NCBI RefSeq assembly: GCF_025147485.1
Contig: NZ_CP102263.1
Coordinates: 3,423,501 to 3,487,500, forward strand
DNA length: 64,000 bases
Origin: Bacteroides uniformis
GTDB taxonomy: Bacteria; Bacteroidota; Bacteroidia; Bacteroidales; Bacteroidaceae
Direction of reading: 5' to 3'
Under the pieces are notes generated by a model that saw nothing but the letters and a program-made list of their open reading frames with translations, was not told where the DNA came from and made no database searches. Numbering within the stretch: position 1 is the first letter of the stretch; the number at the start of each line of letters is the position of its first letter. The position numbers were made by a program, and so were the translations under genes. This document shows, piece after piece, positions 1-64,000 of this stretch.

Positions 1-1125
1 AAGCGTAAATACCAAAGTTTAGGCATATCCATCAATCCTAAATATTGGGACTTCACACGAAACAAACCTAAGCCTAACTGCCCTAATAAAGAATATATCC
101 AAAAGATTATCTTGGATAAACAAAGGGAGCTACAACAACGCATGTTGGAACTAAACAGCGAACAAAAAGAATACACTACCACCACTTTACTCAATAATGA
201 GAATACAAAGTTTGAGCTAAAAACAGTCAGTATGTTCTACAAGGAACTTATAGAGCAATACACACGGGAGGATAAATGTGGAAACCGTCTTATCTATAAA
301 GGCTCATTCAATTCACTCAAAGTTTTCACTAATGGGAAATTGGATATTCCATTTAATGAAATAGATATTGCTTGGCTTAACAAGTATGAGAAGTGGCTAC
401 GCTCCAAAGGTAATAGAGAAACTACAATCAGCCTACTTTTTCGCACGCTCCGTAGTGCATACAATAAAGCTATCAAAGCAAAGTGTGCCCGAAAGTCCGA
501 TTATCCGTTTGATGATTACAAGATTAACAAATTCGATACCACTACCCAAAAGAGAGCCATTGCCAAAACAGACGTGCTGAAATTCACAACAGAAGTGCAG
601 CCCATCGGAAAGCAACAATATATGGAGTTAAGCAAAGACATATTCGTGTTCAGCTATCTATGCGGTGGAATCAATTTCACAGACATAGCTAATCTGACAA
701 ACGAGAATATCCAAAATGGCAGGCTACACTATATTCGTCAAAAGACAAAAAAGCCAATCAAGATAGGAATACCGCAAGAAGCCATGCAGATAATCGAAAA
801 ATATTCAAAGGAGAGCAAAGGCTATCTATTTCCGATTTTAGATAGCAAGATACACAAGACCGCCCTACAAAAGCAGAACAGAATACATAAGATATTAGGA
901 AAGGTCAATAAGAATCTAAAACTACTTGCCGCACAGCTTGGAGTTGAAGCCAACTTGACAACCTATGTCGCCCGGCACTCATTCGCAAGCGTCCTAAAGA
1001 AATCGGGAGTAAACATCGCATTGATAAGTGAAGCATTGGGACATTCAGACTTAGCCACCACTCAAATATACTTGGATAGTTTCGATAATGAGCAAGTGGA
1101 TGAAGCCATGAGGAATCTCCTTTAA
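1..1125 (+). CDS. Tyrosine-type site-specific recombinase (phage integrase family), 5' end outside window
   Basis: The reading frame is open from base 1, so the N-terminus lies upstream of the window; 374 codons are visible. The fold order fits Bacteroides transposon/phage integrases: an arm-binding start (KYWDF near the window edge), a SAM-like core-binding domain (FNEIDIAWLNKYEKWL), then the catalytic domain. The box II region reads ARHSFAS, followed by LGHSDLATTQIYLDSF, whose Tyr is the expected nucleophile. The first catalytic Arg is not evident: the aligned segment reads CGGINFTDIA where many relatives have an Arg. Some Bacteroides integrases also vary here, so activity is uncertain. It probably marks the edge of an integrated mobile element; a hairpin terminator follows. 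Confidence 0.88.
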   Translation, partial: KRKYQSLGISINPKYWDFTRNKPKPNCPNKEYIQKIILDKQRELQQRMLELNSEQKEYTTTTLLNNENTKFELKTVSMFYKELIEQYTREDKCGNRLIYKGSFNSLKVFTNGKLDIPFNEIDIAWLNKYEKWLRSKGNRETTISLLFRTLRSAYNKAIKAKCARKSDYPFDDYKINKFDTTTQKRAIAKTDVLKFTTEVQPIGKQQYMELSKDIFVFSYLCGGINFTDIANLTNENIQNGRLHYIRQKTKKPIKIGIPQEAMQIIEKYSKESKGYLFPILDSKIHKTALQKQNRIHKILGKVNKNLKLLAAQLGVEANLTTYVARHSFASVLKKSGVNIALISEALGHSDLATTQIYLDSFDNEQVDEAMRNLL

Positions 1126-1135
1126 TCTATAAATA

Positions 1136-1165
1136 AATCCCATTTGCAGCAATGCAGGTGGGATT
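1136..1165 (+). terminator. Intrinsic terminator after the recombinase
   Basis: A 7-bp stem (AATCCCA 1136-1142 with TGGGATT 1159-1165), with a further TGCA/TGCA pairing in the loop, is followed by TTCTTTATATTTTT. It lies 11 bp after the recombinase stop codon. Confidence 0.6.
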
Positions 1166-1172
1166 TTCTTTA

Positions 1173-1180
1173 TATTTTTG
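1173..1180 (+). promoter_or_regulatory. Candidate Bacteroides -7 element for abiH
   Basis: TATTTTTG matches TAnnTTTG and lies 15 bp before the abiH ATG at 1196. The only TTTG upstream (1143-1146) is 26 bp away, so the -33 element is poor. Confidence 0.35.
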
Positions 1181-1195
1181 CAAAAAAAGGACAAA

Positions 1196-1729
1196 ATGAG
1201 AAATATTGATTTTAATAAATACCAATCAGCTCTAATCATAGGAAATGGATTTGATTTAAGTTTAGGTTTATCCACAAGCTATATGGACTTTGTGAATAGT
1301 GATGAATTTCAAATCTTGCTGAATATGCAAAATCAATTAGCTATCTATTTAAAAGTAAATGCTGAATTACAAAACTGGATTGATATAGAAAATGAGTTAA
1401 AGCTTTATTCGAAAAATGAAGATAATGCAAAATTCAAAACTGAGTATGAGGCTTTATGTAAACAATTAGTTGTTTATATTAATAATATTGATTATTCAAG
1501 TATAAATAAGAATTCTAAAGCTTATGAAGTACTTACAAATTTGTCTTCAACAAAAAACAATATTATTTTAGATTTTAATTATACTGCATCAACAAGGCTG
1601 ATATTAAAGCAATGTGGGCTATCTGACGAGGATATAGATAATAGATTAATAAAAGTTCATGGAGAAGCATCTGGAAAATCCAGTGTAAGCTGCCCCCTAA
1701 AACCAAGCGATTCTGCCCCCTTGTGCTAA
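1196..1729 (+). pseudogene. AbiH-type abortive infection protein, truncated by IS insertion
   Basis: The protein begins MRNIDFNKYQSALIIGNGFD, and the N-terminal IIGNGFDLSLGL motif is the hallmark of the AbiH family (bacteriophage abortive infection). ATG 1196 is preferred over the TTG at 1178. The family usually runs to roughly 270-300 residues. Here the frame reaches the HGEASG segment (about residue 160) and then enters the inverted repeat of the IS element at 1672, ending after 18 foreign codons. The C-terminal half is not found on the far side of the element, so the gene looks dead rather than merely interrupted. It is AT-rich compared with the IS genes. Intact relatives block phage propagation; this copy probably cannot. 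Confidence 0.8.
1672..1722 (+). repeat. IS21-family left terminal inverted repeat (51 bp)
   Basis: It is the exact reverse complement of 4257-4307. The match stops at the outer edge (C1671 against C4308), which defines the element boundary. Confidence 0.9.
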
Positions 1730-1764
1730 AATAATCCTACCCCCTTGATTCCAATATAAAAATA

Positions 1765-1791
1765 CCCCTGCTTGGCAATGCCCGGCAGGGG
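1765..1791 (+). terminator. Inward-facing hairpin at the IS left end
   Basis: A 7-bp stem (CCCCTGC 1765-1771 with GCAGGGG 1785-1791) is followed by ATTTTTCG, 54 bp before the istA start. It could insulate transposase genes from outside transcription, a common IS feature; that role is inferred. Confidence 0.45.
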
Positions 1792-1845
1792 ATTTTTCGT
1801 AGATTTGATTCCCGTCTTGACCGGTGGGATAAAATCATTTCTACT

Positions 1846-3427
1846 ATGACAACAAAGATAGCAAACATCCTCCAATGTTACGCATTGGGGATGGGGATAA
1901 AGCAGATAAGCAGGAGCTTTGAGCTTTCCCGCAACACGGTGCGCAGATATGTGCGCCTGTTTCAAGAGTGTGGTATACCGATAAAGGAGTTGGCCGCCAT
2001 GCCTTCCGCTCGCATCCAGGAAATGTTCTCTGAAGGTGTTGGCCGTAACAGGGAACCGTCACAACGCCAGCTTGAGCTTGAGGCACTCCTTCCTGAGTAT
2101 GCTGCCCGGCTTAGCCGCCGAGGCGTAACAGTGAAAACCCTGTACGAAGAGTACCGCGAGACCCATCCTGACGGATACAGACATGCCAGTTTCGGCAACT
2201 ATCTCATGCGTTACCGTATGGTGACACATGTCGTAGGCCATGTCGAGCATTATGCCGGAGACCAGATGTATATCGACTTCGCCGGTGACAAACTGGAAGT
2301 CGTTGACAGTGAAAGCGGTGAATGTCGCAGCGTTGAAGTGTTCGTGGCCATACTTCCGTGCAGCCACTATACCTATTGTGAGGCGGTCTGGTCCCAGTCA
2401 AGACAGGACTTGATTAAGGCGTGTGAGAACGCGCTTCATTTTTACGGCGGGGTTCCGATGGCGATCGTACCAGACAACCTCAAATCGGCGGTAACCCGCA
2501 GCGACCGTAACGAGCCGGTAATCAACGAGGAGTTTGCGGCATTTGCCGAACACTACGGATGTACCGTATACCCCACACGGGTACGTCATCCAAAGGACAA
2601 GGCCTTGGTGGAGAATGCCGTGAAGCTACTTTACCGATCCGTCTACGCTGACATCGAGGGTCTTGTATTCCACTCGCTGGAGTCTCTGAATGCGGCCATA
2701 TCCGAATCGCTCTCGGCCTTCAACGGACGCAGGATGAGCGGGCGTCCCCAGTCCAGACGGGAACAGTTCGAGCAGATTGAGTCCGACTGCCTCCGCCCGC
2801 TTCCCGCCATACGCCATCAGATGAAAGAGCGACGCTCCGCAACAGTAATGCGTAACGGCTATGTCACCTTCAGGCTTCACCATTACAGCGTACCGAAAGA
2901 GTATATAGGCAAACGTGTCGAGATTGTCTATGATGCGGACACGCTGGAAATATATCATGGCCTGCGTCTGGTGACCACACACCAGCGCGATGACACGCCA
3001 TACTCCTATACGACCAAGGATGCCCACGGACTGCCCGGACGTCATGGAAGTTATGAAAAGGATCTGGAACAGATTTACGAACGGGCCGGCCAGACAGATA
3101 ACGTCCTGCTGCTGTATCTGCGCAAGGTGGCGGAACTCAAGAAGTATCCTCCCGCGGCGTTCCGTTCATGCAGAGGCATCATGGCGTTGGAGAAGACCTT
3201 CGGGCTGGAACGGTTGGTGGCGGCAAGCGCATGCGCCACGCAACTGCGCCTATACGGATATCAGGGAGATAAGGCGGATCCTTGAACGCGGGGATGATGC
3301 AGACTTCCTGTCAAAAGACGACATTGACGATGAGGTCCCCGTAACATCTATCCACAAAAACATCCGCGGAGCAGCCTACTTCGCACAATTAAAACATTTA
3401 AATAGAGACAACAATGGAAACAAATAA
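1846..3427 (+). CDS. istA: IS21-family transposase IstA with apparent frameshift near 3255-3260
   Basis: DDE transposase of the insertion sequence. An N-terminal helix-turn-helix (SFELSRNTVRRYVRLF, residues 24-39) precedes the integrase core with acidic residues D144 (YIDFAGD), D210 (IVPDNLKSAV) and E246 (ALVENAVK). The frame opened at ATG 1846 stops at 3285 (479 residues). The expected family C-terminus (DIREIRRILERG ... NIRGAAYFAQL) continues in the next frame up to 3427. Reading one base further at TAC-G-GAT (about 3257-3260) would give a product of about 526 residues, the normal length, whose end overlaps istB by 14 bp, as IS21 elements do. This may be an inactivating mutation, a sequence error or programmed frameshifting. 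Confidence 0.85.
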
Positions 3428-4196
3428 TCTTACCGCACCGATAGCTGTCGAAAAAGACCGCAACACGTTGACAATCGAACTGATGAACCGTATGAAGCTG
3501 CACGGCATGGCCGCCGCCTTCACTGAAAGCCTAACCTCCACTATGGCAGAAACAATGACAATCGACTCTTTCCTGCACATGTTACTTGCCAGGGAATGGG
3601 ACTACCGTGCCAATGCAGCCATCCAACGCCTTATACGCGGGGCGGCGTTCCGCTACAAGGCCTGCCTCGAGCAGATAGACTATGCAATCCCGCGTGGCCT
3701 TGACCGCAATCAGATGGAGCGGCTTGCATCGCTGGAGTTCATCCGCAAGGGACAGAACCTCTTCATCACAGGGTCATCCGGTACCGGGAAGAGCTTCCTT
3801 GCCACAGCAATGGGGTATGAAGCCTGCAAGAAGGGCATACGGACATATTATGCGAATGCTCCGAAACTTATGGGTACGCTTAAGGTGGCAAAAGTAAAAG
3901 GCACACTGGAATCGGAACTCAAGAGAATCGAACGGAGCACGCTGCTCATATTGGATGACCTCTTCCTTGTGAACCTTGATGCCAAGGAACGACCCATCCT
4001 GCTCGATATAATAGAGGACCGACATGGGCGCAAGTCCATCATCATCACCTCGCAACTGCCAACGGACAATTGGTATGATGCAATCGGAGACCCTACAGTA
4101 GCAGATGCCATTATGGATCGTATTATACATACGGCGCACCGGATTGAGCTGACAGGAGAAAGTGTCCGTAAAATGGCTGCATACAGAGGGAAATAA
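3414..4196 (+). CDS. istB: IS21-family helper ATPase IstB
   Basis: DnaA/DnaC-like AAA+ ATPase that assists IstA in target selection. Walker A GSSGTGKS is at residues 120-127 and Walker B LLILDD at 177-182; the sensor region IIITSQLP follows. At 260 residues it has full family length. Its ATG lies inside the shifted 3' end of istA, which suggests translational coupling. GC content and codon use match istA and differ from the AT-rich flanking DNA. It appears intact, so it could act in trans on related elements. Confidence 0.93.
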   Translation: METNNLTAPIAVEKDRNTLTIELMNRMKLHGMAAAFTESLTSTMAETMTIDSFLHMLLAREWDYRANAAIQRLIRGAAFRYKACLEQIDYAIPRGLDRNQMERLASLEFIRKGQNLFITGSSGTGKSFLATAMGYEACKKGIRTYYANAPKLMGTLKVAKVKGTLESELKRIERSTLLILDDLFLVNLDAKERPILLDIIEDRHGRKSIIITSQLPTDNWYDAIGDPTVADAIMDRIIHTAHRIELTGESVRKMAAYRGK

Positions 4197-4256
4197 ACTA
4201 AAATAATAATAACCCCATCGGTCAAGACTTTTTAAGGGGGCATTGTTGAATGTTTT

Positions 4257-4307
4257 AAGGGGGCAGAATCGCTTGGTTTTAGGGGGCAGCTTACACTGGA
4301 TTTTCCA
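4257..4307 (+). repeat. IS21-family right terminal inverted repeat (51 bp)
   Basis: It is the exact reverse complement of 1672-1722. It contains two of the three AAGGGGGCA/TAGGGGGCA motifs of this end; the third is at about 4233-4241. Confidence 0.9.
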
Positions 4308-4438
4308 CTTAGTTATTCAGTCTTTTTCTTTTTTAAGAACATTCATTCTCAGGTATTAATAATTCTTCTAAACTATTTTTTAAGCTGCACTTATATTGTT
4401 TTTCCCCTTTTTCTGTTTTTCTTATTGTTTGTTCGCAT

Positions 4439-4467
4439 ATGTAATATAGCCGAAACATATATTACAT
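4439..4467 (+). promoter_or_regulatory. 9-bp inverted repeat upstream of the fadR-type gene
   Basis: ATGTAATAT (4439-4447) and ATATTACAT (4459-4467) form a perfect inverted repeat with an 11-bp spacer. It ends 10 bp before a TAAATTTG -7-like element (4477-4484). It may be an operator or remnant; no binding protein can be named. The rest of 4308-4623 is AT-rich, with no gene and no sign of the lost abiH 3' half. Confidence 0.4.
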
Positions 4468-4570
4468 CGTGAATAGTAAATTTGCAAAAATGCAACACTT
4501 TAAAAGTTAATAAATATAAAAGAAGTAATAATATATTCTTTATATGTTGCTTTTATTAAAAATTATCCAT

Positions 4571-4589
4571 TTATTTGTCTGACAAATAA
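4571..4589 (+). promoter_or_regulatory. Candidate FadR-type operator
   Basis: TTATTTGTC, one T, then GACAAATAA is a perfect 9-bp palindrome 34 bp before the regulator's ATG. Its core TTGTCTGACAA fits the FadR-subfamily GntR site pattern TNGTNNNACNA. Autoregulation of the following regulator and operon is the natural reading. Confidence 0.6.
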
Positions 4590-4623
4590 TACTAATAGGA
4601 CTAATAATAACACGATTTAATAT

Positions 4624-5370
4624 ATGGAAAACTTAAAAATTGATGGGCAGTCGATTACTTTGGTAGACCAAGTGGAAGACAAGTTATTGAATTATTTCAG
4701 AAGTCAGGACTTGAAAGTGGGTGATTCTATCCCTAACGAAATTGAGTTGTCGTCAGCGTTGGGGGTAGCTCGTAGTGTTCTTCGGGAAGCTCTTAGCCGT
4801 CTGAAAATGATGGGAATGATTGAAAGCCGTACACGTCGTGGAATGATATTAACTGAGCCTTTCATCTTAGGGGGAATGAAGAGAGTGGTTGATCCCCGTA
4901 TTATGAGCCAGGAATCACTTCTCGATCTTTTGGGATTCAGGGTTGCCTTGGAGATAGGAATCAGTAGTGACATATTTCATAATATTAAAGAGCAGGATAT
5001 TATGGAACTGGAAGAGATTGTTAATGCAGGCGTTGCATTGGGGAACAACGAATATGCCAATCTCAGCGAATATACTTTCCATTCAAAACTATACGAAATA
5101 ACGGGGAATAAGACGATTGTACAGTTCCAAAGCATCATTCATCCGGTTATGAACTTTGTAAAAACCAATTTGAGGGAACGGGTGGAAGCTATAAATATAG
5201 AACTGGAGAAAAAGGGAAAGATTGTAACTCACACCGATTTATTGAACTTTATCAAGAATAAGGATGAAATGGGCTACAGAAATGCTATCGAGCAACACTT
5301 TTATGTCTATAAGAAGCTGATTTATGATAGGGCAGTGTTAGGAGAACAGAATAAGGGTCAATCACAATAA
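4624..5370 (+). CDS. FadR-subfamily GntR transcriptional regulator
   Basis: The 248-residue protein has an N-terminal winged helix-turn-helix (residues about 13-80; PNEIELSSALGVARSVLREAL is typical of GntR) and an all-helical FCD-type effector domain (about 95-235) with conserved Glu/His residues suited to metal and carboxylate binding. It is the first gene of the sialic-acid-type locus, 11 bp before the transporter fusion. It probably represses the locus until a sialic-acid-derived ligand binds, like the unrelated-in-detail but same-superfamily NanR of enterobacteria. The palindrome at 4571-4589 is a plausible own operator. Most Bacteroides carbohydrate loci use hybrid two-component or SARP-type regulators; GntR control is less common but known for sialic acid. 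Confidence 0.88.
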   Translation: MENLKIDGQSITLVDQVEDKLLNYFRSQDLKVGDSIPNEIELSSALGVARSVLREALSRLKMMGMIESRTRRGMILTEPFILGGMKRVVDPRIMSQESLLDLLGFRVALEIGISSDIFHNIKEQDIMELEEIVNAGVALGNNEYANLSEYTFHSKLYEITGNKTIVQFQSIIHPVMNFVKTNLRERVEAINIELEKKGKIVTHTDLLNFIKNKDEMGYRNAIEQHFYVYKKLIYDRAVLGEQNKGQSQ

Positions 5371-5381
5371 AAATATGACAA

Positions 5382-7850
5382 ATGACACGGATTGTAAATA
5401 ATTGTGTTGCATTGGTATGCCTTTGTTTGTTTTGGGGTCAAAGCCTGAGAGCTGCAGATGCTTCTCATTCTGAGCAGATAAAGTGGGGCAACGAGAGTGT
5501 TTTTAATGAGGAACACAACACTTTGGGACTCTTTTCCGGAGTACTTGGCGGACAAATTGTATTGGCAGGCGGCACTTCCGACGATTATAGCCGATGGGGA
5601 AGAAATGCGGTATGCCTTTCTGAAAATGCCGGATTCGCTTTGTATGAAGATGTGTTGTCCAAGCCGTTGGCTTATGGCGCTTCCATAACACTCTCTGACG
5701 GTATCTTGTGTATTGGAGGGCGTGATTCTTCCCAATGCTACAAAGATGTATTTCTTGTCACAATGCAGCAGGGCAAACTGAATGTTTCGGAAGATTGGCC
5801 GCCACTTCCTTTTCCGTTGTCTAACGCGGCAGGAGCACTACTGGACAATAAGGTATATTTGTTTGGAGGCAGGAAGTCGGTAAGTCCGTCTAGGTTATCG
5901 GATTCTTTTTTTGTGCTGGACTTGTCGAACAAGTCCAGAGGATGGAAAGAACTACCGGGCTATCCGGGATGCGTCCGGGAAGATGCAATTCTCGTGGTAC
6001 AGAACAACGGCGTTTCCCCTTGTCTGTATTTATTGGGTGGACAGACGGAAACGGAAGAAGGGTTGTCTTCTTGCTTGACTGATGGATATGTCTATAACCC
6101 CCAATTGGGTAAATGGAGTTCATTAGGTTCGGATTTTCCGAAAGGAATATGTGCTGCTGTCGCCAGCGGAGCCAACCATATACTTCTTTTTCAGAAAGAG
6201 CCGGAAGATACACAGCATCTTAAAAAAGAGAATGCTTTATGGAAATACCATACAATTACGCAGACTCTTGTCAAGTCTGAATGTATTCCAGGTACCTATG
6301 ACACCATGCAAGTCTTGCAAAGAAACCGTTCCTTCGTTATACTCGGTAGCAATGCCAGTTCCGGAACGAATAGACTGTACAGCCTTCAAGGGGATATTGT
6401 TCCTTTGGAAAAGGGGTTGGGACTTGTCAATATCCTTGTGATTATCGGTTATTTTGCCGTATTGGCCGGAATTGGAATTTACTTTTCACGGCGCCAGAAA
6501 AGTACGAACGACTATTTCAAGGGTGGAGGACGCATTCCGTGGTGGGCTGCCGGGCTGAGTCTTTTCGGAACCGCGTTGAGTGCCATCACCTTCATGGCTA
6601 TACCCTCCAAGGCATATGCCACGAACTGGAGTTATGTGTTGTTCAATACCGGTATTGTGTTTGTTGCCCCCGTCATTGTTTATGTCTTTATTCCTTTTTT
6701 CCGGAGATTGAATATAACGACTGCCTATGAATATCTGGAGATACGTTTCAATGTCTTTATCCGGGTTATTTGCAGTCTGGCCTTTATTATTTTCCAGGTA
6801 GGGCGTATGGGCGTTGTGCTTTTTCTGCCCTCCATTGCTTTGAATGTGGTGACTGGATTGGATATATTCCTATGTATCGGTATTATGGGAGTTTGTAGTA
6901 TTCTATATACAATGATAGGGGGAATAGAGGCGGTTGTATGGACAGATGCCATTCAAGTAATTGTACTGTTGGGAGGAGCGATATTTGCAGTGATATACAT
7001 CTCGTGTTCTCTTCCCGGTGGATTGGGTGAAACGATTGATATTGCCGTGGCAAACGGTAAGTTCGATTTGGGAGCAACGAACTTTGACTTGAAGGATGCT
7101 ACGATGTGGACTGTCATTATTGCCGCATGTTTTACCCATCTTACCACCTATGGGACGGACCAAAGTATGGTGCAGCGCTATCTCACTACCTCTTCGATGA
7201 AAGAGGCACGGAAGAGTGTATGGACCAATGCGATACTGACTGTTCCCGCCACACTGATTTTCTTCTTTATAGGCACTGCGCTTTATGCCTATTACAAGGT
7301 GTATCCTGAGAATCTGAGTATCAGTATTCCTAACGGCGATGCTATTTTTCCGTGGTATATTTTTACCCAATTGCCGGTCGGTATTGTAGGGTTGTTGATT
7401 TCGGGCATCTTCGCTGCGGCAATGTCCACTTTGAGCGGCAGTATGAATTCGGCAGCCACAGCTTATATAGTAGACATTTATTCACGTTTCTTTCATAAGG
7501 GAGAGGGTGGCAATGAATTGCATGCGGCACGTATGGCAACTTGTGTGATAGGAGTCATTAGTCTATCTTTTGCTTTTCTTATGGCAACATGGAATATCGC
7601 TTCATTGTGGGACGAATTTAACAAGATACTCGGGCTCATATTGGGCAGTATGGGAGGACTGTTCATGTTGGGCATGCTTACCAAACGCGCCAATTCCGGA
7701 GGAGCAATCATTGGTATAGTCGCAAGTATCATCGTACAATTGTTTGTTGCCAGATTCCAGACGTTCCATTTGCTTTTGTACACGGCATCCGGCTTTATCT
7801 CATGTTTTGTCATAGGTTATCTGGCAAGCTTGTTCTTTAAGAAAAAATAG
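5382..7850 (+). CDS. Fusion: periplasmic cyclically permuted mutarotase propeller + sodium/solute symporter
   Basis: A signal peptide (residues about 1-24) is followed by a kelch-type beta-propeller (about 25-345; repeated LYLLGG/VYLFGG and GGRDS segments) like the cyclically permuted relatives of the sialic acid mutarotase NanM. From about residue 346 an SSS-family symporter runs to the end with about 13 hydrophobic segments and the family signature NDYFKGGGRIPWWAAGLSLF. The propeller would sit in the periplasm and convert the released alpha-anomer of the sugar to the form the Na+ symporter carries. At 822 residues it holds both domains complete. Substrate is inferred from the neighbouring lyase and sialidase; a KDN-specific or general sialic acid role are both possible. 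Confidence 0.9.
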   Translation: MTRIVNNCVALVCLCLFWGQSLRAADASHSEQIKWGNESVFNEEHNTLGLFSGVLGGQIVLAGGTSDDYSRWGRNAVCLSENAGFALYEDVLSKPLAYGASITLSDGILCIGGRDSSQCYKDVFLVTMQQGKLNVSEDWPPLPFPLSNAAGALLDNKVYLFGGRKSVSPSRLSDSFFVLDLSNKSRGWKELPGYPGCVREDAILVVQNNGVSPCLYLLGGQTETEEGLSSCLTDGYVYNPQLGKWSSLGSDFPKGICAAVASGANHILLFQKEPEDTQHLKKENALWKYHTITQTLVKSECIPGTYDTMQVLQRNRSFVILGSNASSGTNRLYSLQGDIVPLEKGLGLVNILVIIGYFAVLAGIGIYFSRRQKSTNDYFKGGGRIPWWAAGLSLFGTALSAITFMAIPSKAYATNWSYVLFNTGIVFVAPVIVYVFIPFFRRLNITTAYEYLEIRFNVFIRVICSLAFIIFQVGRMGVVLFLPSIALNVVTGLDIFLCIGIMGVCSILYTMIGGIEAVVWTDAIQVIVLLGGAIFAVIYISCSLPGGLGETIDIAVANGKFDLGATNFDLKDATMWTVIIAACFTHLTTYGTDQSMVQRYLTTSSMKEARKSVWTNAILTVPATLIFFFIGTALYAYYKVYPENLSISIPNGDAIFPWYIFTQLPVGIVGLLISGIFAAAMSTLSGSMNSAATAYIVDIYSRFFHKGEGGNELHAARMATCVIGVISLSFAFLMATWNIASLWDEFNKILGLILGSMGGLFMLGMLTKRANSGGAIIGIVASIIVQLFVARFQTFHLLLYTASGFISCFVIGYLASLFFKKK

Positions 7851-7887
7851 GTTTGAACCTATCATTAATTATAATATAATTTTATTT

Positions 7888-8805
7888 ATGAACAAACGAC
7901 TTTTAACAGGATTAATCGCTGCACCATTTACGCCAATGCACGAAGATGGTTCCTTAAATTTGCAGGTGATCGGGCCGTATGCAGAGTTTCTGATGCAAAA
8001 GAAATGTGTGACGGGAGTGTTTATTTGTGGCACGACGGGAGAATCCGTTTCTCTGACAACAGAAGAACGAAAGGCTGTTGCGGAAAAATGGATGGAGGCA
8101 GCCAAGGGAAAACTGAAAGTGATAGTGCATGTAGGTGGCATGTCGCAGGTTCAGTGTGCCGAGCTGGCAGCCCATGCGCAAGCTATTGGAGCTGATATGA
8201 TAGCAGCCATGGCGCCCTGCTTTTTCAAGCCCGGTTCTGTAGATGAGCTGATAGGTTTTTTCAAGCCGATAGCTGCATCGGCTTCCCGCTTGCCGTTTTA
8301 TTACTATAACATGCCGTCCATAACCGGGGTTTCCTTGCCGGTACACAAGTTCCTTATAGAGGGCAAGAAGCAAATTCCCAATCTGGTGGGAGTCAAGTTT
8401 ACTCATAACAACCTGATGGAGATGCAGCAGTGCATTCATGCGGACGGTGGGGCGTTCGAAGTCTTGCACGGTTTTGATGAGATACTGATTACCGGATTGT
8501 CGGTTGGAGCTAAGGCTGCCGTAGGCAGTACCTACAACTATGTTCCGGGTATATACAAAGCTGTGATGGAAGCCATGGAAAAGGGAGACCTTGAAACAGC
8601 TCGTGAAATGCAATGGAAATCTGTTGAAATCATTGATGTGCTGATAAAGCATGGGGGAGGAGTCAGAGCTGGTAAGATATTCATGAAACTGGCAGGAATA
8701 GACTGTGGACCATGTCGATTGCCGATAGCTCCTTGTTCTGAAGAAGAGCTGGAGGAGACAAGAAACGAATTGAAAAATACGGAATTCTTCAAATACATTA
8801 ATTAA
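7888..8805 (+). CDS. nanA: N-acetylneuraminate lyase family aldolase
   Basis: Class I aldolase of the dihydrodipicolinate synthase/NanA superfamily. It would cleave a sialic acid to pyruvate and a mannose-type sugar in the cytoplasm. Visible features are GTTGES (residues 48-53, pyruvate carboxylate binding), YYYNMP with the catalytic Tyr at about 140, and GVKF with Schiff-base Lys170. The 305-residue length is normal. It sits 37 bp after the transporter fusion and 166 bp before the susC start. The residues that distinguish N-acetylneuraminate from KDN specificity cannot be judged by eye. Related superfamily members with other substrates exist, but the flanking sialidase supports the call. Confidence 0.88.
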   Translation: MNKRLLTGLIAAPFTPMHEDGSLNLQVIGPYAEFLMQKKCVTGVFICGTTGESVSLTTEERKAVAEKWMEAAKGKLKVIVHVGGMSQVQCAELAAHAQAIGADMIAAMAPCFFKPGSVDELIGFFKPIAASASRLPFYYYNMPSITGVSLPVHKFLIEGKKQIPNLVGVKFTHNNLMEMQQCIHADGGAFEVLHGFDEILITGLSVGAKAAVGSTYNYVPGIYKAVMEAMEKGDLETAREMQWKSVEIIDVLIKHGGGVRAGKIFMKLAGIDCGPCRLPIAPCSEEELEETRNELKNTEFFKYIN

Positions 8806-8870
8806 CTAAAAACGATTGCCTATGGAGATATTGCAACAATACATCCAATGAAAAAACTCATTGGCCAACT

Positions 8871-8878
8871 TAAGTTTG
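8871..8878 (+). promoter_or_regulatory. Possible internal -7 promoter element before susC
   Basis: TAAGTTTG matches TAnnTTTG. No convincing -33 element is present at 19-21 bp, so an internal promoter is possible but weakly supported. Confidence 0.3.
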
Positions 8879-8892
8879 ACCCCCGAAAAGGG

Positions 8893-8927
8893 AGGGGAAA
8901 CGAGTATTGGCACTTCCCGTTTCCCCT
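8893..8927 (+). promoter_or_regulatory. Leader hairpin upstream of susC
   Basis: AGGGGAAACG (8893-8902) pairs perfectly with CGTTTCCCCT (8918-8927), leaving a 15-nt loop. It lies 45 bp before the susC ATG with no long T tract after it. It could be an mRNA-processing or stabilising stem that lets susC be expressed more strongly than the upstream genes, or an attenuator. Confidence 0.55.
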
Positions 8928-8971
8928 TAAATAAATTACTGAAACAATTTATTATTAAAATCGTAACAAAG

Positions 8972-11900
8972 ATGAGAAAAATATTTCATTTTCACCTCAT
9001 AACTTTTCTACTATTTTGCCCATTTTTGCTTTGGGCACAAGAATTTAACCTATCAGGTGTAGTAGTGGACAATACTGGTGAAACTCTTCCAGGAGTTTCC
9101 ATCGCTGTGAAGGGTACGACTCGAGGAGTTATTACGGATATGAATGGCGCTTTCCAGCTGAAAGTAAGCAAGGGGGAAACTCTTGTATTTTCCTATGTGG
9201 GCTATGATGAACAGCAAATCCTGATTACTAATCAAAAGATTCTTAACATCCGGATGGAACCGACCACCATGGGGCTGGATGAAGTGGTGGTTGTAGGTTA
9301 TGGTACCCAATCCAAGCGTACCGTAACATCCGCCATCAGCAAGGTGGATGGAGAAACATTGAAGGCAACTCCTATCAATACTGTGGGAGAAGGGCTGAAG
9401 GGTAAAATTGCGGGTGTACGCGTGTACAATGAGAACAATACTCCGGGTGCAGAGGCTACGTTCTTGATTCGTGGTGGTTCATCTATCAGTCAGAGTAATT
9501 CTCCTCTTATATTAGTTGATGGCGTAGAGCGCAGTACAGCGGGTATCAATCCCAATGACATCGAATCTATCGAAGTCTTGAAGGATGCCGCTTCTTCTGC
9601 TATTTATGGTTCGCGTGCATCGAATGGAGTTGTCCTGATTACGACAAGAAAAGGAAAAAGCGGTGCTCCTCGAGTGACGTTTGAGGCTTCCTTTGCAAAC
9701 GAGAATGTGGAGCGGATGATTGAGTATCTGGATGCTACCCAAGCTGTTACTATCATGCGCGATCGTTGGGCTTCCGGACCCAGTCCGGAAAAGTTATACC
9801 TTGACGGATATGCTTATAGTTCCGGCAATACGGATGCTTCCAAGTTTTCTACCCGTTACCTGAGGGATGGAGAGAGCATTCCGGCAGGATGGAAGTCTGT
9901 GGCTGATCCGTTGGATCCCAGTAAGACTTTGATTTTTGAAGATAATGATTGGGCCAGTACTTGTTTCAAGAATGCTCTTTGGCAAAATTATTATGTGGGG
10001 ATAGAAGGAGGTACGGAGAAATTGAGCTATGTGGGCAGTATTGGCTATATGAAAGATTCCGGTGTAGGTGTAGGCACGGCATTCGACCGTTTTAACGCCC
10101 GTACTAATGTAACTGCCAAAATCAGAGAGAACCTGACTTTCAGTAGCAACATAGATTACAGCCAGACGAATAGCGAAGAGTATGCCAGTCAGTATCAGGT
10201 GATTTCCCGTGGACTGATGACCCCGGCCGTTCAACGTAAATATTGGGTGTCTGACAATGAATGGTACGGAACCCCGACGCCAGGTCCAAACTCTTCGTCT
10301 CCGAATCCGAGCTTCTACTCGTATTTTAATGATAACAATCAGCGTACCAACCGTTTGGGGTTAGTCGGCTCTCTTGATTGGGAAGTTTTGAAAGGATGGC
10401 ATGCTGTGGGCACCGCTTCTTTGTTTACGCAAAACAGCCATGGAGATACATTCATGCGTGCCAACCCGATGAATGGAACGCGGAAGGCGACTACCAACAT
10501 GACGGATGAGCAACGGAAGAAACTGGAATTCTACACCAGCTATACAAGAACGTTTGCCGATAAACACAGCATCAGTGCGATGGTAGGATATTCCTATCAG
10601 CAATATTTGTACAAGTATGTGTATGCTGCCACTACCGGACACAGCTCCGACAAGATACCGACATTGAACGGAGGTTCTGTTTATTCCGATGCAACGTCGA
10701 CCAAGCAGGAAGATGTGAATATCGGTTATTTCGGCCGATTGAACTATGATTATCTGAAAAGATATATGTTGACTGCTACTTTCCGTGAGGACGGCTCTTC
10801 CCGTTTTGCCAAAGGCAACCAATGGGGATTCTTCCCCGGATTGTCTGTCGGATGGGTTATGAGTGATGAGCCTTTTATGCAGAATATCGGTTTTATAAGT
10901 AATTTGAAGTGGCGTGGCAGTTATGGGCAGACCGGTAACAACTCCATCGGCTATTACGATGCATTAGGATTGTATGCCATTACCACCAGTTACGATCAAA
11001 GTGCTGCGACCGTTTCTTCGGCCATGCCTAACAAGGCTCTTGAATGGGAGACTTCCACACAATTGGATTTAGGTTTTGATTTAGGCTTGTTCAAGAACCG
11101 CATCATATTGGGTATAGACTATTTCAATAAGATTACGGATAACCTGATTACTTCCAAAGTATTGCCCAATACGTCGGGATACGGTTCCATCCTTACCAAT
11201 CTTGGAAAAGTACGTTTCCGTGGTTTCGATGCTGAAATAACAACACGTAACATTGTCAAGAAGGATTTCACGTGGGAATCTAAATTCACCATTACTTACG
11301 TAAAGAACAAGGTGCTTAAACTGCCCGAAAACGGACGGGACAAGAACCGCCAGGGAGGATACTCTGTAAAAATGCAGGATGGCACGACCAAAGAATTCGG
11401 AGGTGTTGCCGAGGGTGAACCGTTGGGGCGTTTCTATGGATATAAGAAAGACTTTATCATTACAACTCCCGAGCAGGCTGCCAATGCCCGTTATGACACC
11501 TCATCCAAAGGTTGGGACTGGACCACGAAACAGAAACTGGGTGTCGGAAAAAAGACTATCGGAGACTATGAGTGGAAAGACCTGAACGGAGACGATATCA
11601 TCAACAGCAATGATATGTTCCTGCTGGGAAATACGATTCCCCATACCACCGGAGGTTTGAACAATACTTTCACTTACAAGGGCTTCACATTGAATGTCTA
11701 TCTTGATTTTGCTTTGGGGCACTCCATTTCCAATGGTTATCTGCAACGCCAGATGTGTAATTTCATGAATGGAAACACCAGCCTGCCTGCTGAAATCCTA
11801 AAATGCTGGAATGTGGGGGATGACCCGAGTAAGGCCAAGTATGCCCGTTTCTCAGGCAATGACTCCGATGAGTTGAATAAGAATTTCCGGGACAACTCCG

Positions 11901-12151
11901 ATGTTTTCACCCAGAAAGCCGATTATCTCTGTATCCGTGAAATCTCTCTGCAATATGCTCTGCCTCAGGCATTGCTGGCAAAGATTGGTCTGAAAGGGCT
12001 GGTATTGACCCTGGCCGGAAACAATCTGCATTATTTTACGGAAGTAATAGGCCTTTCTCCCGAAGTAGGTGCATCAAGTACCTATTCCGGTAGTTTCAAC
12101 ACCTATCCGCCTATCCGTAAGTTCTCTATCGGATGTAAAGTTACTTTGTGA
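8972..12151 (+). CDS. SusC/RagA-family TonB-dependent outer-membrane transporter
   Basis: The ATG at 8972 gives a proper signal peptide (RKIFHFHLITFLLFCPFLLW, cleavage after WAQ) and a 1059-residue protein; an upstream in-frame TTG at 8861 would bury it. A carboxypeptidase-like domain (about 22-105) is followed by the TonB box-like segment MGLDEVVVVGYG, the plug domain (LKGKIAGV, then LILVDGVER and AASSAIYGSRASNGVVLITTRKG) and a beta-barrel ending in the aromatic-terminated IRKFSIGCKVTL. It imports glycans or glycan fragments with the SusD partner encoded 31 bp downstream, here probably sialylated host oligosaccharides or released sialic acids. Confidence 0.95.
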   Translation: MRKIFHFHLITFLLFCPFLLWAQEFNLSGVVVDNTGETLPGVSIAVKGTTRGVITDMNGAFQLKVSKGETLVFSYVGYDEQQILITNQKILNIRMEPTTMGLDEVVVVGYGTQSKRTVTSAISKVDGETLKATPINTVGEGLKGKIAGVRVYNENNTPGAEATFLIRGGSSISQSNSPLILVDGVERSTAGINPNDIESIEVLKDAASSAIYGSRASNGVVLITTRKGKSGAPRVTFEASFANENVERMIEYLDATQAVTIMRDRWASGPSPEKLYLDGYAYSSGNTDASKFSTRYLRDGESIPAGWKSVADPLDPSKTLIFEDNDWASTCFKNALWQNYYVGIEGGTEKLSYVGSIGYMKDSGVGVGTAFDRFNARTNVTAKIRENLTFSSNIDYSQTNSEEYASQYQVISRGLMTPAVQRKYWVSDNEWYGTPTPGPNSSSPNPSFYSYFNDNNQRTNRLGLVGSLDWEVLKGWHAVGTASLFTQNSHGDTFMRANPMNGTRKATTNMTDEQRKKLEFYTSYTRTFADKHSISAMVGYSYQQYLYKYVYAATTGHSSDKIPTLNGGSVYSDATSTKQEDVNIGYFGRLNYDYLKRYMLTATFREDGSSRFAKGNQWGFFPGLSVGWVMSDEPFMQNIGFISNLKWRGSYGQTGNNSIGYYDALGLYAITTSYDQSAATVSSAMPNKALEWETSTQLDLGFDLGLFKNRIILGIDYFNKITDNLITSKVLPNTSGYGSILTNLGKVRFRGFDAEITTRNIVKKDFTWESKFTITYVKNKVLKLPENGRDKNRQGGYSVKMQDGTTKEFGGVAEGEPLGRFYGYKKDFIITTPEQAANARYDTSSKGWDWTTKQKLGVGKKTIGDYEWKDLNGDDIINSNDMFLLGNTIPHTTGGLNNTFTYKGFTLNVYLDFALGHSISNGYLQRQMCNFMNGNTSLPAEILKCWNVGDDPSKAKYARFSGNDSDELNKNFRDNSDVFTQKADYLCIREISLQYALPQALLAKIGLKGLVLTLAGNNLHYFTEVIGLSPEVGASSTYSGSFNTYPPIRKFSIGCKVTL

Positions 12152-12182
12152 TAAAAGAAGTTTAATACGAAAAATAAGAATT

Positions 12183-13676
12183 ATGAAAATAAAAATATTA
12201 TCCGGCATTCTTCTTATAAGTGGGGTCTCGTTTTTTACATCATGTCATGGAGACCTGAATGTGATACAGCCCAGCCAGTTCACCAGCTTGTCCATGTGGA
12301 CAGAGGAGAGCGATGCTACGAGTGCGGTAAATGGAGCATATACTCAATTCCGTTCCGCCTTTTCCGATTTGCTCAACATCTATGGAGAGATGCGCTCAAA
12401 CTGGTATGAGAGTGGGGCGGTAAATGATGCGTTTTTTAATAGAGTGGGTACAAACGTATTGCTGAGCGGTGATGCAGGTACAAATTGGAGTAGTATATAT
12501 ACTACCATTAATAGTGCAAATTTGATTCTGAAGCATACTCCGGAAATCTCTTTCACCAATGAAGCTACACGTAATGAGGTGATGGCCAATGCCTATTTCC
12601 TACGGGCATATTGTTACTTTACTCTGGTGCGGGTATTCGGTGACTGTCCACTACTGACTTCCGGCTTTGAGTCAGAAAAGCAGGAGGACATGTATCCCAG
12701 CCGTACGGCGGCCTCTGAAGTATATGCTCAGGTCGAAACCGATATAGAAGAAGCTTTAAGGTTGATGCCCGCTTCTTCCAAGCTTCTCCATAAGGCATCT
12801 CCGGCAGCCATCAACATGTTGCGTACTGAATATTACTTATGGAAGGCAAAGCGTCTGGGAGGAGGGAATGCGGCTCTGAGTACGGCGCAGTCTTCTGTTG
12901 ATGCGGTATTGAAAGCCGGATATGCACTTCTTCCCACGTTTGCCGATATTTTCAATTTAAGCAACGAAGCCAATTCTGAGCTTATCTGGACATTGCCCTA
13001 TATCGTCAATGAAAATGTGACTCCGGGAACATCCCCCAACTTTTTCGCCTATTATCTGGCACCTAACGGTGACAGAACCCGGCTGAGGGAAGCCGGATAT
13101 ACCGAGGATGAGGTTCCTGCCGGTTCCCATGCCCAGTATGTTGTGCCCACGCAAGCCTATTGCGATTTCCTGGCTGAGGATGCACGTGACACGCGTACGG
13201 ATGTTTCAGTACGGGTATTCGAGGATAAGTTCCTGACGGAAGAAGTACAGATTAAAAGGATGGTTGTGAAGTTCAAAGGCTCCTTTGCCAATGATACGCG
13301 TAGTTTTGACAGTGATGTCCCCGTCTATCGTTTGGCCGAAGCCTATCTTTTGAAAGCTGAAGTGGAAAATGCCTTGGGAAATACGGATGCCGCTTTGCAG
13401 AATCTGAATGTAGTGGCCAAGCGTGCTTATGGGGTAGACAACTACTACACGGCAAGGACTCAGGATGCCATAGACAATGCCATTATCAGCGAAATACTGA
13501 AAGAGTTTGTCGCAGAATCAAAAGCATGGTGGGCATACCTTCGCTTTAATAAGGAATTCGAGCTTATTGAGACCTTGAAGGGGCGTGAAGGGGAGAAGAA
13601 TGTTACCTTGTGGCCTATTGCTCCTGCTTGTCTCAATACTAATCCGAATATAACACAAACGGAAGGTTACAAATAA
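12183..13676 (+). CDS. SusD/RagB-family surface glycan-binding lipoprotein
   Basis: The start at ATG 12183 gives a lipoprotein signal (hydrophobic stretch, then FFTSC lipobox Cys at about residue 20). The 497-residue protein has the SusD N-terminus (SLSMWTEESDATSAVNGAY), the TPR-like core (AYFLRAYCYFTLVRVFGDCPLL) and the C-terminal RagB-type segment (RLAEAYLLKAEVENALGN). It forms the lid on the SusC barrel encoded just upstream and gives substrate selectivity. The pairing and spacing with susC are standard for a polysaccharide utilisation locus. Confidence 0.95.
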   Translation: MKIKILSGILLISGVSFFTSCHGDLNVIQPSQFTSLSMWTEESDATSAVNGAYTQFRSAFSDLLNIYGEMRSNWYESGAVNDAFFNRVGTNVLLSGDAGTNWSSIYTTINSANLILKHTPEISFTNEATRNEVMANAYFLRAYCYFTLVRVFGDCPLLTSGFESEKQEDMYPSRTAASEVYAQVETDIEEALRLMPASSKLLHKASPAAINMLRTEYYLWKAKRLGGGNAALSTAQSSVDAVLKAGYALLPTFADIFNLSNEANSELIWTLPYIVNENVTPGTSPNFFAYYLAPNGDRTRLREAGYTEDEVPAGSHAQYVVPTQAYCDFLAEDARDTRTDVSVRVFEDKFLTEEVQIKRMVVKFKGSFANDTRSFDSDVPVYRLAEAYLLKAEVENALGNTDAALQNLNVVAKRAYGVDNYYTARTQDAIDNAIISEILKEFVAESKAWWAYLRFNKEFELIETLKGREGEKNVTLWPIAPACLNTNPNITQTEGYK

Positions 13677-13689
13677 ATATTGGGATGAT

Positions 13690-15321
13690 ATGAGATATAA
13701 GACTATACTTTTACTGGTCTTGTCTGCTTGGGGCATCATGGCATGCCAAAATTATACGGATAAGATAGCGGTGGAGATTCGGCAACCGGTATATCCGGTG
13801 TTGACATTGAAGGAGCATAATCCGGTATTGTGTCTGCGTCTGATTAGGAACAGCGGCGTGGCATATCAGTTGGAAAAGATAAATTTCACTTTGGATGGAA
13901 CTGTCCGTTCCGGTGATGTCGTTTCCGCTTCGCTGTTCTTGGATAAGAATTGTGGGCAGGTTTGTGCAAGTGCCAAACCGGTGAACAAACAATTGAGTTT
14001 TAAGGTAGGCCGGCAGATAGAGGAAGATACACTGACATGCTGGGTGACACTCCGACTGAGGGATGATGCGGCGCAGGCTACAAGCAAGATTGAAATCTCA
14101 TGCAGCAGTGTCCAGACAGACTTGGGGCTGGTGGGCATCCGCCAGTTGCCCGCAGTAAAGCCGCTCCGTATAGGAGTGGCCCTGCGGCAGCCGGGTCAGG
14201 ACGGGGTACACACTTCCCGCATTCCCGGATTGGTGACTTCGACGAAAGGTACCTTGCTGGCCTTGTATGATGCACGCAATGAAAGAGATGACGATTTGCA
14301 GGGCGACATTGATATTGCCATCAATCGCAGTGAAGATGGAGGGCGGACTTGGCAACCCATGCAGACTGTTCTGGATATGAAAGAATGGGGCGGGCTACCT
14401 CAGAAATATAATGGAGTGAGTGATGGTTGCATCTTGTCGGATGATTTCACCGGAGACCTCTATGTCATAGGGTTATGGATGCACGGAGTCTTGGACCCCA
14501 AGACGGGCAAATGGATAGAGAATCTTACCGATACCTCGACCGTATGGAACCACCAGTGGCGTGCGCACGGTTCTCAGCCGGGATATGGTGTCAAACAAAG
14601 TTCTCAATTCCTGATTAGTAAGAGTACCGACGACGGACTTACCTGGAGTGAGCCGCGTAACATTACCCGCCAAGTAAAAAAGGAAAAATGGTGGCTGCTT
14701 GCTCCCGGACCGGGTCGTGGCATCACAATGGAAGACGGTACATTGGTATTTCCGGTAGAGGGGCGGAACGAAGACGGGCTTCAGTTCTCTACAATCATGT
14801 GGAGTAAAGACAAGGGCGAAAACTGGACCGTAGGCGAACCGGCCTACTACAATACCAACGAATGTCAGGTGGTAGAACTTTCAGACCATTCCTTGATGTT
14901 GAACATGCGTGAGCGCAGCAACCGGGGACGTCAGGAAGGTAATGGGCGGGCCATTGCCGTCACTGCCGATTTGGGAAAAACGTGGACGGAACATCCCACG
15001 TCGCGCAGAGCTCTCATTGAACCGGCTTGCCAGGCATCCTTGCTGCGCCATGATTATATTGAAGACGGAGAAGAACGTCATGTATTACTCTTTGCCAATC
15101 CTAATTCAAAAGAGCGCCGTAACAACATTACCATTAAGGTGAGTTTCGATGACGGGCAAACTTGGCCCGAGGAGTATTGGATGTTGTTGGATGAAGGTAG
15201 GGGGGCGGGGTACTCTTGCATGACTTCTATTGACGAGCATACCATAGGTATCTTTTATGAGGGGAGTCAAGCCGACATTCAGTTCCAGGCTATCCCGCTG
15301 AAAGAATTATTGAAGAAATAA
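13690..15321 (+). CDS. GH33 sialidase (exo-alpha-sialidase), lipoprotein
   Basis: A lipoprotein signal ends in IMAC (Cys19), so the enzyme is probably anchored at the outer membrane or cell surface. Residues about 25-145 form the BNR-neuraminidase N-terminal beta domain, followed by the six-bladed propeller. The catalytic hallmarks are the RIP motif (R177), an Asp-containing loop (ARNERDDDLQGD, about 195-206), EPACQ for the Glu partner, and the Tyr region GAGYSCM. At least five Asp boxes are visible (SEDGGRTW 214-221, STDDGLTW, KDKGENW, DLGKTW, FDDGQTW). The 543-residue length is normal. It would release terminal sialic acids or KDN for the transporter and lyase in the same cluster. Confidence 0.93.
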   Translation: MRYKTILLLVLSAWGIMACQNYTDKIAVEIRQPVYPVLTLKEHNPVLCLRLIRNSGVAYQLEKINFTLDGTVRSGDVVSASLFLDKNCGQVCASAKPVNKQLSFKVGRQIEEDTLTCWVTLRLRDDAAQATSKIEISCSSVQTDLGLVGIRQLPAVKPLRIGVALRQPGQDGVHTSRIPGLVTSTKGTLLALYDARNERDDDLQGDIDIAINRSEDGGRTWQPMQTVLDMKEWGGLPQKYNGVSDGCILSDDFTGDLYVIGLWMHGVLDPKTGKWIENLTDTSTVWNHQWRAHGSQPGYGVKQSSQFLISKSTDDGLTWSEPRNITRQVKKEKWWLLAPGPGRGITMEDGTLVFPVEGRNEDGLQFSTIMWSKDKGENWTVGEPAYYNTNECQVVELSDHSLMLNMRERSNRGRQEGNGRAIAVTADLGKTWTEHPTSRRALIEPACQASLLRHDYIEDGEERHVLLFANPNSKERRNNITIKVSFDDGQTWPEEYWMLLDEGRGAGYSCMTSIDEHTIGIFYEGSQADIQFQAIPLKELLKK

Positions 15322-15350
15322 AAGTATAACACCTTAAAAAATAGATAAAT

Positions 15351-16019
15351 ATGAAACGCAGTGAAATCAATCAATATATCCGCGAAGCCAAAGCATTTAT
15401 GACAAAGTACCACTTCATGCTGCCTCCATGGGCGGACTGGACTCCGGACGACTGGAAGACCAAAGGACCGGAATGTGATGATATCCGGGAAAGAGCCATG
15501 GGTTGGGACCTGACCGACTTCGGCTGGGGCGATTTCCTGAAAATCGGCCTGACGCTGGTAACCCTCCGTAATGGAAGTCTGCAGAAGAAAGACAAACCCT
15601 ATTGTGAAAAGATTATGTTTGTCCGCTGCGGACAAGTTACTCCCACCCATTTCCATTGGCTGAAAACGGAAGACATCATCAACCGGGGTGGAGGAATCCT
15701 CTGCATGCGTCTGTGGAAGGCCGACAAGGAAACTGAAATGCTGACTGAAGAACCGCTTGTCGTTTCCATCGACGGAGTCAGTACACGGGTAGCTCCCGGA
15801 GAAACGGTGCGTCTTGCTCCCGGACAAAGCATTTGTTATGAGCCTTATCTCTACCATACTTTCTGGGCCGAGGACGACCATTGTCTGGTAGGCGAAGTCT
15901 CTACAGTGAACGATGACATGAGAGACAACCGTTTCCTCACCCCCAAGGGGCGTTTCCCGCAGATAGAAGAGGATGTTCCGGCCGAACATCTGTTGTGCAA
16001 CGAATATCCCGAAGTTTAG
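15351..16019 (+). CDS. D-lyxose ketol-isomerase family protein (cupin; candidate mannose isomerase)
   Basis: The 222-residue single cupin resembles D-lyxose isomerases (EC 5.3.1.15), enzymes known to interconvert D-lyxose/D-xylulose and also D-mannose/D-fructose. Likely metal ligands are H100 and H102 (THFH), E107 (KTEDI) and H169 (YHTFWAE). There is no signal peptide, so it is cytoplasmic. It stands between the sialidase and aldose 1-epimerase genes. ManNAc cannot be ketol-isomerised because C2 carries the acetamido group, so its presence in a sialidase/lyase cluster is puzzling unless mannose is formed, as from KDN. Role in this locus is inference. Confidence 0.85.
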   Translation: MKRSEINQYIREAKAFMTKYHFMLPPWADWTPDDWKTKGPECDDIRERAMGWDLTDFGWGDFLKIGLTLVTLRNGSLQKKDKPYCEKIMFVRCGQVTPTHFHWLKTEDIINRGGGILCMRLWKADKETEMLTEEPLVVSIDGVSTRVAPGETVRLAPGQSICYEPYLYHTFWAEDDHCLVGEVSTVNDDMRDNRFLTPKGRFPQIEEDVPAEHLLCNEYPEV

Positions 16020-16024
16020 AAAGT

Positions 16025-17110
16025 ATGAAAGATAAGACCAACCTGACGGGATTGAATCCTGATAATTTCCGGTCCGTAATCAACGGAAAGGATACCGGCC
16101 TTTATATACTGCGCAATGGCAGCGGTATGGAGATGTGCGTCACGAACTACGGGGCCATCGTCTTATCCATCATGGCTCCTGATAGTCATGGTAAGTTTGA
16201 AAATGTCGTCATAGGCTTCGATACGCTGGAAGAGGCCCGCAGGCAAAGCAAGGACTATTATATAGGAGCTACTATAGGCCCCGTAGCCGGACGCATATTG
16301 CACGGCGCTTTCCGTGTAGGAGAAAAAGATTATCACTTACAGCTTAACTCTGTTTCTAATACTCTGCACAGTGGTGATAACGGTTTTCACACGGTGGTGT
16401 GGGAAGCACAGCAACCGTGTGAAAACCAACTTCTCCTCCGGCATTTCCATGCCGATGGAGAAGCCGGTTTTCCGGGCAATGTTACGGTAAGGATGATGTA
16501 TACCTTGACGGACGACAATGGGTTCCGTATAGATTATGAGGCGGAGACAGACCGCGACACCTTGTTCTGTCCCACCAATCATGCCTATTTTAACCTGGCG
16601 GGCATGGGAACTCCCACTACTTCCATTGAAGACCATCTGGTGAGGATAAACGCGGATTTCTACCTGCCTATCGACATGAATACGAACAATACCGGTGAAG
16701 TCAGGGCAGTGGGCGATACGCCTTTTGATTTCCGCGACTACCATTCCATAGGCGAACGCATCAACCGGAAAGACTTGCAGTTGCTCAACGGCCACGGTTA
16801 TGACCACTGTTTTGTCTTGAAGAAACCCGCGCTGCATGAGCTCTCTTTCGCCGCCACCTGCATCAGTCCGTCCAGTGGGCGCAGAATGGATATCTATACC
16901 ACAGAGCCGGGGCTTATCATGTACACCGGCAATTATTTGCCGGGCTTCACGGGCATGCATGGCACTGTGTATCCGCGTCGTAGCGCCGTCTGCTTTGAAA
17001 CCCAGTGCTTTCCCGATACACCGAACAATCCGCATTTCCCCTCCATCGTATTACGTGAAGGAGACCTTTATAAACAGACATGTATTTATCAATTCAGTAC
17101 GCAACCATGA
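16025..17110 (+). CDS. Aldose 1-epimerase (mutarotase, GalM family)
   Basis: ATG 16025 is 5 bp after the previous stop codon; an upstream in-frame TTG would overlap the isomerase gene. The 361-residue protein has the GalM features: NTLHSGDNGFHTVVWEA, the catalytic His in CPTNHAYFNL, substrate Asp in YDHCFVL, and the catalytic Glu in VCFETQCFPDTPN. It interconverts alpha and beta anomers of aldoses in the cytoplasm (no signal peptide). Next to a D-lyxose/mannose-type isomerase it would feed the correct anomer of the aldose released by the lyase. Its stop codon overlaps the next start (ATGA at 17107-17110), so the two are translationally coupled. Confidence 0.92.
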   Translation: MKDKTNLTGLNPDNFRSVINGKDTGLYILRNGSGMEMCVTNYGAIVLSIMAPDSHGKFENVVIGFDTLEEARRQSKDYYIGATIGPVAGRILHGAFRVGEKDYHLQLNSVSNTLHSGDNGFHTVVWEAQQPCENQLLLRHFHADGEAGFPGNVTVRMMYTLTDDNGFRIDYEAETDRDTLFCPTNHAYFNLAGMGTPTTSIEDHLVRINADFYLPIDMNTNNTGEVRAVGDTPFDFRDYHSIGERINRKDLQLLNGHGYDHCFVLKKPALHELSFAATCISPSSGRRMDIYTTEPGLIMYTGNYLPGFTGMHGTVYPRRSAVCFETQCFPDTPNNPHFPSIVLREGDLYKQTCIYQFSTQP

Positions 17111-18186
17111 AAAACAGAATCATTCTTTGTTTGGGATGCCTGCTGGCATTCCTCCAGCTCCGGGCACAAGTCAATACCAACCAGCAGCATTTGTGCAATC
17201 CTAATTCTTTTTCCATCGTCCTGCTGGGCGACCCGCAAAACTACGTGAAGTATGACTATAACCAGCCGGTTTTTGAGCTGATGACGGCGTGGACCGCTCA
17301 TCATATAGACTCCCTCCGTGTAAAGGCGGTGCTTTGTACGGGCGACTTGGTAGACCAGAATGAATGTATTCTACCTCCCTTCCCGCGTTTCGGGAATCTT
17401 ACGAGCCGGGAGCAGTGGACATTTGTGTCGCGGGCTTTCGGGCGGTTGGACAACAAGGTCCCTTATCTCATTTCTACCGGAAACCATGATTACGGCTACA
17501 CCCGTTCGGAGAACTCGATGACCCGTTTCCCGGAATATTTCCCGATAGAGCGCAACAGCCTATGGAGAAAGACCATCGTGGCCGCCACCAATAACAGAAA
17601 CGGCCTGCCTACGCTGGAGAATGCCGCCATGGAGATAACGGACGAGCATTGGGGGAGGATTTTGATTATTGCCGTTGAATTTGCCCCGCGCGACGAGGTC
17701 TTGTCATGGGCCAGGGAGCTGGTGGCTGCCCCGCGCTTCAAGGACCATACGGTGATTCTCATCACCCATTCCTACCTTACCGGCTTCGACAGCAAGCGCA
17801 TCACCAAAGAAGGCTATAAGATAACCCCGTCCAATACGGGCGAAGGCATCTGGCAGAAGCTGGTGCAACCTTCCGCCAACATCCGTCTTGTGTTGTGCGG
17901 ACACTATGCCACTCCGAATGAACGGTTGGACTATACCACGGGATTCCGTACCGACAAGAATGCAGCCGGACACGATGTGCACCAGATGATGTTCAACTGC
18001 CAGGCGTTGGGTGGCGGCATGAGTGGAAACGGGGGAGACGGCTGGCTGCGTCTGCTCGAATTCCTGCCCGACGGACATACGGTGCAGGTCAGGACCTATT
18101 CTCCGCTTTTCGGCTTTTCTCCTCAAACCAAGGACAAGGCATGGCGTACGGAATCTTATGACCAGTTTCAATTCACGATAAAATAA
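17107..18186 (+). CDS. Secreted calcineurin-like metallophosphoesterase
   Basis: Starting at ATG 17107, in ATGA overlap with the preceding gene, the 359-residue protein has a signal peptide (RIILCLGCLLAFLQLRAQ). Two-metal phosphoesterase motifs follow in order: GDPQ (D of motif I, about residue 40), TGDLVDQNE, STGNHDYG, the late His motif LITHSY, and LCGHYA. It should act in the periplasm or at the surface. Phosphoesterases are not a standard part of sialic acid loci; it might remove a phosphate or phosphodiester substituent from the glycan, but the substrate is unknown. Confidence 0.87.
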   Translation: MKNRIILCLGCLLAFLQLRAQVNTNQQHLCNPNSFSIVLLGDPQNYVKYDYNQPVFELMTAWTAHHIDSLRVKAVLCTGDLVDQNECILPPFPRFGNLTSREQWTFVSRAFGRLDNKVPYLISTGNHDYGYTRSENSMTRFPEYFPIERNSLWRKTIVAATNNRNGLPTLENAAMEITDEHWGRILIIAVEFAPRDEVLSWARELVAAPRFKDHTVILITHSYLTGFDSKRITKEGYKITPSNTGEGIWQKLVQPSANIRLVLCGHYATPNERLDYTTGFRTDKNAAGHDVHQMMFNCQALGGGMSGNGGDGWLRLLEFLPDGHTVQVRTYSPLFGFSPQTKDKAWRTESYDQFQFTIK

Positions 18187-18191
18187 AAAAT

Positions 18192-18791
18192 ATGAAGCGT
18201 ATATCAATTATTTATTCATTAATACTCTTTTGTATGTATTTATCAGCACAGACAAGTCCGGAGTGGACTTCCGGAAATGCGAAGAAATGGATGAAAAGTG
18301 CCGTTTGGTCCAATGGCTGGACTGTCTCTCCCCATAAATCAGTCAATGCTGTTGAATTTGCCTGCCAATATCATAAGAACAAGGATGTCTGGGATGCTGC
18401 ATTCCGCTTTCTTGCCGAACATGATTTGGAAGCGCTGTCCATTGGCAACCATGTCATTCTGGAGGGGAAATGCTGGGCTACGGTCAGTGAATACATTCCC
18501 AAAGAGGTGGAGAAAGGGAATATTGAAAGTCACCTCCGTTTTGTCGACCTTCAGTATGTACTCTGGGGAAATGAAAAGATGGGGCTGGCAAGTGACGTCG
18601 AAGTACGTCAGGCGTATAATTCAAAAAAGGATGTTGCTTTTTATACCTCTTCCCGGATAAAACACTACTCTGCCGATGCCGGCAGTTTCTTCTTGTTTTT
18701 CCCTTCGGACATTCACCAGCCTTCTGTTCGGGGAAAGGGGGAACTTGTTAAAAGCAGGAAGATTGTGATTAAAATAGAATATGTAGATTAG
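18192..18791 (+). CDS. YhcH/YjgK/YiaL family protein with signal peptide (candidate sialic acid anomerase)
   Basis: The 199-residue protein starts with a signal peptide (ISIIYSLILFCMYLSAQ), followed by the DUF386 cupin-like beta-barrel. The family's C-terminal FFPSDIHQP motif (His for metal binding) and the conserved RFVDLQYVLWG segment are visible. The E. coli relative YhcH (NanQ) speeds anomerisation of sialic acid and is cytoplasmic. Here export to the periplasm would place it beside the propeller domain of the transporter fusion. It is the last gene of the locus; a gap with the proS promoter follows. Confidence 0.85.
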   Translation: MKRISIIYSLILFCMYLSAQTSPEWTSGNAKKWMKSAVWSNGWTVSPHKSVNAVEFACQYHKNKDVWDAAFRFLAEHDLEALSIGNHVILEGKCWATVSEYIPKEVEKGNIESHLRFVDLQYVLWGNEKMGLASDVEVRQAYNSKKDVAFYTSSRIKHYSADAGSFFLFFPSDIHQPSVRGKGELVKSRKIVIKIEYVD

Positions 18792-18852
18792 TGTGTTTTC
18801 GGTTCTATTAAAAATACTATTTGTTTTTCAAATAAATTTCCTTTAAAATTTG

Positions 18853-18860
18853 TACTTTTG
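18853..18860 (+). promoter_or_regulatory. Candidate -7 element for proS
   Basis: TACTTTTG matches TAnnTTTG, about 46 bp before the proS ATG. The nearest TTTG (18820-18823) is 29 bp upstream, so the -33 element is not well placed. Confidence 0.45.
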
Positions 18861-18906
18861 CCGACTGTTTAGAGAAATCAACGAAAACTTTAAAAAACGA
18901 AATAGA

Positions 18907-20400
18907 ATGGCAGTAGAATTGAAAGACCTTACCAAACGTAGTGAGAACTATTCTCAGTGGTACAACGAGTTGGTGGTAAAAGCCGATTTGGCAGAACAAT
19001 CGGCTGTACGCGGCTGTATGGTGATCAAGCCTTACGGATACGCTATCTGGGAGAAGATGCAACGTCAGTTGGACGATATGTTCAAGGAAACGGGACACGT
19101 CAACGCTTATTTTCCCTTGCTTATTCCGAAATCATTCCTCAGCCGTGAAGCGGAACATGTGGAAGGCTTTGCCAAAGAGTGTGCCGTCGTGACGCACTAT
19201 CGTTTGAAGAACGATCCGAATGGCGGCGGTGTGGTGGTGGACCCTGCTGCAAAACTGGAAGAAGAGCTGATTATCCGCCCCACTTCCGAAACCATCATCT
19301 GGAACACCTACAAGAACTGGATCAATTCATACCGCGACCTGCCTATCTTGTGCAACCAGTGGGCAAACGTGTTCCGTTGGGAAATGCGTACCCGTCTGTT
19401 CCTCCGTACCGCCGAATTCCTCTGGCAGGAAGGACACACGGCACATGCCACTCGCGAGGAAGCCGAAGAAGAAGCGGTAAAGATGCTGAATGTATATGCC
19501 GAGTTTGCCGAAAAATACATGGCGGTGCCCGTGGTAAAGGGCGTGAAGTCTGCCAACGAGCGTTTTGCCGGTGCCCTCAACACCTACACCATCGAAGCGA
19601 TGATGCAGGACGGAAAGGCTTTGCAGAGCGGTACTTCCCACTTCTTGGGACAGAACTTCGCCAAGGCGTTCGATGTACAGTTCGTCAATAAGGAGAACAA
19701 GCTGGAGTATGTTTGGGCTACCTCCTGGGGTGTTTCCACCCGTCTGATGGGAGCGCTTATCATGACGCATTCCGATGACAACGGTCTGGTACTTCCTCCG
19801 CACCTGGCTCCGATACAAGTAGTCATCGTACCTATCTACAAGAATGCGGAGATGCTGGCTAAGATTGACGAGAAAGTGGCAGGCATTGTTGCCAAGCTGA
19901 AATCGATGGGCATTTCCGTGAAGTACGACAATGCCGACAACAAACGTCCGGGCTTCAAGTTTGCCGACTATGAGGTGAAGGGTGTTCCCGTTCGTCTGGT
20001 GATGGGTGGCCGCGACCTGGAGAACAATACAATGGAAATCATGCGTCGCGATACACTGGAGAAGGAGACGCGTTCCTGCGAGGGTATCGAAGAGTACGTG
20101 AAGGATTTGCTCGAGGACATTCAGGCAAATGTCTACAAGAAAGCGCTCGATTACCGTAACAGCCGCATCACCAGCGTGGACAGCTACGAGGAATTCAAGG
20201 AAAAGATTGAAGAAGGCGGCTTCATTCTGGCTCATTGGGACGGGACTACCGAAACCGAAGAGAAAATCAAGGAAGAGACCAAAGCAACCATCCGTTGTAT
20301 TCCCTTCGATTCATTTGTTCCGGGTGACAAGGAACCGGGCAAGTGTATGGTTACCGGCAAGCCTTCTGCCTGCCGCGTGATTTTCGCACGTTCCTATTAA
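18907..20400 (+). CDS. proS: Prolyl-tRNA synthetase
   Basis: The 497-residue class II aminoacyl-tRNA synthetase of the shorter archaeal/eukaryote-like ProS type lacks the large editing insertion. Class II motifs are visible: the motif 2 region [26 protein letters not shown] and the motif 3-like [27 protein letters not shown], followed by the anticodon-binding domain ([11 protein letters not shown]) and the C-terminal zinc-region-like end ([20 protein letters not shown]). The ATG at 18907 matches the family N-terminus; an upstream in-frame TTG is unlikely. It charges tRNA-Pro and is essential. Confidence 0.97.
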
Positions 20401-20407
20401 TAATACC

Positions 20408-20497
20408 CACCCCGGATTACGCGGATTAACACAGATGATTTTAGGAGTTCTGATAATCAGAAACTTTTATCTGCGTTAATCCGCGTAATCCGGGGTG
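20408..20497 (+). repeat. REP-like palindrome after proS (29-bp arms, possible terminator)
   Basis: Arms 20408-20436 and 20469-20497 are inverted copies with a single mismatch, around a 32-nt loop. The core words GGATTACGCGGATT and ATCTGCGTTAATCC resemble dispersed palindromes seen in many Bacteroides genomes. It could terminate proS transcription. A second, related palindrome lies at 26872-27022. Confidence 0.75.
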
Positions 20498-20568
20498 ATT
20501 GTATATCTTGATACGTCCTCTCGGTTTTAAATTTATAGAGTTATCTCTCATCATGAATTGATGAACAG

Positions 20569-20904
20569 CTATTTATATTGCTTCAGAAATTCTGAGATTG
20601 TTTTACGTACAGTTTCCGGAGATTGTTTTGAATGAAGCATTGCTGCAATGACAATCCTATTCTCATCAATCAAATAATATATCACGTTAGGGGAAAGTTT
20701 TAAATGACGGACAGTAATGTTGTTAAATAGAGTAGAAAAATTACTGTCTATAATTCCTATATACGGATGTTTTGCTAAAAGATTTACTTTGTCTTGTATC
20801 TTTTGACGTGTTTTCTGTGCCGTCAACATGCCAAAATTATTCTCTACATAAATAAGTATCTCTAAAAAGTGCTCATAAGCCAACTTAGACCAGACTATTT
20901 CCAT
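20569..20904 (-). CDS. RelE/ParE-superfamily toxin
   Basis: The 111-residue basic protein has the ParE/RelE fold pattern: an N-terminal strand (EIVWSKLAYEHFLEIL), helices with LLAKHPYIGI, and C-terminal strands (ITVRHLKLSPNVIYYLIDENRIVIAAMLH). Such toxins act on DNA gyrase (ParE) or ribosome-bound mRNA (RelE); which applies is not clear here. It is encoded downstream of a 77-residue antitoxin gene and overlaps it by 10 bp, the usual co-translated order. It is convergent with proS across the palindrome. Confidence 0.85.
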   Translation of the reverse strand: MEIVWSKLAYEHFLEILIYVENNFGMLTAQKTRQKIQDKVNLLAKHPYIGIIDSNFSTLFNNITVRHLKLSPNVIYYLIDENRIVIAAMLHSKQSPETVRKTISEFLKQYK

Positions 20905-21128
20905 CCCATGCGTTCATTTATCATACTCTCTATTTGGGAGTTTGATATACAGTGTCCTGCTTTATTCTCTTCTAAGGCAAATAGAAGGGCTTCAGCCAAA
21001 GCATCTCGGGGAATACTGTTGATAAAGTCGTCCATCGGTATGGCTGATTGATGATAAGTTGCCATCATCGGTTCTTGTGCCGTTTGTTTGGAAGAGTCCT
21101 GCTCTTTATATGGTTTAATTTTACCCAT
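20895..21128 (-). CDS. Antitoxin of the ParE/RelE-type pair
   Basis: The 77-residue protein starts with MGKIKPYKEQ, runs through a flexible middle and ends in a helical region (PMDDFINSIPRDALAEALLFAL). Its 3' end overlaps the toxin gene. It has no obvious known DNA-binding motif. The N-terminal KPYKEQ word recurs in the antitoxin at 45893-46084, next to a different toxin, which suggests one antitoxin family. Confidence 0.75.
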   Translation of the reverse strand: MGKIKPYKEQDSSKQTAQEPMMATYHQSAIPMDDFINSIPRDALAEALLFALEENKAGHCISNSQIESMINERMGWK

Positions 21129-21144
21129 TGCTTTTATTTTTAAT

Positions 21145-21176
21145 CAAAGGTAAACTGAATAAATGAAAACTCCTAA
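21145..21176 (-). promoter_or_regulatory. Promoter of the toxin-antitoxin pair
   Basis: On the minus strand TACCTTTG (21152-21145) matches TAnnTTTG, with TTAG (21176-21173) 20 bp upstream. It lies 17 bp before the antitoxin start. The same TTAG-20-TAnnTTTG layout precedes the 45893 pair. Confidence 0.55.
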
Positions 21177-21304
21177 TATTCAATCCATTTATTTTCCACT
21201 GCATCAAAGCCAACCAATCTACATACTATTGTAACCTCCTTCACATCTCCTCGTAACAACTTTCCCTCATTTTTGCAGCGTAAAAAAAGAAAGGAGGCCC
21301 GAAT

Positions 21305-21487
21305 ATGAAACTGAACAGAAATGACTATACCGTAGAGGCGGCAGCCGGCGGTGGTTTTTACGCTTATTTTATGAATAATGTGTTGTGCAGCGCCTACGGT
21401 GAAACGCCTGACGAAGCCTGCGAAAACCTGGAACAGATTGTTGACGATTTTGTCAGTGATATGTATATGGTCGAGGAATTTGTCTGA
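21305..21487 (+). CDS. Small acidic hypothetical protein (60 aa)
   Basis: ATG 21305 is preceded by AAGGAGG, a strong Shine-Dalgarno sequence that is unusual in Bacteroides and supports real translation. The protein is acidic. Its GGGFYAYFMNNVLCSAYGETPDEACENLEQIV segment resembles the short beta-beta-alpha HicB-like fold, but no HicA partner lies beside it. Function unknown. Confidence 0.6.
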   Translation: MKLNRNDYTVEAAAGGGFYAYFMNNVLCSAYGETPDEACENLEQIVDDFVSDMYMVEEFV

Positions 21488-21716
21488 TATTCCGGCATCA
21501 TATGCCGACCGAATTATCCTTTTTACGTATTTATTCCATAAATTCTCTTGAAGTCATGTCTGCGCGATGCCGGTGTGACTTTTGTCATTTATAACCGAAT
21601 TGTCACATTCTTCACATTCTGCCGTAACACGGAGGTGCGATATTTGCATCAACTAAATGCAACGTCATGTGCTGCATGTGTTTCAACAGTAATTTGTAAA
21701 TCATCAAGTCGTCTCA

Positions 21717-22847
21717 ATGAAAGTCCTTTTTATCGTTCAAGGAGAAGGCCGCGGGCATCTGACCCAAGCCATTACAATGGAAGAGCTGCTGCGCCGCAAC
21801 GGTCACGAAGTAGTGGAAGTGTTGGTGGGCAAAAGCAATTCGCGCTGTCTGCCCGGTTTCTTCAACCGCAGCATTCAAGCTCCGGTGAAACGCTTTCTCA
21901 GTCCCAATTTCCTGCCTACGCCTGCCAACAAGCGGGCAAGTCTTGCGCGCAGTGTGGCCTATAATCTCACCCGTCTGCCCGTCTATCTGAAAAGCATGCA
22001 CTATATACACCGCCGCATTGAGGAGAGTGGCGCCGAACTGGTCATCAACTTCTACGAACTGCTCACGGGGCTGACCTATCTCTTGTTCCGTCCTTCCGTC
22101 CCTCAAATAAGCGTCGGGCACCAGTACCTGTTCCTGCACCGCGATTTCGAGTTTCCCGGTAAGAACGGCTTCCATCTGTGGCTGCTCCGCCTTTTCACCC
22201 GCCTCACGTGCATAGGTGCCCGCGAAAAACTCGCCCTTTCCTTCCGCGAGATGGAGGATGACGAAGAAGCGCATATCCGCGTGGTTCCGCCATTGCTGCG
22301 GAGGGAGGTGCTGTCGTGCGAAGGTACGGAAGGGGATTATCTCCACGGATACATGGTAAACTCCGGTTTTGGCGAGAATATCCGTCACTGGCACAGTGCC
22401 CATCCGGAAATACCCCTCCACTTCTTCTGGGACAAGCAGGACGAAGCCGAGGTGTGCCGTGTGGACGACACCTTGAGTTTCCATCAGCTCGATGACGTCA
22501 AATTCCTGCGCTACATGGCAGGCTGCAAGGCCTATGCCACCACTGCCGGCTTCGAGTCGGTCTGCGAGGCGATGTATCTGGGCAAGCCTTTGCTGATGGT
22601 TCCGGCGCATATCGAGCAGGACTGTAACGCCTACGATGCATTCCGTAGCGGTGCCGGTGTCATCTCCGAGGAGTTCGATTTGGAACGTCTGCTGGACTTC
22701 TCGGAGCATTTCCGTCCGAACATGGCTTTCCGCTATTGGGTGCGTAGCTGCGACTGGCGTATCCTGCGCTGTATAGAGAGGGAAGAAAAAGAGGAAACCT
22801 TTTTCGGGGTTTCCTCTTCCTGCCGTCCTTTCTTTCCGGCGACTTAA
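21717..22847 (+). CDS. Glycosyltransferase, GT-B fold (Glyco_trans_1_3 type)
   Basis: The 376-residue protein opens with the Rossmann start MKVLFIVQGEGRGHLTQAIT, typical of GT28/MurG-like GT-B enzymes. The donor-binding C-terminal domain has YATTAGFESVCEAMYLGKPLLMVPAHIEQDCNAYDA, where Glu and Gln are expected to contact the nucleotide sugar. There are no membrane segments. It stands alone, separate from the capsule locus, so acceptor and donor are unknown. Its last codons overlap the convergent smalltalk gene. Confidence 0.85.
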   Translation: MKVLFIVQGEGRGHLTQAITMEELLRRNGHEVVEVLVGKSNSRCLPGFFNRSIQAPVKRFLSPNFLPTPANKRASLARSVAYNLTRLPVYLKSMHYIHRRIEESGAELVINFYELLTGLTYLLFRPSVPQISVGHQYLFLHRDFEFPGKNGFHLWLLRLFTRLTCIGAREKLALSFREMEDDEEAHIRVVPPLLRREVLSCEGTEGDYLHGYMVNSGFGENIRHWHSAHPEIPLHFFWDKQDEAEVCRVDDTLSFHQLDDVKFLRYMAGCKAYATTAGFESVCEAMYLGKPLLMVPAHIEQDCNAYDAFRSGAGVISEEFDLERLLDFSEHFRPNMAFRYWVRSCDWRILRCIEREEKEETFFGVSSSCRPFFPAT

Positions 22848-22945
22848 ATGCTCACGTTCATCGCATTGGCTCCCAATGCCCCTAAGATGGCGGAGGCTAC
22901 TGCAATTACGACTTTCAGAATTTTATCCCAGATACTTTTTTTCAT
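22844..22945 (-). CDS. Smalltalk protein (33 aa)
   Basis: The minus strand encodes a 33-residue peptide beginning MKKSIWDKILKVVIAVASAI and ending GANAMNVSI: a basic start and one hydrophobic, Ala/Gly-rich helix. This matches the small Bacteroidetes family named smalltalk, usually next to an HU-like DNA-binding protein gene, as here. Function unknown; it may sit in the membrane. The stop codon overlaps the convergent glycosyltransferase stop by a few bases. Confidence 0.8.
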   Translation of the reverse strand: MKKSIWDKILKVVIAVASAILGALGANAMNVSI

Positions 22946-22999
22946 GCTATATACGTTTTAAAAGTTGAACATACGAATCGGTAGTAAAATCAGTCATAT

Positions 23000-23509
23000 T
23001 TATCCCAATGGATTTTCACCCTGGTCTCCGTCCGAACCGCCTCCGTCTCCCGAGCCGGAACCGCCGCCGGAGCTTCCTCCTTCACCGTCTCCCTTGTTCA
23101 CCAATGCTTCCAAGTCGTAGAAGTCAATCTTCTGCCCGGCACGCGTGGCGGCGATGTCCGGTCTTACGGTGCTGGAAGGCCGGAAATTGATTTTCACCGC
23201 CTTGATGTTCTTTGCGGTGCACTCCTTTACATCCAGTACGCCTGCCGTACGCGCCGACAGACTGAATACGCCAAAGTTCTTGATATTCACCGACTGGCCA
23301 CTGTAGAGGGTCGTAATCATGGCCTCCACAAAATTGGTCAATACACTCTGGATGTCTCCCAGCGTCAGCGAACTCTTCTCTTTCATCACATACGCAATGT
23401 CGTCCAGCGTCGCATTGTCGCCCAGTGTCACCAGCTGCGGGTAGAACTTTGCCACCGCATCTGCCTTTCGAGGATCTTTCCTCGCAATTTTCTTGAATGG
23501 TACTCCCAT
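23000..23509 (-). CDS. HU-family (HU-related) DNA-binding protein with Gly/Ser tail
   Basis: The 169-residue protein starts at ATG 23509 (MGVPFKKIARKDPRKADAVA); a TTG two codons upstream is less likely. The HU/IHF-like fold spans about residues 1-125: ILA-like helices, then GQSVNIKNFGVFSLSARTAG in the position of the HU GFGxF strand, and INFRPSS. From about 140 a low-complexity Gly/Ser/Asp tail ends the protein. This is the Bacteroides histone-like subgroup commonly paired with the smalltalk gene. It binds DNA; its regulon is unknown. Confidence 0.88.
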   Translation of the reverse strand: MGVPFKKIARKDPRKADAVAKFYPQLVTLGDNATLDDIAYVMKEKSSLTLGDIQSVLTNFVEAMITTLYSGQSVNIKNFGVFSLSARTAGVLDVKECTAKNIKAVKINFRPSSTVRPDIAATRAGQKIDFYDLEALVNKGDGEGGSSGGGSGSGDGGGSDGDQGENPLG

Positions 23510-23792
23510 AAACAATTAAATAATTAAAAATTAACAATTAACAATTAGAAATTAAAGTCCCGTATTGCAATACTCTTCTCTTTCTCCTTTAGGGGGGGAA
23601 GAGGGGTGCTGCAAAAGTACTCCTTCGGCTTTTTCTGCTCATGGCTTTCTTCGGGTTACGCCGTCTCTTTCCCGTTTCCTTTCTGTTCAGGAAAAGTTCT
23701 TCGTCCGATGCCCGTTTATGTCTGTATATGCTTGGTCATATCACTGATATTCAGTATCTTTATGGTGTAATAATCAACCAATAACATAAAGA

Positions 23793-24053
23793 ATGAAAAC
23801 AGAAAAAGAAAAGAGGGAAGAGGAGGAGGAAGACCTTCGTCCGTTCCGCATCCACGCCTATTCGAAGGAGGAGCTTGCCATGCTCTACAACCCGACTTAC
23901 TGCATCAGCAATGCCATCTATACCCTGGCGGCATGGATACGCCACAACAAGGCACTGAAGGGTGAGCTGGAGAAGGTGGGCTACAACAAATACCGGCGCA
24001 CCTTCACTCCGCTGGAAGTGAAAGTGCTGGTGAAGTATCTGGGAGAACCCTGA
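23793..24053 (+). CDS. DUF4248 domain-containing protein
   Basis: The 86-residue protein has a charged start (KTEKEKREEEEEDLRPF) and the DUF4248 core YSKEELAMLYNPTYCISNAIYTLAAWIRHN ... RRTFTPLEVKVLVKYLGEP. The family is widespread in Bacteroides beside VirE/primase genes and HU-like genes, as here. The helical core could bind nucleic acid, but no function is established. It is transcribed away from the HU-like gene and towards the VirE-type gene. Confidence 0.82.
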   Translation: MKTEKEKREEEEEDLRPFRIHAYSKEELAMLYNPTYCISNAIYTLAAWIRHNKALKGELEKVGYNKYRRTFTPLEVKVLVKYLGEP

Positions 24054-24108
24054 CAGGATGCCGGCCGGAAATAGGGAAGCCGTGTAAAGAAAACGCCAAT
24101 ATATGTAA

Positions 24109-24159
24109 AGCCCCGTAACAATATATGTTGTCATGCACAACAATATATGTTACGGGGCT
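24109..24159. terminator. Bidirectional hairpin between DUF4248 and VirE-type genes
   Basis: AGCCCCGTAAC (24109-24119) pairs with GTTACGGGGCT (24149-24159). Inside are two direct copies of ACAATATATGTT, allowing a further bulged stem. It lies between two convergent genes and is followed by a T-rich run. Confidence 0.65.
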
Positions 24160-24182
24160 TCTCTCTTCTCCTCGAATACCGG

Positions 24183-26312
24183 TTACTGATATAGCTGGAT
24201 GTCCACTACCTCATATTCGGTCGTCTCCTGCTCGTTGGTCCGTGTACCGAATCCGTACTTTTCCAGTGCCTGCACCAGTACCAGCTGGGTGTGCGGGTTC
24301 ACCTGCACCTTCCCGAATATGCTGAGCTTGGTCAGTATGACGCTGGCAGGGAGCCACTTTGTCTGCAGGTCCTCGGGCAGCGGTTTGCGGAAGAAGACGA
24401 AGAGGTTCTCCTCCACGGGGTCTTTCATGCGGTGCCGTTCGTTGTGCTTGTTCAACTGTTCTATCTCCTCGCCCTCGTACCAGTATCTGAATCCGCCTTT
24501 CAGCAGGGCGAGCGCCTGGGCGTAGATACCGGGATGGTTCACCGGGGTGTGGTAGTCTATGCCGGTGATGGTGATGGGGAGGAAACGCCGGTTTCCGCCG
24601 ATGTCCTGCAGGCACTGCCGGTTGTTGGTGCTCGCGATGAAGGAGCAGTGGCGGGGCAGGGTGAAGGCTTCGATGTCGTAGGCCTTGCGCTGCGTCACGT
24701 TGTCCTGCGCGATGATTCGCTTCAATGCTGCCAGCTCGCCGGGCTTCACGCCTTCGAACTCCTCCATGTTGATGATGATTCGCGTGGCGAGCAGGCGGGC
24801 ATCGTCCTTGTTGCTCGGGTCTATTATGCCGTTGTAGAAGTACTCTTTCCACTCGGGCGGCAGCAGGCGCCGAATCCAGCTGCTCTTTCCCTTTCCCTGC
24901 TCGCTGTAGAGGATGATGACGAGCTGGTTCATGTCCTCGTCGCTCAGTGCGCAGGCCACCAGGCCCACTATCCACCGTTTGAAGCCCTTCTGCCATAGCT
25001 CCCGGTTCTCGGTCGTCAGGGTGTCGGCAAGTTGGGCGATGTAGTCCGTCCCGTCCCAGGGGGGAAGCGCGTACAGATAGTCGGTGTAGGGGTTGAACTC
25101 CTTGGCGTAGTTGGAGTCTATCACGGCTCTGAGGAAATTCTGGTAGCAGGAGATGCCGGCCATCTGCAGGTCTACGAACATGGTGTTGTAGTCCTTTCCG
25201 CGCATGGGGCGGTAACCTTTTCCGGCATCTGCCGACGGGGTGTAGGGCATGAATTCGAGGCGGTCCAGGATGAGGTTCCTGCGGATGCCGTAGTGCTCTT
25301 CCAGAAAGCTCATCACTTGGTTGATGACGGGCTTTTTCTCTTCCTTCTTTGTGGCGGCTTCGCTGGTCTTGTCGGTATAGATGTAGGCATTGTGCAGGGG
25401 GGATTCCACGTCGGGGTACTCTTGTCCGAACTCGTTTTTCGCCAGTCTGATGGCTGTCTGCTCGTCCAGGCCCTTGCTGTAGCATTTGTTGCCCAGGGCG
25501 AAGAGGAAGTTGTCGCGGTTGCCTGCCCGGAACCTGGTGGTGCGCTTCACGGCGGTCACGGCTTGGGAGAATATCAGCTTCTCCCAAGGCTTTGCGTCCT
25601 GCGGCGTGGCGGCAACGGAGGCGGGGAGGGGGTGTACCGTTTCGGCAGCCGTCCTCTTCTTGCCGCTTTCCTTCTTCGCAGGCGGGATGATGCGTGCCGG
25701 CAACGGGGAAATCTGTTCCAGCAGTGCGGCATTGATATAGGCATGCGGGTCGAAGGACATGAAGTATCCCCGCGAAATGTCCTTTCCGCTTCCGTCCACC
25801 TCTACTCCGAGAAGGGCCTCGTAGTGCTCTTTGGCGGCGCTGTACAGCTTCAGGTGTATCTCCTCGAGCGTGGCGTAGGTCACCTCGCCCTGCCGGAGAC
25901 GGTCATACAGACGCCGGGTGTATTCCGTCTGCATGAAGACGAACAGCTTGTAGCCGTGCCTTTTGGGGGAGAGGAAACTGCCCAGGGTGTGCGGGTCTTC
26001 GTTGATGAGGGTCCGGGTCTGCTCCAACTGTCCTTCTTCCAGGTCGTCGATGTCGAGCGTGATGACGGGGTTGTAGCGGGTGATGCTCGGTGCGAGCCTT
26101 CTTTCCCGGTAGTTGGCCGTGAGGGTCCTGAAGGGAAGCTGCTTCTTGACGTGGTTGGCTTCCTCCACCTTTCCCTGTGCCACGAGGCTGGCGATTTTGA
26201 TGATTAACTTGGCATGCTTGCCGTTTCTTATGTCAGCCATGTCCTGCGTGAAGGTTGTCTCCCCGCTGACGGCGCTGAAACCACGGTAGGTGGTAACTGG
26301 AGTGTTTTCCAT
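24183..26312 (-). CDS. VirE N-terminal/VapE-type P-loop protein (primase-helicase-like)
   Basis: The 709-residue protein combines a BT4734/VirE-like N-terminal domain (about 40-200, with PVITLDIDDL resembling a primase metal site) and a VapE-type P-loop domain (about 380-640). Walker A is SEQGKGKSSW and the Walker B-like segment IIINMEEFEG; SFIASTNN is the sensor 1 type. Such proteins resemble primase-helicases of phages and mobile elements. In Bacteroides, chromosomal copies sit in this HU-like/DUF4248 cluster without phage genes. Probably a domesticated mobile gene; function unknown. Confidence 0.85.
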   Translation of the reverse strand: MENTPVTTYRGFSAVSGETTFTQDMADIRNGKHAKLIIKIASLVAQGKVEEANHVKKQLPFRTLTANYRERRLAPSITRYNPVITLDIDDLEEGQLEQTRTLINEDPHTLGSFLSPKRHGYKLFVFMQTEYTRRLYDRLRQGEVTYATLEEIHLKLYSAAKEHYEALLGVEVDGSGKDISRGYFMSFDPHAYINAALLEQISPLPARIIPPAKKESGKKRTAAETVHPLPASVAATPQDAKPWEKLIFSQAVTAVKRTTRFRAGNRDNFLFALGNKCYSKGLDEQTAIRLAKNEFGQEYPDVESPLHNAYIYTDKTSEAATKKEEKKPVINQVMSFLEEHYGIRRNLILDRLEFMPYTPSADAGKGYRPMRGKDYNTMFVDLQMAGISCYQNFLRAVIDSNYAKEFNPYTDYLYALPPWDGTDYIAQLADTLTTENRELWQKGFKRWIVGLVACALSDEDMNQLVIILYSEQGKGKSSWIRRLLPPEWKEYFYNGIIDPSNKDDARLLATRIIINMEEFEGVKPGELAALKRIIAQDNVTQRKAYDIEAFTLPRHCSFIASTNNRQCLQDIGGNRRFLPITITGIDYHTPVNHPGIYAQALALLKGGFRYWYEGEEIEQLNKHNERHRMKDPVEENLFVFFRKPLPEDLQTKWLPASVILTKLSIFGKVQVNPHTQLVLVQALEKYGFGTRTNEQETTEYEVVDIQLYQ

Positions 26313-26434
26313 TCTACTTGTATTAAGTTTGCCTTATTGGCGGCGCAAAGATGCCGCTTATTTCCTTAGGAAGCAAAAACGGCCATCCGCAGTGGGACAG
26401 CCGTTTTTTTACAATTTGAATTCCTTGGTCCGTT

Positions 26435-26758
26435 TTACTCCTTGGGATATAGCTCATTGAAGAGCTTATATATCTCATCCTCAATGCAATCGGGGTTCAG
26501 CGTATTGCCGCTTCCGTCCGCGTCCATAAAGTTTACAAGTAGATGCAGCAGCTTGGCGAAGGGGCTTACGCCCTTCAGTCCGTGTTCCTTTTGGGGATTT
26601 ATCAGCAGTGGTATGAAGGGTGTCAGGAAAGCCTTCCGCTCCTTGTATTCCACGGTTAACGACTTGTGTTCTACCATAGAAAGCAGGTCGATGGCCACTT
26701 GCACCTCTTTGCTCTCTTTGGTGTACAGCACTTGGTAATCTCTCCCTTTGATTTGCAT
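26435..26758 (-). CDS. Hypothetical protein (107 aa)
   Basis: The ATG at 26758 is preferred over a GTG one codon earlier. No recognised domain. The protein is mixed alpha/beta by eye, with KGVSPFAKLLHLLVNFM and an acidic C-terminus (DEIYKLFNELYPKE). It lies upstream of the VirE-type gene on the same strand, 123 bp away, and a TAATTTTG -7-like element (26843-26836) lies before it. It might belong to the same module. Confidence 0.6.
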   Translation of the reverse strand: MQIKGRDYQVLYTKESKEVQVAIDLLSMVEHKSLTVEYKERKAFLTPFIPLLINPQKEHGLKGVSPFAKLLHLLVNFMDADGSGNTLNPDCIEDEIYKLFNELYPKE

Positions 26759-26871
26759 CACGCTAATTGGCGTTTTTTTGTTCTCATAACTACAATTTGA
26801 AAATACAATTTTATATTAAGTTAACGAATCGGGTGCAAAATTAATAAAAAAGAGAAGTCTGTGCACTATGT

Positions 26872-27022
26872 ATTACACGGATTGGCACGGATTTTTGTAG
26901 TTTCTGTGCGTATCACTTTTGTGTATGTCCGTGCGTATCATCCTTTTGTTTCCGTGAGTATCCGTCACTCAGAACGTAGCGAAGAATTCTTCTCTGTGCT
27001 CCTCTGTGCCAATCTGTGTAAT
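26872..27022. repeat. REP-like inverted repeat (20-bp arms) between VirE module and capsule locus
   Basis: Arms 26872-26891 and 27003-27022 are inverted copies with 18 of 20 matches; the two differences are G-U compatible in RNA. The words ACACGGATT and GGCACGG are repeated nearby (CCGTGCGTATC, CCGTGAGTATCCG). It is related in wording to the palindrome at 20408. Otherwise 26759-27242 holds no gene I can support. Confidence 0.6.
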
Positions 27023-27242
27023 CTGTGGTGCCCCTCTCCGTGAACAAGTGAAGCGTGTGTGTAGTCTGTATGTATAGGGTGAGGTACCGGAACCTATGGT
27101 TATATATGTAACACACTCTTTCTTTAAAAAAATAAGAAATGACGCGCGTGCGCGTGTATCTTACCTAATAGGCGTAATTCTTTGATATATAGTGTGATGA
27201 TGTCTGCATTAAAAAAGATTATCATTTTATCAATCAGAATAT

Positions 27243-27273
27243 TTTGTACTTTCATTTCTTGACGTTACCTTTG
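27243..27273 (+). promoter_or_regulatory. Capsule locus promoter
   Basis: TTTG (27243-27246), 19 bp, then TACCTTTG (27266-27273) is a near-perfect Bacteroides promoter. Transcription would start near 27280, giving a leader of about 220 nt before upxY. I see no long inverted repeats flanking it, so it does not look like an invertible capsule promoter. Confidence 0.8.
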
Positions 27274-27282
27274 CGTTCATTA

Positions 27283-27328
27283 AACGGAACGTGTTATAAA
27301 ACATTTCTTTCATCATAAACGTTTCGTT
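27283..27328 (+). promoter_or_regulatory. Leader RNA hairpin upstream of upxY
   Basis: AACGGAACGT (27283-27292) pairs with ACGTTTCGTT (27319-27328), fully paired in RNA with one G-U. It is at the very start of the transcript. UpxY-type antiterminators need leader sequences of their own operon, so this stem is a candidate recognition element. A weaker stem (CCGG/CCGG, about 27458-27480) lies near the upxY start. Confidence 0.45.
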
Positions 27329-27501
27329 GATAACGGCTTATCGCAAGATAGCTTGAATATAACTATTTCGTCGCCTTCCTTCCGAGATGGTGGAGGGTTT
27401 TGAAATAAAATGAATGCATATAGCCTATTTAAAGTAACCGCATTACATTACTTGACCGGGAGGTACTTCGCTACTCCGGTGTCCCCCAATCATATTTTTT
27501 C

Positions 27502-28053
27502 GTGAACGAGAATGCAGAAATGCACTGGTATGCAGTGCGTGTCACCTATAGCCGAGAGCTTTTTTTCAAGGAATACCTGGATGCAGCGGGCATTGAAAAC
27601 TATATACCCATGCGCTATGAGTATGTCGTGAGGAAAGAGCGCCGCCTGCGCAAGCTTGTTCCTGCGGTCCATAACCTGGTCTTCGTCCGCTCCACCCGCG
27701 AGCGTATGGACGAAATAAAGAACGAACCGGGCATGAACATCCCCATCCGCTATATCATGGACCGCGAAACCCGCCAGCCCATCGTCATCCCGGACTCACA
27801 GATGCGCAGCTTCATCGCCGTGTCTGGCACCTACGACCAGGCTGTGCTCTATCTTGAACCCACCGAACTGAACCTCTCCCAAGGAACCCGGGTACGCATC
27901 ACCGGCGGCATCTTCGAAGGAGTGGAAGGGGTGTTTGTGCGTGTGCGCCATGACAGGAGGGTGGTGGTGAACATCGAGGGGGTGATGGCGGTGGCGACGA
28001 CGTTTGTGCATGCGTCGCTGGTGGAGGAGATAGGAGATAAGTATTCAAATTAG
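27502..28053 (+). CDS. upxY: UpxY-family transcription antiterminator (NusG-like), capsule locus
   Basis: The 183-residue NusG paralogue, first gene of the capsule locus, has an N-terminal NGN domain (HWYAVRVTYSRELFFKEYL ... ENYIPMRYEYVVRKERRLRKLVPAVHNLVFV, residues about 8-100) and a C-terminal KOW domain (LSQGTRVRITGGIFEGVEGVFVRVR, about 125-160). It prevents premature termination within its own operon. The start could be GTG 27502 or ATG 27520; the GTG gives the family's usual short lead before HWY. The locus lacks the UpxZ gene that normally follows. Confidence 0.9.
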   Translation: MNENAEMHWYAVRVTYSRELFFKEYLDAAGIENYIPMRYEYVVRKERRLRKLVPAVHNLVFVRSTRERMDEIKNEPGMNIPIRYIMDRETRQPIVIPDSQMRSFIAVSGTYDQAVLYLEPTELNLSQGTRVRITGGIFEGVEGVFVRVRHDRRVVVNIEGVMAVATTFVHASLVEEIGDKYSN

Positions 28054-28259
28054 GGTTCAAGTGTGACAGACAGCGTGAAGCCCTGAATTATTCTCACAAG
28101 TTCTGGAATGAGGCCTTCTTATATAAAGGACGGCTGTTATCCAATCTCGAACAATCCAGGCAGAGAGGGTAGTCCGTCCCTTTTACAACCCAACGAAAGA
28201 ACTCCCTGCATTTTGAAAGCGATGAGGGAGTGGAGATTGCTGCCGTATATCATATATAA
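28053..28259 (+). other. Possible decayed ORF in the 28054-28562 gap
   Basis: The 508-bp gap after upxY holds no intact gene. One frame stays open from 28053 to 28259 apart from a TAG at 28170. It would encode REALNYSHKFWNEAFLYKGR and, after the stop, SLHFESDEGVEIAAVYHI. There is no start codon and no family recognised. Two stems also lie here: ACTCCCT/AGGGAGT at 28201-28231, and a GGACGG/CCGTCC pair. It may be a relic gene or structured untranslated RNA. Confidence 0.3.
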
Positions 28260-28562
28260 TCAGCATGGTGAAGCTGCAAGGTAGGTCCGCATGGGATTAT
28301 CTTGGCAAATTTTTTACCGGAATTTTTAACGGTTGCAGAGATTTTTTGAGTCTGACATCGCCAAATATAGACTCGGTTGTATGCCAATAGTTAAAAATCA
28401 ATCAAATTTGATAACATTTTTTGTGGGGTACTCATTTTGGTGCCTTATAAAAAGGAAATGCTCTAAATTGGGTATTAACTGTACTTGCATAATTTGTTTA
28501 AAAGAAAACCGCCTCTGGGTGGTATTCTCTATGCGATAGTCAAAATTTGATGCTAACTACCG

Positions 28563-30107
28563 ATGCCTACTGTTTCTGAAAATAACAAGCGTATAGCTAA
28601 GAATACTCTCTTCCTTTATTTCCGGCAATTACTAGTGATGGCGGTTAGCCTTTATACTGTAAGGGTAGTATTGGCAGAACTGGGTGCCGAGGATTATGGT
28701 ATATACAATGTGGTAGGTGGTTTCGTAGCTATGTTTTCCATTATATCTGGAAGTATGACTTTGGCGGTCAACCGTTTTATTACGATTGAAATCGGAAAGG
28801 ATAATGTCTTGCAGGCAACCCGGATATTCTCAACCTCCGTGATTATCCTTTTGCTTTTCTCAATTCTGGTTTGTATCGGCTTAGAAACTTTTGGCGTATG
28901 GTTCCTAAATGCTCAAATGGACATACCAGACGGGCGTACTATAGCAGCCAATTGGGCTTTGCAGCTTTCGCTTTTAGCCTTTGTTATCAACTTGATGAGT
29001 GTGCCCTACAACGCTGTAATTATCGCCCACGAGCGGATGTCGGTTTTTGCTTTGATTTCCATTTTGGAAGTTACTCTTAAACTTGCTGTGGTTTTCGTAC
29101 TTAAGTGGATACTCTTTGACAAGCTGATTACTTATGCATGCCTCACCACGTTGGTGGCACTTATCATTCGTACGGTGTATGCCGTTTATTGTAAGCGCCA
29201 TTTTGAGGAGTCCCGTTTTAAGTTCACTTTCGACAAGGGATTATTGTGCGATATGCTGGGATTCACAGGCTGGGCTTTTTGGGGAAATTCAGTTATCTTA
29301 CTCAAAGACCAGGGAGTGAACGTGCTGCTCAACTTGTTTTGTGGTCCGGTAGTGAATGCGGCGCAGGGCATCGCAATGCAGATCAATGCTGCAGTGTACA
29401 GTTTTGTATCTAATTTTATGATAGCGATAAGGCCGCAAATCATCAAGAACCATGCTTCCGGAAACTTTCAGGCCATGCATATCCAGATTATAAAAAGCGG
29501 GAAATTCGGTTTTTTCATAATGCTGCTCATCCTGCTGCCGCTTTGCGGTAATATTGATTATGTGCTTGGACTATGGCTGGTGGATGTGCCAGCACATACG
29601 GCAAACTTTGTCGTGCTGGTGTTGTTGTATTCCTTGTTGGACGGTATTTTAACTCCGATTGCAATAGGAGTTTTCGCTCAGGGTGAAATCAAGGCATACG
29701 AGATAGCTTTGTGCATCATTTATGCAGTTAATTTCATTGCTTCATACGTGTGTCTTAAACTGGGTATGGCTCCAGAGACGGTCTTTGTACTCAATATTGC
29801 TTTTAAAGCATGCGTGTTGGCAGATTTGCTGGTGCATTCCAAGGCGAAGTATGCTTTTCCTGTTCATGCTTTCCTGAAGCAATGTCTGCTACCTTCAGCG
29901 GTGGTTTTCGTCTTATCAGGAGCTTTTACTTATTTCATGCCGTGGGAAGCACCAAATAGCTTTTGGGAATTTCTTCTGCACACACTGGCGATAATAATCT
30001 GTACCTCGTTGATGGCACTTGCTATAGGCATGACGAAAGGAGAGCGGCTCTTCCTAAAAAAAAACTTGCGGGATAAGATTACAGTGAAATTATATCGTAA
30101 AATATAA
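28563..30107 (+). CDS. Polysaccharide flippase (Wzx-like, MOP superfamily)
   Basis: The 514-residue integral membrane protein has about 12-14 hydrophobic segments and the typical Wzx opening: NKRIAKNTLFLYFRQLLVMAVSLYTVRVVLAELGAEDYGIYNVVGG. It would flip undecaprenyl-linked repeat units to the periplasm. It is the first biosynthetic gene of the locus, with the polymerase candidate at 37105. ATG 28563 matches the family start. Confidence 0.9.
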   Translation: MPTVSENNKRIAKNTLFLYFRQLLVMAVSLYTVRVVLAELGAEDYGIYNVVGGFVAMFSIISGSMTLAVNRFITIEIGKDNVLQATRIFSTSVIILLLFSILVCIGLETFGVWFLNAQMDIPDGRTIAANWALQLSLLAFVINLMSVPYNAVIIAHERMSVFALISILEVTLKLAVVFVLKWILFDKLITYACLTTLVALIIRTVYAVYCKRHFEESRFKFTFDKGLLCDMLGFTGWAFWGNSVILLKDQGVNVLLNLFCGPVVNAAQGIAMQINAAVYSFVSNFMIAIRPQIIKNHASGNFQAMHIQIIKSGKFGFFIMLLILLPLCGNIDYVLGLWLVDVPAHTANFVVLVLLYSLLDGILTPIAIGVFAQGEIKAYEIALCIIYAVNFIASYVCLKLGMAPETVFVLNIAFKACVLADLLVHSKAKYAFPVHAFLKQCLLPSAVVFVLSGAFTYFMPWEAPNSFWEFLLHTLAIIICTSLMALAIGMTKGERLFLKKNLRDKITVKLYRKI

Positions 30108-30132
30108 ATTCTCATCTAAACACACAATTAGT

Positions 30133-31470
30133 ATGAAAAGAACCATTGAGTTGACCCGTATCGCGGTCGATGGAGACACTGTCAAGTATGAGATTCACGA
30201 TAACACAGGACTTGGTCTGCTTCGGAAAGAAAAAGTGGAGGCTCAGATACAGTTCCATAATGCTGATGCTTTCGGTTTTGAGCCGGATAAATTGCCGGAG
30301 TCTGTACTAGCTTTACCCATTACGCTTTATCTGCTTCCAGTAACATTTTTCTACCATATAGAACTCATATTGTCATCCATAGACAATACTCTTTATCATA
30401 ATATACCGACACTATATGCAGCTTATTCTCAGATGTATGGTCCTTTTAAGGAGGAATGGCGTGGAAAAATCGTTGCAAAAGAGATTGTTGCAAACCAGAT
30501 GCCCGATGCAAGATATGACCGTATTGTATTCTTCTCCGGTGGTGTTGATGCCATCCATGCAGGAATAAACAACCCTGGTAAACGGAATGTTTTAGTCAGT
30601 GTGCCAAGCATAGAGGTACATTCCAGAAACGAAGGTGCCTTACGGAATGAAAAGTTTGTTATGATAAAAGAGTTCTCCCGTGTTATAGGAAGCGATTGGC
30701 TTTTGGTTGCCAATGATTTCAACCAAGTTGTTTTCGATGATGAAATAGGAAGAAATGGTAAAATTACGAGGTACCTTAGGAACACTCTCCAGCTGAATAC
30801 GGTAGCATTTAATCATTCAGGCTTTTGGGGAATGAGGTATATTCCCAATTTGTGCTCAGTGGCTCCTTTTGCATACGCTATGGGAATAAAAGAACTCATC
30901 ATGGGGTCTTCTTTGATAGAAGATAAACTTGAACCAGCTTTGGATGGAACCAACCCATTGTTAACCAATGGGTTCAAGTTCGTAGGCATTTCTTTTGCGG
31001 AACAAGACGGGCTTTATACCCGGCGTTCCCAAAAAGTGAAAAATATAGTTTCTACTTTTAAGAACCAAGGCAAACATGTTAGGATTTGGGCATGTTTTGT
31101 AGACAACAGCGAACAGTGCGGTGAATGTGCCAAGTGCGTTAGGACGCAACTCAATATCCTTTGTACCGGAGAAAACCCGAAGGATTGGGGATTCGCCCGC
31201 TTTGATGAAAAAAAGTTCTCGCAACTGGTGCGTTCTTACTGTTGGTTTGAAAATAGTATTGATGATGTATGGGGTATTATTGACTCCATAGACGACTCCC
31301 GTACTTATCCTTATAGTAACGAACTGCTGCATTGGCTTAAGCGAGTAGGTTATAAACGGTATTTCAACCGTTCCCGATGGATGCGCAAACTGATGTTGAA
31401 CATAATTTTTAAGTTCAGTAAATATCCGCATTATATTTGTGTTGCTTGGCACAAAATGATAGGAAGATGA
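30133..31470 (+). CDS. PP-loop ATPase-like protein in capsule locus, function unknown
   Basis: The 445-residue protein carries IVFFSGGVDAIHAG (S135-A140), close to the SGGxDS PP-loop of ATP pyrophosphatases such as asparagine synthetase, QueC and the sugar amidotransferase WbpG, but with Ala in place of the last Ser. A later CGECAKC motif (about residue 335) could bind zinc, as in QueC-like enzymes. The N-terminal 120 residues are unlike known domains. No membrane segments. It is immediately followed by a ThDP-enzyme gene, and together they may modify a sugar or precursor. A nucleotide-activating role is inference. Confidence 0.6.
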   Translation: MKRTIELTRIAVDGDTVKYEIHDNTGLGLLRKEKVEAQIQFHNADAFGFEPDKLPESVLALPITLYLLPVTFFYHIELILSSIDNTLYHNIPTLYAAYSQMYGPFKEEWRGKIVAKEIVANQMPDARYDRIVFFSGGVDAIHAGINNPGKRNVLVSVPSIEVHSRNEGALRNEKFVMIKEFSRVIGSDWLLVANDFNQVVFDDEIGRNGKITRYLRNTLQLNTVAFNHSGFWGMRYIPNLCSVAPFAYAMGIKELIMGSSLIEDKLEPALDGTNPLLTNGFKFVGISFAEQDGLYTRRSQKVKNIVSTFKNQGKHVRIWACFVDNSEQCGECAKCVRTQLNILCTGENPKDWGFARFDEKKFSQLVRSYCWFENSIDDVWGIIDSIDDSRTYPYSNELLHWLKRVGYKRYFNRSRWMRKLMLNIIFKFSKYPHYICVAWHKMIGR

Positions 31471-31561
31471 AAACGGCAATAAACTCGTAGAGCTGATTCT
31501 TATACATCCAAATTACAATCAAGATATGAAAGCAGGTTAAGAAAAATATAAAATAAAAAAT

Positions 31562-33319
31562 ATGGCTAAGGAAAAATTTTATACATCAGAGAGGAATGTA
31601 CAAATCGTGTTGTCGTTGTTGAAAGCCAATGGTATTAGAAAGATTATAGCTTCACCGGGTGCTACTAACTTCACATTTGTAGGTAGTGTGCAAAATGATC
31701 CATTCTTTGAGGTCTATTCTGCTGTGGACGAACGTTCGGCAGCATATATGGCTTGTGGCATGGCGGCTGAAAGTGGAGAAGCTGTGGCTTTGAGCTGTAC
31801 GGGTGCGACCGCCTCGCGTAATTACTATCCAGGATTAACAGAGGCTTTTTACCGCAAATTGCCGGTGCTTGCCATCACTTCGCACCAAGGGACAGATAGG
31901 ATAGGACAACTTATTCCTCAGAACATAGACAGGCGTATTCTTCCGAATGACATAGCACGGCTTTCGGTAGAACTGCCTGTGGTCAAAGATTGCAGGGACG
32001 AAGACTATGTCGTGATGGAAGTAAACAAAGCCATGCTTGAGTTGCGCAGGAATGGAGGAGGACCGGTTCATATAAATTTGATAACAACCTACAGTCGTGA
32101 TTTTTCGGTGAAAGAATTGCCTCATGTGAAAGTCATGCGTCGCTTCCAAGCCTGGGATGAACTGCCTGTGCTGCCTGAGGGAAGAATAGGTATTTATGTG
32201 GGCTCTCATACACATTTTTCTGAAAAACAAAATAGGGCTATTGATCGCTTTTGTGCCACTTATGACGCTGTAGTGATTTGCGACCATACGAGCGGCTATT
32301 ACGGTAAATACAAGTTACTTCCGACGCTGGTCCAGTTGCAATCCGATATCACTTCACCATTCCCTCCATTGGATTTGATGGTTCACATCGGGGAAATATC
32401 AGCAGCTTCTTTCAACGATACAATCCCAGCAAAGGAGGTTTGGCGAGTAAGCGAAGATGGGGAATTGCGTGATCCGTTTAAAAAACTGACAACGGTATTT
32501 CAAATGTCCGAAGAAATGTTTTTTCTGCATTATGGGAAAGATGGTTGCAATCGGCACGTTTTGATAGATGAATGCCGAGAACTGTTTGGTGAAATCTATG
32601 AGCAAATTCCTGAATTGCCTTTCTGCAATATTTGGACTGCCATGCAGCTATCTTCGAGACTTCCCAAAGGAGCGTTGTTCCACATGGGCGTTTCCAATAC
32701 CCGGCGTTGTTGGAATATGTTCCAGTTGCCGGAAAGTGTTGAGTCTGCTTGTAATGTAGGTTGTTGTGGTATTGACGGTTGTGTCAGTACATTGGTCGGG
32801 GCTTCATTAGTCAATCCCGATAGGCTTTGCTATGTCGTAGTGGGTGATTTGACTTTCTTTTATGACCTGAATTCCTTGGGCAACCATCATATAGGGACGA
32901 ATTTACGTGTTATGCTTGTCAATAACGGGAGGGGTACGGAATTTCGCTTGGGCATTCATCATTGCAATGTTTTTGGCGATGATGCCGACAAGTATATGGC
33001 TGCAGCTGGGCATTTTGGTAATAAATCTCCTCTGCTGGTTAAGCATTATGCTGAGGATTTAGGTTTCCACTATTTGTCTGCTACTACCAAAGAAGAATTT
33101 ATGACTGCATTGTCTAATTTCACCAATCCACAGTTAAGTGATCATTCTATGATATTGGAAGTCTTTACTGACTCGAAAGATGAAAGCGAGGCTTTGTATC
33201 TGATGAGCCATATTCAAAGCGATGCCAAAGGCATGGTACGTAGTAAGCTGAAAGATGCGGTAAGGAATGTGGCAGGAGAAAAAGGCATTAATGCTATAAA
33301 AAAAATTTTGAAAAAATAA
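31562..33319 (+). CDS. Thiamine diphosphate-dependent enzyme, MenD/acetolactate-synthase-like
   Basis: The 585-residue protein has three-domain ThDP enzyme layout. The N-terminal Pyr domain starts VLSLLKANGIRKIIASPGATN and contains the catalytic Glu57 in VDERSAAYMACG. The C-terminal PP domain has GDLTFFYDLNSLGNHH ... NNGRG, the Mg/ThDP motif (GD...NN) with Leu after GD. It resembles MenD and related 2-oxoacid decarboxylases or ligases. No menaquinone genes adjoin it; it lies in a polysaccharide operon beside the PP-loop protein. It may build a branched or acyl-modified sugar; substrate unknown. Confidence 0.8.
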   Translation: MAKEKFYTSERNVQIVLSLLKANGIRKIIASPGATNFTFVGSVQNDPFFEVYSAVDERSAAYMACGMAAESGEAVALSCTGATASRNYYPGLTEAFYRKLPVLAITSHQGTDRIGQLIPQNIDRRILPNDIARLSVELPVVKDCRDEDYVVMEVNKAMLELRRNGGGPVHINLITTYSRDFSVKELPHVKVMRRFQAWDELPVLPEGRIGIYVGSHTHFSEKQNRAIDRFCATYDAVVICDHTSGYYGKYKLLPTLVQLQSDITSPFPPLDLMVHIGEISAASFNDTIPAKEVWRVSEDGELRDPFKKLTTVFQMSEEMFFLHYGKDGCNRHVLIDECRELFGEIYEQIPELPFCNIWTAMQLSSRLPKGALFHMGVSNTRRCWNMFQLPESVESACNVGCCGIDGCVSTLVGASLVNPDRLCYVVVGDLTFFYDLNSLGNHHIGTNLRVMLVNNGRGTEFRLGIHHCNVFGDDADKYMAAAGHFGNKSPLLVKHYAEDLGFHYLSATTKEEFMTALSNFTNPQLSDHSMILEVFTDSKDESEALYLMSHIQSDAKGMVRSKLKDAVRNVAGEKGINAIKKILKK

Positions 33320-33532
33320 AAGATGGAAACGTATTGTTGGTAGGAATAGGTGAGGCTACAACTACGGCTGCAAAGCCATCGGGTGTGGGACGGTGAATAT
33401 CTTGGAGCAGGTAGATTTCACGTTTCTTTTTTGCAACTTGTGAAATTTGAATATATCTATATGAATAATAACTGTTTAACAAGCGAAAAGGTAGAAAATA
33501 TTCAACTACTGATTCGCATTATTTAAGAAATA

Positions 33533-34645
33533 GTGCATATCTTAATAATTTCTCTTCCTCTTCATACCAATATAGGAGGTATATTACAATCCTATGCCTT
33601 ACAGACTGTTTTATCTCGCAATGGTCATGATGCAATAGTTCTGAACAGACCATTTTGCAGTAAGCCCAGTGTTGCGAAAGTTCTAGCCAAGGCTTGTTGT
33701 AGATTGCTTAAGAAAATGCTTGGTCGTGAGACTGTACCATTATTTTATGACTTCAAGCATTATAAAGAATATACTGTCATCAGTCAGCATACTGAGGCAT
33801 TCATAGAGAAGAATATCCATTGTCGTTATTACAAACGCTATACAGATATACGGGAAGCGGATTGGGATGCTCTCGTGGTGGGTAGTGACCAAATCTGGCG
33901 GCGCAACTTCAATCAAAAGATTGAGAATGTATTTTTCGATTTTGCTTGGGACTGGAAAAATGTGAGACGGATTGCCTATGCTCCTTCTTTCGGACTGGAT
34001 ACTTGGGGATATTCAGATGTTGAAACGAAAAATTGTGCAGGGTTGGTGAAGAAGTTCAATCTTGTTACAGTACGTGAGGAGTCTGCAGTGGGGCTTTGCG
34101 AGAAGCATTTAGGCGTAAAGCCTATGCATGTCTTGGATCCAACGATGCTTCTCGATCGAAAGGATTATGAAGCACTGACATCAGAAGTTAAAGAAAAGTC
34201 TGATGGTGATATGTTGGTCTACTTGCTCGATCCGATGGAATCAAACCTTGTTACGGTAAAGGAGGTGTCTGCAGTGCTTCATCATAAACCTTTCTATGTA
34301 TTCTCAAAGGTCAATGACACAAGTCTGCCACTCAGTGAACGTATACAGATTCCGGTAGAGAAGTGGCTAAAGGGGTTTCAGGATGCTAAGTTCGTGATTA
34401 CAGACAGTTTCCATGGCTGCATATTCTCTATTATCTTCAATGTGCCTTTTGTGGTGTTGAGAAATGAACAAGGTGGATTGGCGCGTATTTATTCTCTTTT
34501 GAGCATGTTCTGTTTAAAAGACCGTTTAGTAGACTCAGTTGATGATCTGAAGCAGTTGAAGATTATTGATTGGAATAAGGTCAATGCCATCCGAGAAAAA
34601 AAGAAGTATTTTGCATTGGGATTAATTGATAAAATACTAAGATAA
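33533..34645 (+). CDS. Polysaccharide pyruvyl transferase family protein
   Basis: The 370-residue protein starts at GTG 33533 (no earlier ATG), giving the family N-terminus HILIISLPLHTNIGGILQSYALQ. Further hallmarks are VVGSDQIWR (about 118), the PTMLLDR segment, and the C-terminal TDSFHGCIFSIIFN with the catalytic-region His. Members add pyruvate ketals from phosphoenolpyruvate to sugars. The 213-bp gap before it (33320-33532) shows no gene I can support. Confidence 0.85.
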   Translation: MHILIISLPLHTNIGGILQSYALQTVLSRNGHDAIVLNRPFCSKPSVAKVLAKACCRLLKKMLGRETVPLFYDFKHYKEYTVISQHTEAFIEKNIHCRYYKRYTDIREADWDALVVGSDQIWRRNFNQKIENVFFDFAWDWKNVRRIAYAPSFGLDTWGYSDVETKNCAGLVKKFNLVTVREESAVGLCEKHLGVKPMHVLDPTMLLDRKDYEALTSEVKEKSDGDMLVYLLDPMESNLVTVKEVSAVLHHKPFYVFSKVNDTSLPLSERIQIPVEKWLKGFQDAKFVITDSFHGCIFSIIFNVPFVVLRNEQGGLARIYSLLSMFCLKDRLVDSVDDLKQLKIIDWNKVNAIREKKKYFALGLIDKILR

Positions 34646-34681
34646 ACCAACAGCTTCCTTTACAATAATAAATATGTCTTT

Positions 34682-35569
34682 ATGCTCTCAATAATTATTC
34701 CCCTTTATAATAAGCAAGCTGTAATAGCGCGCACCATTGAGTCGATACTCAGCCAATCCTATATCAATTGGGAACTGATTATCGTGGATGATGGATCTAC
34801 CGATGGCAGTGATGAAGTGGTGAGACTGTATCTTGGTGATCAGCGTATACGGTATATACGTAAGCCTAATGGTGGGGTGTCATCAGCCAGAAACCGGGGT
34901 ATCAAGGAGGCTAAAGGGGAGTGGATATGCTATATTGATGCGGATGATTATTTTCTGCCGGAGGGATTGAAGACAATGGTTGAATTGGCAGAGAAATATA
35001 ATGTAAAGGTGGCTGCAGGACGTTTTTTGATAGAAATTAAAAAAAAGAGATTTCCGGGAGTGAATGGTAAAAGAGAAGGCGTATTGGAAGATAATTTTAA
35101 AGAGTGGTTTTTTAATAGGGTGATACCTCGTGCAGGAGCTGCTGTCTTTCATGCCGAATTATTGAAGAATCATTTGTTTGATGAGACATTGAGTCGATAT
35201 GAAGATGCAAAATCTCTTTTTGAAATTTTACGTGAAAACAGAATGGCTTATACTCCTATTGATGTGATGACTTATTCTCTTGATAATCTCGGTCTAAGTG
35301 GTAAGGTGGCTGATTTTTCAAAGGATTTTATATTTAGTATGAACTTTGATGGAAAGTCTTATTGGGAAAAAATGCTTTTGGGGGATATGCTCAACCAGGG
35401 ATTAAAGCTATATCCCGAATATAAACAATTCTTATTGAATAAATATGGCAACGATTTAATGTGGAGTAATAAGGCTAAACGATGCAATTTTATGAATAGG
35501 ATAATATTTATTCCGAGAAAACTAATAATGAAGTTAAAGTTTTATTTGTCAGGTCCTTTAGCGGGGTAA
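34682..35569 (+). CDS. Family 2 glycosyltransferase
   Basis: The 295-residue GT-A enzyme opens with LSIIIPLYNKQAVIARTIESIL, then IIVDDGSTDGSDEVV (first Asp motif) and ICYIDADDYF (DXD-type metal motif), followed by an acceptor region. No transmembrane segments. It would add one sugar to the lipid-linked repeat unit. The DNA from here to about 40.38 kb is clearly AT-rich. Confidence 0.92.
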   Translation: MLSIIIPLYNKQAVIARTIESILSQSYINWELIIVDDGSTDGSDEVVRLYLGDQRIRYIRKPNGGVSSARNRGIKEAKGEWICYIDADDYFLPEGLKTMVELAEKYNVKVAAGRFLIEIKKKRFPGVNGKREGVLEDNFKEWFFNRVIPRAGAAVFHAELLKNHLFDETLSRYEDAKSLFEILRENRMAYTPIDVMTYSLDNLGLSGKVADFSKDFIFSMNFDGKSYWEKMLLGDMLNQGLKLYPEYKQFLLNKYGNDLMWSNKAKRCNFMNRIIFIPRKLIMKLKFYLSGPLAG

Positions 35570-35655
35570 GCTATTGATAATGAGCTTATTATTGGTGAAT
35601 TTTGTTGTTTTGTATAAATCTGATTTCTTGCCTAAAGTAGGTAAAAGGCTAAACC

Positions 35656-36270
35656 TTGATTGAAGTTAGTCCGACTGACGCACCCGATTACTGGGCTATA
35701 CGTGGTTGGACAAATACATTGCAAAAAATGAGTTATGATGCGGATATTTGCTTTTTGGGTAATTCAATTACGTATGCGAGTAATTTTCAAACTTATTTCA
35801 CGGATAAGAAGATTGTAGAACTAGGCTATCCTGGTGATACCATGATTGGCATGATGCGACGTATGGATATGCTGCGTGCTGTTTGCCCTGAAAAAGTGTT
35901 TTTGATGGCAGGTATCAATGACTTGGCAAATCAAAGTATGGATATGGATGAGTTTGCTGAGCGGTATAATGTTTTAGTGGATTCTATAACTAACGCTTGT
36001 CCTCATGCAGAAGTCTATTTGGAATCTATACTTCCAGTCAATCGTAGTCATAGAATGTATAGAAACTGTGACAGAATTATTCAAGCTAATCAAATTATTA
36101 CTCGTATAGCAGGTGAAAAAGGAATGATATATATTGACCTATTTTCTCTATATTGTATAGATGGACAGCTGCCTGATGAACTAACTAATGATGGCATTCA
36201 TCTTTTACCAAAAGCTTATGATAGATGGGCTGAAGCTATTCGTGAGTATGTAACAAGTTCTCTCAAATAA
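35656..36270 (+). CDS. SGNH/GDSL hydrolase, probably with a frameshifted N-terminus
   Basis: The protein has block I FLGNSIT (Ser nucleophile), AGINDL (block III Asn) and the Asp/His pair NDGIHLLP (block V), plus YWAIRGWTNTLQKM before block I, as in Bacteroides sugar O-acetylesterases. The 204-residue frame has only a TTG start at 35656. In the frame ending just there, ATG 35580 encodes a short hydrophobic start (MSLLLVNFVVLYKSD...GKRLNLD) that would form a fitting membrane anchor. A single-base shift near 35658-35663 would join the two. It may remove or transfer acetyl groups on the polysaccharide. Confidence 0.8.
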   Translation: MIEVSPTDAPDYWAIRGWTNTLQKMSYDADICFLGNSITYASNFQTYFTDKKIVELGYPGDTMIGMMRRMDMLRAVCPEKVFLMAGINDLANQSMDMDEFAERYNVLVDSITNACPHAEVYLESILPVNRSHRMYRNCDRIIQANQIITRIAGEKGMIYIDLFSLYCIDGQLPDELTNDGIHLLPKAYDRWAEAIREYVTSSLK

Positions 36271-36324
36271 AAGTATATAAGACCACTAATACTCTTTGTG
36301 CTATTGATATATGGTTGTTTTGAT

Positions 36325-37077
36325 ATGGTGAATAAGAAAAACAATAGGAGTTCATTTTTTTGTGTATTTAAATACTTGATATTTATATTACAACATTTTC
36401 TAAGATGGATTTTTATTAATAGTTTATCTAGAGGATTTTATTATAGTATTAAATATTCTAGTACGGTTACAATAGGTTATGGAGCTAAGGTTACCCGTAT
36501 ATCTAAGTTTGAAGGATGTAATAGAGTTTGTGCGCACAGTACATTTAATGGCACATTAGGTTATGGATCTTATATAGGATTCAATTCAAGAATAAGTGGA
36601 GAAATTGGACGTTTTACTTCTATTGCAGATGATTGTATGGTTGTTCGTGGACGTCATCCTTACGAGTATCCTTATGTAGCCACAAGTCCTATGTTTTTCT
36701 CTATGATGAAGCAAACTGGATATACTTTTGCTGATAGGCAAATTTATAATGAATTTAAATTTGTAAGAGAATGTGTTCCAGTGGTTATTGGTTCTGATTG
36801 TTGGATAGGAGCAGGAGCAAAAATCATTGAAGGAGTTACGATAGGTATAGGGGGCATGGTACTTGCTGGCGCTTTAGTTACTCATGATGTACCCCCTTAT
36901 GCAATAGTGGGAGGGGTTCCCGCTAAAGTCCTCCGGTTTCGATATAATGAAGACGCTATACAAATGCTTCTGAAATCTAAATGGTGGGAGAAAGATGAAA
37001 AGTGGTTCAAGATAAATTGGCGTTTACTAAATGACCTAGATGCTTTTGAAAAGTATTTTGCTAATGAAAGTAAATGA
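36325..37077 (+). CDS. Hexapeptide-repeat acetyltransferase (CatB/XAT-like)
   Basis: The 250-residue protein (ATG 36325; a GTG at 36298 is possible) has left-handed beta-helix repeats: [30 protein letters not shown], then the XAT loop with RGRHPYEYP (catalytic-type His) and [45 protein letters not shown]. The family O-acetylates sugars using acetyl-CoA. It stands between the SGNH hydrolase and polymerase genes, consistent with tailoring of the capsule repeat. Confidence 0.9.
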
Positions 37078-37104
37078 GATGGGGAATTCACTAACTAAAA
37101 CAAG

Positions 37105-38144
37105 ATGCTGATATATATATTACTGATTATATTGTCTACCATAATATTTATTTCACACATATATGTGAAAGATGAAAAGGTCAATTTTGTGACAGCATTT
37201 GTGTGGGTATTGTTGATGACACTCTTTGTTGGTTCACAAGATGGTATAGGAACAGATCACAGTAATTATATTGCTCAAATAGAGAGCCCTTGGGTTGTTC
37301 CATCAGAACCTTTTACGATTTTAGTTTTTGCAATAATTCGTTCATTTGGAATATCTTCATATGCCTTTTTTTATATATATGCTTTCTTGACTTATTTTTA
37401 TTTAGCAAAAGCAGTGCTATTATCTGATCGAAATATTAGGTTTATTGTTGTAATCATGATATTACAATCATTGTTGTTTTTTCAATCATTCAATTTGGTT
37501 CGTCAGATATTAGCTTGTGCCATTTTCTTGTATGGCTTAATGTTAATTTCTTGTGGGAAGAAACATTACATAGTTTTTGTTTTGGCTTTTCTAGTGCATT
37601 ATTCTGCATTGTTCGGGATATTGATGATTGTATTAGCTAAAATGATAAAGGTGAATATTGTAGTGTTGATGATATATATAGGATCCGTTTGTATCTTACT
37701 ATGGGGAGGATTTATGAGTGGCTTTATATCAATATTTGAGCCTATAATTGGAAAAACGTATTATGGCTATTATTTGGAATCAGCACTTATAAATGAAAAT
37801 CAAACAGCTCATTTTGGTGTAGTATATCAAGTGATATTTGTATTATCTCTTATTGTTTATGCGAAGAGAAATTATTATGTATCGAATAATTTAGAATTGA
37901 TTTTGAATGTTTTTTTCTTGGTCAGATAATGTATAATGTGCTTTCTGCTAATATAACTTTACAAAGAATTACATATTATCCCTATGTCTCTATGGTTTTT
38001 GTAATTCCTTTATTGGCTAAGTCTTTACATTCTTATTGGACGACTAGAAATGCTTTATTATTATACTTGATTTATTTTGTTTTCATCTTGGCTTCTTTAT
38101 CTTCCAAAGGAAGCCCGTATGTACCATATAAAAGTATTTTATAA
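37105..38144 (+). pseudogene. EpsG-like polysaccharide polymerase (Wzy), split by a frameshift
   Basis: The first frame (37105-37929, 274 residues) and second frame (37929-38144, 71 residues) together make one EpsG-type membrane protein of about 345 residues with about 10 hydrophobic segments. The join overlaps as TAATG at 37927-37931. Just before it lies a T7 run (37910-37916); one additional T would fuse both frames (NVFFLGQIMYNVL). The C-terminal piece QRITYYPYVSMVFVIPLLA is typical of EpsG ends. This is the only polymerase candidate of the locus. It may be a true null, phase-variable, or read through by slippage. Confidence 0.7.
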
Positions 38145-38165
38145 ATATTTGCAAAATATAAAGTG

Positions 38166-39362
38166 ATGAAAGTTCTTTATTTAGGTTGCTTTTGTGAACC
38201 TACAATTTCTACATTTATAAAAGAATGTACAAAAGGGGTTATTACAGTAAGCGCAACTACATTTCAGAAAGCTCTTTTAGCGGGATGTAACGAGTGTGGT
38301 ATAAGACCTGATTATATAGTGAATGTACCTGATATTGGTAGTTTCCCATTTCGTTGTAACAATTTGTTTTTTTCAAAATCTAAGTTTGAATATGCTTCAA
38401 TAAAAGGGGTAAATGCATCTTTTTTTAATGTCACATATTTAAAAAAATGCAGTATATATCATACCATTATGAGAGAAGCCAAATTGTGGCTTAATAAAAA
38501 TAGGGAGGAAAAAGTAACAATTTTAGTTTATTCTTTGATTTATCCTTATTTGAAAGCTGCTATTGATTTGAAAAAAATGTACCCAAATGTTCAAATTTGT
38601 TGTATCGTATTGGATTTGCCTGAATATTTTGGAGATAGCACTTCTTTATTGTACCGTTTTTTAGGTAATTTGGAAACTAAACGAATATATTCATTAGTAC
38701 CCTCTGTTGATTCCTTTGTTCTTCTTACCAAGTATATGAGAGAAAAACTTAATGTTGGTTTACGTCCCAGCTTACTCTTAGAAGGAATATATAATCCAGT
38801 ATGTATAGTTCCTCAGAAAAAGCGGAAAAAAACTATTTTATATACAGGCAAGCTAGACATTCGTTTCGGGATTAGAGATTTAATCAAAGCTTTTAACGAT
38901 ATTGATGATTCAGAATTTGTTTTGTGGATATGTGGATTTGGACTTGATAGAATCTTTGTTGAAGAAGCTGCAAAAAAAGATAAGAGAATAATATATTGGG
39001 GAGTTGTAGAACAGAAGCATGTTTTTGAAATGCAACAACAAGCTACATTGTTAGTTAACCCTCGTAAAGGGCATGAAGAATATACCAAATATTCATTTCC
39101 ATCAAAAACAATGGAGTATATGGCTTCGGGTACTCCAACTATAATGTATAAACTTCCAGGATTACCTATAGAATATGAAGAATACCTTGTTCTATTACCA
39201 GATAATTCACAAGAAACATTGACTGCTATTTTAAAACAATGGGGAAGTAAAACACAAGCAGAACTATATGAGTTTGGAGAGAAGGCGAAACGGTTTATAT
39301 TAGAGAATAAAAATTCTGAGATTCAGGCCAGTCGACTAATGAATTTTATAAAACATAGCTAA
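38166..39362 (+). CDS. Family 4 (GT-B) glycosyltransferase
   Basis: The 398-residue protein (ATG 38166) has the donor-binding motifs ILYTGKLDIRFGIRDLIKAF, WGVVEQKHVFEMQQQATLLVNPR and the YSFPSKTMEYMASGTPTIMYKLPG segment with the EX7E-type Glu. The N-terminal domain is divergent and fits acceptor specificity. It is in the AT-rich serotype segment and would add a sugar to the repeat unit; linkage unknown. Confidence 0.88.
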   Translation: MKVLYLGCFCEPTISTFIKECTKGVITVSATTFQKALLAGCNECGIRPDYIVNVPDIGSFPFRCNNLFFSKSKFEYASIKGVNASFFNVTYLKKCSIYHTIMREAKLWLNKNREEKVTILVYSLIYPYLKAAIDLKKMYPNVQICCIVLDLPEYFGDSTSLLYRFLGNLETKRIYSLVPSVDSFVLLTKYMREKLNVGLRPSLLLEGIYNPVCIVPQKKRKKTILYTGKLDIRFGIRDLIKAFNDIDDSEFVLWICGFGLDRIFVEEAAKKDKRIIYWGVVEQKHVFEMQQQATLLVNPRKGHEEYTKYSFPSKTMEYMASGTPTIMYKLPGLPIEYEEYLVLLPDNSQETLTAILKQWGSKTQAELYEFGEKAKRFILENKNSEIQASRLMNFIKHS

Positions 39363-39365
39363 GGT

Positions 39366-40382
39366 GTGAAAAGAATTTTATTTTATTCGAGTGTGAATTC
39401 ACTTGAGTTATTTAAGACTCAGAAATTCTATCAGATAGATATATCAATATTGAAAGATTTAGGATATGACGTTTTACTATCTAATCGAATATTCGATAGC
39501 CTTTTATTTTGGAAATATGATATTCTGTTTTCTTATTTCTATCGATATTCATTTTTTGCTGCATTGTTAGCAAAATGTTTTGGTAAAAAAACATATTTTA
39601 CAGGAGGTATTGACTCTTTGGATTCGGATTATGCATCTGCTTTTAATTATAAAATACAAGCATTGTTTTTTAAACTTTGTTATTGGGTGGCTGATTCTTG
39701 TATAATTGTGTCGCAATCAGATTTGAAAAACATCTTTAAGGTATCATCATTAAAGAAAAAATTGAGTTATAGCGAGCATGTTATTAACACAAAACTTTTT
39801 ATTGCTGATGTTCCAAAAGAAAAGATATTTACTTCTATAGTTTGGATGGGAGATGAAGGTAATGTGGTAAGAAAGGGGGTGGATAAGGCTTTACAAATTT
39901 TTGCTGAATTGAAAAAAATACCGGAGTTTGTTGATTATCGATTTGTAATTATAGGCAGAAAAGGAGAAGGAGAAGTCTTGGTTCGGTCAATAATAGATAA
40001 ATATAATTTGAAAGGCTCAGTTGAATTGAAAGGAGAAGTGTCTGAAGAGGATAAAATTAATCTTTTGAAACAATCTAAATATTATTTTCAACTTTCATTG
40101 TATGAGGGATTTGGTTTAGCTGCATTGGAGGCATTATGTGCTAATAATATCATAATTCATTCAGGAAAGGGTGGTTTGGCTAATCCTATTTATAAAGAAC
40201 AGTTGTTGTTTGACATAGATAATGATTTCGATAGTGAATTGCTTAAATTGGTTAATAAATTAGCTTGTTTTACTCCAATAACTTCATATGATAATCTTCT
40301 AGAATATTATGATATTCAAAGGCGAAAAGATGATTTTGAAGCTATAATAGTTAATGGGAAAAGCAATTATAAATTAAAATAG
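39366..40382 (+). CDS. Glycosyltransferase (GT1/GT4-like)
   Basis: The 338-residue protein uses a GTG start 3 bp after the previous stop. A GT-B C-terminal domain is visible: YRFVIIGRKGEGEVL, then SKYYFQLSLYEGFGLAALEALCANN, which has the EX7E pattern. The N-terminal half (KRILFYSSVNSLELFKTQKFYQIDISILKDLGYDV) is poorly conserved. It ends the AT-rich segment; fnlA follows after 2 bp with markedly higher GC. Confidence 0.85.
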   Translation: MKRILFYSSVNSLELFKTQKFYQIDISILKDLGYDVLLSNRIFDSLLFWKYDILFSYFYRYSFFAALLAKCFGKKTYFTGGIDSLDSDYASAFNYKIQALFFKLCYWVADSCIIVSQSDLKNIFKVSSLKKKLSYSEHVINTKLFIADVPKEKIFTSIVWMGDEGNVVRKGVDKALQIFAELKKIPEFVDYRFVIIGRKGEGEVLVRSIIDKYNLKGSVELKGEVSEEDKINLLKQSKYYFQLSLYEGFGLAALEALCANNIIIHSGKGGLANPIYKEQLLFDIDNDFDSELLKLVNKLACFTPITSYDNLLEYYDIQRRKDDFEAIIVNGKSNYKLK

Positions 40383-40384
40383 TT

Positions 40385-41458
40385 ATGTCTATATTCAAAG
40401 ACAAAATTTTATTAATCACTGGCGGTACCGGTTCCTTCGGTAACGCCGTATTGCGTCGTTTCCTCGATTCAGATATCAAGGAAATTCGCATCTTTAGCCG
40501 TGACGAGAAAAAGCAGGATGACATGCGTCATCACCTGCAGAATCCGAAAGTGAAATTTTACATTGGTAATGTCCGTGACCGCCAGTCTGTGGACGGTGCC
40601 ATGATGGGAGTGGATTATGTGTTTTCCGCCGCCGCCTTGAAGCAGGTTCCCAGTTGCGAGTTCTTTCCGTTGCAGGCTGTGCAGACCAATGTGATCGGTA
40701 CCGACAATGTACTGGAATCCGCCATAGCGCATGGTGTAAAGAATGTAGTAGTGCTTTCTACCGACAAGGCTGCCTATCCCATCAATGCCATGGGCATCAG
40801 CAAGGCCATGATGGAGAAGGTTGCCATAGCCAAGGGCCGTGCGTTGGGTGAGGAAGCCGGCACAACCATCTGCTGTACCCGTTACGGCAATGTGATGGCA
40901 AGCCGCGGTTCTGTAATTCCCTTGTGGGTGGAGCAGATAAAGAACGGCAGGCCCATTACGGTAACGGATCCTAACATGACCCGCTTCATGATGACGCTGG
41001 ACGATGCCGTGGATCTGGTAATCTATGCGTTTGAGCACGGACATAACGGTGACCTGTTCGTGCAGAAGGCTCCTGCCGCCACCTTGGATGTACTGGCGCA
41101 GGCCTTGAAGGAAACATACGCGCAGGTTGATCCGAAATACGGTGAGACGGAGGTGAAGACCATCGGCACGCGCCACGGCGAGAAACTGTATGAGACACTG
41201 GTAACCCGCGAAGAGATGGCAAAGGCTGTCGACATGGGCGACTACTACCGCATCCCCTGCGACACCCGTGATCTGAACTATGACAAGTTCTTCACGGAAG
41301 GCAATGAGGATATTGCCCGTATAGAGGACTATCACAGCCATAACACTGCCCGCCTGGATGTGGAGGGCATGAAAAAGCTTCTTTTGAAACTCCGCTTCAT
41401 CCGCGAAGACCTCGGAATGGAGGAAAAGGCGAAGAGCGCGGAAATCAAGAGTGAATAA
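40385..41458 (+). CDS. fnlA: UDP-GlcNAc 4,6-dehydratase (inverting), FnlA/CapE/WbjB type
   Basis: The 357-residue short-chain dehydrogenase has nucleotide motif TGGTGSFG (about 14-21). The catalytic region STDKAAYPINAMGISKAMMEK has the Met/Lys variant typical of these soluble dehydratases, and MTRFMMTLDDAVDL follows. It starts UDP-L-FucNAc synthesis, converting UDP-GlcNAc to the 4-keto-6-deoxy L-arabino intermediate. fnlB and fnlC lie downstream, with a toxin-antitoxin pair between fnlA and fnlB. The GC-rich base composition contrasts with the upstream genes. Confidence 0.93.
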   Translation: MSIFKDKILLITGGTGSFGNAVLRRFLDSDIKEIRIFSRDEKKQDDMRHHLQNPKVKFYIGNVRDRQSVDGAMMGVDYVFSAAALKQVPSCEFFPLQAVQTNVIGTDNVLESAIAHGVKNVVVLSTDKAAYPINAMGISKAMMEKVAIAKGRALGEEAGTTICCTRYGNVMASRGSVIPLWVEQIKNGRPITVTDPNMTRFMMTLDDAVDLVIYAFEHGHNGDLFVQKAPAATLDVLAQALKETYAQVDPKYGETEVKTIGTRHGEKLYETLVTREEMAKAVDMGDYYRIPCDTRDLNYDKFFTEGNEDIARIEDYHSHNTARLDVEGMKKLLLKLRFIREDLGMEEKAKSAEIKSE

Positions 41459-41500
41459 GTCTTTAATTTGAATAATACAACAGGAAAGAAAGAGGGAATG

Positions 41501-41532
41501 TATTGTTCCTTTAGAAAAAAAAACTATCTTTG
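41501..41532 (+). promoter_or_regulatory. Promoter of the PIN-type toxin-antitoxin pair
   Basis: TATTG (41501-41505), 19 bp, then TATCTTTG (41525-41532) matches the Bacteroides promoter, 27 bp before the small gene at 41559. The pair therefore has a promoter of its own inside the capsule operon. Confidence 0.7.
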
Positions 41533-41558
41533 CCATATTGAAACTAATAATTGAGAAT

Positions 41559-41780
41559 ATGGCAGCAACAGTATTAAATTCAGTTCAACAACATCTTTTG
41601 AAGATGTTTGCTTTTGATGGTTCGGAGGAGCGATTGAATGAAGTTAAAGAAGTGTTGACCAAATATTTTTCTCAGAAGTTAGATGACCGCTTGAATGACT
41701 TATGGGATTCGGGAGTTTTAAACCAAGAAAAACTTGATGAACTGAGAAAAATTGATGTCCGTACACTTCCGAAGAGATGA
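41559..41780 (+). CDS. Antitoxin-like small protein upstream of the PIN toxin
   Basis: The 73-residue helical protein (ATG 41559) contains NSVQQHLLKMFAFDGSEERLNEVKEVLTKYFSQKLDDRLNDLWDSG. Small helical proteins of this type sit beside PIN toxins in Bacteroides. It overlaps the toxin start by ATGA (41777-41780), so it is translationally coupled. No DNA-binding motif is evident. Confidence 0.72.
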   Translation: MAATVLNSVQQHLLKMFAFDGSEERLNEVKEVLTKYFSQKLDDRLNDLWDSGVLNQEKLDELRKIDVRTLPKR

Positions 41781-42181
41781 ATAGAATTGTATTAGATACA
41801 AATAGCTTGATACAGTGCATTTCTCCCAAAAGCAGGTACCGTAAGATTTGGGATTGCTTTTTGGATGGAACGAATCAGTTATGCGTTTCTGATGAAATTC
41901 TTAATGAATATGAGGAAATATTAGAACGTTTGGCAGGTGTGGAAATAGCTAAGCTGGTGATTGATGTCATTCTCAATAATCCTTATACTTTGTTCTTTAC
42001 TCCTTATTATAACTTCAATCTGATAAAATCAGATCCGGATGATAATAAGTTTGTGGACTGTGCAATTGTGGCTAATGCCAAGTTTATTGTTACGGAAGAT
42101 CATCATTTTCATATATTGAAGCAATATAATTTCCCAAAAGTAAGTTTTATAGGTTTGGATGATTTCTGTCATTCACTATGA
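41777..42181 (+). CDS. PIN-domain toxin (VapC-like RNase)
   Basis: The 134-residue protein has the PIN start NRIVLDTNSLIQCI (first Asp), a conserved Glu in SDEILNEYEEIL, and the last acidic cluster DPDDNKFVDCAIVANAKFIVTEDHHF. Such proteins cleave RNA using Mg2+ held by four acidic residues. It is encoded with its partner between fnlA and fnlB. It may stabilise the locus against loss, or just be a passenger. Confidence 0.85.
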   Translation: MNRIVLDTNSLIQCISPKSRYRKIWDCFLDGTNQLCVSDEILNEYEEILERLAGVEIAKLVIDVILNNPYTLFFTPYYNFNLIKSDPDDNKFVDCAIVANAKFIVTEDHHFHILKQYNFPKVSFIGLDDFCHSL

Positions 42182-42221
42182 ATATCTTCTCTTTTCTGTG
42201 ACAAACAGAACCCATTAGTTT

Positions 42222-43370
42222 ATGAAAATCTTAGTGACCGGCTCCCGAGGGTTTGTCGGCCGGAACCTTGTATCCCAGCTGCACAACATCCGTGACGGGA
42301 AAGCCCGTAATTACGGCATTGCAGGTGAGGAACTTACTATTTACGAGTATGACATGGACAGTGACCCTGCCGAACTGGATGTCTATTGCAGACAAGCTGA
42401 CTTTGTCTTCAATCTGGCAGGCGTGAACCGTCCCCAGGATGCGTCTGAGTTTATGAAAGGGAACTTCGGCTTCACCTCCACGCTGCTTGATACATTGAAG
42501 AAGCACGGCAATACCAGTCCGGTAATGATTTCCTCTTCCACGCAGGCCGCACTCGACAACCCTTACGGTGAATCGAAACGGGCAGGGGAGCAACTGTTGT
42601 TCGAGTACTCCAGGGAAACGGGAGCAAAGGTACTGGTGTACCGCTTCCCGAATGTTTTCGGCAAATGGTGCCGCCCCAACTATAACAGCGCGGTGGCCAC
42701 TTTCTGCAACAACATCGCCCATGACCAGCCCATCCGGGTGAACGACCCTTCGGTGGTGATGCACCTGGTTTACATAGACGATGTGGTGGACGAGCTTATC
42801 TCTGCCCTGAGCGGCATGGAACACCGCAACGGGGATTATTGCGAAGTACCCGTAGTACATACCATTACCTTGGGCGGCATTGTGGAACTGATAAGGTCTT
42901 TCAGGCAAATGCCCGGTACCTTGTCCGTCCCGGATTTGAGCGATGCCTTTACAAAGAAACTCTATTCCACATACCTCTCATACCTGCCTGAAGAACGGTT
43001 CAGCTATCCCCTGAAGATGAATGTGGACGACCGCGGCAGTTTTACGGAGATTATCCGTACTTCCGACCGCGGGCAGTTCTCGGTGAACATCTCCAAGCCG
43101 GGCGTTACGAAAGGCCAGCACTGGCACCATACCAAGAACGAGAAGTTTGTGGTGGTGAGCGGACACGGTCTGATACAGCTCCGCAAGATAGGTACGGAGG
43201 AGGTTGTCAGCTTCGAGGTAAGCGGCGGGAGGATGGAGGTCGTGGAGATGATTCCCGGCTATACGCACAATATCGTCAACCTTTCGGAAACGGAAGACCT
43301 GGTGACCTTCATGTGGTGCAACGAGTGTTTCGACCCGGCACGTCCGGACACTTATTCTGAAAAAGTCTGA
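42222..43370 (+). CDS. fnlB: UDP-2-acetamido-2,6-dideoxy-L-arabino-hexos-4-ulose reductase, FnlB/CapF type
   Basis: The 382-residue bifunctional protein has an N-terminal NAD(P)-binding SDR domain (KILVTGSRGFVGRNLV, YGESKRAGEQLL) and a C-terminal cupin domain (SVNISKPGVTKGQHWHHTKNEKFVVVSGHGLIQL) with the metal-binding His pair HWHH. This architecture is characteristic of CapF/FnlB, where the cupin domain first epimerises C3 and the SDR domain reduces the 4-keto group. It produces UDP-L-talose-configured product for FnlC. Confidence 0.93.
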   Translation: MKILVTGSRGFVGRNLVSQLHNIRDGKARNYGIAGEELTIYEYDMDSDPAELDVYCRQADFVFNLAGVNRPQDASEFMKGNFGFTSTLLDTLKKHGNTSPVMISSSTQAALDNPYGESKRAGEQLLFEYSRETGAKVLVYRFPNVFGKWCRPNYNSAVATFCNNIAHDQPIRVNDPSVVMHLVYIDDVVDELISALSGMEHRNGDYCEVPVVHTITLGGIVELIRSFRQMPGTLSVPDLSDAFTKKLYSTYLSYLPEERFSYPLKMNVDDRGSFTEIIRTSDRGQFSVNISKPGVTKGQHWHHTKNEKFVVVSGHGLIQLRKIGTEEVVSFEVSGGRMEVVEMIPGYTHNIVNLSETEDLVTFMWCNECFDPARPDTYSEKV

Positions 43371-43395
43371 AACGAGTTAAAGAATATAGGAACAG

Positions 43396-44577
43396 ATGGA
43401 ACTAAAATTGGATTATTCGCAAGTCAGGTTTCAGGAGAACGGCAGACTGAAACTTCTGATTATAGTGGGCACCCGTCCGGAAATCATCCGCTTGGCGGCT
43501 GTCATCAACAAATGCCGCAGTTATTTTGACTGTCTTCTGGCCCACACCGGCCAGAATTACGACTATAACCTGAACGGTGTCTTCTTCCGTGACCTGAAGC
43601 TGAAAGCCCCCGATGTGTATATGGATGCCGTCGGTGATGACCTCGGTGCCACGATGGGGAATATTATCAACGCCAGCTACAAGCTGATGGTGCAGGTGAA
43701 ACCTGATGCTGTGCTGGTGTTGGGAGACACGAACTCCTGCCTGAGCGTGATAGGCGCGAAACGTCTGCATATCCCCATCTTCCATATGGAGGCAGGCAAC
43801 CGCTGCTTTGACGAGTGCCTGCCTGAGGAGACCAACCGCCGTATTGTGGACGTCATTTCCGATGTGAACCTCTGCTATTCGGAGCATGCCCGCAGATACC
43901 TGAACGCTTCGGGCGTGGCGAAAGAACGTACATACGTAACCGGTTCGCCCATGGCGGAAGTCCTGCATGAGAATTTGTCCGAAATAGAGTCTAGCGATAT
44001 TCATCAGAGGTTGCATCTCCAGAAAGGTAAATACATCCTGCTTTCCGCGCACCGGGAAGAGAACATTGACACGGAGAAGAACTTCCTGTCCCTTTTCAGC
44101 GCGGTTAACGCTATGGCCGAGAAATATGACATGCCCATACTTTACAGTTGTCATCCCCGTAGCAGGAAACGTCTGGAATCAAGCGGCTTTGCACTTGACA
44201 GTCGTGTGATTCAGCATGAACCTCTCGGTTTCCACGACTACAACTGCCTGCAGATGAACGCCTATGCCGTTGTGAGTGACAGCGGTACTCTGCCTGAGGA
44301 GAGCAGTTTCTTCACTTCTGTGGGGCATCCTTTCCCTGCTGTATGCATCCGTACCAGTACGGAGCGTCCCGAGGCTCTTGACAAGGGTATCTTTGTCCTT
44401 GCCGGCATTGATGGGAAATCCTTGCTTCAGGCTGTAGATACTGCCGTGGAGATGAATAGGAATGAGGACGATGGCCTGCCGGTGCCCAATTATACGGATG
44501 AGAATGTATCGGCCAAGGTTGTGAAGTTGATTCAGAGCTATACGGGGGTGGTGAACAAGATGGTTTGGAGAAAATAA
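43396..44577 (+). CDS. fnlC: UDP-N-acetyl-L-talosamine/pneumosamine 2-epimerase, FnlC/CapG type
   Basis: The 393-residue protein of the non-hydrolysing UDP-GlcNAc 2-epimerase fold has LIIVGTRPEIIRLA at the start, HMEAGNRCFDECLPEETNRRIVD (catalytic Asp/Glu and His region), SAHREENID and DSGTLPEES with the nucleotide-binding site. Following fnlA and fnlB, it completes UDP-L-FucNAc formation. Some relatives make UDP-ManNAc, but the operon context favours FnlC. Confidence 0.9.
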   Translation: MELKLDYSQVRFQENGRLKLLIIVGTRPEIIRLAAVINKCRSYFDCLLAHTGQNYDYNLNGVFFRDLKLKAPDVYMDAVGDDLGATMGNIINASYKLMVQVKPDAVLVLGDTNSCLSVIGAKRLHIPIFHMEAGNRCFDECLPEETNRRIVDVISDVNLCYSEHARRYLNASGVAKERTYVTGSPMAEVLHENLSEIESSDIHQRLHLQKGKYILLSAHREENIDTEKNFLSLFSAVNAMAEKYDMPILYSCHPRSRKRLESSGFALDSRVIQHEPLGFHDYNCLQMNAYAVVSDSGTLPEESSFFTSVGHPFPAVCIRTSTERPEALDKGIFVLAGIDGKSLLQAVDTAVEMNRNEDDGLPVPNYTDENVSAKVVKLIQSYTGVVNKMVWRK

Positions 44578-44586
44578 TGGTGAGAC

Positions 44587-45819
44587 ATGCCTAAGAAAAT
44601 CTTGATACATAGCCTGATTTTCAGTCCGGATGGAGTTTCGACAGCCTATCTTTATAATGATATTGCTCTGAAATTCCAAGAAAACGGTTATGAAGTATTG
44701 GTATTGACAACTACGCCTCATTACAATGTTGTGGAATCACAACTGGCAGTACAACCTCTGAAATGGAAGGTTTGGGGGATTTGTAAAGAAAGCTGTTTTC
44801 ATGGAATCAGAGTTCTTCATGTACCCCAGAAGAAATTCAGAAATACATTTCTGCGTGTCCTGGGATTTGTCTATTGGCATATTATCTCTTTCCTGATTGG
44901 TTTGTTCCAGAGAAATATAGATGTCATACTGTCACCTTCCCCTCCTTTGACTATCGGTGTAATAAACATTTGGCTGGCGAAAATCAAGGGATGTAAAACC
45001 ATATATAATGTGCAGGAAATATATCCTGACATCTTGAAACGAAAGGACGGGCTTGTTATAGAACAGCTACGTAGGATGGAACGGTATGTTTATAATAACT
45101 CAACGGCCGTAACGACAATAGACCAGGTTTTTTATAATGTAATAGCCGGAAGGTTTAAGGATAAGTCCAAGCTTTGTATAATACCTAATTTTGTAGATAC
45201 AGAATTGTATAATTCTCAAGGTGGAAATGTAGAATGTCTGAATCCCCATTTTTTCCCTGCCACAGATTCTTTGAAATTACTTTATGCCGGGAATATTGGT
45301 TATGCCCAAGATTGGGAGCCCTTAATTTGTCTGGCAGAAAAGACGAAAGGGGTTTCCATTGAATACTTTATAATCGGTGAGGGAGTCATGAAACCCGTTC
45401 TTGAGGAGAAAGTACGTGAGTTGGAGCTGGATAATGTGCATATTTTGCCCTATCAGCCCAGAAGTTTGATGCCGTCCATTCTTGCCTATTCAGACATCCA
45501 GTTTATTTTCATGAACCCTGAGATGGAGATGCAGGGATTCCCTTCCAAGGTTTATACAATCATGGCATGTGGTAGGCCTTTATTGGTCTGCTCGGGAAAG
45601 GATACGCCTATCATCAACTTCCTGCAGGAACATGGCTGTGCAAAATTGATTACAGAGAAGAGTTTGGAAAAGAAGGTGGGAGAAATGGCGGACTGGCTGA
45701 ATTCCGTCTCAAAAAGCGAACTGGCTTTACTGGGTCGAAATGGTGTAGAGGTGATTAAGCGATTATATTCCAAGGATGTGGTAACTCAAAAATATGTAGA
45801 CTTAGTTGAAGCTTTATGA
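44587..45819 (+). CDS. Glycosyltransferase family 4, WbuB-like (L-FucNAc transferase candidate)
   Basis: The 410-residue GT-B protein has ILIHSLIFSPDGVSTAYLYNDIA at the N-terminus, LYAGNIGYAQDWEPLICLA and the C-terminal FPSKVYTIMACGRPLLVCSG with the EX7E-like region. The WbuB family typically sits next to fnlA-B-C and transfers L-FucNAc. A membrane-associated hydrophobic segment (FLRVLGFVYWHIISFLIGLF) matches that family. Placement right after fnlC supports the role. Confidence 0.85.
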   Translation: MPKKILIHSLIFSPDGVSTAYLYNDIALKFQENGYEVLVLTTTPHYNVVESQLAVQPLKWKVWGICKESCFHGIRVLHVPQKKFRNTFLRVLGFVYWHIISFLIGLFQRNIDVILSPSPPLTIGVINIWLAKIKGCKTIYNVQEIYPDILKRKDGLVIEQLRRMERYVYNNSTAVTTIDQVFYNVIAGRFKDKSKLCIIPNFVDTELYNSQGGNVECLNPHFFPATDSLKLLYAGNIGYAQDWEPLICLAEKTKGVSIEYFIIGEGVMKPVLEEKVRELELDNVHILPYQPRSLMPSILAYSDIQFIFMNPEMEMQGFPSKVYTIMACGRPLLVCSGKDTPIINFLQEHGCAKLITEKSLEKKVGEMADWLNSVSKSELALLGRNGVEVIKRLYSKDVVTQKYVDLVEAL

Positions 45820-45844
45820 ACATACGATATTTATCAATCAATTA

Positions 45845-45876
45845 TTAGGATATCTTGATATTCCCGGGTATCTTTG
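45845..45876 (+). promoter_or_regulatory. Candidate promoter of the second RelE-type pair
   Basis: TATCTTTG (45869-45876) matches TAnnTTTG, with TTAG (45845-45848) 20 bp upstream, 16 bp before ATG 45893. The layout equals that of the pair at 20569-21128. Confidence 0.55.
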
Positions 45877-45892
45877 TAGAAAGATTGGATTC

Positions 45893-46084
45893 ATGAAGAA
45901 GAACAAGCCATATAAGGAACAAGAACCGATGGTGCCGAATGTTGGTGAACCGGTAGTTGTATATACGGGTAATGAGAATAATCCGAATATCGTTACGGAA
46001 GGACGTGATGACATTAGGCATGCTATTTCCGGTGAAGAATTATTGGATAGGCTTTGCCCTCGTATAAAGGCTTTGTTTGGATGA
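45893..46084 (+). CDS. Antitoxin-like protein (63 aa) with KPYKEQ start
   Basis: The 63-residue protein starts MKKNKPYKEQEPMVPNVGEP, has a flexible middle and a short helical end (ISGEELLDRLCPRIKALFG). It overlaps the toxin start (ATGA at 46081-46084). The KPYKEQ word is shared with the antitoxin at 20895-21128, although the toxins differ. ATG 45893 is preferred over an earlier start overlapping the wbuB-like gene. Confidence 0.68.
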   Translation: MKKNKPYKEQEPMVPNVGEPVVVYTGNENNPNIVTEGRDDIRHAISGEELLDRLCPRIKALFG

Positions 46085-46401
46085 GAGTCGTATTCGCTCC
46101 CGAAGTAGAGGAGGATTTGTATGGGCTTATAAAAATACTTGTTGAGAAGGAGTATTTGGGTACTTATCCTTTTGCTATTTCTTATGTAGAAGAACTGATA
46201 GCTGATATTCAACAGAACATTCATTCTAAATTAAAAAAGAAAGCGCCCGCTTTTTTTGAACGTTATGGTAAGGATATGTATTACATCACTTACCAACGTA
46301 ATTCTAATACAACGTGGTATATTTTTTTCTCTGTCATCGGAGATACTTATTTTATCAAATACATAACCAATAACCACGTTTCCGGTCAGTATATTTTTTA
46401 G
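46081..46401 (+). CDS. RelE/ParE-superfamily toxin-like protein
   Basis: The 106-residue protein begins with RVVFAPEVEEDLYGLIKILVEKEYLG, contains KKKAPAFFERYGKDMYYITYQRN and ends YFIKYITNNHVSGQYIF. The beta-helix-beta arrangement fits RelE/ParE-like or related small toxins. The key catalytic residues of RelE are not certain. It follows its antitoxin in ATGA overlap inside the capsule locus, between the wbuB-like and reductase genes. Confidence 0.68.
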   Translation: MRVVFAPEVEEDLYGLIKILVEKEYLGTYPFAISYVEELIADIQQNIHSKLKKKAPAFFERYGKDMYYITYQRNSNTTWYIFFSVIGDTYFIKYITNNHVSGQYIF

Positions 46402-46410
46402 CATATTTCA

Positions 46411-47391
46411 ATGAACATACTCGTCACTGGAATCCACGGCTTTGTGGGTTCCAATCTCGTTGTTGCCCTAAAGGAACGTCATAGCCTTTACGGGCTGGAT
46501 ATTGTTGCTCCTGAAAAGGAGGGGGTGGTAAAGACTTTCTCCTGGAAGGATATTGAACCAGCTTCTTTTCCGATGCGGAATCTTCCTGAATTCGATGCCA
46601 TTATTCATCTGGCTGGTAAAGCCCATGACACGAAGAACCGGTCTGCTGCCCAAGCCTATTTTGATATCAATATGGGATTGACTCAAAAGATATTTGATTT
46701 CTTTCTGGAATCGTCTGCGAAGAAGTTCGTATTCTTCAGTTCTGTGAAAGCCGCTGCAGACAGTGTGGTGGGTGATATGCTGACTGAAGATGTGGTGCCT
46801 GCTCCGGTAGGGCCTTATGGGGAAAGTAAGATAGCTGCCGAGAATTACATCCTTGACAAGTTGAAGGTTGAGAATGGGAAATTGAAAGCTAATCCTTATG
46901 ATGACAAGCAGGTTTATATCCTGCGTCCCTGCATGATTCATGGTTCCGGCAATAAAGGCAATCTGAATCTTCTTTATAATGTGGTGAGGAAAGGTGTTCC
47001 CTGGCCTTTAGGGGCTTTTGAGAACAGAAGGTCTTTTACTTCAATAGACAATCTCTGCTACGTGGTGGAAGGTCTTTTGACCAAGGAGGTGGCGAGTGGT
47101 ATCTACCACATGGGAGATGACGAAGCCTTGTCCACAAATGAACTGATAACTTTGATGTGTCGGGCTTTGGAGCGTAAGCCGCATATCTGGAAGATAAACA
47201 GAGGACTGATGGAGTTCTGTGCTCGGCTTGGGACTCTGCTCCATTTGCCTTTGAATACAGAGCGTCTGCGCAAGTTGACAGAGAATTATGTGGTGAGTAA
47301 TGCGAAAATAAAGGCTGCCCTGGGAATTGACAGAATGCCGGTGAGGGCAGAGGAGGGGATAGTGAGAACGATAAAATCGTTCTCAAATTAA
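46411..47391 (+). CDS. NAD-dependent epimerase/dehydratase (WbpV/GalE-like sugar-nucleotide reductase)
   Basis: The 326-residue SDR has NILVTGIHGFVGSNLV (nucleotide binding), FFSSVKAA (catalytic Ser) and PYGESKIAAEN (YxxxK). It precedes the MraY/WecA-type transferase by 51 bp. In many Bacteroides capsule loci such a pair makes and transfers the first sugar, the reductase giving UDP-QuiNAc, UDP-FucNAc or an epimerised UDP-HexNAc. The exact product cannot be read from the sequence. No D-series 4,6-dehydratase lies in the window. Confidence 0.85.
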   Translation: MNILVTGIHGFVGSNLVVALKERHSLYGLDIVAPEKEGVVKTFSWKDIEPASFPMRNLPEFDAIIHLAGKAHDTKNRSAAQAYFDINMGLTQKIFDFFLESSAKKFVFFSSVKAAADSVVGDMLTEDVVPAPVGPYGESKIAAENYILDKLKVENGKLKANPYDDKQVYILRPCMIHGSGNKGNLNLLYNVVRKGVPWPLGAFENRRSFTSIDNLCYVVEGLLTKEVASGIYHMGDDEALSTNELITLMCRALERKPHIWKINRGLMEFCARLGTLLHLPLNTERLRKLTENYVVSNAKIKAALGIDRMPVRAEEGIVRTIKSFSN

Positions 47392-47442
47392 AAGTTAAGA
47401 ATTAAAAATTGATAATTAAAAATTAAAGAGGAAAATACTGTT

Positions 47443-48390
47443 ATGTATTATCTGTTAATATTGGTTCTGCTGTTTTTGGCAGAACTTTTTTATTTTAAGG
47501 TGGCTGATAGGTGTAATATCATCGACAAGCCCAATGAGCGGAGTTCCCATACGAAAGTGACTTTACGCGGTGGTGGGATTATTTTCTATTTCGGAGCGTT
47601 GGCCTATTTCCTGACGAGTGGCTTTGAATATCTTTGTTTCCTGCTTGCCTTGACACTGGTGACGTTCATCAGCTTCGTGGACGATATAAAATCCACCGGA
47701 CAGATGACAAGGCTGCTTTTTCATTTCTCTGCTATGGCTATGATGTTTTATCAGTGGGGACTGTTCTCCTTGTCCTGGTGGTGGATAGTCATAGCCTTGA
47801 TAGTCTGTACGGGTATCATCAATGCCTACAACTTTATGGATGGCATTAACGGCATAACCGGTGGTTATTCTCTGGTTATTCTTGCTGCGTTGGCCTATAT
47901 CAATAAGGAGGTGGTTACTTTTGTGGAAGCGGATTTCATCTATACCGTTATCTGTTCCGTTCTAGTTTTCTGTTTCTTCAATTTCCGCAAGCGTGCCAAA
48001 TGCTTTGCCGGTGATGTGGGTTCGGTGAGCATTGCCTTTATCCTTCTTTTCCTGATAGGCAGGCTCATCATTGAAACGGAAGATTTCAGTTGGATAGTCC
48101 TTTTATCCGTTTATGGTGTGGATAGTGTACTGACTATCATTCACCGCCTGATGCTTCATGAGAATATCGGGCTGCCGCATCGCAAACATCTGTATCAGAT
48201 TATGGCGAATGAGCTGAAGATTCCTCATGTCATAGTCTCTCTGGCCTATATGACAATACAGACTTTTATAATAGTAGGATATATTTATTACCAACAGTAT
48301 GGCTATATCTTCTTGATAGGGTGTATCTTACTATTGAGCGTAATATACGTACTCTTCATGAAAAAGTATTTTTCAAGACATATCTCTTGA
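47443..48390 (+). CDS. MraY/WecA/WbpL-family polyprenyl-phosphate sugar-1-phosphate transferase
   Basis: The 315-residue integral membrane protein has about 10 hydrophobic segments. Family motifs are NERSSHTKVTLRGGGI (early), FVDDIKS (DDxxS acidic motif), NAYNFMDGINGI (NxxNxxDG), FAGDVGSV, and GLPHRKHLYQ (HxH-like loop). It transfers a HexNAc-1-phosphate from UDP-sugar to undecaprenyl phosphate, the first step of repeat-unit assembly, and ends the capsule operon. Confidence 0.93.
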   Translation: MYYLLILVLLFLAELFYFKVADRCNIIDKPNERSSHTKVTLRGGGIIFYFGALAYFLTSGFEYLCFLLALTLVTFISFVDDIKSTGQMTRLLFHFSAMAMMFYQWGLFSLSWWWIVIALIVCTGIINAYNFMDGINGITGGYSLVILAALAYINKEVVTFVEADFIYTVICSVLVFCFFNFRKRAKCFAGDVGSVSIAFILLFLIGRLIIETEDFSWIVLLSVYGVDSVLTIIHRLMLHENIGLPHRKHLYQIMANELKIPHVIVSLAYMTIQTFIIVGYIYYQQYGYIFLIGCILLLSVIYVLFMKKYFSRHIS

Positions 48391-48404
48391 ATTACTGTCT
48401 TCCA

Positions 48405-49835
48405 TTATACAATTTCTGCAGTCACCTGAATACCCAAAGCTTTGGCAATACGCTCAATATCACGCTTCTTTGTTTTTGTATTGCTGCAGGTCATAAGAAA
48501 CCGTCCGTTGCCTAATGGTTTTTGAGCGCGCTGGTATTTCTCATGAAGTGTGTTTGATATCAAAGGAATCTTGCATACCTTGATATTTAAAGATTGCACT
48601 TGTTCCACACCTACTGTCATCACAAATTGCCGGAAAGTCTCGGCTGCTTGTGTTTCTTGAATTACTTTCCCATTACCAAAAGTAATCTTTAATCGGGATA
48701 TTGGAGTATTGCTTTCCGTATCATTGGTTACTTGGTACAGTTTCTTTGCTGCTTCAAGAAATCTTGGAAATAATGTTCCCCACTGGTTGTTGACAACAAT
48801 TTTTGTTCCGTCTGCCAATAAAATAACTTCATCAGGCTTAAGAAAGTAACGTTTCTTTAAATCGGGATGAGATTTGATTTTTTCTTGGACTTCTATCAAG
48901 GTACGTATTACACCCAATGCTTTACTGTGTAAATTGGATGGAAAGACTTTTTCCAGTTCAACATAGTTTATGTTGGGATGGTCTTTGATATAGTGCTTGA
49001 TTACTTCCAATACAAAACGTCTTTTGACATAGAAGTTGATTCCATCCAATGAGAATTTTGTATGGTCTTTGGAGTCACTTTCTTTATAGTCGTTTTGTGA
49101 GTTTTTAGATGTTTGCCTCGTTTTAAGTTGTAATGAAGGGAGAATGCTCTTATTTTCGTAATGTACTGTAAGCGTAAGATTGGCAAATTCTTCATTAATG
49201 GCGGATTCCTCAAATCCTTCAGCTGTAAACTTGTCTTTGAGCAACGAAATCATATTCTTTACCCCATTGCCTTCGGATAAGAATTCTGACACCCTCCTAT
49301 GCAGATTATTACGCGCTTGGATTTTTTTATATTGCTCATTACAGAATGTTTCTATTTTTTCCAGATTGAATTTGTCGTAGCTCAATAAGTCACAGATGAT
49401 GGAACCATTTGTATCTTCTTTTTTAATTTCCGCTGTAAATACACAAATGGGATTCTCTCCATCATTGGGAATGTCATAGTAAAGTTGTATCTTTTCTCCT
49501 ATATATAATCCGACATTAAGTTTCAACTGGCGCATATACGACATCAGTTGATTTTCTTGTCTTTCATTTCGTATATTAGACGGACGCTTTATTTCAATAG
49601 GGAGTACGGGGGATTGTGTGTCATGCTCGTTCTTTCGCCAAAGTACAATGTCCGGGCGTATGGAGTTGCTATTGCCTATCGGTAATGTATATTGGGATAC
49701 CATTGTTCCATTGGTCTTCTTCCATCCAAGAAATTTCAAGCAGTTCTCTATTTCCCGCTGGTAGTCACCTTCTACCGAATTTGTTTCAAAATACGGTATC
49801 AGTGTTTCCACAATCTCAGGCCAATTTTCATTCAT
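48405..49835 (-). CDS. Solitary HsdR_N-type nuclease-like protein
   Basis: The 476-residue protein has an N-terminal type I restriction-enzyme R-subunit-like domain with RPDIVLW (Asp, about residue 58) and LPIEIKRP (E-x-K, about residue 79), the PD-(D/E)xK nuclease signature. The rest has no helicase motifs. A basic linker (about 230-260) leads to a winged-helix-like segment (RRFVLEVIKHYIKDHPNINYVEL) and a distinct C-terminal domain (KITFGNGKVIQETQAAETFRQFVMTVG). No hsdM or hsdS adjoins it. It might be an orphan defence nuclease; no target is known. Confidence 0.65.
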   Translation of the reverse strand: MNENWPEIVETLIPYFETNSVEGDYQREIENCLKFLGWKKTNGTMVSQYTLPIGNSNSIRPDIVLWRKNEHDTQSPVLPIEIKRPSNIRNERQENQLMSYMRQLKLNVGLYIGEKIQLYYDIPNDGENPICVFTAEIKKEDTNGSIICDLLSYDKFNLEKIETFCNEQYKKIQARNNLHRRVSEFLSEGNGVKNMISLLKDKFTAEGFEESAINEEFANLTLTVHYENKSILPSLQLKTRQTSKNSQNDYKESDSKDHTKFSLDGINFYVKRRFVLEVIKHYIKDHPNINYVELEKVFPSNLHSKALGVIRTLIEVQEKIKSHPDLKKRYFLKPDEVILLADGTKIVVNNQWGTLFPRFLEAAKKLYQVTNDTESNTPISRLKITFGNGKVIQETQAAETFRQFVMTVGVEQVQSLNIKVCKIPLISNTLHEKYQRAQKPLGNGRFLMTCSNTKTKKRDIERIAKALGIQVTAEIV

Positions 49836-49892
49836 CTTTTATCGGGTTATATTAGGACATATTGTTTACACTTCTTTGGAGTGTGCATAAAG

Positions 49893-49924
49893 CAAATGTA
49901 TTGACTTTATTTGAACTGCCCAAA
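49893..49924 (-). promoter_or_regulatory. Promoter of the HsdR_N-type gene
   Basis: On the minus strand TTTG (49924-49921), 20 bp, then TACATTTG (49900-49893) is a near-perfect Bacteroides promoter. Transcription would start near 49886, about 50 bp before the ATG at 49835. Confidence 0.75.
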
Positions 49925-49960
49925 TTATAGTCATAAAAAATGAATCGGGCGGTGTACGAT

Positions 49961-50012
49961 AAAAACAAATAATCCCGGATTCTTGACAAAGAGTCCGGGA
50001 TTATTTGTTTTT
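49961..50012 (-). terminator. Strong intrinsic terminator after the S9 peptidase
   Basis: Arms 49961-49979 and 49994-50012 are perfect 19-bp inverted repeats with a 14-nt loop. In the minus direction the stem ends in a T-rich arm. It lies 18 bp after the peptidase stop and insulates the HsdR_N promoter. Confidence 0.85.
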
Positions 50013-50029
50013 ATTGTTTTTGAGGGGCT

Positions 50030-52153
50030 TTACTTAGCCGGCTTCAGCCATTTGTCCAGCCATTCAAAGAAGGTACGTTGCCACAGCACGCCGTTTTGAG
50101 GCTTCAGCACCCAGTGGTTTTCGTCCGGATAGATAAGCAGTTCGGCAGGAACGCCACGCATCACGGCTGCATCGAAGGCGGCCATTGCCTGGTTGGCAAG
50201 GATGCGGAAGTCCTTCTCTCCGTGGATGCAGAGGATAGGGGTGTCCCATTTGTCGACGAAGAGATGCGGGGAGTTGGCAAAAGTGCGTTGTGCCGTAGCG
50301 TTGTTCTTTTCCCAATAAGCGCCGCCCATATCCCAGTTGGCAAACCATTTCTCTTCCGTTTCCAGATATTGCATTTCCATGTTGAAGATACCGTCGTGTG
50401 CGATGAATGCCTTGAAGCGTTTGTCATGGTGTCCGGCAAGCCAATATACGGAAAAACCTCCGAAGCTGGCACCTACGCAACCCAGGCGGTCTTTGTCAAC
50501 GAAAGGTTCCTGGGCCATTTCGTCAATGGCAGTGAAGTAGTCCTTCATGCACTGGCCGCCATAATCACCGCTGATGGCTTCGTTCCACTCTACACCGAAG
50601 CCCGGAAGACCACGACGGTTGGGAGCTACAATGATATAATCGTTTGCTGCCATAATCTGGAAATTCCAACGGTAGCTCCAGAACTGGCTGACGGGACTCT
50701 GAGGACCACCTTCACAGAAGAGGAGGGTGGGGTACTTCTTGTTAGGGTCGAACTGCGGAGGATAAATCACCCAGGTCAGCATCTGCTTGCCGTCGGTGGT
50801 CTTCATCCAGCGGGCTTCCACTTTACCCATCTCCAGCTGGTCGTAAATCTGCTTGTTCTCTGTGGTCAGTTGCACTGCTTCTGCAAAAGCGTCGCCGTTG
50901 CGTGCACTGTTTACGGCATAGATTTCGTCGCCCATGCTCATGGAATGGCGTTTGGCGATAATCTTGTTTCCGCAAAGGGCAAGCGAAGCATAGTCGTGCA
51001 TGCCGTCGGTGAGCTGGGTAAGCTTGTCGTTTCCGACAAGGTCGATGTTGTAAATCTGTGTCTCGCCATGCCATACACCGATGAAGTAGATGCTCCGGGA
51101 ATCTTTGTTCCACAAGAAGGCGTCCACGTTCGATTCGAAAGCTTTGCTTACAAAACGTTTCTCGCCGGTCTCGAGGTTCATGATAAACAAGCGGTTCAAG
51201 TCGGCTTCGTAGCCGTCACGCTCCATGCTCTGCCAGGCGATGTATTTGCCGTCGGGAGAGTATTGGGGATTCGTATCATATCCCTTGTTTTCTTCCGTGA
51301 TGTTTTTGGTTTCCTTGGAGGCAAGGTCGTAGATATAAATGTCGGAGTTGGTGGAAATGGCATACGCCAGTCCGGTTTTCTTACGGCATGTATAGGCCAC
51401 CTTATCAGAAGACGGGCTCCATGCCAGCTGCTCGATACCGCCCCAGGGCTTCATCGGGCTTTCGTATGGCTCTCCCTCAAGAATATCAGTGACATTGCTG
51501 ATGGCATTGCCGTCGAAATCGGCAACGAACGGATGGGGAGCAGTAGTCACCCATTCGTCCCAATGCTTGTACATCAGGTCGGTAACGATGATGCCGGTGG
51601 CTTTAGGAAGGTCCGGATGTTTGTCTGCCGTACTCTTCACGGTCTTTACCTGGGCAATGAAAAGGAGTTTCTTGCCGTCGGGCGAGAAAGAGAACCCTTC
51701 GATGTCTCCCTCGTATTGAGTCAGCTGCTTGCGTCCGCTGCCGTCGGGATTCATTTCCCATACCTGGCTGCTGCCGCTTTCGTTGCAAAGGAAGGCAAGC
51801 TTCTTGCCGTCCTTAAACCACGTGGGCTGTCCTTCTTGCCAGGCGTCATGCGTTATCTGGGTATTGTCACTACCGTCGGCATTCATGACGAAGACTTCGC
51901 TGTTACTCTTGTTCTGGGGCACGCTGTAATAGGATACCGTGTAGGCAATTTGCTTTTCGTCGGGGGATACGGCCACACTGCCGATGCGTCCCATCGCCCA
52001 GAGTGCCTCGGGTGTCATACGCTTTCCTTCAATCTTGATGTCCGACCGCTGGATGAGCGTTGCTGCGTCCTGCTGCTGTCCGGCATCTTTTGTGCCTCCG
52101 CAAGAGGCCAATGTCATGGCTGCTGACATAAGTAGTAGATTTACTTGTTTCAT
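50030..52153 (-). CDS. S9-family serine peptidase (dipeptidyl/acyl-peptidase type), lipoprotein
   Basis: A lipoprotein signal (QVNLLLMSAAMTLASC, Cys about 18) precedes a seven-bladed WD40-like propeller (about 60-430, blades such as AVSPDEKQIAYTVSYYS and FSPDGKKLLFIAQV) and an alpha/beta-hydrolase domain (about 450-707). The catalytic triad is Ser in GASFGGFS, Asp in HGEKDFR, and His in DENHW. Members remove dipeptides or acyl amino acids in the periplasm. At 707 residues it is complete. It overlaps no neighbours; its promoter lies at the end of the MATE gene. Confidence 0.93.
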   Translation of the reverse strand: MKQVNLLLMSAAMTLASCGGTKDAGQQQDAATLIQRSDIKIEGKRMTPEALWAMGRIGSVAVSPDEKQIAYTVSYYSVPQNKSNSEVFVMNADGSDNTQITHDAWQEGQPTWFKDGKKLAFLCNESGSSQVWEMNPDGSGRKQLTQYEGDIEGFSFSPDGKKLLFIAQVKTVKSTADKHPDLPKATGIIVTDLMYKHWDEWVTTAPHPFVADFDGNAISNVTDILEGEPYESPMKPWGGIEQLAWSPSSDKVAYTCRKKTGLAYAISTNSDIYIYDLASKETKNITEENKGYDTNPQYSPDGKYIAWQSMERDGYEADLNRLFIMNLETGEKRFVSKAFESNVDAFLWNKDSRSIYFIGVWHGETQIYNIDLVGNDKLTQLTDGMHDYASLALCGNKIIAKRHSMSMGDEIYAVNSARNGDAFAEAVQLTTENKQIYDQLEMGKVEARWMKTTDGKQMLTWVIYPPQFDPNKKYPTLLFCEGGPQSPVSQFWSYRWNFQIMAANDYIIVAPNRRGLPGFGVEWNEAISGDYGGQCMKDYFTAIDEMAQEPFVDKDRLGCVGASFGGFSVYWLAGHHDKRFKAFIAHDGIFNMEMQYLETEEKWFANWDMGGAYWEKNNATAQRTFANSPHLFVDKWDTPILCIHGEKDFRILANQAMAAFDAAVMRGVPAELLIYPDENHWVLKPQNGVLWQRTFFEWLDKWLKPAK

Positions 52154-52182
52154 ATATGCTTTTTGTTTCAGTTATTTCAATG

Positions 52183-52213
52183 CAAAGATACTAAATTTTC
52201 CTTCCTTGCCAAT
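52183..52213 (-). promoter_or_regulatory. Promoter of the S9 peptidase
   Basis: On the minus strand ATTG (52213-52210), 19 bp, then TATCTTTG (52190-52183) fits the consensus and lies 30 bp before the ATG at 52153. Its -33 part falls inside the last codons of the MATE gene. Confidence 0.6.
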
Positions 52214-53522
52214 TCCCACGTTTGATATATAGCCAGCAGAAAATGAGAATAAAGCTGGAATAAACCATTTCCGAGGTCCAGCAGATGGCCACGTCGAGTT
52301 GCAGAATCAGAATAATGTAGGTGATATAGGCTGTGTAGATGACCAGCGTTGCCAGCTCCATGCCCAATGCAGTACGCGTATTGCCGGTTCCGGAAACTGC
52401 CTGGAAATAGACATTGGCAGGAACCAGGAACAGATAGGTGGAGCACATCACCCAAAGCGAATGCACGGCAGCGTCCTGCAGGTCGGGTATGTCGGTATAA
52501 ATTCCCAGAATCAGCTTGGGGAACAGCGCGAAAAGCAATGCCAGCGGAAGTACGAAAACGTAGGCTATGCGTACGTGCTGCCGGATAGTGCCTGCCACGC
52601 AATCGGAGTGGCCTGCACCGATAAGGTTGCTGACCAGTGACCCGCAGGTAGAGGCAAACGCCATGAGTACCATGAACAGTATGCCGGACACGTTGCGGAC
52701 AATGTTGGTCACTGCCAGCGAGCGCTCTCCCAGATGCTCCACATAAAGGAAGAACAAGAACCAGGTGGAGAGGGAGAAGAAATTCTGTATCATGGTCCAG
52801 AAAGAGACGTTCAGCATCCGTTTCAATACGTCCAGCCGGAACTTCGGAATACGGTCCAGCCCGTACTTGCAGCAGTCGATACGGCTACGGGTATAGAGGA
52901 TGAAGAATAACAGCGAAACCAGCTCGGCCAATGAGGAGCCGATGGCAGCTCCGGCAATGCCGAGTGCAGGAAAACCGAATTTACCGAAAATCAGGATATA
53001 GTTGAATACGACATTGCTCAACACCATGACGATGGAGTTCAGTGTCAGTGTCTTGGTCTGGGTGGTTCCCAAGAAAAAGGCACGGAACATGACTGCGCTG
53101 AACGAGAAGAAGGCACCGAATACACGCCAATGCAGGTAGCTGGTGGCTGCTTCGTAGATATGTTCCGAGGCTACGATGCGTTTCAGGATAATCGGCGAGA
53201 AGCAATAGGACAGCAGGAACATGACTGTCGCCATCCCGACTTGGAAATAGATGCCCTGATAGAACAAGTCACCGATTTCCTTATACTGCTGTTCGCCGTT
53301 GCGCCGGGCAATGAGTATCTGTGCCCCGATGCTGAAACCGAAGGCAACCATGAAGATGACCATGTAGAAGACACCGGCGATGGCAGATGCTCCCAGCTCG
53401 ACTTCGCCCACACGTCCGAGGAAGGCGGTGTCCGTCATACCTATCAGTTGCTCCATAAGGAGGCTGATTAGGATGGGGTAGGCTATAAGCCAGATTTGTT
53501 TGTAGGTGTATTTAGTCTGCAT
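52191..53522 (-). CDS. MATE-family multidrug efflux transporter
   Basis: The 443-residue protein has 12 hydrophobic segments in two homologous halves (ELGASAIAGVFYMVIFMVAFGFSIGAQILIARRNGEQ and the second-half MAFASTCGSLVSNLIGAG). It is a DinF/NorM-like Na+ or H+ antiporter exporting toxic cations or metabolites. It begins at ATG 53522, 37 bp upstream of the peptidase gene on the same strand. Substrate unknown. Confidence 0.93.
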   Translation of the reverse strand: MQTKYTYKQIWLIAYPILISLLMEQLIGMTDTAFLGRVGEVELGASAIAGVFYMVIFMVAFGFSIGAQILIARRNGEQQYKEIGDLFYQGIYFQVGMATVMFLLSYCFSPIILKRIVASEHIYEAATSYLHWRVFGAFFSFSAVMFRAFFLGTTQTKTLTLNSIVMVLSNVVFNYILIFGKFGFPALGIAGAAIGSSLAELVSLLFFILYTRSRIDCCKYGLDRIPKFRLDVLKRMLNVSFWTMIQNFFSLSTWFLFFLYVEHLGERSLAVTNIVRNVSGILFMVLMAFASTCGSLVSNLIGAGHSDCVAGTIRQHVRIAYVFVLPLALLFALFPKLILGIYTDIPDLQDAAVHSLWVMCSTYLFLVPANVYFQAVSGTGNTRTALGMELATLVIYTAYITYIILILQLDVAICWTSEMVYSSFILIFCWLYIKRGNWQGRKI

Positions 53523-53560
53523 AATTTAGAGTCTGTGATTTTTTCATTGGCGTAAGGATA

Positions 53561-53594
53561 AGAAAGCCGGGCAAATGTCATTGTCCGGCTTTCT
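53561..53594 (-). terminator. Terminator of yidC
   Basis: AGAAAGCCGGGCAA (53561-53574) pairs with TTGTCCGGCTTTCT (53581-53594), 13 of 14 matches with a 6-nt loop, between the yidC stop and the MATE start, both on the minus strand. Confidence 0.65.
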
Positions 53595-53623
53595 GCAAAA
53601 GAATATCTTGAACGGTAGTCTTA

Positions 53624-55477
53624 CTACTTTTTGTTCTGTTTTTCTTTCATCATCTGTTCCTGCTGTTTCTGCATGGCTTCCAGACGAGCGGCGAAACCGG
53701 TTTTCTTCATCTTCTTCGGGTCTTTCTTGTTGGCTTCCAACTGAGCAAGAAGGGCTTCCTCATTGGTTGTCTTGCGCATGATGAGCGTTGTTACCACACT
53801 GACTAACGTAGAGATGAAGTAGTAATAGTTCAATCCCGAAGGATAGTCGTTCAATATGAAGAGGAACATGATAGGCATCAGGTATGACATCCACTTCATG
53901 GCAGCCATCTGCGGATTGGCACCCGTATCCTGTTGCTGCATCATGTACTTCGTGTTCAATATGTTGGTAACCGTCATCAGCAGGCAGAACAAGCTGAGGT
54001 GGCTTCCCAGGAACGGGATATGGAACGGGAAGTTGATGAACGCATCGTAAGTGGAAAGATCGTCTGCCCACAAGAAGCTCTGCTGGCGGAGTTCAATGGC
54101 ACTCGGCACGAACATGAACAAGGCCATCAAGATAGGGAACTGTATCAGCATCGGCAGACATCCACCCATCGGACTGACTCCGTACTGGCTGTAGAGGCCC
54201 ATCACTTCCTGCTGCTTCTTCATGGCATCTTCCTGCTTGGGGTACTTCTTGTTTATCTCGTCGATTTTCGGTTTCAGTACGCGCATCTTGGCAGAAGACA
54301 TGTAGGTCTTCCACGTAGCCGGGAATACCACAGCTTTTACGATTAACGTCATGAACAACAGTACGATACCCATGCTCAACCCCCAACTGGACAACCAGTC
54401 GAAGATGTTGATGGTGAACCATTTGTTTATCCAGCGGATGAGCGGCCAGCCCAGATAGACCAGACGGTTCAGCTCCCACTTCTCGTCACGCCCCTTGTCG
54501 AGTGCGGTCAGGGTCTTGTAGTGATTGGGGCCGAAGTAGAAGAACAGCTGGGTAGGTTCCTTGCCGGCAGGGTCGAACTTCGTGCTCATCTCCGCAGAAT
54601 AGTCCTTAATGTAGCCGCTGCCTTGAGTCTCCATCTTGGAACTCAGTTTGGTCTTTTCAAAGTCGGCATCTGCCAAAAATACTGAAGAGAAGAACTGGTT
54701 CTTGAAAGCAATCCAGTCCAGGCGTTCCGGAACTTCCTTTTCGTCGTTCTTGTTGGCGGACAGATAATCGGTACCCTCTCCGGTGATTTTGTAAGTCAGT
54801 TCAGCCAGACGGTTCTCGTAGGTGTAACCCTTCTCTATCTGACGGGCACGCTGAGACCACTCGATGTCCACATAATTGTTGGTAGCCGCCAGCTTACCTT
54901 CCATATTGACTGCTTGAATAGTAAAGTCTATCAGGTATGTGTCATTGTGCATGCGATATGTAAAGTCGATATAGCTGTTGCTGTCTGCCGACAAACGCAT
55001 GGTGACGGTACTGTCCGTACGGTTTACTGCGGTGAAATAATAGTCTTCCGTCTGGATAGTCTCTTTCTTGTTGTAAAAGAGGAAATTCATGGAAGCGTCA
55101 TTGCCGCTGAACAGTGTGACGGGGGTCGTCTTGTCTTGTCCCATGTATTCCTTCAGCGTGGCCGAAGCTATGCGCCCGCCTTTTGTATCTACGGTTATTT
55201 CTGCCAGGTTGTTCTGGATGGTTACCTGCGAGTTGGTTCCTTGACGGGCGTCGAAGAAGAGGGCAGTGGAGTCAACGCTTGCTTCCGCTCCGCTTTCGTT
55301 GGCCAGGGCTGCTTCCGCCTTGGCTTTCAAGTCGGCTTCGCGCTGTTGCACCTGGGCTATGGAGTCGTAGTAACGTTGCTGTGCTTCCAACTGCTCCTGG
55401 CTGGGACGGCTCAGAAAGCTGAAACCTACTAACAATATCGCTATCAGAACAAGACCTGTGATGGTATTTTTATCCAT
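53624..55477 (-). CDS. yidC: Membrane protein insertase YidC
   Basis: The 617-residue protein has an N-terminal membrane anchor ([20 protein letters not shown]), a large periplasmic beta domain (about 60-350), and the insertase core with five hydrophobic segments ([23 protein letters not shown] ... [18 protein letters not shown] ... [23 protein letters not shown]). The basic tail ([15 protein letters not shown]) suggests ribosome contact. It inserts proteins into the inner membrane with or without SecYEG. It lies 31 bp downstream of pyrG and is probably co-transcribed. Confidence 0.96.
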
Positions 55478-55508
55478 TCTTTGTTGATTACAAATTACTT
55501 ATTACAAA

Positions 55509-57140
<1,632 letters not shown>

Positions 57141-57233
57141 TTATTAATTGTTTAATCTAATGCCAAGAGCCTATACGGCTTGTCGTTCAGGGTGCGCACT
57201 GCTCCCGTCAGTACACGTAGAACTTAAAAAGCG

Positions 57234-57241
57234 CAAAATTA
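57234..57241 (-). promoter_or_regulatory. Candidate -7 element for pyrG
   Basis: On the minus strand TAATTTTG matches TAnnTTTG, about 105 bp before the pyrG start. The -33 region is only a partial match. Confidence 0.4.
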
Positions 57242-57340
57242 TAAAAAAAAGAGGAAGTAGAGAAAGTTTCGATGAAACAATTATTAAAAAATACGATTTC
57301 ATCGAAGAAAGTCCTTCTTGCCTTTTTCTTATGGCTTTTC

Positions 57341-57371
57341 TATGTTTTCTAAACATTTTAAGCTAAATTTG
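57341..57371 (+). promoter_or_regulatory. Promoter of the DUF3078 gene
   Basis: TATG (57341-57344), 19 bp, then TAAATTTG (57364-57371), 27 bp before ATG 57399. The -33 part matches three of four bases. Confidence 0.55.
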
Positions 57372-57398
57372 CGCTCGAAACATAGACTTTAGGGCATT

Positions 57399-58838
57399 AT
57401 GAAGAATAGACACATTGCATTTTGGTTAATTGCTACGATGATTTCTTCGTCGGTGATGGCACAGAATACGCTGGATACCGCCTCGAAGAACAGTGGACAG
57501 GAAACAACTGCCAAAGCCGACACCTTGCCGGATATAATGAAAGAATACATGATTCTGAAATTGAAACCGGAAGGTATGGGGTACAGGCTGGATACTGTTT
57601 CCATATTATATGAAAGGTATATCGGAGTGCTGGATTATTTGAATGACCCCACGACTCCGGAGCGTTATATACCTTCCAATCCGAACTACTATAGGTTGTT
57701 CCTTCCCCTTACCTATTATTATGCCCCCATGAGACGCCTTTCCAAGGTGGACTGGCATTTCCAGGTGCCTGATACGGTGCCTGCCCTGACGCGCGAGATG
57801 TTGCCGTTCGACACACTGAGTTTCACCTCAAAGGACCGAGCCAACAAACTGGTGGACCGTACGCTGCTGAACACGTATGTGAATTGTCCCAATCTGGTTG
57901 TAATGACCGAGAAGGAGGTGATGAAAGGGAAGATATTCAAGGATAATATAGAGAAGGAGGTTTCTTCCAAGCCGTCCGTCGTGAAACTGTTTGCACAAGA
58001 GAATATGGTGGGAGTGAAGGAGGAAGCCGACGTAATTATCCACAAGCCCAACTGGTGGGTGACCGGTGGAAACGGTTCGTTGCAGATTACACAGAACTAT
58101 ATCTCCGACAACTGGTACAAGGGAGGCGAGAGCACTAACGCCGTGCTTGCCAACCTGCAATTGTTTGCCAACTATAATGACCGTGAGAAGGTGCAGTGGG
58201 AAAATCTGCTCGATGCCAAGCTAGGCTTCAGCTCGGCACCTTCCGACGAGTTTCATAACTATCTGGTAAGTACCGACCAACTCCGGCTGTACAGTAAACT
58301 GGGTATTCAGGCTGCATCCAAGTGGTATTATACCATCACGACTGAGTTTAAGACCCAGTTCTGCAATGGCTACAAGGCCAACAGTGAAGAGCTGGTTTCC
58401 GCTTTCTTTGCTCCGGCAGATTGGTCGAGCAGTATCGGTATGGACTACAAGTTGAAAAAGCAGAAATTCAGCTTGTCCGTTTTCATAGCTCCGCTGACGT
58501 ACATGCTGCGCTATGTGGGGAATAAGGGTGTGAATGAAGTGAGTTTCGGTCTTGAGGAGGGCAAGTGCGTGAAGCATAACTTCGGTTCGCAGATACAGCC
58601 TACACTTTCGTGGACCATCATTCCTTCCATTACGCTGGATTCCCGCCTAGACTTCCAGACCAGTTATGAGTGGACACGTATCGAATGGGAAAACACGGTG
58701 AACTTTGTGCTGAACCGCTATCTTTCCACCAAGCTTTATGTGCACGCCCGCTATGACGACAGTGCCAAGCCGACGGAAGGGGACAGCTATTTTCAGGTAA
58801 AAGAATTGCTCAGTTTCGGTATCAATTATAAATGGTAA
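57399..58838 (+). CDS. DUF3078 domain-containing protein, likely outer-membrane
   Basis: The 479-residue protein has a signal peptide ([15 protein letters not shown]) and a C-terminal DUF3078 beta-rich region (about 215-479: [27 protein letters not shown], alternating aromatic strands and the final FGINYKW, ending in an aromatic residue as outer-membrane barrels do). The N-terminal part is not recognised. Function unknown; the family is confined to Bacteroidetes. Confidence 0.85.
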
Positions 58839-58849
58839 ATAAACAAATG

Positions 58850-58920
58850 GTCTGTTCGGAGTGAACAGATTATCTGTTTTGGTTAGTCAGACGGTCTGTT
58901 TTTCCTTGACAGACCGTCTG
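58850..58920 (+). terminator. Two hairpins after the DUF3078 gene, the second an intrinsic terminator
   Basis: The first stem is TCTGTTC/GAACAGA. The second is CAGACGGTCTG (58888-58898) with CAGACCGTCTG (58910-58920), a perfect 11-bp stem followed by TTTTTTGTC. They share TCTGT words and follow the DUF3078 stop. Confidence 0.8.
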
Positions 58921-59010
58921 TTTTTTGTCTTTTTGTAGTCTGTGGCAGGTGAAAAAACATAAAAACATAGAAAAAGCACGTTTACGAACACAGAAAATGC
59001 ATAGGAAAGG

Positions 59011-59040
59011 TTTGCAGTTCACAAATAATGCGTAAATTTG
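59011..59040 (+). promoter_or_regulatory. Promoter of the rseC-rnf operon
   Basis: TTTG (59011-59014), 18 bp, then TAAATTTG (59033-59040) is a good Bacteroides promoter, 28 bp before the rseC ATG. Confidence 0.75.
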
Positions 59041-59068
59041 CCGCGATTTGTAATGCACACTTTGCAAA

Positions 59069-59488
59069 ATGGCGAATACTATAAAACATCAAGGTATTGT
59101 GGAAAACATAAACGGTTCTCATCTCCAAGTGAGAATCATCCAGACTTCAGCGTGCGCTTCGTGTAGTGTCAAGGGACATTGTACCTCTGCGGATACGAAA
59201 GAGAAACTTGTCGATGTGGCCGATGCCAATGCCGCATCCTACCAGCCCGGCGACCGTGTATGGGTGACGGGCGAACTTTCAATGGGAGTGATGGCAGTTC
59301 TGTTTGCCTTTATATTTCCTTTCCTTATTCTGATAATCTCACTATTTGTCTTTATGGCTATCTGGAATGACGAGCTGCGTTCCGCGCTTTGTTCGCTAGC
59401 ACTTCTTGTACCTTATTATTATATATTGTGGCTGAACAAGTTGCGGATGGGTAAGAAGTTCTCATTCTCCGTACGACCGATGAACTAA
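59069..59488 (+). CDS. rseC: RseC/MucC-type protein (SoxR-reducing system component)
   Basis: The 139-residue protein has an N-terminal cytoplasmic domain with the redox Cys cluster CASCSVKGHC (about 28-37) and two transmembrane helices (VLFAFIFPFLILIISLFVFM and ALCSLALLVPYYYIL). RseC sits at the head of Rnf operons and may help reduce SoxR with the Rnf complex or assist maturation. It is 37 bp upstream of rnfB. Confidence 0.9.
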   Translation: MANTIKHQGIVENINGSHLQVRIIQTSACASCSVKGHCTSADTKEKLVDVADANAASYQPGDRVWVTGELSMGVMAVLFAFIFPFLILIISLFVFMAIWNDELRSALCSLALLVPYYYILWLNKLRMGKKFSFSVRPMN

Positions 59489-59525
59489 CTAATAATAAAA
59501 CAAATAATTAATAAACAACTAATTT

Positions 59526-60428
59526 ATGAATGTAATTCTGATTGCAGTGATTTCATTGGGAGTTATAGCGCTGGTATCGGCCGCTATTCTTTACGTGGCT
59601 TCCAAGAAATTCGCCGTGTATGAAGATCCGCGGATTGCCCAGGTAGCAGAGGTGCTTCCCCAGGCAAATTGCGGTGGATGTGGTTACCCCGGTTGTAGCG
59701 GATTTGCAGATGCTTGCGTAAAGGCAGGTTCGCTGGATGGTAAACTTTGTCCGGTGGGTGGACAGCCCGTCATGACAAAGATTGCCGAGATTCTGGGCTT
59801 GGATGCCGCTGCTGCCGAACCTATGGTTGCGGTGGTGAGATGTAATGGAACTTGTGCCAACCGTCCTCGTGTGAACCAATACGATGGCGCCAAGAGTTGT
59901 GCCATTGCGGCTTCTCTCTATGGTGGTGAAACGGGTTGTAGTTATGGCTGTCTGGGATGCGGCGACTGTGTGGCTGCCTGCCAGTTCGATGCTATCCACA
60001 TGAATCCGGAGACCGGACTTCCCGAAGTGGATGAGGAAAAGTGTACGGCTTGTGGAGCTTGTGCCAAGGCTTGTCCGAAATCTATTATTGAAATCCGTCC
60101 TCAAGGCAAGAAATCACGTCGTATTTACGTACAGTGTGTAAACAAGGACAAGGGGGCCGTAGCACGCAAGGCTTGTACCGTGGCATGTATCGGTTGCGGC
60201 AAGTGTGTGAAGGTTTGTCCGTTCGAGGCTATCACGCTGGAAAACAATCTGGCTTACATTGACCCCAATAAGTGTAAATCCTGTCGCAAGTGCGAGGAAG
60301 CTTGTCCGCAAAACACAATCATTGCCCTCAACTTCCCGCCGCGCAAACCGAAGGCTGACGATGCAGCTCCCCAAGTAAAGGTTGCAGCTCCTAAAGCTGA
60401 GGTTGAGACTCCCAAAGCAGAGGTTTAG
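59526..60428 (+). CDS. rnfB: Rnf complex subunit B, Fe-S protein
   Basis: The 300-residue protein has an N-terminal membrane helix (ILIAVISLGVIALVSAAILYV) and the CNCGGCGYPGC-type four-Cys cluster (about 47-75). Ferredoxin domains follow with CxxCxxCxxxC motifs (CLGCGDCVAAC, CTACGACAKAC, CIGCGKCVKVC, CKSCRKCEEAC). The tail is Ala/Lys/Pro-rich (PKAEVETPKAEV). It takes electrons from ferredoxin into the Rnf complex. Confidence 0.96.
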   Translation: MNVILIAVISLGVIALVSAAILYVASKKFAVYEDPRIAQVAEVLPQANCGGCGYPGCSGFADACVKAGSLDGKLCPVGGQPVMTKIAEILGLDAAAAEPMVAVVRCNGTCANRPRVNQYDGAKSCAIAASLYGGETGCSYGCLGCGDCVAACQFDAIHMNPETGLPEVDEEKCTACGACAKACPKSIIEIRPQGKKSRRIYVQCVNKDKGAVARKACTVACIGCGKCVKVCPFEAITLENNLAYIDPNKCKSCRKCEEACPQNTIIALNFPPRKPKADDAAPQVKVAAPKAEVETPKAEV

Positions 60429-60488
60429 ACTTCCCAAGTTGAGGTATGAATTAATAAAGTAAATAAACGACTAAAAATACAGAATTGT

Positions 60489-61826
60489 ATGTTGAAGACA
60501 TTTTCAATTGGTGGAGTCCATCCACACGAAAATAAACTTTCAGCACATCAGCCTATCATCAAGGCAGAGATTCCGGCCAAGGCCGCTATCTTGCTGGGAC
60601 AGCACATCGGTGCTCCTGCCAAGCCTATCGTTGCCAAAGGTGATGTTGTGAAAGTGGGTACAAAGATTGCCGAGCCCGGCGGTTTTGTATCAGCAGCCAT
60701 TCATTCGTCTGTCAGCGGGAAAGTCGCTAAGATTGACACGATTGTCGATGCCAGCGGTTACGCCAAGCCTGCTATATTCATTGACGTAGAAGGGGATGAA
60801 TGGGAAGAATCCATTGACCGTTCCGAAACGTTGGTGAAGGAATGCAGTCTGACTTCCGAGGAAATCGTGAAGAAAATCGCCGACGCCGGTATCGTAGGTC
60901 TGGGCGGTGCATGCTTTCCTACGCAGGTCAAGTTGTGCCCTCCTCCTGCATTCAAGGCAGAGTGTGTCATCATCAACGCCGTAGAGTGCGAGCCGTATCT
61001 GACTGCCGACCATCAGCTGATGCTGGAACATGCGGAAGAAATTATGGTAGGTGTATCCATTCTGATGAAGGCGGTAAAGGTGAACAAGGCATTCATCGGC
61101 ATTGAGAACAATAAGCCCGATGCCATCCAGCTGATGACGAAGGTTGCTTCCAGCTATGCAGGTATCGAGGTGGTACCCTTGAAGGTACAATATCCGCAGG
61201 GTGGTGAAAAGCAGTTGATTGATGCTGTCATCAGTCGCCAGGTTGCAGCCGGTGCGTTGCCTATCTCCACGGGAGCTGTGGTGCAGAATGTGGGTACCGC
61301 ATTTGCCGTTTACCAGGCCGTACAGAAGAACAAACCTCTGTTTGAGCGTGTCATTACCGTGACTGGTAAGTCGTTGGCAAAGCCGTCCAATTTCCTGGCA
61401 CGTATCGGTACGCCGATGAAGCAGCTGATTGAAGCTTGCGGCGGTCTGCCCGAAGATACGGGTAAGATTATCGGCGGTGGCCCGATGATGGGTAAAGCTC
61501 TGGTAAATACGGATGTACCGACAGCCAAAGGAAGCTCCGGTATTCTGATTATGAACGAGAAGGAAGCCAAGCGCGGCGAAGTACAGCCTTGTATCCGTTG
61601 TGCTAAGTGCGTGGGAGCCTGCCCGATGGGGTTGGAGCCGTATCTGCTGGCTACCGTTTCGGCCCACGGAGATTTTGAAAGAGTAGAGAAAGAAGACATT
61701 ATGTCGTGTATAGAATGCGGTTCATGCCAGTTCACTTGTCCTTCCAACCGTCCGATGCTGGATTATATCCGCTTGGGTAAGGGTAAGGTAGGAGCGATGA
61801 TCCGTGCACGTCAAGCTAAAAAATAA
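60489..61826 (+). CDS. rnfC: Rnf complex subunit C
   Basis: The 445-residue protein has the RnfC N-terminal barrel (IAEPGGFVSAAIHSSVSGKV), the NAD/FMN-binding region with GLGGACFPTQVKL and INAVECEPYLTADH, and two 4Fe-4S sites (CIRCAKCVGACPMGL and CIECGSCQFTCPSNRP). It is the NAD-reducing end of the complex. 60 bp separate it from rnfB. Confidence 0.97.
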   Translation: MLKTFSIGGVHPHENKLSAHQPIIKAEIPAKAAILLGQHIGAPAKPIVAKGDVVKVGTKIAEPGGFVSAAIHSSVSGKVAKIDTIVDASGYAKPAIFIDVEGDEWEESIDRSETLVKECSLTSEEIVKKIADAGIVGLGGACFPTQVKLCPPPAFKAECVIINAVECEPYLTADHQLMLEHAEEIMVGVSILMKAVKVNKAFIGIENNKPDAIQLMTKVASSYAGIEVVPLKVQYPQGGEKQLIDAVISRQVAAGALPISTGAVVQNVGTAFAVYQAVQKNKPLFERVITVTGKSLAKPSNFLARIGTPMKQLIEACGGLPEDTGKIIGGGPMMGKALVNTDVPTAKGSSGILIMNEKEAKRGEVQPCIRCAKCVGACPMGLEPYLLATVSAHGDFERVEKEDIMSCIECGSCQFTCPSNRPMLDYIRLGKGKVGAMIRARQAKK

Positions 61827-61832
61827 CGAAGT

Positions 61833-62825
61833 ATGAATAAATTAATCGTATCCCTTTCGCCCCACGTTCACGGCGGTGACAGCGTGAAGAAGAATATGTA
61901 CGGTGTGCTTATCGCATTGATTCCGGCATTCCTCGTTTCGCTTTACTTTTTCGGACTGGGTGCGCTGATTGTTACGGCCACTTCCGTAGCAGCCTGCTTG
62001 TTCTTTGAATGGGCCATCGGCAAATTCCTCATGAAAAAAGAGACCACAACCATCACCGACGGCTCTGCCATCATTACCGGTGTGTTGCTGGCCTTTAACC
62101 TGCCTTCCAACCTGCCCATCTGGATTATCATCCTTGGTGCCTTGTTTGCCATCGGGGTAGGCAAGATGTCCTTCGGAGGTTTGGGTTGCAATCCCTTTAA
62201 CCCTGCACTGGCAGGACGTGTATTCCTGTTGCTTTCATTCCCCGTGCAGATGACGACATGGCCGGCTGTAGGCCAGTTGACAGCCTATACGGATGCCACG
62301 ACGGCTGCTACGCCGCTGGCTATTATGAAAGGTGTCATCAATGGTGCTCCGGGCATGTCCCTGAGCGACCTTCCGGGAGCTTTCGACCTTCTGATAGGTA
62401 ATAATGGAGGATGTCTCGGTGAGGTGAGTGCCTTGGCGCTGCTGCTTGGTTTGTTCTACATGTTGTGGAAGAAAATCATCACCTGGCACATTCCGGTATC
62501 TATTCTGGTGACGGTATTCGTGTTCTCCGGTATCATGTATCTGGTCAATCCGGAACTTTATGTATCCCCGGTCGTACAGTTGTTGTCCGGTGGTCTGATG
62601 CTGGGTGCTGTCTTTATGGCTACGGACTACGTGACTTCTCCGATGAGCCACAAAGGTATGCTGATTTATGGTGTTTGCATCGGCCTACTGACTGTCATCA
62701 TCCGTCTGTTCGGTGCATATCCGGAGGGTATGTCGTTTGCCATTCTGATTATGAATGCGTTCACTCCGCTCATCAACACCTATGTTAAACCTAAACGCTT
62801 TGGGGAGGTAGCGAAGAAGAAATGA
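61833..62825 (+). CDS. rnfD: Rnf complex subunit D
   Basis: The 330-residue membrane protein has about nine hydrophobic segments and binds FMN covalently through Thr in the SxTxATxx-like segment (about TDATTAATPLAI). Motifs include NPFNPALAGRVFLLLSFP and VMLYGVCIG-like. Part of the ion-pumping core. Overlaps the next start by 4 bp. Confidence 0.96.
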   Translation: MNKLIVSLSPHVHGGDSVKKNMYGVLIALIPAFLVSLYFFGLGALIVTATSVAACLFFEWAIGKFLMKKETTTITDGSAIITGVLLAFNLPSNLPIWIIILGALFAIGVGKMSFGGLGCNPFNPALAGRVFLLLSFPVQMTTWPAVGQLTAYTDATTAATPLAIMKGVINGAPGMSLSDLPGAFDLLIGNNGGCLGEVSALALLLGLFYMLWKKIITWHIPVSILVTVFVFSGIMYLVNPELYVSPVVQLLSGGLMLGAVFMATDYVTSPMSHKGMLIYGVCIGLLTVIIRLFGAYPEGMSFAILIMNAFTPLINTYVKPKRFGEVAKKK

Positions 62826-63487
62826 AAAAGTTAGAATCATCCTTGAAGAATATGTTGCTGGTACTTACGGGCGTTACCGCAATCTCCGTAGCGTTGCTGG
62901 CTTATGTAAACGAATTGACGAAGGAGCCCATTGCGCAGGCCAATGCAAAGACCTTGAGCGATGCCGTAAGTGCGGTGGTTCCGGGCTTCGACAATGACCC
63001 CATTGCCGAGAAGAAGATGCAGGAAGTAAACGGAGTACAGTATTCTGTATATCCTGCCACCAAAGGTGGAGAATATATCGGAGCTGCTGTGGAAGCTGTT
63101 GCCATGGGTTTTGGCGGTGAGCTGAAAGTGTTGGTCGGTTTCGATGCTGAAGGCAAAATCATCGACTACTCCTTGTTGTCGCATGTGGAAACTCCGGGGT
63201 TGGGTTCCAAGGCTGCCGACTGGTTCAAGAAAGGCAATAAAGGTGACATCACCGGCATGAATCCGGGTGAAGCTGCATTGACAGTGAGCAAGGACGGTGG
63301 TAAAGTAGATGCCATTACAGCGTCTACCATCACCTCACGTGCTTTTTTGAATGCAGTGAATGCGGCTTATGCTGCCTATGCCGGTCAGGAAACTGCCGAC
63401 GGCACTACCGGCGCTACTCAAAAGAATGTTGAACAACCTGCTGATTCCGCAGCTCCCGAAGCTGTGGATACACTCAGCGCTAAATAA
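62822..63487 (+). CDS. rnfG: Rnf complex subunit G
   Basis: The 221-residue protein has one N-terminal membrane helix (NMLLVLTGVTAISVALLAYV) and a periplasmic FMN-binding domain with ITASTITSRAFLNAV, the SGATxxS-type FMN attachment region (about residue 160). ATGA overlap with rnfD. Its tail is Ala/Glu-rich (ADSAAPEAVDTLSAK). Confidence 0.96.
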   Translation: MKKLESSLKNMLLVLTGVTAISVALLAYVNELTKEPIAQANAKTLSDAVSAVVPGFDNDPIAEKKMQEVNGVQYSVYPATKGGEYIGAAVEAVAMGFGGELKVLVGFDAEGKIIDYSLLSHVETPGLGSKAADWFKKGNKGDITGMNPGEAALTVSKDGGKVDAITASTITSRAFLNAVNAAYAAYAGQETADGTTGATQKNVEQPADSAAPEAVDTLSAK

Positions 63488-63503
63488 GAAAGGAGTAGAA
63501 GAT

Positions 63504-64000
63504 ATGAATAATTTTAAAGTTATGATGAACGGGATTATCAAAGAGAATCCTACGTTTGTACTCCTGCTGGGTATGTGTCCTACACTGGGTACCACTTCCT
63601 CTGCCATTAACGGTATGGGTATGGGACTGGCTACAATGTTCGTGCTGATATGTTCCAATGTGGTGATTTCTGCCATCAAGAATCTGATTCCCGATATGGT
63701 GCGTATCCCTTCATTCATTGTAGTCATAGCATCATTTGTGACACTGTTGCAGATGATAATGCAAGCTTACGTTCCTGCATTGTACGCCACACTGGGCCTG
63801 TTCATTCCGCTGATTGTTGTAAACTGTATCGTATTGGGACGTGCCGAGGCATTTGCTGCCAAAAACAATCCGGTGGCTTCCTTGTTCGACGGTCTGGGCA
63901 TGGGCTTGGGCTTTACCATTGCACTGACATTACTGGGTGCCGTGCGTGAGTTCCTGGGAACCGGCAAGATATTCAACTTGAGTATCCTTCCCGAAGAATA
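63504..64000 (+). CDS. rnfE: Rnf complex subunit E, 3' end outside window
   Basis: ATG 63504 follows an AGGAG motif and opens a frame to the window edge (about 165 residues). It encodes MNNFKVMMNGIIKENPTFVL then GMCPTLGTTSSAINGMG, typical of RnfE/RsxE, with hydrophobic segments (MFVLICSNVVISAI, FIVVIASFVTLLQMIMQAYVP, LGLFIPLIVVNCIVLGRAEAFA). rnfA would be expected next. The operon is a Na+- or H+-coupled ferredoxin:NAD oxidoreductase. Confidence 0.95.
   Translation, partial: MNNFKVMMNGIIKENPTFVLLLGMCPTLGTTSSAINGMGMGLATMFVLICSNVVISAIKNLIPDMVRIPSFIVVIASFVTLLQMIMQAYVPALYATLGLFIPLIVVNCIVLGRAEAFAAKNNPVASLFDGLGMGLGFTIALTLLGAVREFLGTGKIFNLSILPEE

Follow-up and report, generated by a model that had tools for sequence, protein, structure and literature searches.

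We analyzed a 64,000-nucleotide stretch of the Bacteroides uniformis genome (NZ_CP102263.1, positions 3,423,501 to 3,487,500), referred to here as the window. It contains an operon of ten closely spaced genes on the + strand (4624-18791) located 3' of a conserved palindrome (Table 1). The intergenic gaps are, in operon order, 11, 37, 166, 31, 13, 29, 5, -4 and 5 nt, lengths which depend on the start codons we chose. The first-pass annotation had described a same-strand cluster of lyase, sialidase, propeller-symporter fusion, aldose 1-epimerase and cupin genes at 7888-16019. All five are present on the + strand with profile matches and the core genes lie inside that interval, but the fusion and the aldose 1-epimerase fall outside it and the operon is larger, additionally encoding a GntR-FCD regulator, SusC and SusD proteins, a metallophosphoesterase and a YhcH/DUF386 protein. 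As had also been stated, no NanE, NagA, NagB or ROK protein is found among the family matches of the ten genes.

Table 1. Features of the operon and its upstream region, in window coordinates.
Feature	Position	Strand	Match or assignment
Palindrome, 17 bp, TATTTGTC-N-GACAAATA	4572..4588	none	probable GntR operator
GntR-FCD transcription factor (NanR-like)	4624..5370	+	PF00392 1.5e-13, PF07729 2e-8
Kelch propeller (NanM-like, partial)-sodium:solute symporter fusion	5382..7850	+	PF24996 1e-21, PF00474 1.7e-46
NanA-family lyase, distinct lineage (clade 2)	7888..8805	+	PF00701 6e-63
SusC-type TonB-dependent transporter	8972..12151 (probable start; ORF listing 8861 TTG)	+	TIGR04056 855 bits
SusD/NanU-like lipoprotein	12183..13676 (probable start; ORF listing 12069)	+	NanU model
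GH33-type sialidase, distinct subgroup	13690..15321	+	PF13859 2e-31, PF13088 2e-27
D-lyxose/D-mannose isomerase family cupin	15351..16019	+	PF07385 2e-95
Aldose 1-epimerase, GalM family	16025..17110 (ORF listing 15995 GTG)	+	PF01263 8e-75; NF008277 above cut-off
Calcineurin-like metallophosphoesterase	17107..18186 (ORF listing 17080)	+	PF00149 1.3e-8
YhcH/DUF386, probable sialic acid anomerase family	18192..18791	+	PF04074 2e-30, TIGR00022

The gene order is found again in other families of Bacteroidota and the arrangement is therefore not a product of chance. Among 80 related loci, the GntR-FCD regulator is matched in 59 and either half of the kelch-symporter fusion in 52, and in the ten loci carrying the cupin the metallophosphoesterase is kept in nine and a YhcH/DUF386 match is seen in eight. 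The SusD/NanU-like lipoprotein scores 170 bits on the NanU model, below its cut-off of 425. The YhcH protein exceeds the cut-off of TIGR00022 (72.8; cut-off 45.5) and matches NF040884, the equivalog model "N-acetylneuraminate anomerase", at 55.5, below the cut-off of 160. The palindrome is perfect and lies 35 nt 5' of the regulator ATG. Its core repeat is common to 41 of 55 regions upstream of the regulator gene, which are related by descent and not independent samples, compared with 2 to 5 regions for the commonest palindrome in 20 base shuffles. Copies with at most two mismatches occur in 54 of the 80 related loci versus none of eight canonical-type NanA loci. The palindrome is probably the operator of the GntR regulator. 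Our scan of the own genome covered the window and 11 further stretches; matches with three mismatches were seen twice in one of these (L009) and once in another (L017).

The lyase shows the features of the NAL/NanA family, namely a DHDPS-type barrel, Schiff-base lysine, the tyrosine of family position Tyr137, the Asp191/Glu192 sugar motif (GFDE) and GST block, and its residues K170, Y140, D197, E198, S214, T49, T50 and T172 align with E. coli active-site residues. It is 39-45% identical to canonical NanA of the family and remains below both nanA equivalog cut-offs (188 of 281 and 178 of 382 bits). Based on sequence, its lineage is separate from the NanL usual in the genus. At the 80% level, the 67 clade-2 and 28 canonical lyases compared are told apart by 33 positions and one gap column; the comparison left out six distant clade-2 rows and used as canonical rows the best-scoring family-search matches under 50% identity. 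Reading the substrate from these residues was attempted and rejected. Clade 2 resembles ordinary NAL of the human/E. coli type, with canonical NanL as the deviating group, so that the separating positions do not mark use of KDN (deaminoneuraminic acid). Further, ordinary NALs accept both Neu5Ac and KDN, and because the catalytic residues of the window lyase are those of ordinary NALs, its sequence cannot prove the substrate. The aldol-cleavage block reads VGST, as in NAL groups 1/2, while canonical Bacteroides NanL has IGGT. With two tested enzymes of groups 1/2, mannose reaches 95 and 91% of the ManNAc rate, and we count the VGST block as pointing towards KDN. Against KDN, human NPL is among the closest solved lyases, and KDN was the poorest of the substrates tested with it. 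In the numbering of the window lyase, residues 47-53 (CGTTGES) span position 50, the one published specificity position of a KDN aldolase. In the 2022 study by Nakagawa, position 50 of the Kdn-specific aldolase is reportedly Asn50. A review gives Asp50 as the important residue.

The sialidase has the B. thetaiotaomicron sialidase 4BBW as its best PDB match (2e-109) and is 37-38% identical to the GH33 proteins of three canonical nan loci. Across related loci, 34 GH33 proteins have in common an NG[VI]SD motif and a loop insertion of 18-19 columns. The aspartate that binds the Neu5Ac N-acetyl group in NanH (D280) is conserved, a point against KDN, and the neighboring loop differs. For the cupin, the sole PDB match is E. 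coli D-lyxose isomerase 3KMH (7e-62). It scores 318.7 bits on the PF07385 profile and 265.9 of 350 bits on NF051472, the NCBI D-lyxose/D-mannose isomerase equivalog, and missing this cut-off also speaks against KDN. H100, H102, E107 and H169, presumably the metal ligands, are invariant across 19 cupins. The substrate of an aldose-ketose isomerase must carry a hydroxyl at C2, as mannose does and ManNAc does not.

The first-pass annotation was right to treat the isomerase as a true part of the cluster. Within the window lyase subgroup, a supported tree split, it directly follows the sialidase in all eight loci whose contig continues past that gene, and the same arrangement is seen in a pair of Pedobacter loci that branch separately and that we counted apart. 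This adjacency is conserved down to 60% identity. The isomerase is rare, with matches in 2 of 99 genus genomes, both carrying a window-type locus, and in 3 of 395 genomes of the phylum (E 1e-30). Eleven lyase-linked cupins cluster together with one unlinked cupin (L059) inside the cluster, and a single clade of lyase-linked cupins is not rejected (p-AU 0.3). At the 58 other clade-2 loci in the lyase tree, some on short contigs, no cupin was found, which weighs against the KDN reading. The open-licence PMC literature yielded nothing on a D-lyxose isomerase paired with sialic acid.

In our sample of 99 genus genomes, an epimerase of the 34-40% class (ManNAc 2-epimerase type) is encoded within 5 kb of 38 of 39 canonical NanA genes, and the two coincide at the genome level in 36 of 36 cases. 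No AGE match lies within 20 kb of any of the ten clade-2 lyases in these genomes, and in the 80 related loci a single place has AGE as its best label, 9 kb off in a Verrucomicrobia record (L146). The absence of a neighboring NanE is a real trait of the entire clade-2 lineage and not of a single locus, and the proposed route looks distinct from the standard Nan pathway. A NanL-NanE (NanLET) arrangement is not found here: no ManNAc 2-epimerase adjoins the lyase and no ROK regulator or kinase is present in the cluster. Six of the ten clade-2 genomes additionally carry the canonical NanA-epimerase pair and their clade-2 lyase thus probably has another job. At two of four other-genus loci examined (L066, L067), no epimerase lies beside the canonical lyase, an observation against the KDN reading.

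We regard it as moderately probable that the operon is a self-contained KDN utilization locus in which KDN is split into pyruvate and mannose and mannose is converted to fructose. Substrate, catalytic steps and regulator role are all predictions from sequence. GH33 would free KDN extracellularly or at the cell surface, SusC/SusD would transport it across the outer membrane, and the fusion protein would combine anomer conversion with KDN import, all under control of the GntR regulator acting at its putative operator. After ring opening by the YhcH protein, the lyase would yield pyruvate and D-mannose, whose anomers may be equilibrated by the GalM protein before the cupin forms fructose. The fructose would then be phosphorylated by a putative fructokinase encoded outside the operon.

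It is unlikely, in our estimate, that the locus instead serves Neu5Ac or sialic acids broadly, with the lyase producing ManNAc, an epimerase at 2.90 Mb (stretch L008) converting it to GlcNAc, and the isomerase acting as an accessory on other sugars. NAL active sites take Neu5Ac, and the earlier alternative of a NanE encoded elsewhere holds insofar as the own genome encodes a true GlcNAc 2-epimerase (L008:9226-10401, E 7e-156 to solved GlcNAc 2-epimerases). Next to this gene is a ROK regulator sharing 64-83% identity with regulators located no more than ca. 4 kb from canonical nanA (L068, L070, L071), and relatives of the L008 MFS protein (71%) and putative hydrolase (56 and 77%) are neighbors of the nan genes in L070. 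L072, from another genus, has a 70% relative of the epimerase at 3.6 kb from a canonical-type NanA, with a kelch-symporter fusion encoded between the two. Against this reading, L008 has no palindrome copy with up to three mismatches, and the epimerase type is not co-distributed with the clade-2 lyase (5/10 clade-2 genomes vs 27/89 others, Fisher p 0.29). It occurs in 32 of the 99 genomes, 24 of them without a NanA match (E 1e-40). Further, a 99% complete MAG (G211) carries the full window-type locus with cupin and shows neither an AGE match (E 1e-30) nor a NanE-family PF04131 match (E 0.001); it has two PF07221 matches, and examination of one of them gave 68% identity to a cellobiose-epimerase-like, non-AGE protein of the own genome versus 21% to the AGE. 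Published B. uniformis growth, as far as described, would also oppose use of Neu5Ac-sialyllactose if PUL16, discussed below, is the window locus (PMC10761964).

That the substrate is another 2-keto-3-deoxy acid, either Kdo, giving D-arabinose, or an acid yielding D-lyxose, appears improbable. Kdo is cleaved by E. coli NanA and human NPL and the cupin family is named after D-lyxose, but tested NALs use D-arabinose and D-lyxose at 0.6-2.4% vs 10-95% for mannose, the NanM-, YhcH- and GH33-type partners indicate sialic acids, and we know of no natural nonulosonate yielding D-lyxose. That the cupin is an inherited passenger, with sialic acid scavenged for pyruvate only or mannose/ManNAc released to general metabolism, would suit the compact operons of other lyase subgroups lacking a downstream enzyme (e.g. 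L131) and is very improbable in view of the conserved cupin position in the window subgroup and Pedobacter.

If the locus does serve KDN, KDN glycans would be a real nutrient for gut Bacteroides, which could account for a sialidase-positive Bacteroides not growing on sialyllactose. Genome annotation would then need caution as GH33 plus NanA would not equal Neu5Ac use, and the operon yields candidate KDN-specific sialidases and lyases. Tentatively, and with slightly less than even confidence, we propose that Bacteroidota have a whole second sialic acid system. It would be a family of PULs under GntR control, tagged by the operator, with lyase and sialidase lineages of their own and directed at KDN instead of Neu5Ac; in the window subgroup, a dedicated lyase-isomerase shunt (KDN to mannose to fructose) would bypass amino-sugar metabolism.

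Among known systems, E. coli D-lyxose isomerase (3KMH/3MPB) shares with the window protein the PF07385 cupin family and the conserved His/His/Glu/His positions. To our knowledge, it has no link to a sialic acid lyase. The Bacteroides fragilis NanL-NanE-RokA system is similar, according to the available description, in that its lyase is accompanied by mutarotase-, SusC/SusD- and GH33-type partners, as in the nan loci of relatives (PMC10017367); the window operon differs in its GntR instead of ROK regulator, the lack of NanE and the additional isomerase. As described, PUL16 of B. uniformis CL03T12C37 (INE75_01450-01456) comprises SusC, SusD, GH33, aldose 1-epimerase and three unknown genes, equaling the window segment from SusC to YhcH in gene content by description; it contains the one GH33 listed for that strain, and the description names no substrate (PMC10761964). 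In the same source, the strain did not grow on 3'- or 6'-sialyllactose and addition of a B. dorei GH33 led to modest growth on sialyllactose (PMC10761964). We count this non-growth towards the KDN reading; non-induction or linkage preference would also explain it. A Kdn-specific aldolase (Nakagawa 2022) and an S. multivorum KDNase (Nishino 1996) have been reported from Sphingobacterium (PMC10017367, PMC7845648, PMC5778107). Against the KDN reading, the 120 best relatives of the Pedobacter lyase or sialidase, most of them nameless, include none labeled Sphingobacterium. Compared by description only, the Sphingobacterium enzymes differ from the window operon in that the passages available mention no isomerase or PUL. 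They are alike in coming from Bacteroidota, in the NanA-family lyase and in having a sialidase and a lyase, reported for KDN in Sphingobacterium and predicted for it here, and by analogy we take them as a precedent for the KDN reading.

The source genome is a single contig of 4.63 Mb, rated 99.98% complete, of which the window covers bases 3423501-3487500. The operon consists of ten same-strand genes with a largest gap of 166 nt and a single overlap of 4 nt, in the order GntR-FCD regulator, kelch-symporter fusion, NanA-type lyase, SusC, SusD, GH33-type sialidase, cupin (D-lyxose/D-mannose isomerase family), aldose 1-epimerase, metallophosphoesterase and YhcH/DUF386 protein. The genes of the sialidase cluster placed at 7888..16019 by the first-pass annotation are real, while these coordinates span just the middle part of the operon. 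The nearest named relative at the operon is Bacteroides rodentium JCM 16496, where the ten genes are 95-100% identical and SusC is split into three pieces. The GC content of the IS21-like pair is 0.53 compared with 0.47 for the operon. Profile and homology searches of the source genome returned the operon lyase as the sole close NanA-type match; a second NanA-like match, 25% identical and located elsewhere, would by its sequence be a DapA-like homologue in our reading.

Features of the operon and its surroundings (window coordinates)
Feature	Position	Strand	Remark
IS21-type transposase pair	1846-4196	+	two genes directly 5' of the operon; assigned by eye
Probable operator, perfect copy	4572-4588		full palindrome TATTTGTC-N-GACAAATA
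Operon	4624-18791	+	ten genes
NanA-type lyase	7888-8805	+	
Cupin	15351-16019	+	
Imperfect palindrome	18818-18834		TATTTGTTTTTCAAATA; 3' of the last operon gene; three mismatches to operator
VapE-like/BT4734-like protein	24183-26312	-	
Glycan biosynthesis genes	31562-47400		polysaccharide pyruvyl transferase, glycosyltransferases, NAD-dependent epimerases

We lean modestly towards catabolism of KDN, the putative substrate, as the best explanation of the operon, because its lyase lineage is uncoupled from a ManNAc epimerase and, in the window's subgroup, coupled to a mannose-class isomerase. The uncoupling was seen in a search of 99 genus genomes (epimerase query at E up to 1e-30, lyase query at E up to 1e-40). 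Lyase matches formed two groups, window-type lyases at least 58% identical to the query (10 genomes including the source) versus canonical lyases at 41-46% identity (39 matches in 36 genomes, one match partial). An epimerase of the 34-40% class was found within 5 kb of the lyase for 38 of the 39 canonical matches, the exception being the second lyase of one genome (G281), and the two co-occurred at the genome level in 36/36. No epimerase was found within 20 kb of any of the 10 window-type lyases, and 6 of these 10 genomes additionally carry the canonical lyase-epimerase pair. The linkage of canonical lyase to epimerase holds within the genus; among four canonical-type loci from other genera, an AGE match close to the lyase is present in two (L071 and L072), and none was seen in the other two (L066 and L067).

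For the coupling to the isomerase, a lyase-lineage profile was scanned against one genome per species (84,980 species), yielding 424 relatives of which the best 80 loci were kept. The cupin is present in 10 of these 80, stemming from Bacteroides, Mediterranea, Muribaculaceae, Rikenellaceae, unplaced Bacteroidales and Pedobacter, and starts 3 to 51 bases past the end of the sialidase match in all 10. In a quick lyase tree, a branch with an SH-aLRT support of 95% sets the window and 13 of the best 80 loci, together with the outgroup E. coli NanA, apart from the rest. Within this subgroup the cupin directly follows the sialidase in 8/8 loci whose contig continues, the other 5 of the 13 stopping before or right at the sialidase end. 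It has the identical place in two Pedobacter loci, which branch separately. No cupin was seen in the remaining 58 tree loci of the window lyase lineage, 37 of which form one supported group, some contigs being short. The cupin is rare overall (8/201 family and 2/99 genus genomes at E 0.001; 3/395 phylum genomes at E 1e-30), and both genus carriers have a window-type locus. Residues H100, H102, E107 and H169 are kept in 19/19 compared sequences. The stretches read around the other seven copies in the family gave no lyase match; six of these copies (L060-L065, other genera of the family) have a probable PfkB-type sugar kinase and class II aldolase nearby, assigned by eye, a neighbourhood that likely represents a ketose pathway.

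The competing explanation is a Neu5Ac locus whose ManNAc is converted to GlcNAc by an epimerase encoded elsewhere, as the first-pass annotation had allowed for NanE. The bacterial NanE family PF04131 gave two weak source-genome matches, none above cut-off. PF07221, the family of the GlcNAc/ManNAc 2-epimerase that Bacteroides uses, gave five, and because comparison with solved enzymes (E 7e-156) identifies the member at 2.90 Mb as a true GlcNAc 2-epimerase, this alternative needed testing and could not be dismissed. The enzyme sits in a separate locus (2892500-2912000 of the source genome) with a ROK-type regulator, MFS transporter and SusC/SusD-like genes, named by eye and, for the regulator, additionally from a search. 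Its type occurs in 5/10 genomes with a window-type lyase versus 27/89 others (Fisher p 0.29, no association). Since 24 of the 32 carriers among the 99 genus genomes have no lyase match, it probably has a function unrelated to sialic acid there. In favour of this alternative, one locus of another genus (L072) pairs a canonical-type NanA with a 70% relative of the epimerase at a distance of 3.6 kb, a kelch-symporter fusion lying in between. Further, three genes of the 2.90-Mb locus have relatives that flank the canonical nan genes at one locus within the genus (L070). These neighbourhoods give the 2.90-Mb locus evolutionary nan connections, although its epimerase does not follow the distribution of the window-type lyase. 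PF04131 is above cut-off in 0/10 genomes with a window-type lyase, six showing weak matches of 21 to 22.5 bits. An uncultured Mediterranea MAG (G211, same coordinates as L075) holds the full locus with neither an AGE nor a PF04131 match; it comprises 100 contigs, so an assembly gap is possible. Of its two PF07221 matches, the one examined is 21% identical to the true epimerase and 68% to another source-genome protein, which we would label cellobiose-epimerase-like. A genome of another genus (G040) has the lyase and no PF07221 match.

Co-regulation of an epimerase elsewhere with the operon, which would have spoken against KDN use, was not borne out by the sequence of the stretches scanned. An inverted repeat TTTGT-N3-ACAAA is common to 41/55 regions upstream of the regulator gene, against a count of 2 to 5 for the commonest palindrome in each of 20 base shuffles. 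The full palindrome of the putative operator occurs with up to two mismatches somewhere in 54 of the best 80 related loci and in 0/8 loci with canonical-type NanA (L066-L073). In a scan covering selected genome stretches, no copy with up to three mismatches was found in the 19.5 kb around the 2.90-Mb epimerase; stretches L009 and L017 together held three matches at three mismatches, near chance level. The imperfect palindrome behind the operon may act as a terminator or as an additional operator site.

The operon sialidase belongs to a subgroup of 34 proteins in 32 of the related loci, which share at least 45% identity with it across 450 residues; the 48 remaining GH33 proteins of the related loci are below 40%. 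In this subgroup NG[VI]SD replaces NGVGD and 18-19 alignment columns are inserted after the W-x-[HY]-G motif. The aspartate equivalent to D280 of T. forsythia NanH, reported to bind the N-acetyl group (PMC9472817), is retained, its position being mapped by counting. Operons of other subgroups of the lyase lineage (L131, L098, L117) comprise regulator, kelch protein or fusion, lyase, SusC/D and one or two GH33 genes, sometimes with an MFS-like transporter (by eye), and no downstream enzyme was seen in the stretches read. Sulfatase-like proteins, also by eye, lie near the lyase in 13 of the best 80 loci (L086, L093, L138 and others), and substrates may include sulfated sialic acids.

According to PMC10761964, neither 3'- nor 6'-sialyllactose supports growth of B. 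uniformis CL03T12C37, which grows modestly with a B. dorei GH33 and fully with four core genes. Its one listed GH33 gene lies in PUL16 with SusC, SusD, aldose 1-epimerase and three genes of unknown function; by description alone, the seven genes equal SusC to YhcH of the window. If PUL16 is the window locus, the native sialidase would not serve Neu5Ac-sialyllactose under those conditions, and missing induction or a linkage preference would also explain the non-growth. KDN use has precedent in Sphingobacterium, where an aldolase is described as active on Kdn and not on Neu5Ac or Neu5Gc and a KDNase is reported from S. multivorum (PMC10017367). In our alignment the operon lyase retains the residues specified for E. 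coli NAL, and it shares the GST block with NAL groups 1 and 2, whose tested members are reported to use mannose 95 and 91% as fast as ManNAc, versus 10% for one group 3 NAL (PMC4016182). E. coli NanA is reported to cleave Neu5Ac and KDN with similar efficiency, KDN being the poorest substrate of human NPL (PMC13220900). Based on these residues, the GST block and the substrate ranges of tested NALs, KDN cleavage by the operon lyase is plausible, and it may likewise cleave Neu5Ac. Canonical Bacteroides NanL proteins of genus and family instead have GGT, carrying IGGT and GQDE in place of the GST and G[YV]DE of the E. coli and human lyases, and their block resembles that of group 3 as presented in PMC4016182.
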